Positions 1-64,000 of a stretch of DNA of 64,000 bases are shown here, piece by piece (the first letter of the stretch is position 1; the number at the start of each line of letters is the position of its first letter). The stretch lies in assembly GCA_014904985.1 (NCBI GenBank), contig MU128922.1, positions 258,249 through 322,248 of the forward strand, given 5' to 3'. A model generated the notes under the pieces. That model ran no database searches. It had not been told where the DNA came from and saw only the letters and a program-made list of their open reading frames with translations. The stretch is from Hydnum rufescens UP504. Taxonomy: Eukaryota > Basidiomycota > Agaricomycetes > Cantharellales > Hydnaceae. A program made the position numbers and the translations under genes.

Positions 1-138
1 CATTTCAACAGATGTGCTCATCTTCATTTATATGCATCAAAAGTGAAAGGCATGTCACACACGAAATGCATGATTTCAATATGTGAACAGTATTTTAAAC
101 AAACATATTTTTTACATATTTCTAACCAGTGGTGTACC

Positions 139-1435
139 ATGTCTGCCAAACACCACTCAGATATCAAGAAGGTTGCAACCCTGGAGGAGTTGGGCTGCAT
201 TGTCAGGGTCTCATCCTCCACCTTGGAGTGGCACCAATGCCTCTGTGCTATTGGGGTTGAATCCAGAGGTTCATCACCTTTCCTCCAGAAGCTGGCATGC
301 TCACTCACCACCCACCCCCATAGGAATCCATCCAATAGCCATGGAGGACTGGACAGACAGGCAGTACAACAGGATCCTCTTCCTGTGGCTTTCCATGAGC
401 TTCAATCTCTTAACGTATGTTTGCAATTGCTTTCGATCATGGCCACTGTTCTTACCAAGACTGCCATGGCAGCTTTTCCACAGGCACTCTAGGACCTATT
501 GCCTTAGGTCTCAGCATCAGAGATAGTTGCCTGGTCATCCTGTTCTTTAATGTGCTCTGCTATATTCCTCTGGCCTATTTGTTAGTGACAGATTCCATCA
601 CTTCCATCACCCATTATTGACTATCGCATTCCAGCTGCACATGGGGACTGAAGATGGGAATGTGCCAAATGATACAGGCCTGTTTTAGCTTTGGGTATGT
701 GCAATATGTGCCTCTTCCCAATCTTAGTCTCCCATCCTGACCTCCCTCCATCAGAAAATTTGGTGTCCTCCTCCCTGTCATCCTCAATCTTATTGGGATG
801 ATAGGCTTCTGCATTTTGTCATGTATTCTTAGTGGGCAGACACTGACTGCAGTTTCCGGTTATCATCTCCCCTGGAGGCAAGGAATCCTGTCATTGATGT
901 TATGTGCCCTGACCCTTGAATCTTCTCTGCAGTATTGGGGTTGTGATTATTTCAGTTGTCTCCCTAGTTGTCTCATTCATGGGGTACACTGTCTTGCATT
1001 GGTTGGTCCACATGCCATAGTCCACTCAAATCCCCATTGAATCCTTTGGTATCATCTCTAGGTACATACACTGGTCATGGGCACCTGTAGTCATTGTAGT
1101 TTTGGTTGCCCTTGGAATCAGTGGGAAACTCAGTAACCCCACACCTGTAGCGCCAGCCACAGCTCAGGCCATGCTGTCTTTTGGCTCTGCTATAGCTGGG
1201 TTTGTTCTCACCTGGTCACCATTAAGTTCAGATTTTACTTGTTACATGTGCCCAGAGGCTCCCAGGCAGGTCTTAATTTCTCAGCTGACTTGTCTCTATT
1301 CTCGCTCATAATTGCACAGCAGTTGTTGTATTTTCATTTACTCTTGTGTCAGGCTACTGTTCCTGCTGGTAAGGGTGTTCATACTTACATTGGAAATGGA
1401 TACTCATATTCTCTCCCCCCACCTAGGTTACCCTG
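139..1435 (+). pseudogene. NCS1 purine/cytosine permease, 5' part (split by Copia)
   Basis: This is the N-terminal half of a nucleobase:cation symporter-1 (FCY2-like), a plasma-membrane importer of purines and cytosine. The start is read at 139 (MSAKHHSDIKKVATLEELG), followed by TLEWHQ, typical of the family's cytosolic N-terminus. Fragments in shifting frames then give STGTLGPIALGLSIRDS, GFCILSCILSGQTLTAVSG, NPTPVAPATAQAMLSFGSA and TWSPLSSDFTCYM, which are family transmembrane segments in the right order. The frame is broken many times; some breaks are introns and others are indels or stops. The sequence stops at the target duplication CCCTG (1431-1435) where a Copia LTR begins, and resumes at 21607. 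The family assignment is firm. The exact exons are not. Confidence 0.8.
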
Positions 1436-1846
1436 TGTTGGAGTGAGGAATTGCAGAAATGACTGGGTGTGCTGATGGAGACAAGCGTGACCCTGCAAGG
1501 CTATGCTGATGGCTTTGCCAATTGTTATTCACAAATCTACTGTTTGGATCTTATAGCTAGGTTTCACCAGTGGTCTTTTACCCCTTTGTTTTCTTGCCAC
1601 CATCATTGACAATTGGACTTTTACTTCATGTTTTACCCCATTTTATGTGTTTCCGTGCCTCCTGTAAATACTATAAAAGATGGGCTTTGACCCTCAAAAT
1701 CCCAAGGACTTTTCTCTGTGTGTGTTCTTCCTGTCACCTGCTTGATTCACCTGGGCAACTCAAGTCTCACCAGTCTACCAAATTCATCCTCACCTGCTTA
1801 GTAATCAGGGGGAGTTCTTCTTGCACGAATACCATAACTCTCACTA
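1436..1846 (+). repeat. Copia 5' LTR
   Basis: This 411-bp LTR begins TGTTGGAGTGAGG and ends CTCTCACTA. Its partner at 21191-21601 has the same length. The flanking 5-bp duplication CCCTG (1431-1435 and 21602-21606) is perfect. A TATA box (TATAAAA, 1672-1678) lies inside and should drive the element's RNA. The two LTRs differ mainly by transitions, for example ATGACTGGGTGTGCTG here against ACAACCAGGCATGCTG there, so the insertion is not recent. Confidence 0.9.
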
Positions 1847-1860
1847 GGTTATGGGCCCAT
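1847..1860 (+). promoter_or_regulatory. Copia primer-binding site
   Basis: GGTTATGGGCCCAT directly follows the 5' LTR. It resembles the complement of the initiator-Met tRNA anticodon stem-loop (GGGTTATGAGCCC), which would mean priming by an internal or half tRNA, as known for Drosophila copia and Ty5. The position is seen in the sequence; the primer identity is inferred. Confidence 0.5.
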
Positions 1861-1921
1861 CACTGCTCTCTTAAAGAAACACATTTACCCCCTATTTTTC
1901 CCACAACTAGAAAAGATCACT

Positions 1922-4900
1922 ATGAGCAACAAATTCAAGATTTGGGTTATGAAATTGGCAGCAGATGGTATGAACTGGGTCACATACTGCGACCAGATTA
2001 TGTGGGCCCTCAATGCGAAAGGGCTCCTTGAGCACCTTATGAGTGATGTGATTACATTAGACTATAGCACTGCTGGTAGAGTCAATGGACTTATGCTGGA
2101 GGCTCAATGGAAGAAGGACAAGGCCATGGTTAAACAACTTGTGGCTGGCTCAGTCCCCAATATGGTATTCAGCCAGATTAAGGCTAGACTCAATGCCAAG
2201 GAGGTCTGGGATCAGCTCTGGGCTTTATATGAAGGACAGTCAAAATTAATTTTGGTCGACTTATGAAAGCAATTACAGAATACTTGCTGCAGTGTGGATG
2301 ATGATGTCCATGCACACTTCAACAAATTGGCCGATCTTAAAGAGCAGTTGGCAGCCATGGGTGCCACTATTCTGGATGAAGAATATGGAAACATTCTATT
2401 GGGATCACTCCCTGACTCATATGATAATATGATAAATTCGATTATGGCCACTGCGGATCTCAGTGGCAAGTCTATTATGCTGACTCTGGTAATCCACCTT
2501 GTGACAGATGAGTATGACTGGTGAACCCTGAAGAAGGGGAAGTCCAAATCGAATAACAATGAGGCCTTCCATGCCAACAGGCAAAGGAAGAGCAAGAAGG
2601 ATGTTGAGTGCTTCAATTGCCACTGAAAGGGACACTTCAAAGTGGACTGTTGGGAAAAAGGGGGAGGAAAGGAAGGGCAGGGACCACATGGATCACCAAG
2701 CTCTAGGACTGGTGCTAAGGAAAGCACCTCTGCAGCTGCACATGCTGACGTTGAGGCATGGGCTACAATTGGGGCCATTGTGCCACAGTCAGATGTCACA
2801 GCCATAACAAACAAACAGATGAAATCTCCTGCCTATGCTGAAATATATGATTCAGGGGCCACACAACACATGTCACCATATAAGGAGAAATTCATTAATT
2901 ACCATCCCATCAACCCTCACCCAATCCTTGCAGCTAACAACCAAGTATTCCATGCTATTGGTGCTGGCAACTTAAAGATTCAAGTGCCAAATGATGGGAA
3001 ATTCACCCCAGTCATCTTGCATGATGCCCTCCATGCTCCAGAACTCAGATTAATGGTCATCTCAATAAACCAGATTATGAAGGCAGGCCACAAAGTTCTC
3101 TTTGATGGAAACTTGTGCAAAATAAAAAATCCCAAGGGAATCATCATTGGAAATGTCCCAGTGGGTGACAACAGTTTATACAAAGTTGAACATGCTAATG
3201 CAGCAACTGTCATTGCACACGAGACAGTGAAACTCTTGGAACTCCACAAGTGGCTGGCCCATATCTGTCGACACAATACACATGCTTGTCAAAAACAATG
3301 TTATGAGGGTGTCAAATTAATTGATGATGTCAAAGACTTCTCTTGTGATTCTTGTGAGTACGCCAAGGCCACATGGAAGGCCATCAAGAAAGAGCGGACA
3401 GCCCCACTTGCCTCCTCATTCAGTGAGGAAATTCATACAGACATTTGGGGGCCATCACCCCTAAATTCCTTAGGCAGGTGCTCATATTACATCATGTTTA
3501 CAGATGACACCATGAGATATATGAAGCTTCAACTATTATGTACAAAGGATGAGGCACTCAATGCCTACAAAGACTTCACAGCTTGGGTGAAGATGCAGCT
3601 GGAGTCCAAATTAAACAGCTTTGATCTGACCATGGAGGTGAATACACAAGTCATGCATTCATGAAATTTCTAGGGATCAGGGCACAGAGCGCTGATTAAC
3701 CACCCATGATACCCCCCAGCACAACAGAGTTGCCGAATCACTGAATCAGCAGATTCTTGAATGAACTTGCACTATGTTACATCAATCCCAATTGCCAAAA
3801 AATCTCTGGGGCAAGGCTGTGAATTGGGCCATCTGGGTCAAAAACCATACCTCTATGTGTGTCTTAGGCCACATGACACCACTTGAATGGCTTACAAAGG
3901 AAAAGCCGAACCTCGCGAATGTCCCTATTTGGGGCCAATGAGTCTGGGTTCATAATGACTCCAGATCAAAACTCAATGAACATGTGAATGAGGCCTTCTG
4001 GGTGGGCTATGATAACGATAGCCCACATGCTCATAGGGTTTACTGGAAGGGAAGGAACAAAATTTCCATTGAACATAGTGTCAAATTCATCACCTCAACA
4101 ATTGACATTTCCCTCAACCCACCAGTTACAAGCTTGAGGCCATGGATAGATTCCCTGCCAACCAACAACAGTTCCTCAGGCCCTGAAGACTCAGACAACA
4201 ACAAAAGTATAAAGTCTGGGCCAACTACACCTGTTCAACCACCCCATCCCCTCAAAATTCCTCCCACCCTGAAAAAGGCTCAACCTACTGAACCTGAACA
4301 ACATTCTACATGTGCCTCGAAACCCTCCCAATACATACAATGCCTCACACAAGGTGAAGGCACAGTGCATGGATATATGCACAAACCTGACTCTCAGATC
4401 CCCGGTGTCAGGGGAGTGGTGATAATATTGGCAAGAATTCTATTTCTCTTGTAAATGACACCATCTATCACATAGAACTTGATGATGTGGTTTTTGTGAC
4501 AATCCAAGACATTGATGGAGATCTGAAATCCCTGGAAGAGGCCAAGTCATGAACAGATTGGCCATGATGGAAACAAGCTATAGATATCAAGCTCAAGACC
4601 ATTGAAGATGCTGGAACTTGGGAAGAAGTTCCAAGGCCACCAGACAAAAATATTGTTGATTGGAAACTTGTCTTCAAAATCAAGCAAAAGGCAGATGGGA
4701 CCATTCTTAAATACAAGGCATGTTTAGTTGCCTGTGGTTTTACCCAAATTTATGGTGTTGACTACTATGAAACCTATTCCCCCATTGCGCAACTTGCAAG
4801 TTTTCAAACAATTATCACACTTGCTGCATGAAACGATTGGGATATCGACTCTTTTGATTTCAATGGCACATACCTCAATGGTGAACTCAACAAAAACAAA

Positions 4901-5244
4901 GAAATCTATATGCAGTTTCCCCCTGAGTACAAACCCCAAGGGAAAGATATGATTCTGCGACTGTGGAAGACCTTGTATGGTCTCAAACAGGCTGGGCGAC
5001 ACTGGTATGACTCCCTTTCACATGCCCTTAATGATCTTGGTTTCAGGGCTAGCCATGCTGACCCAGGTGTGTTCCATACCCAAGTGAATGGGGAGGAGCT
5101 TATTCTTGCAATCCATGTGGACATTGCACATTTACAGGCCCATCAAGGGCATTACTTGACGAATACAAGCAGAAGATTGATGACAAATACCCAATTACTG
5201 ACTTAGGGCCACTTCACTGGCTACTCGGCATTAAAATTGAATGG
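1922..5244 (+). pseudogene. Ty1/Copia gag-pol (decayed, 3' part lost)
   Basis: The domains are in Copia order. Gag runs from ATG 1922 to about 2530. A CCHC zinc knuckle (CFNCH..GH....C) lies at 2608-2649. The aspartic protease motif DSGA is at 2849-2860. The integrase HHCC finger lies around 3240-3360, followed by the catalytic core (HTDIWGPS; HNRVAES about 3725). Reverse transcriptase follows from about 4600 (LYGLKQAGRHWYDSL), with the YVDD box degenerate as HVDI. The polyprotein is broken by a frameshift near 2265 and by in-frame TGA codons at 2624, 3762, 3939 and 4829, where conserved Arg codons would be CGA. It ends at GIKIEW, where a Gypsy LTR starts at 5245. The rest of RT and most of RNase H are absent; only the tail reappears at 21009. 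Confidence 0.88.
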
Positions 5245-6623
5245 TGTTGGAGGGATAAATCCCTACACCATAGAATCCTCATTTGAGGCCCATTTTCCTT
5301 ATGAACGAAACAATTACATGTCATTGTGCTCATTTAAATTTATCATCATTTGTTTAATCAAGAAATCAATTGGATTCCCATCCCTTTCCAACTCATAATA
5401 TTGCCTCATTCCTTTACCATGTCCACCAGTCAATTTATTGACTATCCATTGGACTTCAACACTCCTGGTCAAAAAGGGCAGTTTATGCCCTACAACAAGT
5501 CCATTTTCTTTGGACAAGGTAATTCAACTTGCCATTCTTCCTCAAGACTGTATGGCTTGTCTGTTCTTCCAAGCCATCCTACTGCCTTAAGGGTGACGAA
5601 TTGTGATTATGTAATGATGTGGACCAGGCCTAGTTCCGATTCTGGACTTGCAGATCCATCACATGATCCAGATAGGGGTTGCACTACTCTAAAGGAGTAT
5701 TTTTCGAATTTCTCCATCATTTTTGATCTGATTGACTCAAAATAACTGCGCCCAGAAAGATACAAATCGTACCTATTGAATGGTACCAAACACGAAATGA
5801 ACAAATCAAAAACACGGTCCCTGTCACAGTATCTTGCCATGATTCATACTCTGAAGAAGTATTTCTTGATTTTCAAAGCCAATTCTTATTGGATTCATTC
5901 ATGAGTACCACTCCCTGAAATCTGTTAAAAATGCGCATCGAATGGTACCAAGGAAAAAACGAGCGGACCCGAACTCCATTTTTCACAAGACAACTCCCTC
6001 CCCATGACTCCCCCTTTGCTCCACCATTCAAAATAGTGAATTACTTCCAGCCCTCTTATGTCCGATGGAGAAGACCCTCAGGGAAACCTATTCCACTTTT
6101 CCTTAAGGGAACTTGTCCAGGTTGAAGGAGGAATAGCATGTAATGTGTCAATCTCCCCTTTTATCTTTAAATTGGAATATCTCCATCAGTTTTGAAGATT
6201 TTAACTTGATTTCTTTTTCTCTGTGTGTCCCTTAAGTACGACTTTTTCACTTTCTATTGAGTCGAAGTCTGGATTGTATATTAGGTGCAGCTAGCATACA
6301 AATTCAGTAGTTCTCCCCCTCCCTCCAGTTTGAAGCTCCTTGAACAGCTGCTGGTCCCTGGGTGATTTCTCACTACAAAAAGCGAATTATAACTACACTT
6401 TGACTAAGGTCTCAAGAAGAGATTCTTAGGGTGTGGTAATTTGACTGAAACACACATTCTCACTTAATTGCTTGGGCTTTGTTGGCTCACTGCAATTCCC
6501 CTGTTCAAAAGACCTTCCCCCACTCAGACCTGAACATCCAGATTAGATCTGTGATCCCCTCTTTCATCCCCGGCTCAACATCATGGACAGTAGTTGGATT
6601 GGTTTATAACCATCCTGCTTACA
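5245..6623 (+). repeat. Gypsy-1 5' LTR
   Basis: This 1379-bp LTR starts TGTTGGAGGGATAAATCCC and ends CATCCTGCTTACA. It pairs with 19627-21008, and a third copy in reverse orientation lies at 46329-47711. It interrupts the Copia RT. The flanks of the pair (AATGG on the left, CTGGA on the right) do not form a target duplication, so sequence was lost after insertion. Short open frames in it are not convincing genes. Confidence 0.88.
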
Positions 6624-6708
6624 AATTGGTGGTCCTTACAGGGGATCACAAGTATCTCAATTCAGACCCCTATTACCAACACTTGCAACAATTTCTCACA
6701 TCTCAACA

Positions 6709-7160
6709 ATGTCTTCACCAACATTTACTCATATGCCTGGACCCCATTCCAGAGATGCCCCCAGATTTACTGGGAAATGGATTCTACATTTCCTTGCGGA
6801 ATATGAATTCTGTACGTCCGCAGCAGGCCTTACACCAGCCCAGATGGTCTGCCAAATCACTCATTACTGCGACACAAAGTCTGAGCGATTCATTGAAACG
6901 CTCGATGAGTACTCGGGCGATGATTGGGCAGATTTTAAGACTCAATTACTCAAGTACTATCCATCTGAAGAGGAAAAACCATATTACAAGATCGATCACC
7001 TCATCAAACTAGCTAGGAGGAGTTGTAATTTAACGTCTATCCAAAAGTTTGATGAATATATCCGCGAGTTTAAAGTTATTGCAAAGGTGCTTGAAGATTG
7101 CCAGTCTCTATCTGAGACTGATAAACACGACTATTTTTGGAGAGGTCTGAAGCCTCGTAC
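6709..7160 (+). pseudogene. Gypsy-1 gag, N-terminal part
   Basis: The open frame starts at ATG 6709, about 85 bp after the LTR, and encodes a retrotransposon-type Gag capsid region. It includes FTGKWILHFLAEYE and, at its end, DYFWRGLKPRTVRV. An insertion at 7161 breaks it; Gag resumes after 7964. No stop is seen before the break. Confidence 0.75.
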
Positions 7161-7964
7161 TGTCAGGGTGACACTGCCATTGAAGCCACAAACAGAAAGA
7201 GGAAAGAGATTAATTAACCACACGCTATCACAGTGGGAATCCTGAGTATACACCACACAACAAGGGACACACAAGTCTCGCACCTATCACAGTGGGAATC
7301 CTGAGAGATTGAAACTGGTGATCCCCCAACTGCAAAGGGCTATAAATACTATTTCCTGCACACAGCCTCCAGCCTTCCAGAGCCTTCCGCCATCTTCCAT
7401 AACCTTCCAGATCCTCCTAGAATGCTGGCTCCACAGCCCATCAGTCAGCCTCCACAGCCACCATCACTAAGCCTCACTAAGCTGACGCAGCTGTGTTACA
7501 AATCCTGTGTGCACCTCCACATGGCTATGCCCCAACTTCCATATGTATCCCCCTTAGCATATGTACTTCCAAGGCAGTGTATGCCTGGGTACTCCAAAGG
7601 TGTCCAAAGTGTCAAAGGACCGTAATGATGTGGATGGAGTATGGATTGGGACAGGTGATGTGGATTCAGGGACTGGGGGTAGAGGAGGAGGAGGGGGAGT
7701 CTGGATTGGCAACTCCATGGACTCACATGGGGAACAAGGGAACGACAGGTGCTGACAAGGGTGCCAATGCTGCCACTGGTTGACTACCCAGCCCATAGCC
7801 TGCTGGCCGAGGCCTGATAGAGTGAGGGCAATAATAATAAGAGAAATGCCAATAATGGCAAGGATGACAATAACCCCCATAGTGAATGGAGGGAGAGAGG
7901 AGACAAGAGCATTTGAGGAAGTAGGTGCCATATGATAGAGTCGATGAAGAATGATACTCTGACA
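7161..7964 (+). mobile_element. Solo-LTR-like insertion in Gypsy-1 gag
   Basis: This stretch of about 804 bp begins TGTCAGGGTGACAC, ends in GACA, and interrupts a Gag reading frame that is readable on both sides. It has a TATA box (TATAAAT, 7341-7347) followed by a pyrimidine-rich CCTTCCAG-repeat leader, as in an LTR. The flanks (CGTAC and GGTAA) are only a partial match, so a target duplication is not proven. Open frames on either strand (for example minus 7554-7931, Leu/Ile-rich) match nothing I know and are probably chance. Confidence 0.5.
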
Positions 7965-9660
7965 GGTAAGTCCTTAGGTGGAAGCAAATGTCAATTTGAT
8001 CCTGACACATACCTTTCGCGAAAATGTTGCTAATGTCCTCATGAATCTTGAATTATGGATGGACTTGATGAAACCCCCGCCTATGAATGAGGTTATTAGT
8101 ACTGTGAAAACTCGTCTCAAATGAGACCTTTACCGAGTTGTTGATGATGATGAAAGCCTGGAGGTCTTGAGCGAGACAGGCATACCAAGTTCATCGGATT
8201 CGGACGAAGAGTCCTCGATTTCAGATTCGGATGTCGAGAAAGATACTAGTTGTCCTAAGTCTAAGAAACACCACATTAGACTTCAACCGAAGGCAAAGAA
8301 AGATGAACCTACTGTGAAACTCCAACAGGAACCTAAGCCCCAGGTGCAGGAGCCCGGGGACTCGTCTAAGTCGAATATCAATGACCTTGTTGATAAGATA
8401 GGCTGGTTGATGATCGCAATAGAGGCTGATAGGTCAACAAAGAGACCTCCTAAGCCTTCTGGATCATCAATATGGTGTTTCATGTGCACGGAAGACAGGC
8501 ACTCACTGAGAGACTGCCTGGAAACCAAGGCCTTTATCGTGAAGAAAATCTTGAAGTTTTCGCATGAAGGTCATCTTGTGAAGTTTGATGGATCAGATTT
8601 GCCTCAAGGTGACATAAATAATGGAGGTGTCACTCATGTCCTACAGGAACAGATAGCAAACATGTCAAATGTTGAAGTGGATAGCTTACCAAAGTACAAC
8701 TTCTTCAACCACAAGTTCACAACATTTGGGGAATACAAGTATGATGTTTTCCCAGCTGAGCAAGCCCAAAACCAAGGCCAGAAGCAAAGCGAACCGTACG
8801 ATAAGGAAGATCTGAAGGGTAAGAGACCCGAGCAATCTGAATGACCCAATAGGGCCTATGTGGAAGTCCCTAGTAAATATGCAAGTCAGCAAAAGACTTC
8901 GTTGCCACAAGATAAGACACCTAGCTCGTCCAAACGCGATGCCCATGCATCGGATGAACAGAAAGGTTTACCTGAGTCTGTCAAGCAGCCCGTAACCATC
9001 TTGAAGCAGGATAAGGCTCTTCCTGACGAAGATGTTGTGATGGGTGATGGGACACCGACTAGTCCTCATGTCCACAACCCGCTGGGTACAGATTTGCACA
9101 AGGAAAAAGAGCCTAAGTCAAAAAGAAAGGTTAGGCCCACACTAGAGGATGTCACAGTCCGTGAAAAGGATGACTTACTGAAGAAGCGAGCTTTGCCCGC
9201 ATACCAATTCGCCAGCAAGTTACAAGAAGCTGTTCATGTTGAAGATCTGTTCAAGTCCTTGATGGAGAAACAAGTATCCGTTAGGCTCAGTGATGTCCTT
9301 GGGTCTTCCTTTGAGCTGTGTAGGTGGTTGCAGATTGCTACTAAAACCCAGAGGGTGCCAGTCGTGGCAGAGAATCCACAAGTCAAGAACATTGAGGTTT
9401 TGATTAGCTCAGCGGAGTATGGAATCAAACCGCTTGATGCCAAAAAGGGACCTAAGCGCCCATATGTCAATCGTCCTCCAAAAGACATACGTACTATTGG
9501 TTTAATCCAAGTTGACTCCAATGATGAAACATCAGATGAATACCTTTCTGATGATACCGAATATACATCGAATACCGATGAACAAGCTGAAGAATATTAT
9601 AAATGTCAGCTTGAAATTGAACATGACCATGTCTTCAATATGAAAATTTGGATTATTCAT
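7965..9660 (+). pseudogene. Gypsy-1 gag, C-terminal part with zinc knuckle
   Basis: Gag continues with NLELWMDL, acidic Ser/Asp/Glu linkers, and a CCHC knuckle CFMCTEDRHSLRDC at 8476-8517, which binds nucleic acid in Gag proteins. A long Lys/Glu-rich segment runs on to about 9660. The frame carries TGA stops (about 8122 and 8842) at positions that look like former CGA Arg codons. Confidence 0.75.
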
Positions 9661-9671
9661 TTAGCCCATCC

Positions 9672-10749
9672 TTTTTGGCTATGGTAATGGCTAAAATCCA
9701 AGGCACAATTATGGGTCAATCCTGTACAATGTTAATCGATAATGGAAGCGAATTGAACATGATGGGACAGGCGACTCAGGTCAAATTGGAGCTCCTGATG
9801 GATCCTTCAGGAAAGGACTGGCACCTGTGCAGAGTTTCTGGCCACCAAGTAAATCTTGTTGGGCTTTGTCACAATGTTCCAGTACACGTTGGAGGAGTTC
9901 CACTCCATCACAATTTCTTTATAATGCCCGATGACATTGGGTCCAAAGAAGTAATTCTAGGACAACCTTGGTTATTCTTGTACTCAGCCAGAATTGATTA
10001 CACTCACGGTTCTGGGATGAATCTCCAAATATGGCAAGACGGAGATTGAGACACCGGACATTCCGTTAAAGTAACGTTGCCAATAATGTCGGCACCTAGG
10101 AATGTCCTTCCTATTGAATTAGTCAAATGTCGTGTGAAGTCCGCTTCAAACAGCTGTTCTGCTGAAGTGGAAACCTTGGAAGAAATTCCGGAATTTCCTA
10201 CAAATATATCTTCAATTCTGTCGGACATGGGAGGCAACCATGATCCGGATATTCTTAATCAAGCTTTACACTCACCTGTCATTCTTGACGCTCTGCGAAC
10301 AGCATATCATGTTCAAAACTTGATCCAGGACAACCAATTGGAGGCTCAATTAATGAAAGCTCTTATAAATAATGGTCTTTCATTTGCCTGTACAATAGGT
10401 CCGGCTGAGGAGATCACAAGATATATCATGGGCAACTGGAAATACAAACCTGTTGGAAGAAAGTTCATCCAGTAGCATCGTATAATCCAGATTTTTGTGC
10501 CTTAGTCTTCAATCCATTGAAACTCGGGGAATTTCCATCCCTGCCAATGAATCCTGTCAAGCTAGAGGATATTCAATATATGGAATGAATAACAAGGGAA
10601 CATCTGACCTATATTTTGGACAAGATTCCTATGGGTTTCCTAACCAAACTGGAAACTGAGCTTATTGCTCACTTGATCATAACACATGGTGATGCCTTTG
10701 CATTTGAAGAACATGAAAGAGGAACCTTTAATATGGAATATTTTCCTCC
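9672..10749 (+). pseudogene. Gypsy-1 protease and pre-RT segment
   Basis: The retroviral-type aspartic protease motif DNGSEL lies at 9739-9756 (usual form DSGSEL), followed by the second conserved motif EVILGQPWL (about 9948). Downstream comes the linker leading into reverse transcriptase, with HERGTFNMEYFPPR at about 10707-10748, usual just before the RT fingers. At 10750 a TIR element interrupts the frame. Scattered stops and frameshifts are present. Confidence 0.75.
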
Positions 10750-10751
10750 TA

Positions 10752-10765
10752 GGGTATTGCACGGG
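10752..10765 (+). repeat. Left TIR of the 10752-14511 element
   Basis: GGGTATTGCACGGG is the exact reverse complement of 14498-14511 and is preceded by TA. Confidence 0.85.
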
Positions 10766-11195
10766 TCCCCATGGGGGAATTTAGGACCTCCTGCTCCACG
10801 GGGTTGAAAACCCGCCCCCGTGACTCATGGGGGTAGAAGCCGCGGGATACATGACGGGGTTGAAAAACCGAGGGAAACCTGCGGGTTTCCCGTGGGACCA
10901 TATCCTCATACTGTATATGGCCCATACAGTATACTGAGGGCCAGAATATTTAATATTTATTTATTTATTGCAACTATATACAATGAGTGTTGCATCAGAT
11001 GTGGGGGCCTTGGCTGTGATCTCATTGGGCGAATTTTCATGCAGGGAAGGACAATGTGTGGCTGTGTGGCTATCGGGCGGGGTTCGTGTGGGTTTTGATG
11101 GGGTGTTCATATTGGGTCACAGGTGGCTGTGTGTTTCGTCTTGTGTGTTCTTGTCGTGGGGTTTTGTGGATTGAGAGGACACTTGAGAGGACACC

Positions 11196-12633
11196 TAGAA
11201 TGATCAAGACATGTTAGTTTAAAGAAAAACAGAAGTAGAGTGCTCAAAGAGCAGCAGTATTGGGCACTGTTGTCACTGAGACACTTACAACGATTACCAC
11301 ACCCACTGTGGCAGGTGTGTGGTACAAGATGAAGTCAATCATCATGTTCAGGGGCCGGGCACTCAAGGCTTGGGCGGCTGCGCATCAAAATTTGTGTTGG
11401 GGACTCATCCATGTCCTCATTGGGCAGGTTTTCGCTTAGGGAAGGGACCTAGAACAACAATAAATAATACATTAGTAAAAAAAAAAAGAAAACAGAGAGG
11501 TGCCAAAAGAGCAGCTTTTGCTGCTCTTTCAGCACTGGTGGGATTAGACGTCCCTGATGTCACCACACACCCGCAGAAGTGGGTGCATGGTACTGTATCT
11601 GATTTGTTGTCGTCTTATAGCTCGCTGATACTTGGAGCTTGGGGATTGGGGTCTGGGTGGCTGCGCACTCCATATTTCGCCATAGGTCTTGTCTCTGCAT
11701 TGATCGGGTGGGGGTTTTGGGGAGGGAGAAAGAACCTAGAATAGTGGATACGTTAGTAAAAAAATAATACAAGCAATGCCAAAAGAGCAGCTGGTGCTGC
11801 TCTTTTGACGTCATGGTACACCCCATATAGAAAATACTCACCTAATATTGCCACACACCCACCGAAGCGGGTGTGTGGCACTGTATTTGAGGCCTTGTTG
11901 TATTGGTGGCAGATAGTCGAGCGTTGGGGTCTTGCATGGCTGTGCACATGCCCGTATTTCACCCCAGTATCATCATCATCAGTTCTGGTGGGTGCTGTTG
12001 CGGGGTTCATGCAGGTCTGTTGATCAAGTGCAATGCAATGACCTAGAATAATAAATACATTAGTAAAAAATGAAAAAAGTCATGCAAAAAGAGCAGCTTG
12101 GGCTGCTCTTTTTGCATGATGGTGTGTGGATTGCATGAAAATAAATAAACTTACCTTAATTACCACACCCACCACAGTGGGTGTGGTACCTCCTTTCGCC
12201 CGGCATAGTTGTTGTTGGGTCTGGCAGGTGCGGGGGGTTCGTGTGGGTATGTCGATCGAGCACGATGCGATGTCCTAGAATAATAAAATACATTAGTAAA
12301 AAATGAAAAAAAAAAAAGTTGTGCAAAGAGAGCAGCTTGGGCTGCTCTTTTTGTGCAACGGCATATGGATTGCATGAAAAATAAATAACCTTACCTTAAT
12401 TGCCATACACCTGCCGCAGCGGGTGTGTGGTACCTCCTTTTCTCTGGTATTGTCATCATCGGTTCTGGCAGGTGCTGGGGTCTGTTGATCGAACGTGATG
12501 CAATGACCTAAAATAATAATACATTAGTAAAAAATTGTGCAAAAAGAGCTGCTTGGGCTGCTCTTTTTGTGTGATGGTGTATGCATTGCATGAAAAATAA
12601 ATAAATAAGCTTACCTTCACAGTCTAGACTCAC
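11196..12633 (-). repeat. Hairpin array I, left half (minus-strand exon/intron units)
   Basis: Six units are read on the minus strand. H1 hairpins (arm AAAAGAGCAGC) start near 11241 (degenerate), 11501, 11778, 12080, 12319 and 12536. H2 hairpins (arm CCACACACCCGC or variants) start near 11296, 11563, 11850, 12163 and 12401. On the minus strand each H2 is followed within about 15 nt by a donor (GTAAG or GTGAG), then H1, then TTACTAATG, then a CTAG acceptor. The first spliced exon after the bromodomain fragment (about 12511 down to 12398) is open in phase. The next one ends at a TAA inside its H2 copy. Confidence 0.75.
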
Positions 12634-13022
12634 CCGCAAGTGCCTGGAGCCTGGATCAGGTATTGAGGGGTTGGAGGCGGAAAATTTCTTGTCAACTGTA
12701 GAAAGGTCTATAGGGTGTCTGATAATTTTAGGATAGTGGGGGATACCCAATGCAATGTAGTCGACAGGCAGGTTCAATGGGACAGTGTCCTTTTGTTTTC
12801 TGAGGGTGCGGAGAGTGGATTGTGCAAACTTGAACTGTGTGGGAGATAATGTGGTGTGCGTTGGAGAGTTCATATAGAGAAAAGAATTTAAAAAGAGGAG
12901 AAATAAATAGATCAAGGTCCACTTACAAGTGCAGCTTTAGCTAATAGGGACCCCTCAACAAATGGTGTGGTTTTGAATGAAATGGGAGCCATGGACACAT
13001 CCATCGCACTCTCATCAGTCAT
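12634..13022 (-). CDS. Captured BET-type bromodomain fragment, two exons
   Basis: Exon 1 is 13022-12927 (32 codons from ATG; MAPISFKTTPFVEG). Exon 2 is 12834-12634 (67 codons; includes PVDYIALGIPHYPKIIRH and PIDLSTVDKK). The intron between has GTAAGT and ACACAG ends, and both exons end in phase 0. The sequence matches the first bromodomain of Bdf1/BET proteins, which bind acetyl-lysine on histones: the ZA-loop Pro-Val-Asp and IPxYPxII-xxPxDLST are present, while the C-terminal helices are absent. Exon 2 ends at a GTGAGT donor (12633) whose intron carries an H1 hairpin, so splicing would attach array-derived residues and a stop two exons later. The result looks like host gene capture by the transposon. 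An upstream exon may exist, because the frame stays open above 13022. Confidence 0.72.
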
Positions 13023-13198
13023 TTCAACATCCCCGATCCCATGCCCATTGGGCTTGATGCCGGGGTGAGGCTCAATGCTGATGAGCTGGCAATGTCCGAG
13101 TCATAATCGTCCATGTGAACATGATGAGACACGCAGCCACCGAACACCAAGGGCCTGGCCTCCGAATGGCTGTAAAGTACCGACCAATAAAATACAAC

Positions 13199-14006
13199 CA
13201 CACACCACTTTGGCAGGGGTGGCTATATCTGATAAGTGTTTAAATTAAAACTTGTACAATGGCGCCAAAAGAGCAGCAGTAGCTGCTCTTTTGGCGTTGC
13301 TTCTCTTTTATTTTACTAATGTACTATCTGTTATTCCAGGCTGCCCCCCTGTGTGAAAATTGGCCCAAACAAAGCCCCCACATAATATGGATGTGCGCAG
13401 CCACCGAAATCTCGAGGGTCCAGCTCCCCGAGCCCGTGAAGACCCGCACAGTATGCGACGACGGATAAAACACGGTACCACACACCCGCCAAAGTGGGTG
13501 TGTAGTAATCCGGTGAGTTCTCTGTCAATATACATACAATTATGCCAAAAGTGCTGCTGCTGCAGCTCTTTTGGTGCTGTCTGTTCTCTTTTTTACTAAT
13601 GTACCATTCATTATTCTAGATGGCCCCTCACTGTTGAACACCCGCCCGATGATGACACAGACGAGGTCCCACCTGAAATACACACTGCGCAGCCACCCCA
13701 GACCCTGCCCGAGGGTCCAGCCCTTGAACAACCGCACACCACATGATCACAGCTCAAGAAGGGAAGAAACTTCCGTCTCGTGATGAACCCGCTCAAACCC
13801 AAACTCTGAAGGATAACCAGCGGAGTCTATTGATCATTGGCGATACCTCTCATCGAATGCCACACACCTGCCGCAGCAGGTGTGTGGTGATCTAGGTGGG
13901 TGTTCAATCACTACATATACAAAGGCACCAAAAGAGCAGTGAATCTGCTCTTTTGGTGCTGCCTGGGTTCTTTTTTTACTAATGATGTATTATTCATTAT
14001 TCTAGG
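13199..14006 (+). repeat. Hairpin array I, right half (plus-strand units)
   Basis: Units here point rightward. H1 copies lie near 13264, 13541 (degraded) and 13927. H2 copies lie near 13199 (degenerate), 13478 and 13859. Plus-strand donors (GTGAGT about 13512; GTGGGT about 13896), TTTACTAAT branch points (about 13315, 13595 and 13976) and CAG or CTAG acceptors delimit exons of about 170-275 nt. The exons share the text GCGCAGCCACC with the left half. From 14007 to about 14180 lies a last exon-like stretch with no H2. Confidence 0.7.
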
Positions 14007-14497
14007 CTTCCCCTCACTATGAAAACACACCCAACATGAATATGGTCAAGGGCCCATACGAAATACTGCTGCACAGCCACCCAAGGGCCCAGCCCTTGAA
14101 TGTCTGCACAATCCCAGAACACCCGTGAAGCCCACATTATGGGGGGAATTTGGCCTGGTGGGTTTATCCTCTTTTTTTGCATACATCGAGCATTTTTGAT
14201 ACAAATATTATTCAGCTGAGTACAATTGTAATTATGTAATTATTGAATAAATATAATATTCATTATGAGAATATTTGAGAATTGTATAATGAGCTGAACT
14301 TGACTGCCTGAGTGTAGCAAGTAGGGACATTACAGTAGTATCAATAGTCTGGGACTCCCTACATAGTCTCAGATCAAACCTGCCTGCATATTCCCGGGGA
14401 TGGCGGGTTCTTGGCAGGTTTTAGTCACAGGTCCATATTGGTACTCCCGCCCCGTGGGGATCTCCCCCGCGGGGTCAAAACCTGTGGGTTTTGAAAC

Positions 14498-14511
14498 CCC
14501 GTGCAATACCC
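14498..14511 (-). repeat. Right TIR of the 10752-14511 element
   Basis: CCCGTGCAATACCC is the exact reverse complement of the left TIR and is followed by TA. Confidence 0.85.
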
Positions 14512-14513
14512 TA

Positions 14514-15288
14514 GATGGAGGAATGATAGAATGTTCTAGAATGGGTCCTTAAAGGTATAAATATCCCTGCTATCTGGTGTGGTAGAACAACAAATCCAAC
14601 ACTAGGACTAGCTAGTAGAAGTTTGTCTCATAGATAGCTTCCTCTGAATCATAGTGATTGACTGTTCCCTGGTATCAAACCTTGTAAATTCACCTTGCCA
14701 GTGCAATTAAGTACCTCTGGTGTGGTCCAGCTAGTGAATGGAACATGTGTAGTCCCACTAGTTGTAGAATAGCCCACTATAGTTAAAGCTCACTTGTATC
14801 TGAATCTGAATCTAAACCCAGGCATAGTGATCTGGTAAATACTGCATATCCAATACAGGCATAGCGACCTGATACAACCTCTCACCTGGACTCCAAGTAG
14901 CTGGAACCTTTGATTACATAATATGCGGATATTGACACAATTGACATAGCACTACAGGCCATTACTCTCTGACAACACTAGACCACTACCTTTCCAGTTT
15001 GTCTCATCCTTCCTTGACTTGACTCAGAGTCATACTACTTCTCCCTGAGGACCTCTATTGTGCCTTCTTGTCCAAGTCTGCAGCTTGCAAGTTGTAAGGT
15101 ATTAATATTGTTCCACCTCAGTAGTGTGCAGTTCCTGCATACCTCTCCCACCTTCTTATAGCTTCTAGCTACACCTAGTGTACTTAGAACATCCTGTGAA
15201 ACCTTGCACCATTCTCACTGACTAAGACTGAGGCTCAAGTTGGACAGCTTGCCCTCAGAGTTCTGTGGTCATACAACCTCACCCATAA
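14514..15288 (+). other. Unassigned LTR-like stretch inside Gypsy-1 pol
   Basis: This sequence of about 770 bp separates the TIR element from the resumed RT. It has TATAAAT at 14556, then a CT-rich leader-like region, as in an LTR, but no clean ends or partner copy in the window. The N-terminal 100 or so residues of the Gypsy RT are missing here, so the stretch replaced or displaced them. Confidence 0.35.
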
Positions 15289-17975
15289 AACTCTTCTACA
15301 GATATGCTCTAGGGCCGCTTAGACTCACAAGATTGCCTCAAGGCTATACCAACTCTATGCAAGTCTTCTGTCACACAACCTCACATATGATCAGATCTAT
15401 GGCACCCGATTGTGCCAACATCTTTGTGGACGACTGCGCAGGAATGGGACCCTGGTCTGACTATGGCAATGTTCCAATTCCTGAGAACAAGCAAATTCAC
15501 CACTTTATTTTTGAGTTTGCTACGATGCTACAGGAGCTTCTAATACGAGTTAAAGTTTCTGGTGCTACTATTGCGGGCCAGAAGGCTATTATTGCTACAC
15601 CCCAACTTGCACTTCTTGGAGCCATCGTCTCTAAAGAAGGAGCCCATGTATCACATGAGATTAATGCCAAACTACGAAAATGGCCTACCTGTGCCAATTC
15701 AATGGAAGTTCAAGGGTTCCTCAGAACTGTTGGAGTCATAAGACATTGGATTAAAGACTTTGCAATAATAGCTAAGCCTCTTACCTTGTTAACTTGGAAA
15801 ATGGCACCTAGCAAGTTTGCTTGGAGCCAGGAAGCACAGTGCTCCTTAGACAAGTTGAAACAACTAGCCGCAATGGCTGTACCAATTAAAGCAATCGACT
15901 ATGATCTTGTGCAAACTGTCATATCGAAATCACAATGAAATGACGACTATGGCCTTGTCTCCATTGCAGTGGACTCATCTACTATGGGATGCGGCTGGGT
16001 AGTCAGCCAACAAGTCGATAACATTGATTATCTGATTAATTTCAGATCACTTACCTTCAACAATACTGAGAGTCACTATTCACAGCCCAAATTGGAGTTG
16101 TACGGGGTTTTTTGTGCTTTGAATGCTGAACAATACAGACTACACGGAATCCATTTCCACCTCATGCTAGATGCAAGTTACATAGCAAAGATGATCAACA
16201 ATCCAGGCTTACCCAATGCTGCAATGACGAGATGGATCTCATACATTTTGCTTTTTGATTTTGAAGTAATGCATTTGCCCACTTCAAAACATTGAGGCCC
16301 AGACAGTTTATCATGACATCCACAAGCGAGTCAAGATTCGGATGAGTCTGAAGCAGAATCTGATATTAGCAAGACTATCAAGCTAGTCAAGGTACCAAAA
16401 GATGACTTATCTGAAACCTCAGACACTGTGGAAGACCCGATCTTGCGATTTACAACCTTGAATCGATTATTGGGAGAGAGGAACTCTCTTGAAGTCGATT
16501 GGGTGCAACCTGATTGCATGTCTAGTGAAATTCCAGATGATGAATTTTCACTCGAAGCCTTTGAGGGTGAAGCATTTGTACCTGCTGAAGACGAGTCAAC
16601 AAAGAAGTTAACTCATAAGCATAAGATCTATGAGTACGACACTTCCGAATACTGGGATGAAATCCTAGCGTACCTTACGAGTTTGAAGCTTCCTGAGGAT
16701 TGAAAGTGAAGAAACCACATAGCCAACCAGGCTAGGCACTTCTTTATTCTGGAACAAATGCTTTGGCGACATAATGGTGACAAGCCACCTCTTCAAGTCA
16801 TATTGAGCAAAGAGATCCATATGAGGATTTGTTGAGACGCACACGACAAATCCAGACATTGAGGATGAGACCCGACCTTTCATAAAGTCCGAGACTCGTA
16901 CTGGTGGCCTAACATGTACAATTTTATCGCTCAGTACTGCCTGACTTGCCATGAATGTCAAATGCGATCGACTTACAGGAATACAATTCCTATTCAACCG
17001 CAGTATACTCGCATGTTACTCAGGCGATTCAATATGGACTCGGTCCATATGCCTAAAGGGAAACATGGGTTTAGATATGTTGTTGATCTAGTTGACAATC
17101 TTACCAGGGTTCTTGAGGCTACGAAGCTGAAAGCTTTATCATCGGACAAGATTGCCGACTTTTTATTCAACATCATGTGTCAATACGGCTGCATTTTCCA
17201 GCTTACAATTGATAACAGATCTGAGTTCAAGGGAGCTGTTGAGGGCCTCATGCAGAAATATAAGGTGCCTGTTGTTAAAATATCACCTTATAATCCTCAA
17301 GCAAATGGAAAATCCGAACGCAGACACACTGTATGGATTAATGCACTATGGAAGACATCGTCGATCCAAATCTATGATTGGCCCGACTATTTAGGCCATG
17401 CTATCTGGGCTGATCAGGTGATGGTCAAACGAAACACGGGATACACTCCCTATTATTTGCTGTATGGCCAGCACCCGCTTATGCCCCACAATGTTAAAGA
17501 CTGCACTTTCCATTCTTTGGATTGGCCGTCTGTAAAAAGTACCAAAGACCTTCTTGCATTAAGGATCTTGCAGATCAGCAAATGAGATGATCTACTGGAT
17601 GAAGCCGTGTTAGCAAATGAAAACTCGCAAAGGAAAGCTGCTGCTGCCTTCAATCAAAAACATGCAGTGCGAATGAGATCTGGGGAATATCACCCAGGAG
17701 AATGGGTTATTGTTTATAATGAGGCCCTAGACACTCAGCATGGTCAAAAAGGAATGGCTAAATGGTACAGACTGTTTATAATCATTCAACGAAGGCCATC
17801 TGGCACATATATCGTACAACAACCCGATGGTGTCGTCTTGTGCAAGCCAATAGCCTGGAAAAGATTAAAGCTTTACCATTTTCGAGAGAACACAGAACCT
17901 ATCATTACAAAGCCCATATGGAATTATTACGAGGAAGATCTTGTGATATCCTCTGCAGCCAGACCGGGTGACTGA
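15289..17975 (+). pseudogene. Gypsy-1 pol: RT, RNase H and integrase
   Basis: RT resumes at GPLRLTRLPQGYTNS and has the catalytic FVDD at 15423-15434, which would copy element RNA into DNA. RNase H follows at about 15951-16295 (VAVDSSTMGCGWVVSQQ). A variable linker leads to integrase at about 16914-17585, with CLTCHECQMR of the zinc finger, core Asp at VDLVDN and LTIDNRSEFKG, and Glu in NPQANGKSERRH. A C-terminal domain runs on to 17975. Frames are separated by TGA stops, many at likely former CGA codons. The N-terminal RT fingers are missing. Confidence 0.85.
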
Positions 17976-17985
17976 CGCAGGCTTA

Positions 17986-19503
17986 GGCCTTGGGAGATAA
18001 CGGATCCAGATGAACAAATCGAGTTCTGGAAGTCGAAATATGAGGCAGCCAAACATCACGCCTTAGGTTATGAACCTATAAAAGAAGTCGATGATGATCT
18101 GGACCCGTTTATTGAAGAGGAACACGAGTTATGGGATTACAGGCGCAGAAAGCTAAACGAGGAAAACAATCAGACCTGATTCCCAAATGGGATTAACTTC
18201 GTACCTGAGCTGTTTAATTGGCTGCCTTGGGGCATGACATTGAAGCATCTTTGTGTGAATCTTCGGTTAGGAACTCCGATGATGCATACTGAAGTATCGA
18301 GTTCTGTGAAATCAGAGTATTCCTACATTGAAGAACAGGAAGAAACACGTCAACTAATCGGGAACAATGGGTTAACTGAGATCATAATGACAACTAGTGA
18401 TTTAACAAACCCCAAATTCCTTACCTTCAACTGCAACATGGCAGAGCGCCTTCCGCCCTGCTGTTTCAACTTGTATAGGCCTAGTGAGAAGAAAGGATCT
18501 TCACATCATATATCAGAATGTATGTTGGATAAAGCGACTAGCTTTGAGAACTGGCGTTCCCATCTGCCTCTGAGTAAGAGCGTGGAAAAGCGCTCGAGTA
18601 GGAATGCAGATAGACATTTGTCTAGTAAGAAGCCGGTTTCGAGATCCAATACGCCTGAACCTGTTGGAAGGCAAGTCTTCTGTTCCGACTGTGGATCGTA
18701 CCAAGCTTCTTGAAGCCTTGAAAGACTTGAGCAAAACCGGAAATATTAACCTCAGGTTGGCAAGTCTTCCTGAAGAAAGGCCTGAGAAAAGACCTGAAAT
18801 AAGACCTGAGGCATCGACTGAGGACAGAACAACCTCAGTTCAAATCGTTAAACACAACCCGTTTATTAGCATATCTGACCAAGTCTTGAAAAATGTTGGA
18901 ATTGTAGGTTCTTGATTGGCATTCTACAAGAAGGAATGTCACAATCTCCAGGAGATATCCAAAGATGCATTGGAGATCCTGAATCGAGAACTTCTGCATG
19001 TGCATGATGCAGTGGACGTTCTTACAAAGTGAATGGAAGACCTAATCAAAGACTTCAAAAGGACAACATCTGGGTTGTACAAACGATTTGATTCTATTAG
19101 CATTCAGCAAATGCATGCAGTCAAGATGACTCATGCATTAAAAGATGTCATGTTAAGGATTCATGCCAATTCCTTTTCGATTGAGGATTACTACCTCACA
19201 ATCAATGAGTTATTCCATGGGGCACTCACTTCGATGTCTGTTAAAGTTGACAATGAGGACCCAAGGTTCCTGGCTTTGAAGGCTGAAATTCAGAGTGTTT
19301 TTCACCAATGGAACTCGATAGTTCCAACCATGCCAAGTCACACCATTTGGATGGCCAAAATAGTGAACATCATCAGCCAGAAGAAGAAGGAACTGTGGAA
19401 GGAGCCAGATTTGGTGAATAGACCTACGCCACTTGTGTTTAAACAACCGGAGGTCTTAGTTGAAGAGCCAGCTTCCCAGTCGAACAAACATGAACAAGAA
19501 TGA
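17986..19503 (+). pseudogene. Gypsy-1 downstream ORF (unrecognised)
   Basis: After integrase, about 1.5 kb of mostly open sequence precedes the 3' LTR. Part one (18234-18713) has a cysteine pair FCSDCGSY near its end. Part two (18604-18915) has a charged RPEKRPEIRPE repeat. Part three (19033-19503) is helical and charged (MEDLIKDFKRTTSGLYKRF). Single TGA stops separate open stretches, as in the rest of the element. It has no signal peptide or transmembrane segment, so it is not an obvious envelope-like gene. It may be a third element gene or a long pol extension. Confidence 0.5.
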
Positions 19504-19626
19504 AGTGAACCTATTGTCATCAGCAATGCCCTGTCAGAGCTTTAATCACATGACGGCGTATTGTACAATGAGAATATATTTTTGGATGCCTGTCATGAGG
19601 GACCACAACTTAGCTGAGGCCTAATA

Positions 19627-21008
19627 TGTTGGAGGGATAAATCCCTACACCATAGAATCTTCATCCAAGGTCTATTTTCCTTATGAACGAATCAACTATA
19701 TGTCACCACGCTCATTTAAATTTATCGTCATTCATTTATTCAAGAAATCAATTGGATTCCTACCCCTTTCCAACCCATAATATCGCCTCATTCCTTTACC
19801 ATGTCCACCAGTCAATTTATTGACTATCCGTTGGACTTCAACAGTCCTCATCAAAAAGGGGCAGTTTATGCCCTACTTCAAGTCTATTTTCTTTGGACAA
19901 GGCAATTCAACTTGCCATCTTTCTTCAAGACTGGATGACTTGCCTGCTCTTCCAAGCCATCCTATTGCCTTAAGAGCAATGAATTGTGATTATGTAACAA
20001 CACGGACTGGGCCTAGTTCCGATTCTGGACTTGCGGATCCATCATGTGATCCAGATAGGGGCTGCACTACTCTGAAGGAGTATTTTTCGAATTTCTCCAT
20101 CATTTTTGATCGGATCAACTCAAAACAACCGCGCCCAGAAAGATACGAATCGTACCTATCGAACGGTACTAAAAACGAAACGAACAGATCAAAAATGCGG
20201 TCCCTGTAACAATATCTTGCCATGATTCATACTCTGAAGGAGTATTTCTTGATTTTCGAAGCCAATTCTTATCAGACTCATTCGCAAGTACCACACCCTA
20301 AAATCTGTTAAAAATGCACATTGAACAGTGCCAAGGGAAAAACGAGCGGACCCGAACTCCATTTTTCACAAGACAACTCCCTCCCCATGACTCCCCCTTT
20401 GCTCCACCATTCAAAATAGCAAATTACTTCCGGCCCTCTTATGTCCGATGGAGAAGACCCTCAGGGCGACCTATTCCACTTTTCCTTAAGGGAACTTGTC
20501 CAGGTTTGAAGGAGGAATAGCATGTAATGTGTCAATCTCCCCTTTTATCTTGAAATTGGAATATCTCCATCAGTTTTGAAGATTTTAACTTGATTTCTTT
20601 TTCTCTGTGTGTCCCTTAAGTACGACTTTTTTACTTTCTATTGAGTCGAAGTCTGGATGGTATATTAGGTGCAGCTAGCACACAAATTCATTAGTTCTCC
20701 CCCTCCCTCCAGTTTGAAGCTCCTTGAACAGCTGCTGGTCCCTGGGTGATTTCTCACTACAAAAAGCGAATTCTAACTACACTTTGACTAAGGTCTCAAG
20801 AAGAGATTCTTAGGGTGTGGTAATTTGACTGAAACACACATTCTCACTTAATTGCTTGGGCTTTGTTGGCTCACTGCAATTTCCCCTGTTCAAAAGACCT
20901 TCCCCCACTTGGACCTGAACATCCGGATTAGATCTGTGATCCCCTCTTTCGTCCCCAGCTCAACATCGTGGACAGTAGTTGGATTGGTTTATAACCATCC
21001 TGCTTACA
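19627..21008 (+). repeat. Gypsy-1 3' LTR
   Basis: This 1382-bp copy matches 5245-6623 from TGTTGGAGGGATAAATCCC to CATCCTGCTTACA. It is followed directly by the remaining Copia RNase H tail. Confidence 0.88.
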
Positions 21009-21190
21009 CTGGATGAAACATATCAACATATGCTTTCATTTTATCTGTGAGACCCTTAAAGACAGGACTTTCAATTTGGTATATTGTCCTATGGAGACTA
21101 TGACACCCAATATTCTTACAAAAGCCCTCAGGGCTGCAAAATTGGATTATCACACCAAAGGATTTGGGTTATGTTGCACTTGAGGGGGAG
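21009..21190 (+). pseudogene. Copia RNase H tail and polypurine tract
   Basis: The frame gives WMKHINICFHFICETLKD and MTPNILTKALRAAKLDYH, the C-terminal end of Copia RNase H. The polypurine tract CTTGAGGGGGAG (21179-21190), which primes plus-strand DNA synthesis, abuts the 3' LTR. About 0.9 kb of Copia between GIKIEW (5240) and this tail is missing. Confidence 0.8.
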
Positions 21191-21601
21191 TGTTGGAGTG
21201 AGGAATTGCAGAAACAACCAGGCATGCTGATGGAGACAAGCACAACCCCACGAGGCTATGCCAATGGCTTCACCAATCATTATTCACAAATCTACTGTTT
21301 GGATCTTATAGCTAGGTTTCACCAGCAATCTTTTACCCCTTTGTTTTCTTGCCGCCATCATTGACAATTGGACTTTTACTTCATGTTTTACCCCATTTTA
21401 TGTGTTTCCATGCCTCCTGTAAATACTATAAAAGACAGGCTTTGACCCTCAAAACCCCAAGGACTTTTCTCTGTGTGTGTTCTTCCCACCACCTGCTTGA
21501 TTCACCTGGGCAACTCAAGTCTCACCAGTCTACCGAATTCGTCCTCACCCACTTAGTAATCAGGGGGAGTTCTTCTCGCACCAATACCATAACTCTCACT
21601 A
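21191..21601 (+). repeat. Copia 3' LTR
   Basis: This 411-bp partner of 1436-1846 has TATAAAA at 21427-21433 and is followed by the target duplication CCCTG (21602-21606). Confidence 0.9.
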
Positions 21602-21606
21602 CCCTG

Positions 21607-22348
21607 CAGTGCTTCGGAGCTGCCATCGCTGCTTGTCTGGGTTCATAGATCCAGTCATCCACCTGGGCAACTAATTCATATTTTTATCCTCACCAGGGAA
21701 CATCACCTCTTGGCAAGATGCATACAATCAGGGATCTGTTGGTGGGCTCCTGCCTGCAATGCTGGCTCTGGCATATGGTTTTGGCAAATTCTTGGCTGTC
21801 CTCCTAAGTCTCAGTCTCATCAGCAATGTCACCACAACCTTCTACTCCATCTCCCTCAACTTCCAGATGCTAATGCCATTCCTGATCATTGTCCCTCATT
21901 ATGTCTTTTCAATCATTGCTATGGCTATGTACATTGCTTTCCCCACACTAAGCATAGATATCCTAACTGAAAGCTTCCCCAGTGTGATTCCACTCTCTAT
22001 TGTTGCTGCCAACCACTTTTATGACACTCTTAACCATTTCCTTGCCTTGATTGGATATTGGGCATCCACATTCATCATCATCGTCCTCAAGGAACATTTT
22101 ATTTTCTGCAGCGGCAAAGCCAGCTCATATGATATATCCACATGGAACATGGCCTGTGAACTACCAACAGCGATTGCCTCCCTTGGTGCAGGTCTCCTTT
22201 CTCTGGGTCTTGTGGTCCCCAGCATAGACTTGGTGTGGTTTGTTGGCCCCATCACCAAGCACACAGGAGACATTGGGTTTGAACTGGTGTTTGCTGTCAT
22301 GATGGTCCTTTACCCACCCTTCCAATGGTTAGAGATTTGCCTCAGGTG
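21607..22348 (+). pseudogene. NCS1 purine/cytosine permease, 3' part
   Basis: The permease resumes exactly after the duplicated CCCTG with CFGAAIAACLGS. After an intron-like break it continues through an open stretch (21759-22349) with SLISNVTTTFYSISLNFQ, FYDTLNHFLALIGYWAS, HTGDIGFELVFAVMMVLYPP and LEICLR, the conserved last transmembrane helices of the family. This half is less decayed than the 5' half: almost 200 codons are open to a TGA at 22347. Confidence 0.85.
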
Positions 22349-22349
22349 A

Positions 22350-22918
22350 AAAGTGTAATGTTTTTTGCTTCTGCACCAGTGCTGTCATCCTCGATACAAC
22401 ACTCATGTGTGCAATGTAACAATTGTAATCTTGGTGTTTTTTGAGGGTTCCTTGGATCAAAAGAGTGGTTTCCTTGTCTAGTGTGCATGTGCATCAGAAG
22501 CCCTGGCTGCTCATTCACCATCAAGACAGAGGTCATCTCTGCAGGCCAATTTCCTGAGGCTGGACCTGGTTTGCTATCTAACAAGAAATTAGGGCTTTTT
22601 TTTTTGCAGGATGAAAAAGGATGTACAGTATTCAAATAAGAGAAGTCAATAAGTTTGAGGTCTGAATGATCAACTCACTCCCAAGGTGAGAGGATATTGG
22701 CGAACACCGACACCTCTCACATTACATAATCATATCACATTACAAATCATCCTTGGTGTATTAGGTAGCAATAGAACCTTTTGTATCATCTTTTCTAGTC
22801 CCCCCTCAAATAGAGCTTTTCCGGACAGTCACTTTGCTACCGCCGACAGTCTTGAACGCTCTCTAGACGAGATCGAGTGAACTCGGATACATCCGGATCC
22901 GGTTTCCTCACACGAGGG
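22350..22918. other. No gene seen
   Basis: This is the 3' flank of the permease and spacer, with a short T run near 22596. I see no conserved motif on either strand. Confidence 0.4.
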
Positions 22919-23135
22919 CTGAAGTAATCAAGACCATGTTTTCATTTTCATCCGACAAACGATGGTTTTCAACCCCCGTCACCCAACACTTACCGTCCTT
23001 GACGCTCTCCATGAGTGTGAAGAGGAAGGTGCTGCCATATTCTCCAACTTGTGTCTTCATACGCGATCCAGGTACCTTTCCTGCGTATCTTGATCACAGG
23101 CCATCCACAACCTTATACAAGTCGTTCAGCTAAGA
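22919..23135 (-). other. Candidate exon, unrecognised
   Basis: On the minus strand one frame stays open and reads protein-like (QVGEYGSTFLFTLMESVKDG, then CWVTGVENHRLSDENENM). A GTAAGT lies within it, so it could be an exon end instead. I do not recognise the family. It lies beside the NACHT-like fragment on the same strand. Confidence 0.25.
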
Positions 23136-23189
23136 ACATGGGGTGGCCCAACATTTTGGACAGGGCGTGTGTCAAGCACAAGCCTGAGA

Positions 23190-23330
23190 TATCCACGAGG
23201 ATTTTCACCCAATCATGACTGATGAATCGGAGTGGCGTAGCCGCGTAAACAAACAGTTTCCCAGACTTTTCCATGAGGAAATTCCTCTCTGCTTCTGTGC
23301 CCCATCGGCGGGCATAGGAAGATCAAGTTC
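23190..23330 (-). pseudogene. NACHT-region fragment of an NLR
   Basis: The minus strand reads NFLMEKSGKLFVYAATPLRFI. This resembles the conserved LFxYAATxxRFI segment after the NACHT domain of Agaricomycete NLRs; the intact gene downstream has [11 protein letters not shown] at the same place. No P-loop is found nearby, and other frames are also open, so this is a remnant at best. Confidence 0.4.
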
Positions 23331-23519
23331 CCTCTCTAGGTTCCGGGGTTTATTGAACACTGAAGATAGATACGGGGGTCCGTCACCCCCTTTCCCCATA
23401 TGGTTTTCGAGAGAATGTGAGGCGGTTTCAAATTGCCGTTAGGTGTATTGTTGCAGAGTCCCTTCCGCTGGGCTCGTTGGCTCGTTTGGTTCAGTACCCC
23501 ATGTTCCAACATTGGCAAG

Positions 23520-23890
23520 GCGCCCTCGTCTTAAGCTTTATCACACCTCATTTCTCGAATTTATTATGGATACTTTGCGATGTTCCATGACGGAGTTTGT
23601 TGTTGTTCCTGAGCCAAAGCAGGAGCTACACCATGCTCTCTATTCGAACTCACGGTGAAATATCTAAAGCGGGACGCAGCTAGTATCTCAGATCCTTCCC
23701 TCCTAAACAGGGAGTACTGTAGATGGGCTGAGCAGACATTGAGAGATGATGCTTTGGGTTACAAATCTTGCATTCTTGTCCAATGGATTACATCTCGCAT
23801 CAGACTCCAGTGCTCCAGTGATGGCGCTCTACAGCCACAAGTATGGAATGCTGTCTCTCAGGCATGGTTAGCACGACATGGGATTTGACT
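23520..23890 (+). pseudogene. NLR helical-region fragment, opposite strand
   Basis: The plus strand reads LKLYHTSFLEFIMDTLRCS, then after one frame change KYLKRDAASI-DPSLLNREY. This resembles the hHxSFxDFL and (I)SDPSLLN-type segments that follow NACHT in Agaricomycete NLRs. Together with the minus-strand fragment at 23190 it suggests a broken, partly inverted NLR copy. Confidence 0.4.
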
Positions 23891-25850
23891 TCGCTACGGC
23901 ACCTGACTCCGTCTCTACACCGATCCCAAGGCCCCTCATTTGACCTTTTGATGGTCAGTGGATTCAGGTGGAGCAGGGTAAAAATCGTCACTTCAGATCT
24001 GATCTGCTACATCCCTCCCAATTATGCGCCCAAGTATATTGCGTCGAGCCATCTGACTGAACCTCGGATTGCCTTTGGATGTAAGGGCGGTTGTTACTGT
24101 GCCATTCGACCCATTTTATTCATGCTCAAATTGAGGAATAGAAGTTGGCCCAGTGGACGAGTAAACAGAATGGAGCATCACTGTACAGTATCGGGGCGAT
24201 AGAAATGTGAAGATAGGATGAGAGCGGCACATGGCGGTGATGACCGACCACGTGAACGTTTCTCACGCTCCGCCATTGCCCGGCACCCCCTGATTAAATG
24301 CACGCTTCCACTGCCGTTATGTGAAGAGTCTAATGGCTCGGTATTCCTTCTCCAAGGGAAGGGTCTATTTCTGCTTTTCTCGAATGTGGATCCCGCTCAT
24401 TAAGGCGATGTATATTCTATTATTATGTCGCCAGAGATCCTCATGCGCCGGGAAGTAGTGACTGCTGCCCGGATATCAGTGTCGCAGCTTATCGCCCATG
24501 CCTTCCCAGGATTCATGGGGTTGAGATATATTTCCACAACGATCGCACTCGTGTGGCATTGTGTGCTATCCGATCATAGGCGGTGGCGCGGGCCTCAGGC
24601 GGCTACACCTACTTATGGCCCAGCCCGCGGGGACCGCTAGCGATTGGAAAATCCCCCCTTACTATACTTGTAACCAAGGGCGTCTTGGGGGCCACTTCCG
24701 AAAAAACTTAGGGGTCTCACGGAAGAATCTTTCTGCGCTTGGGCGTCGTCGCCAAGCGACAGGAGCGGGACTACGCAACCAATGCCGCGAACGTGCACCT
24801 CCTAAGAGCCGCGTATGATCCTGCGTTTTCGAGCTTCTTATGTGAACGGTGCGAGAGGACCTTATCTACTTGCTTGGGCCTACTTATCCGAAGCTGGACC
24901 GACCGCCACCATATGGTCGGATTCCCGCGCCATATCAAATGATTCCGAGGGTGTATTGTCGGGGAGAGGCAATGTGGGGGACGGGCGAGCGTGGGATAAC
25001 CTGACATTCACTATGGGTTCTCCAATAATCTGTTCTAAACATGTTTGAGCGCCTGTGGGCACAGCCACCCACCTGAATTCGTGCATGGGGAGTGTGCAAA
25101 AGCTGGAGCTCGGGATTGTGTGTTTATTACGGGCTGTTGAATCAGGCCTATGCGGATATCGTTTCCACCTCGGATCTATCCTCAAACGCCTAGAGTATCT
25201 GTTTTCCTTAGAAGCGTTTTGTTGTGGGAAGATGGCCTGATGTGGAGGGTGACCGGCCACCTGTCATTTTTCTTGCCACGACCAAACTTCTTGGCCTCGC
25301 TGACTGATACGTGCTTGCTTGGCATCACACTGCCTCCACCGGTTGGTGGATGCATGCTTCTTCAAAGTTCTTGGCGATGGGATCCCGCCACTACATGTCG
25401 GATCTTCAGAGTAATCCACTGGGCCATTCTCTTCGCATGTCGCATCAACCAGCTTCCATGGTCTTGTCCTGTTCAAATTTATTGCGCAGTGCATCATGTA
25501 ATTTCTTGGGGGAAAAAATGAACGAAACTTCTGGGGCCCAGCTTCCTCAACCCTAGTAGCGTGGGGGGCTGTAGGTGTTCGAGAATCCTTGGCGACCCCC
25601 AATTTTGCATACATATATGCTAGTCGAATATTATAGAATGTGTTGTTGTGTGGGCGTAGTGGTATGTGCGATTGTGTCGGAGAACCACAAACGAGAGTGC
25701 CAAAAATCGGGCTGAAGACGCTCTCGTTCACTTGAGGGGGGCACTATAGAGCGGTTAGGGTGAAATTGCGGATAGAACGAAACGGAATCAGGCATATCGA
25801 GTCATTCCGCTAATCTTACGAGCATTCTATTGCAACACACGTTCGCTCTA
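23891..25850. other. Unresolved region with short open frames
   Basis: The region has balanced composition with many short open frames on both strands and no repeat signature. The best protein-like stretch is on the minus strand near 25400-25520 (KKLHDALRNKFEQDKTMEAG), interrupted by stops. I could not assemble a gene model or name a family. Confidence 0.25.
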
Positions 25851-25852
25851 AA

Positions 25853-25860
25853 CATATATA
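25853..25860 (+). promoter_or_regulatory. TATA box of the 25919 gene
   Basis: CATATATAAGG lies about 60 bp upstream of an ATG and is followed by a pyrimidine-rich stretch (CTCACCCTCTCC), the usual fungal core promoter layout. Confidence 0.45.
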
Positions 25861-25918
25861 AGGGGACGCGTCCCTTTCTTGATCTCACCCTCTCCCCAAC
25901 AGTCCGATCCACTAGTAA

Positions 25919-26241
25919 ATGGCCATCGACCGTTTCTATCCTGAAGGTTCCTCTGAATATCTCGCACAAGCTCACATCCGGTGAGCTTCTCTATTTCTCA
26001 GTGGTGCCGCCACACTCGCTAACGCCCATCGGACAGCGACTACATTTTCTATGATCCCACCATCTCCATCCAGACTATGGCGGCCTGCGCCGCATACGCG
26101 GCCGTCCTCAGATTCGCGACACGCGGGGACGAGTATCCTATCTCTCCACGAAATACACGCGAACTTAAATCTATGCTGTCAGCGCTCTCTGTGGCTTTTT
26201 TCCTTCCACGCTGCTGCTCACCCTTGCTCTTTCCGACCTAG
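25919..26241 (+). CDS. Small two-exon candidate gene, unrecognised
   Basis: Exon 1 (25919-25980) starts MAIDRFYPEGSSEYLAQAH. The intron 25981-26036 has GTGAGC, a GCTAAC branch point and CAG. Exon 2 gives DYIFYDPTISIQTMAACAAY and ISPRNTRELKSMLS, and runs to a TAG at about 26239. A further in-frame segment (26410-26520, LLAMHVPTMKDLEIFD) suggests that the true gene has more exons. The splice signals and TATA box make expression plausible. I do not know the family. Confidence 0.4.
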
Positions 26242-26689
26242 TAATAACCACTGCATGGACGTGATTCATTCTCTCATTTCTCAGACCCGCTCGCAGATTC
26301 CAGTGGGTGGATACCACTTGGTTACGTCTGCTTCCTCGTCTCTTCTGTGCATTCGGTCCACACCACTGATAAACGACTATAGGCACGTAGCCTCGCTTAC
26401 GAGTCTATAGACAATATGCTGCGAACCGGGGACAACGCCGAAGTCCTCCTCGCCATGCATGTCCCAACGATGAAGGATCTCGAAATCTTCGATGCCACTC
26501 ATCTTCCCTCACGAGGAACAACGGGACAAGCCTAATCAATCAATCAATCAAAAGTCCCCCCTGGACGCACTCATCCCGCATACTCTAATCTACGAGGTTA
26601 CTCACCCCGGCTTAACCTTTACCACATCCATTGTCCAACCCATCAAGCTCAACCAGACTGCACACGTGTAACTCTGTCCTCTTGTCATC

Positions 26690-28020
26690 AAGTACGATCT
26701 TTTTTTTCCGTCTATATATCCCTTCCGTCCGTATTCCATTATCAACGTTTTTTCTTGCCCTTCCATGCCGTGTCTTCAATCTCCCCCCCCCAACGATACC
26801 CCTCTCGTCACCTACTCAATTTTCTGTTCGCAAATACCCAAGTTACTCCCCGCCCCCCCTCGCGACTCCGGCCCGTTGTTGCTTCCTCTATATTTCGTAC
26901 CAAAATCTTGTACATCCCCGTTCATTGTCAAAAAGTAGTTGAATGAGCCCCATGCACCTGCACCACTCCAAATCGGAATTCTGGCAATATGATGTGCGTG
27001 GCGTGGCGTAAATTCACCGACGATACAGTTGATGTTTTCGTTTTTTTTTTTTTTTGAAATCTCCATTACAGTACATATCTGTTCTTTGTTGCAACGCGCT
27101 GCTTATTCGAGCAATTCCGCGATTACTGTAATTGTAATGATATGATGATGTGCCTGATCCTCTTGAGGGTAGCTAAATTGACTGTTGACCAACTGTACAG
27201 CACCTAGGCGCCCTCCCCGCCTCCTACCTCCTGACGTTGATTGTATTTGATATTTGTGGAGTAGTATCGCCGATTCCAGATACTTGTAATCACAATCTTA
27301 CAAATGTGCGCGCTGCATGCCTATAGTCATTTGCCAAGAGGGAGGGGGAGGATATCCTTTTCGGTTCTGGGTTAGTACGTATACGGGTGAATGGATACCA
27401 TTATGTACTGTACAGTACTGCAGTGCCAGGTCGCTTCAGGAATCTGGAATAACATTCCCGATATAATTATTACAGGGCAGTGCCAGGGCGCGAAGGTCGA
27501 TGAGGGATTTTGATATCATACAATAGGGCGCGTGGCGGAGAACTATTCTTAGATATTGGCGTCATCCCAATGGGCGCTAGGGCTAGGGTTGAAAATTTCA
27601 GGTTTTGAGTAAGGCGTATGATTTACAACGATCTTAAAAAGGGACCTCATATTGGTCTCATGTTGACTCCTTCCACCCAGGGTTACAATTGACAGGGACA
27701 GCTGATGGATCCACCAAGGTCTTGCGCCCAAGTGGTATCAGGGAAATTGAGGGTGACTGATTCTGTCAATAGCAATAGCGATTAGGGCCTTTAGGGTGTG
27801 GTCCCATGGCCGATTTAAACGACGAGGGTGGCAGCTGTCACCTTACCAAAGACATTCATTCTTGATGATGCGAAATTGGTTTTTTGGTTTATTGCCGTGC
27901 CGAGGTATTCGATGCGTCCAAAACGGCGCCCCGAAGAGAAAGGACTCACTATCGAGAGCAGATGATTTGAACCTACATGTGTACGTAGGATTTGTTCGGA
28001 TTAGACTAGTCCTATCTCCG
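26690..28020. other. Spacer with low-complexity tracts
   Basis: This stretch holds pyrimidine-rich sequence (26700-26880), a T run (27035-27056) and AT-rich spacer. I see no supported gene. Confidence 0.4.
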
Positions 28021-28027
28021 ATTATCT

Positions 28028-28621
28028 GTGTTACTCAGAATGTTGTCTAGTGATGATCCGCACACCGACGCATTGGTCTCATGGGGCCTGGATTGGCAGG
28101 ATGACGGCCCATCAAGGCCGCATGACCAGGCAAGTCCATGCTTGACGTTTCAGAATGATAATGGAACGGTGTCGTCGTGGGTTTCGGAGCATCGTGACGT
28201 ACAATCACGGACTGATGGACTCGCTCGTGAGGACCTACATCGTCATCATTGGACAAGACATGCAGGGTTTCGTAGATATCACAGGGGAGTGGGTAAGGGA
28301 AAAGGCACCATTGCCCCGGGGGGAAATGACATCTATGAACAGGTAATTCTGTCAGAGCTATGCCAATCTTCGGACTTGCCTCGAGACATGTACCGATGTA
28401 TCATCTTCCGCACGGCGCCATTGACAAATACTTTCAGGGTCCCAGCCGAACCGGGGATCGATGCCGCGTGTGGGGAGAATCTGCTCGACTCGGTTCCCGT
28501 TGAACTTTGGTGCAGAATATCAGTTTGTGGGGAGGTCCCGAAGTACATCCCTGCCGAGCCCGGCCCCATTTCAAGACTCGATCTTCTTCACTCAGAAGCT
28601 AAGAATACCCAGGCACAATAA
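28028..28621 (+). other. Long open frame, uncertain
   Basis: A 197-codon open frame stands out by length, but its composition is unremarkable and a second plus-strand frame (28155-28346, GFVDITGEWVREKAPLPRG) reads equally well, which suggests an intron-containing gene. I recognise no family. Confidence 0.3.
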
Positions 28622-29091
28622 CACACAGCCATTGAAGAGAGAGCCAGCGAATCGCCCGGAGGTGCATGAGAAGCGTTGGTCTTATTGCTATTGTCAGACT
28701 GGATTTATCCCCACATCTGCTATCCGGCGGAGAAGATGGACGTCTCCGCGGGGGATATTAATATGGAAATATCCCCACAGAGCCCAGTTGCCAGCAGCTC
28801 CAGATCAGAGCAGAGAAGCTTGTTTCTATAATCAGATCTAATCAGAGATCTTCCCTCAATCGACAAGCAACACTTGAGAGGGTCAAATCCAACCCAGGAA
28901 GAACAAAATGACATCAAGTGCGAGCATCCTGAGGTAGGGAGAGGCCAGAGGCCTTAGGGATCCAAGCGACAGCTGGATGCGGGTGGTGGAGCGCAAAGAA
29001 TTCAAGCCGCCAATTTTGACTCCGCTAGGGGCTCCAATCGGCAGCCAAGGGGCTTTCCTCGTTGCCTCAAGGCAAAGCGTCTTCCATCCAA

Positions 29092-32000
29092 ATGGGCCTG
29101 CGAAAGGCCCTAGTCATCGCACTCGTCTTCGCAGTGATACATGACTCAAATCCCATCGCGATTGCTTCGCCTGTTTCGTCTGACCCAACGCGTCAAAAAC
29201 CCATTTCTTTCTCGCCATCATCAGGCTCCGGTGGTCCAAACCTATCTGATGGGCGCCTTCGTGGACGAAATGGTCGACCATTGAAGGGTCGATTCCTTCA
29301 CGTTACTGACATTGTGAGTCTTGACGCGATCTTCGTATGGGCGCTATCCGTGGCCCTATTTGCCTATGACTCTGCTCCTCGGCTGGCGTTTCCTTTTGGT
29401 CCCTTCTTCATTCTGCCTATCGATGACCTTGGGTTTTTAGCATCCAGATGAATTTTACATCCCAGGATCCAGCATAAAGACAGGGTGTCATTACCTTCCA
29501 CCGAAGCCAAAGAAGCCGACCGGGCGGGATATTGGGGATCGTCCATGTCGTGAGTCCCAAGTTCTTTCAAGTGTTGGATGAATTTCCAAGGACCCGATCG
29601 TTATCGCACCGGCCTGTTTTGTTTTCCCATCTCATATTATTCATGCGTCTTCTTCCCCCAAAGGGACTGTGATACCCCTTTGAGGCTCTTCAATATCACC
29701 ATGGAATGGCTAGAATCTGAGTGGGCAGATGAAGTGGATTTTGTGATATGTTCGTGCGATTAGATTCCACCTGTGTGATGATTTTCTGACATGTCTTCGA
29801 CATGTGTTTCCCATTGTTCAGGGACAGGCGACAGTGCCAGGTGCATCCTTTTGCGTTCGACGAGGAATTTACTGCAGAGCCCCTGAGATCTTTTCTTATT
29901 GCCGAAATAATAGGCATGATATCGATAACGGGCATCCACGTACTCCCGCCGAAATCTATGAATCGAATAGAATGGTCGCCGACAGGATGGATGATATATT
30001 CCTATCTAGAGGCGTACCGGTCGTGCCGAGCTTAGGTGATTTCATTTTCTACCGCATGAGTGGAATTCATCCTTCTTGACCCTTCACCCCCGAACGATTT
30101 AGGCAATAATGACATTTGGCGTCAGTATCGTTCTTATTGTTCCCTTCCGCCTTATCGCTAAAATAGGTTCATGTCCGTTGGTGACGGTAAATGACACGCT
30201 GTAGCCCATGTGAGTTGGTCGTTTTATGTACCAAGAGTGCTAGATCCGGGGCCAACCAGTCTTACTCTGTATTTATAGAACATTATGTACCCCGGTGGGT
30301 AGTCCTTGGTGTCGGCATCTGAAACCAGGCGAGCTCAGATGGCAATTCATCCGAAATGGATTCTCTGGCTCTTATCACAGGTCCAAGCAGTGTTACGAAT
30401 GAGTTTTCCTCGTGCGTCTGTTCCCGTTAATTCACGCTAGCTCCTCTCACGCATGCGCCACATGCATCGTTGTCTCCTCCCCACAGAATATGGAGCCGCT
30501 TTATACCATTCGAATCATACCAGGTCTTCCAACGTGGAGCCTACTTCTCATTAGACATTATTCCCAACGAACTGGGCGCCCTCTCCCTCAACACGCTGTA
30601 CTGGTACGACAACAATAAAGGCAAGTCCCATCATTCTCTCACGAGATGCCCTCTAAGGACGTTTGTACTAAATACTTTGTTCGGTACAGCCGTCGAAGGG
30701 TGTAAGAAAGGGGAGCCTGGATCTCTGGAATTAGACTGGCTCGAGGTAATTGTCTTCGAGAATTATTTGCTCAATTATTGGGTAGACTTTAATTGCTTTC
30801 TCAGGTTCAATTGGATGTTTTTCGGCAACGGGGGATGCAGGTATGGCTCTCTGGTATGGTATCCCCCTTTGGATGTTTTCTGCTGCACACGACTGCTCGA
30901 TTCTGACGCTGATCTGATTGGTGTCTCTGACCCTCCAATTTCGGATGTTCAGGACATGTCCCTCCCACTCCTAGGAGCTATTTTCCAGACTGCTATCGGC
31001 GTTATGGCGAGGTGTGGATTTTTTATCCCTCGTTGTCTTTTTCGCGGTATCTAAAATGCACAGCTCTGATCATACTGTCTCTAGCTCGCGATTCGATTTC
31101 AAGACACAATTGTGGGCCAATTATTCGGTGTACGTTCAAAAGGGCATATTATTCCTCACTTCACCTGCATCTTGGGCAGGTCTGATCGAATCCGCATTGT
31201 TGCTTCTAGCATGCGAATGTCGACTACTTCTTTTGGATCGATACTGAAGGCATTCGCCCTCCGCCGAAATCCGCCTCAATAGAGGCGCAATCCACGCTTT
31301 CATCCCTTCTGTCTACATTCCTTGCTCGTGTCAGAGGATCGACCCAGAGTGGCAGTGGCACCAATGAAAAAATAGTTGACGACGTCAAGAAGAAGCCAGC
31401 CCTACATGACGAGCTCAAAGAGGACTTTGGCTTACTCCCAAGCATGAAGAAGGTCGACATGGATAACTTTGTCATCGTCAATGTTAGTCCAAGTGTCATT
31501 CCGACGTATTACCCCAGCGTGCGAGTCTTCACATATAATAATACTGGAGGGCCGGACGCCGCTTCGGCAGCGTTGCGTGCTCGTCGCCGTGGTGGTGATG
31601 ATGGGAAATCCAAGTGCGACTTGTCACGGCGATCTCGATGAGTGTGAATCTTCTCCAACAAGGAATGGGGATGTTTCGGGGCGTGATGATCAAGATGATG
31701 AAGAAGAAGACGACGAGCTTGGTACGCGGAATGAAGATCGCACGGTGCTGGTGATTCAGCAACAAACGAAGCCAGACGTGGAGCAAAGCAAGAGGAAACA
31801 TGGGCGTCGGTGAGCCGATTGATCCTACACCCCTTCGTATTGCTTTCCGACCATACCATCTGCTCCCTTCTTCCCCCTCGTTGGTTGTCATAAAATGAAG
31901 CGTTTTTACACTCGCTCATTTAATCTCGTCTCAGGCGTGGGAAAAGGAAGGTCGATTGCAGATTGAAGAAGAATAAAGACAAGAAATCCTGTCGAATTAA

Positions 32001-32467
32001 AGGGCCTCGCTATAATGATCCTATGTCTCCAAGCCGGACCAATACCCTCTGGACTCCCCTGGGCTACGTACAGGTAATCTTCTCGTCCCTTAACTATGGT
32101 CGCCACATTTTTTGATTCCACACTGAACTTTTTGCGGACTTGGCCCGAATGTCAGTTCAGCATGCCAGGCCTAGACGACGCCACAGCGGACATGGCACCA
32201 CAATACACACTCGAATACGTGACATACGATCTTGGCGTACTAGACAACGCCACGGACTACCCTGTCCCACATCGGCTCCTTCCCAAAGAGCTATTCGATC
32301 CCGACAACACGACAGAGGTCAACGAATCGCTCTCGAGGAAATATGCACCGTATGGATTGCCGGATCTCACCATCGGGTCGTGGATGCGCCTTGCGAAACG
32401 CCTGGGGAATGGGAAACATAAGAAGATGTGGAAACGATTCAAGGCCTTCATGTATATGAACGAGTGA
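29092..32467 (+). CDS. PPN1: Endopolyphosphatase (about 13 exons)
   Basis: This is a calcineurin-like metallophosphatase that cuts inorganic polyphosphate chains inside the vacuole. ATG 29092 opens a hydrophobic signal-anchor (MGLRKALVIALVFAVI), as expected for this type II vacuolar protein. Metal-site motifs appear in order across exons: GRFLHVTDIHPDEFYIPGS (29290-29460), TGDSAR-HDIDNG (29820-29925), GNNDIW in an 18-nt micro-exon (30103-30120), FIPFESYQVFQRGAYFS (30490-30550) and VWLSGHVPP (30850-30965). Then come FQDTIVGQLFG and NVDYFFW. The C-terminus (32150-32467) has DLTIGSWMRLAKRLG and MYMNE, typical of the family end. Introns are short, GT..AG. One boundary (exons 2 and 3, about 29549/29656) is out of phase by one base next to a GGG run, which could be a consensus error. 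The gene otherwise looks complete. Confidence 0.88.
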
Positions 32468-32957
32468 CACGATCTACTGTAATATAGAGTAATATGTATA
32501 ATAGAGCATTTTGACGATAACTAGGATGGCACCAAGAACAAAGCAAAACTATTCTAAAAACATCAAGAGTCTTCCAGAGAAGGCAAGGACATTAGGTCGA
32601 AGAGTAAGTACTTCCTTGGGCAAGATACAAGAGGAAGCCACCGATCAGCCCACCGAGAAACCCGTCGCCTGTCATCGAGCCTTGGCTTTGACCTTACGGT
32701 TATGTTGCTCCAACTCTTTGTCGTGCCTGCATTGACATGATAGCAACAACTTCCCCCGCTCGTTTCAGCCATTTAGGGGCCCATGGGTCAATTTCTGTTG
32801 GGAGTTTCGGGGGACACCTGTACTGGCTGATATTTAGAAAGCGGCGACGACACCCCACCCAGGGAGAACAGAGGGAGCAGTGCTCAAATGGGTGGATAGA
32901 TTGCGGCGAGCACTGGAGAAAGTAAATGGATGTGAGGGGGTTATGCGACGATGTCTC
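32468..32957. other. Intergenic, no gene seen
   Basis: This is probably the 3' UTR of the endopolyphosphatase gene and spacer. The open frames are short and none carries a known motif. Confidence 0.4.
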
Positions 32958-33311
32958 CTAGTCATCTATGGAGGAGCTATAGCCCGTTCCGGAGTCCGGA
33001 TTATGGATTGAGGTGACACCAGGGACAAAGCAGGCGTCATCATGGAACTCGACATTGTGGAGGATGCTGCAGCATTTTGACTCGCCATTTGGAGAGAAGA
33101 AACCATAGTAAGATAAGATGGGTTGGGCGGTGCTGCGATGGCTAGTATCCGACGCATCATCTTCAGTAACAGGCACGATGTCTGATGGAAGGGTTATACT
33201 TTCTCCATGTGACCAACCTGATGGCAAACATAGTCCAATGTGTCCGATACAGGTCCCAAAAAATCGAGCTTGGGACTTGGAGGTATAATCATGATAATAC
33301 CCAGAAACCAC
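32958..33311 (-). CDS. Hypothetical, minus strand, probably partial
   Basis: The open frame reads QPILSYYGFFSPNGESKCC and ends SIHNPDSGTGYSSSIDD. Upstream on the same strand (33500-33750 and 33780-33930) short open pieces could be further exons. The first ATG is not convincing as a start. No family is recognised. Confidence 0.3.
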   Translation of the reverse strand: MVSGYYHDYTSKSQARFFGTCIGHIGLCLPSGWSHGESITLPSDIVPVTEDDASDTSHRSTAQPILSYYGFFSPNGESKCCSILHNVEFHDDACFVPGVTSIHNPDSGTGYSSSIDD

Positions 33312-34017
33312 GATATAAGAGAGCTGATAGAAAGGCAGTTCGATGGACGGCTAGGCTTGGATGGGAAAGGGGAAGATATCGCAAGTGTGAGGTGTGGAGG
33401 GCTGTGGCAACAAGCGAAGGGCCACAGAGCAGAAAATATCGACAGGAGCTCTCAATGGATCCTAATTCTCTCGTTCCTCCAGGCGACTGCTACGGTTAAT
33501 GCTTCATGATCAGTCAAGGGATTCCTTGAAGATCCCTTTATAACCTCTTCGTATCTGTGGTTCAGATAACCTCCCGCGAATCCCACGGATATCTGGCATT
33601 TGTGATGGATAGCTATCCAGAATTCTTCGTTTCTTCAGATACGGCCACCGACGTTGGAGAGATTTCACCAGAGATGATGGAGATATACACATACCCAAAT
33701 AAGTGGTGGGGGTTTTTGCTTGGGGTTCGAGCCGGTTATTCCTGAATTAGGCTAATTTCACGTGATGGGGAGTACAGGTCCCGGCCGGCAGTCTCGTACG
33801 AGATGGTAGGCATACACGTTTGTGCAGAAATAAGAACTAAGTCGAAAGGGGCTCTTTCCTCGCCTTGGCTGGGGTAAAGGATGGGAGGGGCCGGTGCTGG
33901 GACTAACGTTCGTGCTGCCAATGGCCACACGTGATGGAGTTCCCGCCAACTATTAACCGGATTACCCCGATCTCACGGAGCACCGGTTTTACACCTTCCC
34001 GTTGTATATTCTGCACG

Positions 34018-37000
34018 ATGTCGTTAAGGTTCGACAACCAGACTGTTGTCATCACTGGGGCTGGCGGCGGAATTGGTCGTGCGTGCGTATAACCATACCC
34101 CAATTGGGCAAACTCTCGGCTTTCTTGTCCCGACTTGACTCCTGGATCAGATATTCGCAATTATTCGCCTCTCGTGGGGCCAACATAGTCGTCAATGACT
34201 TTAACAAGGAGAACGCAGATAAAGTCGTCGATTCTATCAGGAAGGGTAGCTCTGTTTCCCGCATCCGGCGCAGCGAACGTGGTTACTCATTACCATTTGT
34301 TGCAGCTGGGGGCAAGGCCGTCGCAAATTATTCTTCCGCTGCAGATGGGCAAGCCGTTATAAAAAGTGCACTGGATGCATTTGGGAATGTTACGATGTGA
34401 GCACCAAAAGCTCTTCAGGGTCTCCCATTTGGCTGACCCGAATGGTAAAGTCTCATCAACAACGCAGGCATCTTACGGTGCGTCGGCCCATGCTTATTTT
34501 TCTTGTACCCTGTGTTCTTATACATGCGTCTCGCCTAATTCAGAGACAAGAGGTCGGTTTGTGGCTCTCATATTTCTCTCAAAGCTGGATGTTCATCGTC
34601 TTGTAAACAGCTTCAAGAACTATGACTGAGAAGGTGCCAATGTTCTCATTATCTGAAACATGCGACCATGTAATACGACCCTTCCAAACCGTAGGAATGG
34701 GACCAAGTGCAAGAAGTTCACGTTAAAGGCGCCTTTGCATGCAGTAAAGCAGCCTGGCCTCATTTTCGAAAGCAGAAGTTCGGCCGTATCATCAATACCG
34801 CAAGCGCTGCGGGATTGTATGGTGAGCTTCTGATGGATCTTCATTGCGTATTTTTATATTAAATGGATGTGGCCCAGGGAACATGGGCCAGGCTAACTAT
34901 AGGTAGGCACGTTCGCGACGTAGCAGGGAGTTTGGCCGACCATCACGCTCTTCAATTTCTTTAGTGCGCCAAGATGAGTTTGGTTGCACTGACGAAGACT
35001 CTGGCTCTTGAAGGCGCAAAATATAACATCAAAGCTTCCGTTATTGCCCCCATTGCAGCATCATCTATGACGGAAACCATTATGCCCCCTGAAATGCTTG
35101 CTGGGATCAAGGTGACGTACTTCCCTGTCGTATTTTTCGCGATAAGTTCCCTCATAGCTTCGTCCAGCCGGAGTTTGTTACGCCCCTCGTTGCAGTCTTG
35201 GCTCATCCAAATGGTCCGGAAGCGTCTGGGAAAATATTCGAAGCGGGTGCTGGATTCGTTGCTGAAATACGTTGGGAGCGATCCAAAGGCGCTGTTTTCA
35301 AGACCGATGCTACTTTTACACCCTCAGCCGCAAGTCTCATCGTTCCTTAAGCGTCGGAACTGAGTTTTCTAATGTTGTTTCTTTAGGTGAAAGCACGCTG
35401 GGCACAAATCACTGATTTTACGGACGCTGAGCATCCCCAGAGTGTGCGGGAGAAAGACATCCTCGTAAGTATGCACGAATCGTCGTGTTACATTCGACGT
35501 GTCTAACCTCAACCTAGGCTAGCCTCGCGGAATCAAAGAAAATATTTTCTAATCCTCAATCTGACCCACCAGTTACGCTTTGATGGCAAGACTGTTATCG
35601 TTACCGGAGCTGGTAATGGTCTCGGCCGTGCGTATTCGTTGATGCTGCTCGATTCGGCGCGAATGTTGTCGTCAATGACGTTAATGCGCAAGCGGCAACC
35701 AATGTTGTGAATGAGATCAAGAGAAGTACGTCCCGTGGATCCTCTTGATGTCTACTCGCTAACGCATGTTGTCATCATAGCCGGTGGCACCGCGGTTGTG
35801 GCCATATTCTCTGCTGAAGATGGCGATGGCATCGTCAAAACCGCTCTTCAAGCCTTCGGCAGCGTGCATGCCTTGATCGCAAATGCTGGTATTCTCAGGG
35901 ATAAATCTTTTACTGCTATGTCCGAGAAAGACTGGGATGATGTTTTCGCCGTTCATCTCAAAGGCACGTTCAATGTAAGGGTTTTCCACTGCGCACTCCA
36001 ACAGAGCGCCATGTTTATTTCATGACTGCTCTAGTGCGTCAAAGCCGTCTGGCCCATCTTCCAGAAACAGAAATATGGCCGTGTCTTGACCATTGCATCT
36101 AATGTCGGCATTTGTAAGTATGAATATCGGTTCTACGGCATAGGCTAATTACCTGCTCTTGTTGAAGATGGTAATTTCGGCCAGGCGAACGTGAGCCATG
36201 CCGTTGCTTCCTCGATCGTTCTATCCTGAAACTTGTTCCAAGTATTCTACCGCCAAGGCTGCCATCATCGGTTTCACGCGCACGTTGGCTATTGAGGGTG
36301 AGCGATACAATATATTGGCCAACATTTTAGCGCCCAGTGCCGGGACAGCAATGACCGAGACTATCTGGTGCGTATTTGTCTACCCGTTCGATATTGGTCC
36401 TGCGTTGACGAGTTTCGCGTTGCAGGACCCCGGAAATGGTGGAGGGGCTCAAGGTGGGTGTGCTCCAGACGAAGGGCGGTTCTCAACATCTAAGCTTATC
36501 CGATATCAGCCTGAATATGCAGCACCGGTCGCCGGGTACTTGATCAGCCATGGTATGTCAAATGCAACTATCTGTCCAAAGTATATGTTGAGACCGAAAT
36601 CCTGATAGCCAATGAGGTCACCACCGGTGATTTGTTTGAGGTTTCCGGTGGGTGGGCTGCTCAGACAAGATGGCAGCGCGCGTTCGGATTTGCTTTCTCC
36701 CACCGGAAGGAGCTTACTCCGGAAGCCGTCCTCGATAAATGGACGAGCATCACTGGCTTCGGTGGGCGTTCTCCTGTCCTTGGTACATGGACAAACCATA
36801 AGATCTGATTTATAGATGACCGGGCTACCCATCCAAGGAGCGCTCAGGAGGCTCTCGAACAGGTAAAGGACCTTGACCAGCATCAGCATGACGGTGCATT
36901 GATTAAGTGTTACTCAGATGTTAGGGAACTTTACGGCCGCAAATGAAGAACAGGGATCCGATGCTAATCCTTACGCTGACCCAGAGGATCCTGAGCCGAT

Positions 37001-38265
37001 TGCACGAGCCAAGGACACGTCTATTCAAACGGGAGAATACAATTACAGCGAGCGCGATGTCATTCTGTACAACCTTGGCATTGGTGCTACCGAACAAGAC
37101 TTGCAATGGACCTTTGAGAACCACGACCACTTCACTGCATTGCCTACCTTCGGCGTCATCCCGCAATTTTCTGTATCATTCAGTATTCCTTTTGATTTCC
37201 TCCCTAACTACAACCCGGTTTGTTGGAGCTTCCGCCACCAAAATTTGACGACTGTGCTGACAGCCGGCATATTCCCAGGCGAAGCTTCTGCATGGCGAAC
37301 AATACCTATCTATCAAAAAGGCCATCCCCACTAGTGGCTCTCTCGTAACTACTGCTCGCTTGCTTGAAGTACTCGATAAGGGTAAAGCAGCCACTGTCAC
37401 CATCATCTCTGAAACGAAGGACAAAGTTTCTGGGGAAGTCATTTTTGAGAATCAATCCACCCTGATCCTGCGTGGTGCAGGGAGGTTTTGGTGGGAAAAA
37501 GACTGGAAAGGGTGAGTGGGCACTTTACAACATAACCCGGCGTTGACTCATGCGCCTTGGTGAGATCGTGGGGCTGCCACGTCTGCAAACCCACGTCCGT
37601 CGCGGAAGCCTGATGCTGTCGTCGGAGGAGAAAACGAGCCCTACTCAATCAGCACTGTATCGGTATGTGATTCATCGTTATAGCTTGGGATTGGTACTCA
37701 GAGATCGTTGCGTTAGATTGAGCGGTGACTATAATCCACTCCACGTAATTAGATTTTTCCACAGTCTGGATCTGGGAACTGATGTGCAATTGTATCGGAA
37801 GATTCAACCTGAATTTGCAGCTATTGGCGGGTTCGACAGGCCGATTCTCCATGGTACGTGAAAGCATCCTATGACTTCAATGGTGTCCTCGTGCTGATAT
37901 TTTGGATCGTATGACAGGCCTTGCTTCGTTTGGATTTGCTGGAAAGCATGTCTTCAACACCTTCGGAGCCTGGGATACCATTAAAGCTAGGTGAGGATAG
38001 CTTTGGAGAGGCCTTGAATTATTTAGGATGATTGATACGCCTTGTCTAGATTCGCGGGTGTGGTGTACCCGGGGAGACGCTAGTTACCTCCATGTGGAAG
38101 GATGGCGATAAAGTTATATTTGGTAAGAAGTGTCTCCTCATGGGCTGCCTTCATCCCTCGATTTAACACCTGCGTACAGAGACAAAGACGAAGGAACGTG
38201 GTTCGATCGTTCTGGCTGCGGCTGCTGCTACACTTGTATCTGGAGCAGTCAAGTCCAAGTTGTAA
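34018..38265 (+). CDS. FOX2: Peroxisomal multifunctional beta-oxidation enzyme MFE-2 (FOX2-like)
   Basis: The enzyme catalyses hydration of trans-2-enoyl-CoA and NAD-dependent oxidation of (3R)-hydroxyacyl-CoA. There are two short-chain dehydrogenase domains: the first has [16 protein letters not shown] and the Y-S-x-x-K region near 34900-34975; the second has [15 protein letters not shown] and Y-S-T-A-K (36242-36256). A MaoC-like hydratase-2 domain follows, with LSGDYNPLH (37718-37745) and GFDRPILHG. The C-terminus Ser-Lys-Leu at 38254-38262 is a PTS1 peroxisome signal. Introns are short, and one uses a GC donor (about 35330). Four places in conserved exons are out of frame by one or two bases (34965, about 37480, about 37622, about 38070), mostly beside G runs. 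Either the copy is a recent pseudogene or the consensus has indel errors; overall conservation favours the latter. Confidence 0.85.
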
Positions 38266-38970
38266 GATGTAATTCATCTGTCACTCAGCATAATAATGCG
38301 GGAGACCCCCCATTGGAATCTACGATGCTTAAGAATTTCCTTGATGTCTTTATACTGAAATATACCTCCCCTCTGGCATGAGCGACAAACAGATGATGGT
38401 TCTGAACAACTGAGATTCTTGTTCGGCCGGTACTAGTAGCTACTAGCTAGGTCCCATTCGAACTTGAGAGGATAGATTTGGTATACCCGTCTAGACCAAT
38501 ATTGATTTAGACGTCCAGTCGCATCCCCTATGGGGGCAAGGTAATTAATGGACAGATTGCGGTAATATCAGCCTAAAGTCCTTTGAGTTCGAGAACTCGT
38601 GGAGGTTGAAGCCCTTCAGATCCATTCACCCTACTCAACGAGGGTATCCAGCTCTGCCTTTTTGACGCGGATTCTTGTTTGTTTTTGATCAAATGTGCAC
38701 CAGATAAGCAGAGATGACATCTTCTTTTCAGCTTTTGTCAGAGGTTGGGTGTCGGAGGCTCAGGAATTGTAGCTGCAGAAGTCACAAGTTGCCCGATGTC
38801 GCCAGAAGTTGTCCCAAAGTCAAGCCAAGTCGAGTCGCGGCCACACTCAACTCTGTTTTCGGAGAAATCCGGACGCACGTGGCGTGTCATCCTGTGGCCA
38901 CTCGCCTGCTAATAGATCTCACCGCCGCCATTAAACTTCCGGACAATCCATCAGTTGGATCGCTCCTATC
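38266..38970. other. Intergenic between MFE-2 and the NLR
   Basis: The sequence holds no clear gene. The open frame 38714-38983 may be the 5' UTR or a first exon of the NLR, but no domain is visible in it. Confidence 0.35.
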
Positions 38971-41900
38971 ATGGCATGCATAGACCCGTCAAATCCGGCG
39001 GAAATACGGCAGGTGTATATTTCAGGTCCGCCGTCTGCTTGCATCCAACAATTTGTTTCTAACAGGCTTATTTGGCCCTCCCGACAGGTGCCGTGTGCAA
39101 CAGTCGTCTGCTACGTATATCAAAACAATATTGCCTTTACTTGCCAACCCAGCCCCGCGCGAACATCATTGGACTTCGTTCGCCCTGCTCGGAATACATC
39201 AAGGCAACACTGGATGCCGTGGCGTGGAAGGATCCCTTCGGGGAGGGTTTGTAGGTCTACTTCACGCCTGTATACTTCATGGCCCTTTATTCACACTCAC
39301 TCGGCAGCGCCGTTACTCCAACGCCTATCGGTTCCAGAGTTGATATAGATTTGCTTGAGCGCCGTTTTTGGCGTTCAGGGCGGATTGTTGCATCGTGTGG
39401 TTTGGATCTCTCCTCCATGATAGCCGAAGGTAAACCTGCTCACATTTATGCAAAGATATGACCACGCTCACGCTTGGTCTTTGTTCCTTCAGAGATCTGC
39501 CTCGATTTGAAAGATGTTGCGAACAATAACTTCGGAGTGTTGACAATACGCGTGGCATCCTCTCTCGCAACCACAAATGATGCCGTCGGGAGTGCCAGGC
39601 AGGCTGCCGGGCAACTAGGTCCGGGACCAGCGGTCGTCAACGACGCCATTCAAGTTATCGCCCCACTTGCAACAGAAATCACGGCCCAGTTCAATGCTTG
39701 GAGCCCGTTGTTGAGTCGCCTCGCCACACTTGTCAAAGTTGCCGATACAATTGCCGAGGCATGTTGCATCCTGAATCACCTCTGCCCCGCGAGCACTAAG
39801 AAGTGTTTACAAATAGATTCACCCTTGGATCAAGGTGACATGGGGAGTCGTCTCAGCAGTGTATCGGGTAAGACTAGGATCAAATTTTCTATCTGTGTAC
39901 TCTCTGATTGGTGTTCCATTAGATCCCTTCTGCCCAGAGTGACCGAGATGCGAAAGTGATGGCATTAGTCGAAGCTATGGCAGACACCTGCTCCTTTGCC
40001 GACGATGCCGAGGGGTTGGAGAAACGCTCGAAAAGAGATCAAGATATCGTCAATCAAATACTACGACAAGTAACGGAATGCGCGTATTTCATTCGGGACT
40101 ATTGCAGGGACAAGTCCTTCGGTATGTGGAATGCTGCATGTTCTACTTACTCCAAGACTGATGAATGTGGGCCACAGCCAAACGCACTGTGAAGTACACG
40201 GTTTCTCTTGTGGACGCACAGATCGATGACTACAAGGGGACCCTAGAGACTCTCAGACGGAATCTGATTGATCATGCGAACATAGAATGCTCTGTCATCA
40301 CACATCGCGTCCTAGACGTTGTGACTGAAGTCCGTGAGTGCTTCTTGAATTTCTTCAGTCAAAATCTGTGTTCTAAGACCGTGTACAGATGAGTGGGCAT
40401 TGCTCAGCGAAATAAAGTATGCCTCGGAGGCCAATCACGATCTAGATAAGGGGTGCTTATCAGGCACGCGTACCGAGATCATCGATACTATAGTGTGTTG
40501 GGCTCTCGGAGCGGATATGCCGTCATCTGATCCGAGCAGCCCGATAATGTTGAACTCCAACGAATCGTCTCGTGTACTTTGGTTGTGTGGCACGGCGGGT
40601 GCGGGGAAATCGTCGATCCTTCGCTCATGCGCGAAACGCATTTCGGACCTTGACCGTTTGGGGTCGTACTATGGATTCGACAAAAACAAGCCTCAGGCAC
40701 TAAACCTTACCAACCTCTTCAGTACGATTGCTCGGGACCTGGCTGACCTCGATGACTCCCGGAAGCAATGGCTTTTCAACGCCGTCAAAGGCAACACCGC
40801 CCTACGAAGAACCGCCAACTGCAAATTACAGTTCCAGCATTTTATCATTGCACCATTTAAGGATAACAAGGCCCTTGGGGAGACCGTTATTTTCATCGAC
40901 ACATTTGACGAGTCTGGGGATGTTGCGGCTCGTGCTGACGCGCTTCACATTCTGACAAAGCGAGCCTCAGAATTCCCTCCGGGTCTTCGAGTTGTAATCA
41001 CTTCGAGATATGAGCCCGATATCCATGATGCATTGCAGTCTCCGCTGCCACCCGGGGTTGACGTCATCCGTGTGGATGATATTCCTACCAATCAGACCTC
41101 GCGCGATATTGCGACGTATGTGCTCGATGAATTCCGTGGCGCGAATGAATTTCGAGAGAAGTACCAGACGGAGCTGAGGGACCTGATTCGGATGGCGGGA
41201 ACGTCCTTTCAGTGGGCTGCTACCGCCTGCCGCTTCATTCGCATGGATAATAAAGCTGGCGTCGGCCCGCAGGACCGGATTGCAGCGGTGCTTAATAGTG
41301 ATGTCATGCTATATAAGCTCTATGGCACCGTCATGAAGGAGCACTGCGATCCATCTGTTGAGATTGCAGTCAAACGAGTTAAATCGATCCTAGGACGAAT
41401 TATATGTGCTCAGGAGCCTTTATCATTGCAGACTCTTGTGCACCTAGTTCCACCCGACTCTATCCTCACTCCAGATGACATGGAGATACAACGAGGGATC
41501 GTGAGGCATCTCGCATCGCTCCTTAGCGGTACTCACAGTGACTATGAACCGATCGCACCTCTCCACTCGTCTTATCGTGAGTTCTTGTGTAGCCCAGAGC
41601 ATAACAAAGACTTCTACATCGACAAAGGTGAAGCAAATCAGTGCATGGCCCTTGCGTGCTTCCGCGTGATGGAGAAGAATTTGACATTCAATATTTGTCA
41701 AATTTCGACCTCCTTCCTTCGCAATGTCGCCATCCGTAACATTAAGGGACCCCTGAAAGAACCCATCCACTCTCATCTGTCTTATGCTTGTCGATACTGG
41801 GGCTTCCATGTGTCTGCAACACATACTAGTGAGGTTGCTCAGAAGCACATGCAGTCATTCTTTCAGCAGTATTTCCTGCACTGGCTGGAAGTGATGAGTC

Positions 41901-44414
41901 TTACACAGAGCTCCCCTCAAACTGCATTAGCCTCACTTAGCATCTCTCATGTGAGCACAGCTCCAATTTGGCCACATGCTAAATCTTCAGGATAATTCTT
42001 AGCATCCATTCCCCAGATTGCCACTGACCTTGTTGAGTTGCGACATGATGCAATGCAATTCATTTCCATGTTTGCAGCTGCTATTGCTACAAGCATGCCC
42101 CATATCTACCTCTCTGGCCTGACATTTGCCCCTGCATCATGTCTTGCATATCAGAGATGGGAAGGCCAATTTCCAGGAGTTGCAAAACTGGCTCAGGGGC
42201 GACTTGAGCACTGGCCAAACATTATGCTGATCTTAGAAGGACACCAGCAGGCTGTACTATCTGTTGCTTTCTCACCTGATGGCAAGCAGATTGCTTCAGG
42301 CTCTTCAGACAAGACTGTGCGACTCTGGAATGCAGAGACTGGTGTGAGCATTGGCAAGCCAATGGAAGGGCATGATAACCACATCTGGTCCATTGCCTTC
42401 TCACCCAATGGCATGCAGATTGCTTCTGGCTCCTCAGATGGGACCATACGGCTGTGGAACATGGAGACAGGTGCAAGTGTTGGTCAGCCAATGGAGGGGC
42501 ATGATCATGCCATTCGGTCCATTGCTTTCTCCCATGATGGCAAGCAGATTGTATCAGGGTCCCAGGACAAGACCATACGACTCTGGAATGTGGAGAGGGG
42601 TGTGATAATTGGCCAGCCAATAAAGGGCATGCTGATGCTGTTCAATCCATTGCTTTCTCCCCTGATGGCAAGCAGATTGCTTCTGGTTCCTTGGACAAGA
42701 CCATACGACTCTGGAATGCAGAGGGAGGTATGAGCATTGGTGCCCCCATGGAGGGGCATGATGGGCCTATATGGTCAATTGCTTTCTCACCTGATAGCAA
42801 GTGGATTGCTTCTGGCTCCTGGGACAAGACCATACGACTCTGGAATGTGGAGACAGGCACAACCATTGGCAAGCCAATGGAGGGGCATGATGGTGCCATC
42901 TGGTCCATTGATTTCTCACCTGATGGCAAGCAGATTGCTTCTGGCTCCCAGGATAAGAGCATACGACTATGGAATGCAGAAACAGGTGTGGGCATTGGCC
43001 AGCCAATGGAGGGGCATGATGGTGCTATCTGGTCCATTGCTTTCTCACCTGATGGGGAGCAAATTGCTTCTAGCTCTTTGGACAAGACTGTACGGCTTTG
43101 GAATGTGGAGATGGGTGTGAGTGTTGGCCAGGCAGTGGAGAGCCATGAAAATGCTGTTTTGTCTATTGCTTTCTCACCTGATGGCAAGCAGATTGCTTCT
43201 GGCTCCCAGGACAGGACTATACGACTATGGAATGTGGAGACAGGGGTGAGCATTGGCCAGCCAATGGAGGGGCATAATGATGCCATCTTGTCCATTGCTT
43301 TCTCCCCAGATGGCAAACAAATTGCTTCAGGCTCCCAGGACAAGACCATACAACTCTGGAATCTGGAGATGGGTGTTAGCAGTGGCCAGCCAATGGAGGG
43401 ACATGATGATGCCATTCAGTCCATTGCTTTCTCCCCTGATGGCAAACAGATTGCTTCTGGCTCCTGGGACAGGACCATACGACTCTGGAATGTGGATGGA
43501 GGTGTGAGTGTTGGCCAGCCAATGAAGGGCATGCTGCAGCTGTCTGGTCAATTGCTTTCTCACCAGATGGAAAGCAGATTGCTTCTGGCTCCTGGGACAA
43601 GACTGTACAAATCTGGGATGTGGAGAGGGGTGTCAGCATTGGCCAGCCAATGGAGGGACATGATGGTGCCATATGGTCCATTGCTTTTTCCCCTGATGGC
43701 AAACAGATTGCTTCTGGTTCCTCAGATAAGACCATACGACTCTGGAATGTGGATAGGGATGTGAAGGCTGGCCAGCTGATGGAAGGGCACAATGTTACCC
43801 CCTGGACCATTGCTTTCTCACCTGATGGCAAGTGGATTGCTTCTGGCTCCAAGCACAAGACCATACAGCTGTGGAATGCAGAGACAGGTGCAAAAGTTGG
43901 CCAACCAATGGAGGGGCATGATGGTGCTATCTGGTCAATTGCCTTCTCACCTGATGGCAAGCAGATTGCTTCTGGCTCCTCAGACAAAACCATACGACTC
44001 TGGAAGGTGATGATTGATGCAAGTAATAGCCAGCCAATTGAGGGGCAATGTACAATCCAGTCCATTGATTTCACACCTGATGGCAATTTTCCCACCTGGA
44101 ATAATACTGTCCAAGTTTCACAGTTGCCCACTCCAGAGTCCAAACACATATCCCAGTATCCAGTCCCTCTATTCCCACTCCCTCCATGCTCTTTTCAAAT
44201 TGATAATGGATGGATCTTAGGACCCAGTGGAGAGCTTATCCTTTGGGTCCCTGCTGCTTACCGTGCATCCCTGGAACACCCTCACTGTCGGATCATGGGA
44301 ACTCCCAACAATACCCAGATTGATTTCCAGCACCTTAAGTATGGGGAAGAGTGGGCAGAATGTCAAGAATTGGCTGGTGAAGCCCAGGATGTTGATGGTT
44401 CCAGGAATATGTAG
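38971..44414 (+). CDS. NLR: C2-like/helical N-terminus, NACHT, WD40 repeats
   Basis: This is a STAND-type receptor of the class linked to non-self recognition in fungi. The N-terminal exons (38971-39600) read like a C2-type beta domain (EICLDLKDV...[11 protein letters not shown]). A helical region (39600-40390) includes [11 protein letters not shown]. The NACHT domain is mostly in one open stretch, 40400-41960, with the P-loop GTAGAGKSS (40589-40615), a Walker B-like [12 protein letters not shown] (about 40887-40921) and the sensor region [11 protein letters not shown]. An intron at about 41960-42012 leads into 14 WD40 repeats of 129 bp (about 42235-44040) plus a decayed fifteenth. The gene ends with [14 protein letters not shown], the usual tail of these proteins. 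Two one-base losses inside the WD40 array (about 42625 and about 43532) shift the frame. The start is uncertain. Confidence 0.8.
42235..44095 (+). repeat. 14 near-identical WD40 repeats (129 bp units)
   Basis: Each unit encodes [23 protein letters not shown] and GQPMEGHD with few changes. Differences are clustered at the positions after SGS (S, W, Q, L) and before SIAFS (IW, IQ, IL, VL), which lie on the exposed faces of a propeller. Units 4 and 11 share the variant AAGGGCATGCTG in place of GAGGGGCATGATG and are both one base short. Confidence 0.85.
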
Positions 44415-44993
44415 ATTTCTCAACAGTATGAGTGATTGATTATACTTCCCTCAGCTGTCTTCCTTAATTTGGGTGACACTGGGTCCATGCCTCATTAGGT
44501 TATAGGCCCATAAAGGCTGGCACCTCAGTACCACCTGAAGTTATGACAACTGCAGAACCCAGTGACATCAAGTCTTGTATGCTGTGATTCACAGTTTTCA
44601 ATTTCCCAATATGGAAAGCTCAAGTCAGTGCAAAAATTTGAACCCTTGGTGCATCTGACATCCTATTTGGTGCCAAAACATGCCCTTCCAGTACACCCTG
44701 AGTACCACCATCACTGAAGCCCATGACTGTGCTGCAGCCAAAAGGCACATTGCCATTCCCTCATGGATATGGATGCCTAGGCTCAGTTTTGGTTTGGTTT
44801 TTCCCCTAACCCTGACTTGAACAACTCAGTCAACCACAAATGTATATCTGGTTAGATATTATGAGCCTTGCATTTATATAGTCTAACTAGAGGTTTTGAT
44901 GCCTGGGGCTGGCTAAGCCAGTTTCCATGATTCAGGCAGGGGCCCCTGTGTGGGACTTAGAGTGGCCACAGAACTTCAATATATTGGGTTAGG
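44415..44993. other. Intergenic, no gene seen
   Basis: This is the 3' flank of the NLR, with no open frame of note. It contains TTAGGTTATAGGCCCATAAAG near 44496, similar to the Copia LTR/primer-site junction, possibly a trace of an old Copia. Confidence 0.35.
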
Positions 44994-46328
44994 CACCTTT
45001 GTCAGTCACCTAATCTCAGACTTGCACAGTGGGCCATACAGGCTTATTGGGGATAATATGTTCCATTTATAATTATTTATTTATTATCACTATATTGTAC
45101 ATATACCACCCCTGGTCAGCAGGGTTTTGTTCAGTGGTCCCATCATTGACTTGTTTATTTATTAATTTATTTAAGAATCCAATTAATATACCACACCCAC
45201 TTGGGTGAGTGTGTGGTACAGTGCATAGAAATTAAAAAAAAAGACACTATCTAGTAGCACCACACACCTGCATTGGTGGGTGTGTGGTACTTGTGTTTGC
45301 CTGGGGTCATGTACTTTTGACTGCCAGTTTTCCATACAGTTCACAGGTGGGTTGGGGGGTTTTTGGGCATGTACTCATTTGGGGGAAGGAAGATCTAGAA
45401 TACAAAATTTAGATCAGTAAAAAGTTGAAGTGACACAAAAAGAGCAGCCTTTGCTGCTCTTTTTGTGCCATTGGGGGTGCATTACATGCCTTGTATAGAA
45501 CCACACACCCACAGTAGTGGGTGTGGTTCAGTTCTTTGTGTGGGGCATCACTGTCAGTGGGTCTCCTTTGTGGGTGTGTTATCATTGTAGGGGGCTTGCT
45601 TTGTGGGTCTTCATTTCTGGTGATACCTAGAATGAAAGATTAATAGTTAAAAAATTTAAAGCAATGCAAAAAGAGCAGCTTTTGCTGCTCTTTGTGTGCC
45701 ATTGGGTACATGAGAATTACATACCTTACATAGAACACCTCGGTCAGCCAACTGGATAGGCCTTAATAGGTGGGACAAATGCCTCATCTAGTCATCCTAA
45801 CAGGCCTATTTTTTCTTTGATGTCAATTGACAATCTTTGGATGTCAAATTGACATCTTTCTCAACACTTTGTGGACTATCTGGGGTCATCAGGCATTAGG
45901 ATTATTTGCTTATTATTATTATACTATTATATGGAGTAGTACAGTCTGTAGGCCTACACCTATGCTAAAAATCTAACACCTTGGATTCACACACATCTGT
46001 GGCAGCAGGTATGTGGGCCTTCATTTGCCCCTTCATGCAGGCCCCGGTTCATGTGTTTGCATGCCTTTGTGGCTGCATGGGGTCTTGCATTGCTGCAGCA
46101 GGTGTGTGGGCCTTCATTTGCCCCTTTGTGCAGGCCCTGGTTCATATGTTTGCATGCCTTTGTGGCTGGGTGGGTTCTCATGTTTGATTCCTGACTCCAC
46201 AATGTCAGGTGGGACACTTATGGAAAATAATCTGTTAGTTAAAGTAAAACCTGTGCAAAAAGAGCAGTGGTGGCTGCTCTTTTTGTGCATTTGTAGCTAT
46301 TAAAAAAACATACCTTATATTGGGGTGG
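44994..46328 (-). mobile_element. Array element C, truncated
   Basis: The left end CACCTTTGTCAGTCACC (44994) matches the left end of element B (56865). It is followed by the same AT-rich subterminal region and minus-strand array units: H2 near 45189, 45260, 45500 and 45989 (degenerate); H1 near 45434, 45664 and 46256. The exon at 45300-45395 is nearly the same as 57740-57845 in element B. A tandem duplication of about 95 bp lies at 46004-46190. The element is cut at 46329 by a Gypsy LTR; its centre and right side are missing. Confidence 0.7.
45736..45972 (+). mobile_element. D-type element left end inserted in element C
   Basis: The stretch starts CACCTCGGTCAGCCAACTGG and matches 50055-50190 for about 130 bp. 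It breaks an array unit just upstream of its H2 copy. No matching right terminus is visible, so it is a fragment. Confidence 0.45.
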
Positions 46329-47711
46329 TGTAAGCAGGATGGTTATTAAACCAGTCCAACTACTGTCCATGAGGTTGAGCTGGGGACAAAGGAGGGAATC
46401 ACAGAACTAATCTGGTTGTTCAGGTTCAAGTGGGGGAAGGTCTTTTGAACAGGGGAAATTGCAGTGAGCCAACAAAACCCAAGCAATTAAGTGAGAATGT
46501 GTGTTTCAGTCAAATTACCACACCCCAAGAATCTCTTCTTGAGACCTTAGTCAAAGTGTAGTTAGAATTTGATTTTTGTAGTGAGAAATCACCCAGGGAC
46601 CAGCAGCTGTTCAAGGAGCTTCAAACTGGAGGGAGGGGGAGAACTACTGAATTTGTGTGCTAGCTGCACCTAATATACAATCCATACTTCGACTCAATAG
46701 AAAGTGAAAAAGTCGGACTTAAGGGACACACAGAAAAAAATAAATGAAGTTAAAATCTTCAAAACTGATGGAGATATTCCAATTTCAAGATAAAAGGGGA
46801 GATTGACACATTACATCCTATTCCTCCTTCAAACCTGGACAAGTTCCCTTAAGGAGAAGTGGAATAGGTCGCCCTGAGGGTCTTCTCCATTGGACATAAG
46901 AGGGCCAGAAGTAATTTGCTATTTTGAATGGTGGAGCAAAGGGGGAGTCATGGGGAGGGAGTTGTCTTGTGAAAAATGGAGTTTGTGTCCGCTCATTTTT
47001 CCCTTGGTACCGTTTGATGCGCATTTTCAACAGCTTTCAGGGTGTGGTACTTGCAAATGAATCCAATAAGAATTGGCTTCGAAAATAAAGAAATACTCCT
47101 TTAGAGTATGAATCTTGGAAAGATAATGGTACAGAGACCGCATTTTTGATCCGTTTGTTTCGTGTTCAGTACCGTTCGATAGGTATGATTCGTATCTTTC
47201 TGGGTGCAGTCGTTCCGAGTCGATCTGATCAAAACTGATGGAGAAATTTGAAAAATACTCCTTTAGAGTAGTGCAGCCCCTATCTGGATCATGTGATGGA
47301 TCCATGAGTCCAGAATCAGAACTAGGCCCAGTCCATGTCATTACATAATCACAATTTGTTGCCCTTAAGGCAATAGGATGACTTGAAAGAGCAGGCAAGT
47401 CATCCAGTCTTGAAGAAGGATGGCAAGTTGAATTGCCTTGTCCAAGAAAAATGGACTTGATGTGGGGCATAAACTGCCCCTTTTTGAAGAGGACTGTTGA
47501 AGTCTGATGGATAGTCAATAAATTGACTGGTGTTCATGGTAAGGAAATGAGGTGATATTATGAGCTGGAAAGGGGTAGGAATCCAATTGATTTCTTGAAT
47601 AAATGAATGACAATAAATTTAAATGAGTATGGTGACATATAATTGATTTGTTTGAAAGGGAAATAGGCCTCAGATGAGGATTCTATGGTGTAGGGATTTA
47701 TCCCTCCAACA
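46329..47711 (-). repeat. Solo Gypsy-1-type LTR, reverse orientation
   Basis: This is the reverse complement of the Gypsy-1 LTR, from TGTAAGCAGGATGG to GGGATTTATCCCTCCAACA. The flanks GGTGG and GCACA are not duplicates. It joins array element C on the left to an unrelated ORF on the right, which suggests recombination between two LTRs at different sites and loss of the sequence between. Confidence 0.8.
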
Positions 47712-47845
47712 GCACAACCATGCTGAGTGCAACTGTGCTGAGCACAACTGTGCTGAGTGCAACCATGCTGAGTGCAACTGTGCTGAGTGCAACTGTGTTG
47801 AGCAAGACCATATTGAGCAAGACTGTGTTGAGTGCAATCATGCTT
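47712..47845 (+). repeat. 15-bp minisatellite
   Basis: About nine imperfect units of the type TGCTGAGTGCAACTG. Both strands stay open through it, a consequence of the unit length being a multiple of three. Confidence 0.8.
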
Positions 47846-49455
47846 TTGCCTCATTTGTCTCTTGTCCTTCTCATGTTCAGTATCCCCACTCTCGTGCAAG
47901 GTCACCTGTTCAACATTCACAGTCCCCTGTTGGTCCCTCATGTCTTGCCCACTTGGGTTCTTGCTGTCCTTTGGGTTCTCCTCACCATTGTTCATGGTCC
48001 AGTGATCATTGCTCATACTCTCCTGGCCATTATTTGCTGTCTGTCCATCACTTGTGTTCTCGTGAACATTGCCTGTATTCTCATGGTGGCTCCTCTTCTT
48101 CTGACCATGCCCTGCATTCTCCTGCTCGTGACAGGCATTCTGGTGACCACTTGCCCTCTCTTGGCCCTCATTTGTGTTCCCCAATGCATCATTCACCCCC
48201 CCTGGCTTCCCCTCGCATTCCCCCTCCTGATCAGGACTTCCCCTTGGTTCAGGGGCTCCACCATGATTGGCTGGAGCCAGAAAACACCATGTTGGAGGAT
48301 CAGGCTCCAGAGGTGCAGACAGACAGTCAGCTGCCTGGCCCTGTGTCCTCAGACCATGATCATGACACATCCATGCAAGTGGATGTGCGACAAGTGGGCT
48401 TGCCAGTCTCTCCCAAGGATTCACCCATCATTCCTTCCAGTGAATTTGATGATCTCAACATTCAGACTGATGACAATGGACAGCCAGGCACAGAGAGTAA
48501 TGAAACTGCCAAGGCTTCTCCAGTGAATCTGGATCCTCCTGTTTTTGTTGGCAATTGGTTCTGCATTGAGTTCTCTGGCATTACTGGTGATGTGAACACC
48601 AGGGAAGTCTTCAAGTGTCTTTCAGAAGACCACTTATTTGGTGTTCATGTCCAGAAGAACAAGGGAGGAAAGGGCCTAGCACACCTCAAGAAGGTCATGT
48701 TGGCCTTCAAATCACAGCTGTGATGGGATGCTGTGCTCTCTTGTTTCTGGAACTCCCCTGGATCTAGGCTGTTTGACTTTGAGGAGGCAACCGAAATTGC
48801 AGTGGCACACCAGGAGTCCATTGCTTCCTTTTGATGGGTGTTGGGTCCAGACTATGTCAAAATGTGCTATGCACACCAGCAATCTGCTGATGACTTGACA
48901 TTGATGCTGGAGAATGCCCCTGCCTGCAGAGAGATTGGCAATCTTCACATGCTTCATCTCTTTCCACCCCCACTTGAAGGAGACTCAGGAATATGGACCT
49001 TCATTCGATACTGTTTCCTGGACTTGCATCATTTTCCTCCATTGGTTGCAGATGAGGTTGAATATCCACAGCGCATGTTAGATCAAGTGGAATTCACCAT
49101 AGCATGGTTTCTGGCTACACTTGACCAGGAATATGATGTTATACAGTGCTGCTTGAAGATGATTGTGAGTGCTCACATGGATTGGTGCAACCAGAATCTT
49201 TTGGCATTCTGGGTGCCACTTTATATCACTCATGGACCATATGATGTTCTGGTTCATGAGCTTGGACGAATGGCAAAAACCACTGTGGCTGCAGGCAATC
49301 AAGCTGTATCATATTCCCGACCCTCCCATCCATGCTGTATGGAAGCATTTGGATTCCTTGACTCCCAAGTCTGGTTCATTGAATGGGACTCATCCTCTCC
49401 ACACCCCACCCTCTTTTTAAAGGCCAGTACACCCATGTTCAGTGGGCCACGATAA
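47712..49455 (+). pseudogene. Long unrecognised ORF, possibly retroelement gag
   Basis: One frame is open over about 580 codons apart from TGA at 48721 and 48832, both where CGA would restore Arg. It begins with a 15-bp tandem repeat (47712-47845) encoding an Ala-Glu-Cys-Asn/His pattern (AECNCAEHNCAECNHAECNC). A His/Ser/Pro-rich region follows, then an acidic linker, then a folded-looking part (WTFIRYCFLDLHHFPP; LDQVEFTIAWFLATLDQEYD). I know no family for it. A Gypsy RT piece lies 0.3 kb downstream on the same strand, so it may be that element's first ORF. Confidence 0.5.
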
Positions 49456-49734
49456 AAGAGCCAAGGATGAAACAGACTGTGGACAAAAAGAAGAATCCCA
49501 TTCCACTAGGCGTATCCAGGAATCCAGTTATTAGAAAACCTATAAGAGCTCAGAGTGCCAGAACTTTCCCCACTATCCACACACCCTCCAGGACTGTGCA
49601 GACTTCCCATTCACAGTAAAATTAACACCAGAAAGAATCAACAAAATCATTTCCCAACATCCCCAGCAACTTTCTAACAGATGAAGAATTAATCTCCTCC
49701 TACATTGTTGTAGCTCACCAAGAAAAGGGATAGC

Positions 49735-50054
49735 ATTTGATGAAGCAGAAAAGAGGAATCCTTCAAACCAGAATATTTCCCAGACTATGTGATGGAAACT
49801 GTACCTCATGTCCCTTGGGCACTTCCCAATCAAGCCTCCAAAAGCATTTGTCCACAATGGTCCAGATGATTAGAGATCAATTAAAAGCAGGAAAATATAA
49901 AGTATCATGGTCATCTTACCAGATCCCAAATGTTTGCTGTGGCTAAACCAAAGGTGGTATAAGGATTGTACATGATCTCCAACCATTGAATGCTGTTTCA
50001 GTAAAAGACTCCAGTCTCCCTCCAAATGTAAATGACTTTGCAGACAGTTTTGTT
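49735..50054 (+). pseudogene. Gypsy RT fragment
   Basis: With frameshifts, the sequence reads FKPEYFPDYVMETVPHVPWA (the pre-RT region), then KYHGHLTRSQMFAVAKPK and SLPPNVNDFADSFV, the RT fingers and palm start. It ends abruptly at 50054 where a D-type element begins. Confidence 0.65.
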
Positions 50055-50319
50055 CACCTCGGTCAGCCAAGTGGATAGGCCTTAATAGGTGGGAACAAAT
50101 GCCTCATCTAGTCAGCCTAAAGAGGCTATTTTTTCTTTGATGTCAATTGACAATCCTTGGATGTCAATTGACATCTTGCCATCTTTCTGGGAGCAGAATC
50201 AAACACTGAGCGGGAACATATGGACATATTTGGTTGGGGCCCTAGGGGGGGTTATCAGGATAGGTCTGGAATGCCCAGGAAACCCCCAAATGGGTCAGCA
50301 GGCTATGCGGGCTTCATCG
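50055..50319 (+). mobile_element. D-type element left end, cut by the assembly gap
   Basis: It starts CACCTCGGTCAGCCAAGTGG inside a Gypsy RT frame. Its terminus is related to those of elements B and C (CACCTTGGTCAGTCAT). Near the gap it has GGCTATGCGGGCTTCATC, which resembles the GGGCCATGCGGGCTTATC at 57061, so it may be the start of another array element whose body is missing. Confidence 0.5.
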
Positions 50320-50344
50320 NNNNNNNNNNNNNNNNNNNNNNNNN
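50320..50344. other. Assembly gap (25 N)
   Basis: The run of N is of unknown true length. It falls inside a putative element of the hairpin-array family, where palindromes would hinder assembly. Confidence 0.95.
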
Positions 50345-51774
50345 GTGTCCACCTTGTTTCTGTGCCCTTCACCTCTCTTCATTTCTGTTATGCTCCTCTT
50401 CATCCCTGTCACTCCTCATTTTGTGTTGCTCTTCTCTCTTCTCATCATGTCCCTCTCCTCTCTATTATTTCTCCCTGCTATGTTTGTTCAATTTGTTGCC
50501 TGTAGTATCTATGTATGTCAATAAATAATATGCCTATTATAGATGTGCCAAATTGATGTTGAGTGACATGGCAAGTTCTGGCTTTTTTGGCTACCCCAAA
50601 CATTGCATTATCCCATACCACTTGGTCTAGAGAGGTTCCTGGTTACTCTTGAACATCTCAGATAGAGGGGTGGGAAGTGGTGCTCCAAGCGCAGTCTACT
50701 CTTGTTTTGCAGAACTTAACAATCTCGATAAAGTTGTCCCAACCAGCATTGCACAACCCAAACTGCCTCATCTTGAGAGGTTCCTGGGTTTTTTCTTGAA
50801 CCTCTCAGATAGGGCATCTGGATATATTTGCTGCTAGTGGCCTTTACACTCCCTCTGGATCCATATCCTTTCCACTTAACTTGATACCCACTCTTTATCC
50901 TTTCCTCACCCAAACTGGGCTTCTCATACACACCTGCCAGCAACCCATTGTATTGTGTATTTGAGCCTGAGAAGTTCCTGAAGCCATTCTTGAATGACTT
51001 GGCTAGAGTACTGATTCACAATGTCATCTACACTTGGCCATTCTTTGCTACCCTCAGCAAATGCTAATAAGCCAAAAACATACTGAAAATCCTGCTTCAC
51101 AAGCCACAAGGTTGCCAAGGAGTCCATGGAGGTGGAGGAATCCTCAGATGGGAGCAAGGTACCTGAGAAAGTATGTTGCTAATTTGCCCATGTCATTGGC
51201 AATCCTTTCTTATGTGTTGCTTGGTACAGGCTTCCAGCTTCTCAAAACAGATATGTTCAAAAACCCAAGCCAGAAAATGCAAGGCTATTCACAATGGATC
51301 TGATGAACAGCCCTCAGATGAGGATGAGTTGCCAAATACCATAAGTTTCAGTGATTCCCTATCACAATTTTGTTCTGACATGCTATGCCTTGCAGACCCA
51401 GAAGTCTGGACCTCCAGGTGTCAACCAACACAAAGGCAATATTTGCATCACCACCTCTGCCTCCACCTCAGCACCTTCTACTTCCCAGACCAATTGTGAA
51501 TATGTTGAGATGCAGCCTCAGCCATCAGTTCCGTCTAAGCAGAAGCCTTTGTCCCAATCTTAAATGTTCATGAGCAGGAGCCAGCTGCATGCAGATAACA
51601 ATGTTGTGTATGGTTCTCCCTCCAACACCAACCAATTTCAGTGACAATCACCAATCTCAGGCCTTTGAGGGTTTTGAGTCTGAGGACGTGCTGGTTTCCA
51701 TGCTCAATACTTCTGGAAAGGTCCCACCCATGTGCCTCTGGTCTCCAGTCTTTGACATTTCATCGGATGATGCC
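50345..51774. other. Unassigned region with a chromodomain-like fragment
   Basis: On the minus strand at about 50830-50930 the frame reads EERIKSGYQVKWKGYG, like the core of a chromodomain, which in Gypsy elements can end the integrase. The rest (50950-51160, minus) is helical and unrecognised. Plus-strand pieces at 51300-51770 (SAPSTSQTNCEYVEMQ) may be gene or element remains with frame changes. Confidence 0.35.
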
Positions 51775-52408
51775 TGTCAGGGTTCGTCTGCTTCTTTTCT
51801 GATAACTCCGGTTTGCTTCCGATTTGTCTCCGGTGCTCTCCGGGCTCCGTCAGTTTGTTTCTTCTTGTTTCCGTTTGTTTCCGTTTGCTTCCGAGTTCGT
51901 TCTGTCACGTTTCATTTCTCTTTCATTTCCTTTGATTCTGAGTTACCCACGCTAGTACCTGTCCTTGTTCCTGGCCGCTCCCCTGTTCCTGTTTCCACCT
52001 CCCTTGTAACCACCCTCCCCCTTGATGATCACTCCCCTCATAGTATAGCTGTCCTGTATAAGTAGTCCGGGGGCGAAGTCCAGAGGCCTCAGCTTTGGTC
52101 TCTCAGGATTTCCACTATTACCCCGGACTACAGGTTTGTCCTTGTACTTCCTTATGTCTTCTATGAAAAACTCAGGATTTCTGCTATTACCCCGGACTAC
52201 AGTTCCGAGTGTGGTCCAGCTGACTCCTCGAGCTTAAGGACCGTTGTACTCACCTCCGCCTAGACCCTTCCAGGCTGCTGGAGCTCTCCTCTGTTCTCCT
52301 CTGCTCCTCTTACCTCAGCCTTGCCTGGATTCCTTCGGACTGAGCCGGACTTATGCCGGACCTAGTCGGACTTATCCGTGTCTATATTTGTTTGGTGCTC
52401 TCGTCGCA
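51775..52408 (+). repeat. Gypsy-2 5' LTR
   Basis: About 634 bp, from TGTCAGGGTTCG to CTCTCGTCGCA. It has a TATA-like TATAAG at 52057-52062, and a 30-bp segment (CTATTACCCCGGACTACA) appears twice, near 52113 and 52183. A Gag ORF follows 93 bp later. The 3' LTR is not in the window. GC content is clearly higher than in Gypsy-1. Confidence 0.65.
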
Positions 52409-52500
52409 GTGTGGCCCTGACAGAAGACCAAAGCTCTCTTACAAGCCCACCATCGGGATCCCTCAGCATCACCGATTTCACTCCTACTCCCCACTCCGAA

Positions 52501-53593
52501 ATGTCTGATGGTGCTCCAGTAGCCATAACCGCCGACCACCTCCAACACCTCCTCACCCAACTCCAACAACAAAATGCCGCCTCCGCGAGGAGCTCGACGA
52601 CATGCAGAACCAGGGGACACACGTCGCAGGTTTCGTATCAGCCACAGTGCAGCAAACCCTCCAACAAAACCCTCCTCCGACCCAATCCACTCGTGAGGCC
52701 AAGGGAGCCGACCCGGAACCATTCTCAGGGGATCGGAAGAAAACGGAGAGTTTCCTACGCTCCGTCCGACTGAACATCGCCTCCAACCAAGAGTCTACCC
52801 CACGGAGCTGCACAAGATCCTGTACACTCTCTCCTGGATGAAAGACGGAACCGCCGGAGCATGGGCGGAGAGTCTTTCCACTTCCTTCCTCGACCCGGAG
52901 ACCCACAATCCGTACGAAACCTTCGAGGAGTTTCTGATCGCCTTCGAAAGTGCCTTCAGAGAACCAGACCGAGAGTTCACAGCGCGATCACAACTCTGGA
53001 ACCTGAAGCAAGGCAAGATGTCCGCAGAGGAGTACACCGTGCACTTCGACGCCTTAGCTGGACGGACGGGCTTTGGAGAAGAAGCCCTTATTGATGCGTA
53101 CCAACGAGGCTGAACGAAAGGTTACTAGAGAAAATGCACCTCAGCAACCTGCCGGAAACCCTCAGAGGATGGCAAGACACGGCGCGACGGTTAGACAACC
53201 TGTACCTTCGATTCCGACAGGCCACAGTGGCACAAACCCCTACACTCTGAGGAACCCTCCAACATCAACGGAGAAATCCCGGACGACAGCCCCCCGCTCC
53301 GAGACCAACCCCAGCTCCTCCTGCAGCAACACCTTCCTCGTCAACCTCGTTCGCCCCCCATGGACGTGGATTCAACCCGCAGACAGGAAGCTCGACGTTG
53401 CTACAACTGCAACGAACTTGGACACATCTCTCGTGACTGTCCCCAGCCACGGAAACCACGCCAGTTCATCCGCGCCACGGAGGACATCGGAGCCATCGTC
53501 CGAGAAGAACTATGGAAACTATTCCTGACTCCGAAGGACACTCCGGAAACCCAGGGAACGACTCCGCAGGGTTTTCAAAACGGTCAGCAGTGA
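52501..53593 (+). pseudogene. Gypsy-2 gag with zinc knuckle
   Basis: Gag starts at ATG 52501 (MSDGAPVAITADHLQHLLTQ). Across several frame changes it gives a capsid region (GTAGAWAESLSTSFLDPE; FEEFLIAFESAFREPDRE; RSQLWNLKQGKMSAEEY) and a CCHC knuckle CYNCNELGHISRDC at 53399-53440. Frameshifts are frequent but nonsense changes are few, so decay is by indels rather than by C-to-T change. Confidence 0.8.
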
Positions 53594-54486
53594 AGGATAC
53601 GTCCTGCCTGACCAACAGATTCACCCCTCTCGAAAATTGTACATATGGAATGGGAAATGACATGTTTTTTCTCCGATGATGAGAGTGATGATTCTGAAAG
53701 TGTATCCACCAATACCGACCCCACCGAGTTTCCCCACCTACCATCCACCTCCTTTCCGAAGACCCCAGACGAGCCACCGAGGTCAAGGTGAAACTCCAAT
53801 CACCCGGACTGGAACCATCTGTGCCGGAACTGCTCTGCTCGACTCTGGAGCCACCGGAATGTTCATGACCCGACCTTGCACGAAAGAAATGCTTAGGACA
53901 TACCGCCCCACTTGTGCGCCCCAATCCCTGTCTAACAATGTCGACGGACCTCAACGAGATGGATCTGTCGCGAGGAAGTAGAGGGTCATCCTCCGGGATC
54001 GACGACCAATCCGAACGGGTAGTGTTTCTGTGATTGGATTAGGGAAAGACTAAAACTGATCATCAGGGCAACCTGGCCCACATCAACAACCCGGCAGACT
54101 GATTGGACAACCAGGTAAGATCACCACTAACCCGCTGTCCCATCGGACTGCCGTGTAGTGATCCGGAACTCCCGGATTGCGGAATGCGGAAAGGGAGAAA
54201 ACGGAAAGCCACCCACAGACAGCCCAGGAAACCCACTGCTGAAGAGGATATCGCCGACGAACCCCTTAGAGAAGGGCGACGCTATATTCGCGCGCCTACT
54301 TTCCAGTGATAGTGAACACTTCTGAAGGTTCATCCGAGCACTAGCACCCCTTCAAAGATTGCGGAGGGCTGCCAGAAGGCAACAACCACCGAAAACCTTC
54401 GAGGAATTAGTTCCCGGAGGAATTCCAAGACTTCCGAGACGTCTTCTCCAAGACTCCTTCGACCCCAACTTCCCCCAGACGGAAAC
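53594..54486 (+). pseudogene. Gypsy-2 protease and start of pol
   Basis: An aspartic protease motif LLDSGATGMF (DSGATG from 53841) is present. Near the end FEELVPGGIPRLPR and LLQDSFDPNFPQTET correspond to the short region before RT. The frame stops at about 54486, where array element A joins. Confidence 0.65.
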
Positions 54487-56825
54487 CGCAATAATCACAA
54501 TTATTTATTATTATTTACTTAGGATTCTTATGTCCATAGCATGTTATTATTACTCTACTACTATACATGTATTTATCCCCTGCTGTGTTTTCACTCAGCA
54601 TGGTAGTAAACAAAAAAAATTGAAGGCAATGCCAAAAGAGCAGCCGGGGCTGCTCTTTTGGCATCGTGGTACCTCATAACGAAAAGAAAGCACACCTAGT
54701 ATTGCCACATACCTGCCAAAGCAGGTATGTGGTGCCGTATTTGTTTCATCGGCATATAGGTGGTGATAGTCGAGGGGGGACTTGGGTGGCTGCGCATGCT
54801 CCCGTGTTTCGCCCTGGGCCCTGTCTGTTCATGCGGCGGGTGGGGTATCATGGGGTGGAGCTATCTAAAATAATAATACATTAGTAAATGAAAAAAAAAA
54901 ATACAGAAGGCAATGCCAAAAGAGCAGCTGGCATGCTCTTTTGGCATTGTCATATACTTGATAACGAAAAACTCACCTAAGAGCGCCACACACCCACCGA
55001 AGCGGGTGTGTGGCACTGCATTTGCTTCGTCGGCACATATGTTGCGGATAGTCGAAGCGGCAGGGGGTGGCTGCGCGTGCTGCCATGTTTCGCCCTGGGC
55101 CTGTCTGTTCATTCGTCGGGTGTGGTATCACGAGGTGGAGGTATCTAGAATAAGAACAGATTAGTAAATAAATAAAAAACAAGGCAATGCCAAAGAGCAG
55201 CTGGCGCTGCTCTTTTGGCATTGTTGTATACTGCATAACTAAAAAAAACTCACCTAAGAGTGCCACACACCCGCTTCAGCGGGTGTGTGGCGCCGTATTT
55301 GGTTGTCGGCGTGTATGTTGCGGATGGCTGAGGGGGGGGACCTTGGTGGCTGCGCGTGCTGCTGTGTTTCGCCCTGGCTGTCTGTTCGTTCGTCGGGTGG
55401 GTATCGTGGGGTGGAGGTATCTAGAATAAGAACAGATTAGTAAATAAAAAACGAGGCAACGCCAAAAGAGCAGCTGGTGCTGCTCTTTTGGCATTGTCGT
55501 ATACTGCATAACTAAAAAAAACTTACCTAAGAGTGCCACACACCCACCGAAGTGGGTGTGTGGCACTGTATTTGGTTGTCGGCATGTATGTTGCAGATGG
55601 TTGAGGGGGGGGATCTTGGGTGGCTGCGCATGCTGCCGTGTTTCGCCCTGGCTGTCTGTTCATTCGTCAGGTGGGATATCGTGGGGTGGAGGTATCTGGA
55701 ATAATAACAGATTAGTAAATAAATAAAAGGACAAGGCAACGCCAAAAGAGCAGCTGGCGCTGCTCTTTGGCATTGTCGTATACTCTGTAACAAAAAAAAA
55801 CTCACCTAAGAGTGCCACACACCCGCTAAAGCGGGCATGTGGCACCATATTTGTTTCATCGGCATCTATGTTGCAGATACTCGAGGGGGGCTTGGGTGGC
55901 TGCGTGTGCTGCTGTGTTTCGCCCCGGGCCTGTCTATTCGTTTGTTGGGTGAGGTATTGTGAGGTGGAGGTATCTCTAGAATAAGAACAGATTAGTAAAT
56001 AAAAAAAAGACAGAAGGCAATGCCAAAAGAGCAGCTGGCGCTGCTCTTTTGGCATTGTCATATATTCCATTAGTAAAGAAACTCATCTAAGAGTGCCACA
56101 CACACGCCGAAGCAAGTGTGTGGCATGTGCCGTATATCTTGTGGATAGTTGAGGGGGGGACCTTGAGTGGGTGGATACTGGGTGGTGGGGTCTGGGTGGC
56201 TGCGTGCTCCTGTATATTGCCCTGGGCTTCATCTGTGCTTGTGTACATCGGTATTTTTCCTCAGGCCTCGTCAGTGGTGGTTTCAGGTTTCGGTTCGCGC
56301 AGGGAGAAAGTACCTAAATAGCAAATACAGTACATTAGTAAAAGAAAAAAAAACAATACAAGCAGCGCCAAAAGAGCAGCTGGTGCTGCTCTTTCGGCGC
56401 CGTACTACATCCCATAAAGAAAGACTTACTTAATAGTACCACACACCCACCGCAGTGGGTGTGTGGTTCGCATGGCCACCTCTCGTGTTTTTCCTTGGTG
56501 TTGTTTCGTTGGGCGTGGTGTGGTTTTGTTGGGTTTGGCATGGGGGTTGGGTGTGGTTTTGTTTGGCTTCGTTTTGTTTTGTTTCGCGTGGTTTTGCATA
56601 TTTCCACTGGGGCCCTGACCAATCGGGCCTCGTTGTTTGGGGGCTTCATTTGACTCCATGGCATGACCTAGAATGGAAGGGGGTCAGTAAGGTAGCGCAA
56701 AAAGAGCAGCTTTCGCTGCTCTTTTTGCGCAGCTGTATCTATTGGGGGGGAGACTCACCTTAAATACAACCACACCCGCCACAGCGGGTGTGGTTGTGGT
56801 TGTGCACTAGGGCTGCTGCTGCTGC

Positions 56826-56860
<35 letters not shown>

Positions 56861-56864
56861 TTGC
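54487..56864 (-). mobile_element. Array element A, left half
   Basis: Eight minus-strand units are clear. H1 starts near 54630, 54913, 55187, 55459, 55740, 56021, 56366 and 56696. H2 starts near 54703, 54983, 55262, 55536, 55815, 56095, 56438 and 56770. Reading leftward, each exon ends with H2 and TTAG or AAG before GTGAGT or GTAAGT. H1 follows, then TTTACTAAT, then CTAG. Exons of about 150 nt are alike (ATGCGCAGCCACC; CAACATA..GCCGAC). The right edge is a CTG repeat where element B is inserted. The left edge meets Gypsy-2 with no recognisable terminus. The element continues at 62592. Confidence 0.72.
56806..56864 (-). repeat. CTG/CAG repeat, element A first exon (cut)
   Basis: The run of GCTGCTGTTGCTG units encodes a Gln stretch on the minus strand, as in element B at 59588-59686. 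The GTTGTTGC at 56857-56864 is repeated at 62592-62599 on the far side of element B. Confidence 0.7.
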
Positions 56865-57249
56865 CACCTTGGTCAGTCATCTAAGCCTACCTAGTTAGGT
56901 ACCACTTTTGGGGCAGATAATGGTACCTAAGTAGGTCCCATCACTATTCCGGCCGAAATGGCCATTTTATGGTCTGCACCTTCTGGCTCAGAATTGGCCG
57001 AAATGGCCGAAAATTGGCCGAAACTGGGACTTAGAGAGCATCTCAGACTTGCAGGACAGTGGGCCATGCGGGCTTATCAGGGATAATCACCAGTATTTAT
57101 TATTATATTCCCCCCTCTGGTGTTTCATTTATAGTTATTTATTTATTATCATTATCACTCACCCCAGGTGGGGGCTGTTTTCATTTGGCAGTCTCATGTT
57201 TTTTTATCAACTTATGTATTTATTTATTTAAAAATTCAATTAAAAAAAC

Positions 57250-59515
57250 ATACCACACCTGCTAGGGCAGGTGTGGTACCATCCGTTGCTTCCTCGAGAC
57301 TTTGAATGGGGGGTCGTCCGGTGTTCAGATGCGGGTTCAGGGGGCATGTTGCTGGGGTGTCGGGCAGCAAAATATTAAGTTAAAAAACAGACCTTTTGTA
57401 CCACACCCCCGCTGAGGGGGGCATGTGGTACTGGGCATTGCTGCCTTGGGGCTTGGATGGGGGCTCGCCCGGCTCGTCGGTGGCCATTTGGGCGGGCTTG
57501 GCTTGGCGGTTCACCATTGTGCAGGTCGTTTGGGGGTCACGGCTGTCTGTTGTCTTCGTTTCAGGAGCTTCAAATTCAATCCTAGAATTGAATGATAATG
57601 AACATTAGTAAAAAAAATTCAAAGTGATGCCGAAGGGGCAGCTTGTGCTGCTCCTTTGGCGTCACTGTAGATGTAGAAAGTTTTAAAAAAAAATACCTTG
57701 TAGTACCACACACCGCATTGGCGGGGGTGTGGTACTCTGTTGTCCAGGGTCGCGTACCTTCGACTGCCAGTTTTCCGTACAGTTCTCGGGTGGGTTGGGG
57801 GGGTTTCGGGCACGTACTCGTTTGGGGGGAAGGAAGATCTAGAATACAAAAATTTAGATCAGTACAAGTTAACACAACGCAAAAAGAGCTGCCTTCGCAG
57901 CTCTTTTTGCGCCGTTGGGGGTGCGTTACATTACATACCTTGTATAGAACCACACACCCACTACTGCGGGTGTGTGGTTCGTCTCTGTGTTTGGTGCGTC
58001 GTCGTTCACGGGGATGTTGTCGTTCTGGCGGGGCTTCGTGGGTCTTCATTTGCGGCGATACCTAGAATGAACAATTATTAGTTAAAAAATTAAAAGCGAC
58101 ACAAAAAGAGCAGCTTTCACTGCTCTTTTTGCGCCGTTGGATACGGGAAAATCGCCTCCCTTAAATAGTACCAGACGCCCGACCGTGGCGGGTGTCTGGT
58201 TTGCATTGGTTTTCATTGCAGGGTTTGGTGGTGCGTTCGTCGGGTTTTCTTTTGGCGTGGCTTCAGTTGGACTCTCGATTAGTAAGAAAAATTCAAAGTG
58301 ACGCAAAGGGAGCAGCTTGCGCTGCTCCTTTTGCGTCGTTGTACATATAGAAATAAAATAAAAAAATAAAAGCCTTGTAGGACCACACCCACTGAAGTGG
58401 GTGTGGTCCTTGGTTTGTACCGCGGTCGTGCGGTTCGTACTCGGTACGGGGCTTGGTCGTCATGTTGGGGGTTTGAACCCTCGCAGGTTTCGTTTGGCGG
58501 GTCCGTTGCCATTCTCGTGTGTTTGCTTGGTGGGGTCATGGGTTCAGACAACCTAAAATAACGTACAATACGTTAGTAAAAAGGAAAAAAGAAAAGCCAC
58601 GCAAAAGGAGCAGCATACGCTGCTCCTCTTGTGTGGTTATATGCTCACCTTAAAATTACCCCACACCCGCTCGGCGGGTGTGGTTCTGGCACGTCGTCGT
58701 TCGGGGGTCCCCTTTGCGGGCGTGTTATCATTGTGGGGGGCTTGCTTCGCGGGTCTTCGGTCTTCATTTGTGACAATACTGTACCTAGAATAAAAAATCA
58801 TTAGTTAAAAAATTAAAAGTGACACAAAAAGAGCAGCTTTCGCCGCTCTTTTTGCGTCATCGGGGGAACATTACATACCGGCATAGAACCACACACCCGC
58901 TACTGCGGGTGGGTGGTTCTCTTCATGCTGCGTCATCGTTTGCGGGGGTATTTTTGTTCTGTTGAGGGGTTGTTTCGCGGCTCTGCCTTCGTGACGATAT
59001 CTAGAATAAAAAATCATTAGTTAAAAATAATTAAAAGCGACACAAAAAGAGCAGCTTTCGCTGCTCTTTTTGCGTCGTCGGGGGTACATATCAAGTATAG
59101 AACCACACACCCGCTACTGCGGGTGTGTGGTTCGTCTCTTCATGTGGCGCATCGTCATTCGTGGATCCCGTTTGTGGGCGTGTTATCGTTCTGGGGGTTG
59201 CTTCATGGGTCTTCATTTGTGGCAATACCTATAATCAAATAATATTAGTTAAAAAACGTAAAGCGACGCAAAAAGAGCAGCTTTCACTGCTCTTTTTGCG
59301 CAGCTGCATCTATTGGGGGGGAGGAGACTCACCTTACAGTACCACACCCGCCGCAGCGGGTGTGGTTCCTGAGCCACTCATTGGGCAGCCTGTCGTTTGT
59401 TTTGGTTTTGACCTGGAATAATAAAGGCTACGTTAGTATAAAATTCATAGCAAGCGCAAAAAGAGTAGCTTGCGCTACTCTTTTGCGCTATTGTATCTAC
59501 TGAGACAAAACGTAC
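57250..59515 (-). repeat. Hairpin array of element B, left half
   Basis: H1 starts near 57628 (degenerate), 57878, 58097, 58301, 58599, 58824, 59041, 59267 and 59455. H2 starts near 57252, 57400, 57706, 57950, 58172, 58380, 58660, 58888, 59101, 59341 and 59521. Minus-strand splice signals accompany nearly every unit. Paired changes are frequent: GAGTAGC/GCTACTC at 59455, GGAGCAGC/GCTGCTCC at 58599, and CCAGACGCCCG/CGGGTGTCTGG at 58172. Confidence 0.75.
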
Positions 59516-59820
59516 CTTATGACCACACACCCGCATCAGTGGGTGTGTGGTCTGTGTGGTTGTGGTCATGCGGTTGTGGTCGTGCGCTGTTGCTGCTGCT
59601 GTTGCTGCTGTTGCTGCTGCTGCTGTTGCTGTTGCTGCTGCTGCTGTTGCTGTTGCTGCTGCTGCTGCTGTTGCTGTTGCTGTTGTGTCGTGGTCGCGCG
59701 GTCGCATTTCTGTTGCTGGGTGTGGCTGTGTAGTTGCGAATTCAACGCCGGCAATTGCCGATACTCAAGAAGTGCCCAAGCGCTGGCACTGCAAGCACAG
59801 CACACAATAGTACCAAACAT
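59516..59820 (-). pseudogene. First exon of element B, left copy (polyQ)
   Basis: The minus strand reads MFGTIVCCACSASAWALLEY, then RQLPALN and a Gln run from the CTG repeat (59588-59686). The end is H2 and a GTACG donor at 59515. It is the mirror copy of 60309-60487. A TGA and a TGA/TAG-type stop fall before the donor, so this copy is not open to the splice site. Confidence 0.5.
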
Positions 59821-60382
59821 GTATATTTAAAATAAATACTATATAATGAATATTTGTCCAGGAAAACCCGAAGAAGGCGATGATAATGAGTCAGAGCCCA
59901 ATAAGGCATGAGACGCGAATTGCAGAGTGGATTGGGCCACTTCTACGCATCCGAATTGGCCCAAATTTAAATATAGTAGTGTTATATATACACTCTACAT
60001 GGGCGATTGATTATCTCGGATGATCCTTCGCATTTTTCAATTTTTCACGCCTTCAATTCCCTAAATAGGGAATTGAAGGCGTGAAAAATTGAAAAATGCG
60101 AAAATCGTCCGAGATAATTAATCGCCCATGTAGAGTGTATATATAACACTACTATACTCAAATTTGGGCCAATTCTGATGCATAGAAGTGGCCCAATCCA
60201 CTCTGTAATTAGCCATCTCATGCCTTATTGAGCTCTGACTCATTACCATCCTCTTCTTCGGGTTTTCCTGGACAAAATTTTATTATATAGTATTCATCTA
60301 TAATATACATGCTTGGTACTATTGTGTACTGTGCTTGCAGCGCCAGCGCTTGGGTGCTTCTTGAGTATCGGCAATTGCCGGC
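59748..60382. repeat. Palindrome of about 640 bp (centre of element B)
   Basis: The two arms are nearly identical inverted copies with centre at 60064/60065 (CCCTA AA TAGGG). Outer arms carry the shared first-exon text. The inner part is AT-rich and includes TATATATAACAC, so each arm could hold a promoter firing outward. This is inferred from layout only. Confidence 0.85.
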
Positions 60383-60487
60383 ATTGAATCTGCATCTTGC
60401 TTCCTATCTCCGCAACCACAACAAGCAACCGCCCGAAAAGGCAACCGCACGACCACGCACCCACCGCTGCGGGTGTGTGGTCACAAG
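60309..60487 (+). CDS. First exon of element B, right copy
   Basis: ATG 60309 opens MLGTIVYCACSASAWVLLEY, followed by RQLPALN and a Lys/Pro/Arg tail, and runs without a stop through H2 to a GTGAGT donor at 60488. Joined to the next exon (from 60594) the frame ends after about nine residues. The product is unknown. Conservation between the mirror copies suggests either a real peptide or simple arm homogenisation. Confidence 0.45.
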
Positions 60488-61860
60488 GTGAGTATTTTTT
60501 CTAGTAGATACAACAGCGCAAAAAGAGCAGCTGATAGCTGCTCTTTTTGTGCTGCTTTGGAACATCTTACTAACGTCTCTTTATTTATTTTAGATTGAGG
60601 CCTCATCCAACGCACGAATGAGAGCCCAAACAGCCACTGCGACATATGGAAACGCTGACGCAGCAACGCGACATCCGGCAACATGACACAGAAACATGAT
60701 GCATGACGCACGACACGGCAACGTGCCAAACGAAGACGTGCCAAATGAAGATGCGCAAATGAAGACGCGATACATGGTAATGTGACACACGGCAATGCGA
60801 CCTACAGCAACGCGCCAAATGAGGCCCCCAGGAACCACACACCCGCCACGGCGGGTGTGTGGTACTATATAATGTGAGTCCCCCCCCCCAGTAGCTACAG
60901 GCACGCAAAAAGAGCAGCAAAAGCTGCTCTTTTTGCACTGCTTTGGAATTTTTTCTTTACTGATGTGCATTATTCTAGATTAGGGCCCGTCCAATGCAGG
61001 ACGATAACCCACGAAACGACGAAAGCCCAAACAGTGACGTGCCACACAGCAACGCGACACGGCAACGCGACACGGCAACGCGACATGGCAATGCGACATG
61101 GCAATGCAATACATGGCAGCACGATACACCAACATGACACAGCAATGGGCCAACGATGCAACCGCACCAAAGCCCATGGCAGCGCGCCAAACAAGGGCAC
61201 GGAATCACACACCCGCCCCGGCGGGTGTGTGGTTCTATATCAGGTAAGTCCCCACCCCCCTCAGTAGCTACAGCCATGCAAAAAGAGCAGCGAAAGCTGC
61301 TCTTTTTGCATGGCCCTTATTTTCTAACTAATTAAAATAATATTTTGTAGGTTTCAACTGCCCTCGCAAATGAATACCGACAAAGAACCCCCATAACCCT
61401 GCCTATCGACCCTGAAGACGGGGGACCCGTATGAACCACCATGCATACAAGCCGGCATATGTACACACCGGCGTATGGACGAGCCGGCGTGCACGGTCCC
61501 AGTACCCTACACCTGCGGGTGTGGGGTACAAGGTATGTGTTATGTTTTTTTTTATTTCTTAGTCTTGTGGCGCAAAAAGAGCAGCATAAGCTGCTCTTTT
61601 TGCATTGCATTAACGTTGTACTAACATTGAATCCCTTATTTCTATAGACCTTGACCAGAACCCACATGAACCCCCCTGAACCCGCCAAATGACACCCTGG
61701 GAAACAAACCGCGAACGAGCCCCTGTGAACGAAAACCGCTCCCTCAAGGGAGCGCCCAAATGGAACTGGCCCTGACGGGGCATATGAACCCACCCGCTGT
61801 GGCGGGTGTGGTGGGTATATGCAGGTGTGTGACCCGCAGGAACCACGCCCCCCCCCCCCT
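60488..61860 (+). repeat. Hairpin array of element B, right half, with four introns
   Basis: Predicted introns are 60488-60593, 60874-60978, 61244-61350 and 61533-61647 (106, 105, 107 and 115 nt). Each has a GTGAG, GTAAG or GTATG donor, an H1 hairpin in the middle, CTAAC or similar, and TAG. H1 starts near 60518, 60904, 61275 and 61570. H2 starts near 60449, 60835, 61205, 61501 and 61790. Exons 2 and 3 carry internal degenerate repeats of GCAACGCGACACG type and have no long common frame. Confidence 0.75.
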
Positions 61861-61889
61861 GTGGTGGCAGACCCGGGGGGGATAATATG

Positions 61890-62440
61890 ATATATATAAT
61901 AGTAGTAATAATAATATAATATAGTATAATATAATAATAAAATAGTAAACATAATAATAATAATAATAGTAAGTAATATAATAATAAGAAAGTAATAATA
62001 ATATAATAATTAGATAATAATATTGAATAATGAGTTAATAATAAAATATAGTAAGTAATAATAATAATAATAAAATAGTAGTAATAATAATAATAATAAT
62101 ATAGTAGTATAATAATAAATAATAATAATAGTAATAATAATAATAATAATAATAGTATAATAATAATAATATAATAGTAGTATATAATAATAGTAGTATA
62201 ATAATAAATAATAATAGTAGTATAATAATAATAGTAGTAATAATAATAACTAGTTAAGTAATAATAAATATAGTAGTATAATATAATAGTAGTAATAATA
62301 ATAATAGTAGTAATAATATATAGTAGTATAATATAATAGTGTAATAATAATAATAGTAGTAATATAATAATAGTAGTAAATAATAATAATAGTAGTAATA
62401 ATAATAATAATAATAGAGTAATAATAATAATAATAAATAT
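61890..62440. repeat. (TAA)n-rich tract
   Basis: About 550 bp of ATAATAATA units with AGTAGT variants lie between the last array exon and the right terminus of element B. Open frames of Ile, Leu and Tyr here are artefacts of composition. Confidence 0.9.
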
Positions 62441-62591
62441 TAGCACAGCCATGGATTGGCTGACAGATGGCCAAAAACTGAATTGAAATGGTGATTTGGC
62501 CGTTTAAGGTTTGGGGACCTCTTAGGTACCATTTTCTGCCCCGAAAGTGGTAAACATAAAATCTAAGGTCCCCCCCATGACTGACAGCCTG

Positions 62592-64000
62592 GTTGTTGCT
62601 TGTTGTATTGGTCGGCGGTCGCTTTCTGTTGCTGGGTGTGGCTTGCGGCAGTTGTGAATTCACAACTGCATTGCTGATATTCAAGAAGCGCCAAGTGCTG
62701 GCACTGCAAGCACAGAACACAATATAAGCCAACCATGATATGTGAAACAAAACTATATATCAATACTTTGCCAGGACAACCTGAAGAATACATTGGATAA
62801 TGAGTCCAGAGCTCAAATAAGGCTGAGACTGGCCTGATTGCAGAGTGGAGTGGGCCACTTCTATGCATCAGAAATTGGCCCAAATTTTAAATATAATAAT
62901 GTTATTAATAACTCTACACTGATGATTATTATCTGGATGATTCTCGCATTTTTCAATTTTTTCATGCTTCAATTCCCTTAAATAGGAATTGAAAGGTGTG
63001 AAAAATTGAAAATGCGAGAATCGTCCGAGATAGATCAATCACCATGTGTTTATATATAACATTACGATATTTTAAGTTTAGGAGCCATTCTGATGCCGGC
63101 ATAAAAAAAAAAAGTGCCCAAATCCACTCTGCAATCAAGCCATCTCATGCTTATTGGCTCTGACTTCATTTATCAATGTTATTTTTTAGGGTTGTTCTGG
63201 GCAAATATTTATTATATTAGTATTTATTCACAATATAAATGGTTGCTACTATTGTGTTCTTGTGGCTTGCAGTGCCAGCATTGGGCGGGGTTCTTTGAAT
63301 ATCCGGCAATTGCCAGCATTGAATCTATCTTTGCTTTTTAATGCTCTGCAACCACAAACAAGCAACCGCACCGAAAAGGCAAGCGAACAGACACGAACAC
63401 CTGCCGCTGCGGGTGCGACAAGGTGAGCTGTTTTTCCTTAGGTTTTAAAGATACAATGGCACAAAAGGCAGCGAAAAGCTGCTCTTTTTGTGCTGCTTTG
63501 GAATTTTTTAGCTAACACACCTTATATTTATTTTAGATTTTGAAGGCCTCACCCAACGCACAAGAGCCCAAATGGGAATGAACACGCAGCACAATGCATG
63601 GGATGTGAATGGCAGTGCGACGGGCACGGAACGACAGCAGCAGTGGCGACGTACAGCAAAGCACGACACGGCAGTACGATGCAGGCAGCGCGACAACACG
63701 GCCAACGTGACACAGCAATGTGCCACACGACGGCGATATACGGGCACTGCAACCAAAACGAGGAACGGACCGGGCGTCAAAATGACATGACAGGATCAGC
63801 ACACCCGCCAAGGCGGGTGTGTGATTCCATATCAGGTCAGTTCCTCCGCCCCCACTACCTACAAGCCATGCAAAAAGAAGCAGCGAAAAGCTTGCTCTTT
63901 TTGCATGGTATTTATTTTTAAAACTAATTTATACCTTCTATTACAGACTTTAATTCTCCGCACCAACGAATACCGACACAACCCGAAAACCCCCCTTCCT
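62592..64000 (+). mobile_element. Array element A, right part (runs off the window)
   Basis: Directly after element B the sequence resumes with the first-exon text of element A. A decayed palindrome follows (about 62655-63325, centre near 62981), then plus-strand units. Introns are 63423-63536 and 63836-63946. H1 lies near 63458 and 63868, H2 near 63398 (degenerate) and 63800. Compared with element B it has many one-base indels and lost CpG sites, so A is the older copy. Confidence 0.7.
62655..63325. repeat. Decayed palindrome (centre of element A)
   Basis: The arms share inverted similarity throughout (AATTCCCT..AGGAATT at the centre, TTCAAGAAGCGCCA against TGCCAGCATTGGGCG..TTCTTTGAA outside) and align with the palindrome of element B. 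Confidence 0.75.

Follow-up and report, generated by a model that had tools for sequence, protein, structure and literature searches.

Divergent arrays of hairpin-bearing exon-intron units within a non-autonomous, probably KDZ-type transposon of Hydnum rufescens

Introduction

The hairpins that recur through the last part of a 64,000-nucleotide stretch of Hydnum rufescens DNA (the window) are internal parts of a mobile element. With a probability of about 0.6, such elements are non-autonomous transposons moved by a KDZ transposase, which carry a divergent, spliced, non-coding RNA cargo with hairpins selected as RNA and acting in the roles proposed below. The initial annotation had described positions 54487-64000 as a dispersed array of two alternating palindromes, H1 and H2. 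Both palindromes are present and their alternation is seen in the sequence, but the array is really one of exon-intron units within a transposon, and the splice signals, transposon ends, nesting and fixed polarity had been overlooked. H1 and H2 are fixed components of this unit, not free-standing palindromes.

Anatomy of the repeated unit

Each unit consists, in order, of an AC-rich exon, H2, about 9 nt, a 5' splice site, H1, a branch point and a 3' splice site. Altogether 257 units were found, and removal of near-duplicates and N-containing units left 237, with GT in 206, AG in 221 and a branch-point motif in 208. Measured on the 206 units with GT, the spacing from H2 to the 5' splice site is 9 nt (sd 2.0) and that from the 5' splice site to H1 is 31 nt (sd 7.3). 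The H2 loop typically lies at -25 to -22 relative to the exon junction. H1, which lies between the 5' splice site and the branch point, accounts for 36 of about 105 nt; looping it out would leave about 69 nt. The order of unit types is in part the same from one element to another (60/152 vs 23.5 expected). We hold this anatomy with high confidence; that the units are transcribed and spliced is predicted from their sequence.

In the 63.2-Mb genome, pattern searches found 2350 exact H1 and 929 exact H2 with none in reversed-pattern controls, so this abundance is not due to chance; the places known by position are the first of each among the matches listed. A unit profile found 37 places in the full window, H1 at 35 and H2 at 34 of them, with at least one extra H2 (57251-57278) outside the profile list and remnant units at 11195-14005 and 45248-46320. 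The earlier count of about 35 H1 and 38 H2 therefore suits the full window including remnants, but not 54487-64000, which holds 23 H1. The paired arm variants named earlier are all in the sequence, although two are imperfect complements: read on the transcript strand, an A.C mismatch occurs in the variant at 58172 and a U.G wobble in that at 61501.

The exons look non-coding. A set of protein-coding tandem exons was rejected on 95 exons, bounded in the gaps between 165 parsed introns, whose lengths modulo 3 are 26/33/36 and whose stops number 212/193/235 by frame. Counted against the non-coding reading, open frames reach 0.64 in the exons vs 0.40 in shuffles (sd 0.04), so that a coding contribution is conceivable. 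Exon bodies also fold somewhat more strongly than mononucleotide shuffles (mean z -0.87, n=59), which counts against the main explanation.

Numerous, similar, hairpin-bearing introns of transposon origin call to mind introners and introner-like elements, and the H1-bearing introns could be mobile introns that invaded a repeat. The parts of PMC9860276 consulted derive the introners of many eukaryotes from non-autonomous DNA transposons, which counts in favor of this reading. However, in the loci examined the tandem units are internal repeats of a larger transposon with its own target duplication, and H2, exon and intron recur together as one set, each intron being coupled to one exon and to another hairpin. 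Separate mobility of H1 introns was not evident in the loci examined, and an introner origin is very unlikely.

A nested mobile element with divergent arrays

The whole structure is a mobile element of 4463-5727 bp (4.5-5.7 kb) with CA..TG ends. Target duplications were sought in 21 stretches, many with one end only, and five copies carry an 8-bp duplication matching at 8/8 positions, with none in a shifted-window control. One of the five is complete in the window at 56865..62591 (5727 bp). Its ends read CACCTTGGTCAGTCATC... and, in reverse, CAGGCTGTCAGTCAT..., homology to other elements begins at its left end (56865), and the duplication GTTGTTGC stands at 56857..56864 and 62592..62599. The left copy lies in a CAG/CAA-repeat stretch of a second element. 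The 54-64 kb stretch holds one transposon nested within the first exon of another. The left arm of this outer element is assigned to 54487..56856 on the minus strand, with eight units and a provisional left limit. The outer element resumes at 62600..64000 with its palindrome and first plus-strand units.

The units of both strands face away from a palindrome at the centre, which resembles a promoter. In the inner element the palindrome spans 59672..60456 (centre 60064), has arms of about 392 nt that are 85% identical, each containing TATATATA, and is presumed to be a divergent promoter plus first exons. The palindrome of the outer element (about 62587-63324) is 76.6% identical to it. Genome-wide there are 266 exact palindrome cores, 50 of them known by position. 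Of the 167 units that have an exact palindrome within 3 kb, 157 are directed away from the nearest one and 10 towards it; judged by their positions, eight of the ten are assigned to a neighbouring element and two are not. Across 17 palindromes the median arm identity is 0.894 within and 0.750 between palindromes. Strict within-element homogenisation of the arms was rejected, as sister pairs occur in only 5/17.

The minus-strand units of the outer left arm lie at 54604..54735 (full order of parts; H1 54627-54666, H2 54705-54732), 54868..55014, 55148..55292, 55425..55564, 55699..55844, 55980..56124 (AT at the 5' splice site), 56325..56469 and, innermost, 56655..56796. The left arm of the inner element, also on the minus strand, begins at its outer end with two places where H1 is not recognised, the H2 at 57251..57278 and an H2 portion of a unit at 57380..57430. 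Units follow at 57598..57734, 57839..57980 (H1 with the paired change AGCTGC/GCAGCT), 58064..58201 (an H2 variant of CCAGACACCC type, with the 5' splice site decayed to GG), 58276..58405 (weak splice signals), 58553..58684 (H1 carrying GGAGCAGC/GCTGCTCC), 58786..58919, 59002..59133, 59234..59366 and, innermost, 59413..59552 (H1 GAGTAGC/GCTACTC). On the plus strand, the right arm runs from the innermost unit at 60451..60593 through 60832..60975 and 61202..61346 to 61506..61639 (H2 variant TACCCTACACC/GGTGTGGGGTA). The first two plus-strand units of the outer right arm are at 63397..63529 and 63800..63937.

Beyond the arrays, the outer tails of the inner element carry AATAAA on the transcript strand only, with seven in the right tail (61640..62591, plus strand) and five in the left (56865..57598, minus strand). 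In total, AATAAA in outer tails is sense 46 times and antisense 5 times, and inside arrays 1 and 41 times, respectively. One locus (L048) counts against the main explanation, as its two matching ends lack a target duplication and enclose units of the minus strand alone.

Satellite-like tandem repeats are reportedly carried by transposons such as oyster Helentrons, and the arrays described here likewise consist of short head-to-tail repeats within a non-autonomous element. They differ in that the units have splice signals, two covarying hairpins, fixed polarity and a partly kept order.

Relationship to KDZ transposons

The element is probably a non-autonomous KDZ-type (Zisupton-like) transposon, because its end motif matches the end of elements that encode KDZ transposase in the same genome; a KDZ transposase would have mobilised it. 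The array elements share terminal repeats with a KDZ-coding element. Their end motif, CAGCCTGGTCAGCCA, was set against the KDZ-element end CAGGCTGGTCAGCCATAT, and the latter, at locus C56, against CAGCCTGGTCAGCCAATTAT, a comparison of one end of one KDZ element. KDZ transposase is abundant in the genome, with at least 154 matches reported and 150 of 584 candidates scored. Using 146 of the 154 reported matches, eight of 46 exact KDZ-type ends lie 1.5-3.1 kb, and one 5.7 kb, from a KDZ domain, in a single orientation. Counted against the KDZ link, units were found in 1/6 KDZ loci vs 0/6 hAT loci (within about 1.5 kb at the latter).

No KDZ gene was seen in any array element, another point against the link, and ten ATG frames of at least 120 aa in five elements (at most four per element) matched no Pfam family. 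The element is termed non-autonomous because no KDZ transposase was recognised in these five. At C56 the KDZ gene lies outside the 149-4611 element, and among 59 ends of the L007 type only the C56 pair is followed inward by a KDZ match over the next 10 kb, which reflects nesting. The genome also has 90 hAT matches, and hAT transposons likewise make 8-bp duplications, which counts against the KDZ link. So does Kyakuja, a KDZ branch found in many Agaricomycotina, for which the parts of PMC12730594 consulted give 7-bp duplications; the same parts report 8-bp duplications for Zisupton and a Dileera element. Non-autonomous elements of the Kyakuja-Dileera-Zisupton group resemble the array elements in 8-bp duplications, CA..TG ends and the end motif shared with a KDZ-coding element. 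The array elements differ in having no recognised transposase and an interior of two divergent hairpin/splice-unit arrays around a central palindrome, a cargo that is not described in those parts of PMC12730594.

Selection on the stems

That stem pairing is kept while the sequence changes, as first proposed from the window, holds beyond independent mutation in both shuffle and tree tests. In 42 units (31 from the window, 11 from L007), 96.0% of cells are paired vs 90.8% in shuffles, double-change cells number 65 vs 20.8 (4-13 for slid partners), and covariation is 0.214 vs 0.123, with 0/500 shuffles as high. Tested against a phylogeny of the 237 units built on non-stem columns, both-side changes that retain a Watson-Crick pair are likewise in excess, at 46.7 vs 3.1 (sd 4.2) for random partners in H1 and 26.0 vs 5.1 (sd 4.0) in H2. 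The stems thus covary beyond phylogeny, as a structured non-coding RNA would. Private substitutions per non-CpG site are 0.024 in the H1 stem (66/2768) and 0.037 in the H2 stem (82/2206), 0.050 at the branch point, 0.061 at the 3' splice site, 0.120 and 0.188 in the loops and 0.127-0.202 in the exon.

Stems so much more conserved than their flanks, on both arms of a DNA transposon, could also be binding sites or cruciforms at the DNA level, in which case pairing would persist because a transposase, or a host protein that acts as a dimer, reads both half-sites. The comparison here is with the subterminal repeats found in other DNA transposons, but the sites spread through the whole element and not its ends alone. 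Strand-specific signals are also unexpected for double-stranded DNA. Outside CpG, the stems show 180 G.U vs 84 A.C states, about 2:1, and at CpG 164 vs 154 of 934 cells, a pattern suggesting that the transcript, and not the DNA, is under selection. The excess persists in 96 disjoint unit pairs (87 vs 38, p=1e-4), in distinct events (44 vs 18, p=0.003) and per stem pair (16 for, 6 against and 3 ties of 25, p=0.026); under tighter clustering of each hairpin alone it is borderline (H2 p=0.082, H1 p=0.055). H1 loops are polar as well, with GNRA in 64/237 and its reverse complement in 1/237. Together with the splice-linked placement of the hairpins, these signals make a DNA-level function unlikely.

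Palindrome-templated repair or gene conversion that copies one arm to the other would explain matched two-arm changes without any function, and co-changes at CpG pairs are indeed 1.6-2.2-fold over independence. This excess falls inside the slid-control range of 1.0-3.0-fold, however, and the single-arm T.G and C.A states retained at CpG sites are what repair should erase. Since repair predicts neither the G.U bias nor the loop polarity, it is a highly improbable explanation. Where RNA, cruciform DNA and palindrome-directed repair had been left open, the fixed placement of the hairpins relative to splice signals, the polar H1 loops and the non-CpG G.U excess, a tolerance of wobble specific to one strand, now favor RNA, and we regard RNA-level selection as quite likely.

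Searches against known families

Rfam gave 26 weak matches in 54400-64000, all below the gathering score, and a known RNA family was rejected. Of these, 24 are to microRNA models, with 10 of the matches on H1 hairpins and 14 on palindromes. They count in favor of hairpins that serve as substrates of Dicer or of a relative in the RNase III class, giving or imitating small RNAs; the intronic H1 product would then resemble a mirtron, and the H2 product would come from an exon. The host genome has RNA-dependent RNA polymerase domains, which is consistent with such a pathway. MicroRNA models match many perfect hairpins, however, the stems are short, and two distinct stems at two splice-linked sites would require another reason, so that Dicer substrates appear improbable.

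A viral link was also rejected. The H1 pattern occurs in four stretches of IMG/VR, none with H2, in what look like bacterial-type terminators, and the H2 and palindrome-core patterns have no match there. The view that no described family has this design stood up, in that none appeared in the literature among the matches listed. Among the 120 matches listed for a NACHT frame, the relatives named, Astraeus odoratus and Clavulina, share 33-35% identity.

Possible roles of the hairpins

In the proposed explanation, the cargo would comprise two non-coding transcription units, divergent and rich in introns, each running from the central palindromic promoter to a tail with AATAAA close inside the end of the element. 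The hairpins would be maintained by selection that acts on RNA from the transcribed strand. H1 would most likely act as an intron zipper, looping out 36 nt to bring the 5' splice site to the branch point. Stems of this kind, which reduce the distance to the branch point, are described for yeast introns in the parts of PMC2536676 consulted, and the placement of H1 between these two sites is similar; the putative zipper differs in that it recurs in the introns of a transposon and has an exonic hairpin as its partner.

H2 would most likely act at the exon end. According to the parts of PMC4509934 and PMC4749658 consulted, deposition of exon junction complexes takes place 20-24 nt upstream, and the position of the H2 loop at this deposition site suggests a role in splicing or RNA surveillance. 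The presence of Mago and RNA-dependent RNA polymerase domains in the host counts in favor of the main explanation. The loop would block loading of the complex, and the stop-ridden RNA with its many junctions could then escape nonsense-mediated decay and spliceosome-linked silencing. A role of the hairpins in splicing or surveillance, as judged from their placement, has somewhat less than an even chance, and a block of the exon junction complex specifically is a tentative and rather unlikely suggestion. Equally tentative is the idea of a transposon RNA device, in which exon-end hairpins at the deposition site and zipper hairpins in the introns would let a long non-coding RNA be spliced efficiently without a junction mark and so evade decay and silencing; we know of no other mobile element designed to avoid the imprint of splicing. 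The H2 spacing could be conserved by descent, and non-autonomous DNA transposons move without need for RNA; both count against the main explanation.

Significance

Non-autonomous DNA transposons are commonly viewed as a pair of ends with filler between them. In these elements the filler consists of a repeated RNA architecture, strand-specific and apparently under selection, and this single genome has 266 exact palindrome cores. If the transcripts are real, the arrays would provide very many natural variants from which to learn what exon-end and intron hairpins do to splicing, to the marking of junctions and to silencing in fungi. The element would also be a selfish one that depends on an RNA unneeded for its transposition.

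Unit Organization and Splice Signals

Two hairpins were initially annotated as alternating through window 54487-64000, and both are found in the sequence, H1 with arms GCGCAAAAAGAGCAGC / GCTGCTCTTTTTGCGC and H2 with arms ACCACACACCCGC / GCGGGTGTGTGGT. On the presumed transcript strand, the layout around each hairpin pair is constant. An exon comes first, with H2 close to its end; a 5' splice site of the form AAG|GTGAGT or GTAAGT follows, then H1, then a TACTAAC/T branch point and finally a 3' splice site carrying TTATTCTAG. An AC-rich exon ending in H2, together with the intron holding H1, is here called a unit. Units at 54.6-59.6 kb of the window lie on the minus strand and those at 60.4-63.9 kb on the plus strand. 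A unit profile, applied to the window together with some 200 kb of fetched loci from the same genome that partly overlap, returned 257 units (237 non-redundant), some with decayed signals: GT is absent at the aligned place in 31 of the 237 and AG in 16. Predicted introns have a median length of 105 nt and predicted exons 172 nt (n = 95 measured). The median distance from the end of H2 to the junction downstream is 9 nt (sd 2.0; 206 units with GT), and the H2 loop starts at a median of -25 (5-95%, -20.5 to -27). The gap from H2 to the 5' splice site prefers odd values, being 7, 9 or 11 nt in 165/206 units.

Across the genome (63,185,524 bases, 539 contigs), exact H1 occurs 2350 times, exact H2 929 times and the exact palindrome core 266 times, with no matches to reversed-pattern controls. 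The initial annotation knew of no described family of this design. Consistent with this, none appeared among the best 12-20 literature matches listed, mostly outside subscription journals, for introners with hairpins, KDZ/Zisupton non-autonomous elements, spliced satellite hairpins or palindromic Agaricomycete elements; a repeat-library entry (Repbase) may exist.

The Arrays as Mobile Elements

The units belong to elements with defined ends. Five elements have the end motif CA..GTCAG[C/T]CA and perfect 8-bp target duplications, for which a shifted-window control gave 0: the inner element of the window (56865-62591; duplication GTTGTTGC), L007 3711-9019, L026 1219-5919, L029 1593-6196 and, on a joined piece, C56 149-4611 (L and C numbers denote other loci and contigs of this genome). 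The inner element was inserted into a CAG/CAA-repeat stretch of an outer element, and because of this nesting the left array continues beyond its end. Units point outward in 157 of the 167 cases within 3 kb of an exact palindrome. Position assigns eight of the other ten to a neighbouring element; C2:158841-158982 is an inward unit without explanation, and the inward unit C5:295278-295441, which overlaps a plus unit, is probably a palindromic cross-match.

Other arrays are less regular. In L048 (C16:257650-262460), the two ends face each other, match perfectly for at least 55 bases and enclose only minus-strand units; neither an exact palindrome core nor a target duplication was found in this stretch, part of which is N, and it is a rearranged or different element type. 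Decayed elements also lie at window 11195-14005 (six minus and three plus places, diverging at about 12.9 kb) and 44822-46320 (four minus places, two without H2; its end region shares 78% identity with the L007 element's right end). Elsewhere, a likely NLR-type fungal receptor occupies window 40400-44086, where a frame for a NACHT-type NTPase (PF24883) precedes WD40 repeats with a 129-bp period. Retrotransposon remnants (2642-3664, 6709-7245, 16914-17585) match Pol_BBD and, weakly and with scores below the curated cut-offs, gag and the integrase core.

The array elements appear to be non-autonomous and KDZ-type. In C56, one array element is nested beside a KDZ gene; downstream of the gene, the sequence terminates in CAGGCTGGTCAGCCATAT (reverse) within yet another array element. 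This KDZ-type end has 46 exact occurrences, nine of them within 5.7 kb of a KDZ domain (eight at 1.5-3.1 kb, one at 5.7 kb) and all nine in the same orientation. Duplications are reported to be 8 bp in Zisupton and 7 bp in Kyakuja (PMC12730594). Against this assignment, no KDZ gene was seen inside an array element, and units occur in 1/6 KDZ loci and 0/6 hAT loci. A hAT source would also give 8-bp duplications, and hAT matches are found in the same genome.

Divergent transcription from the element centre is suggested by the sequence. At the centre of the inner element lies a palindrome whose two arms, each about 390 nt long, both contain TATATATA. AATAAA counts in the outer tails of the five elements (some tails are low-complexity) are 46 for the outward strand against 5 for the opposite strand; within the arrays the corresponding counts are 1 and 41, and T-rich intron ends may be the main source of the 41. 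An ATA-rich low-complexity stretch of 540 bp (window 61896-62436) lies within the right arm's outer tail. Exon bodies (A 0.33, C 0.32, G 0.21, T 0.14) have stops in all frames and lengths without a multiple-of-three pattern. Open frames are commoner than in shuffles (0.64 vs 0.40), and ten frames of at least 120 aa from the five elements gave no Pfam match.

Probable Selection on the Stems

That pairing is kept while the arms change, as first proposed from the sequence, held up against a tree built from non-stem columns, on which Watson-Crick-keeping double changes number 46.7 in H1 against 3.1 for random partners and 26.0 in H2 against 5.1. With CpG pairs removed, co-changing branches number 28 in H1 (25 Watson-Crick-keeping; 2.7 expected under independence) and 22 in H2 (12 Watson-Crick-keeping; 3.1 expected); slid controls lie 1.0-3.0-fold above independence. 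In 42 units, all five pairing measures exceed every one of 500 shuffles, and slid partners score far lower than true ones. RNAalifold pairs both stems (6 pairs in H2, 17 in H1), with a kept double change in 14 of the 23.

Such changes had been attributed to selection on RNA, to selection on cruciforms or to palindrome-directed repair. At CpG stem pairs, decay is equal on both strands (G.U 164, A.C 154; 237 units), as 5-methylcytosine loss would give, and this TG/CA decay is a sign of cytosine methylation of the elements. Non-CpG stem states are unequal, with G.U 180 and A.C 84. The excess persists in 96 disjoint unit pairs (87 vs 38, p=1e-4; non-stem differences are C/T 538, A/G 468), among distinct events within clusters (44 vs 18, p=0.003) and under tighter clustering (30 vs 12, p=0.012; H1 or H2 alone borderline). 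Sixteen stem pairs lean to G.U, 6 to A.C and 3 are tied. H1 loops are GNRA in 64/237 units and its reverse complement in 1/237; among H2 loops, 36 read UNCG and 11 the reverse. Part of this polarity is shared descent. Within the unit, stems rank first in conservation and splice signals next. The G.U excess, loop polarity and conservation favor RNA among the three proposals: selection on the transcript would predict such a pattern, whereas cruciforms, sites read by a protein or repair templated by the other arm would not.

Proposed Roles of H1 and H2

H1 removes 36 nt from the intron path, leaving about 69 nt, and stems at this place improve splicing of a yeast gene, presumably by shortening the branch-point distance (PMC2536676). 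The position of the H2 loop can be set beside that of the exon junction complex, 20-24 nt upstream of junctions (PMC4509934, PMC4749658). Mago and RdRP domains are encoded by the host genome, and in Cryptococcus a stalled spliceosome can set off siRNA synthesis (PMC6643885). On these grounds, we propose that H2 would keep exon junctions unmarked and H1 would keep splicing fast, so that non-coding, stop-ridden transposon RNA would survive.
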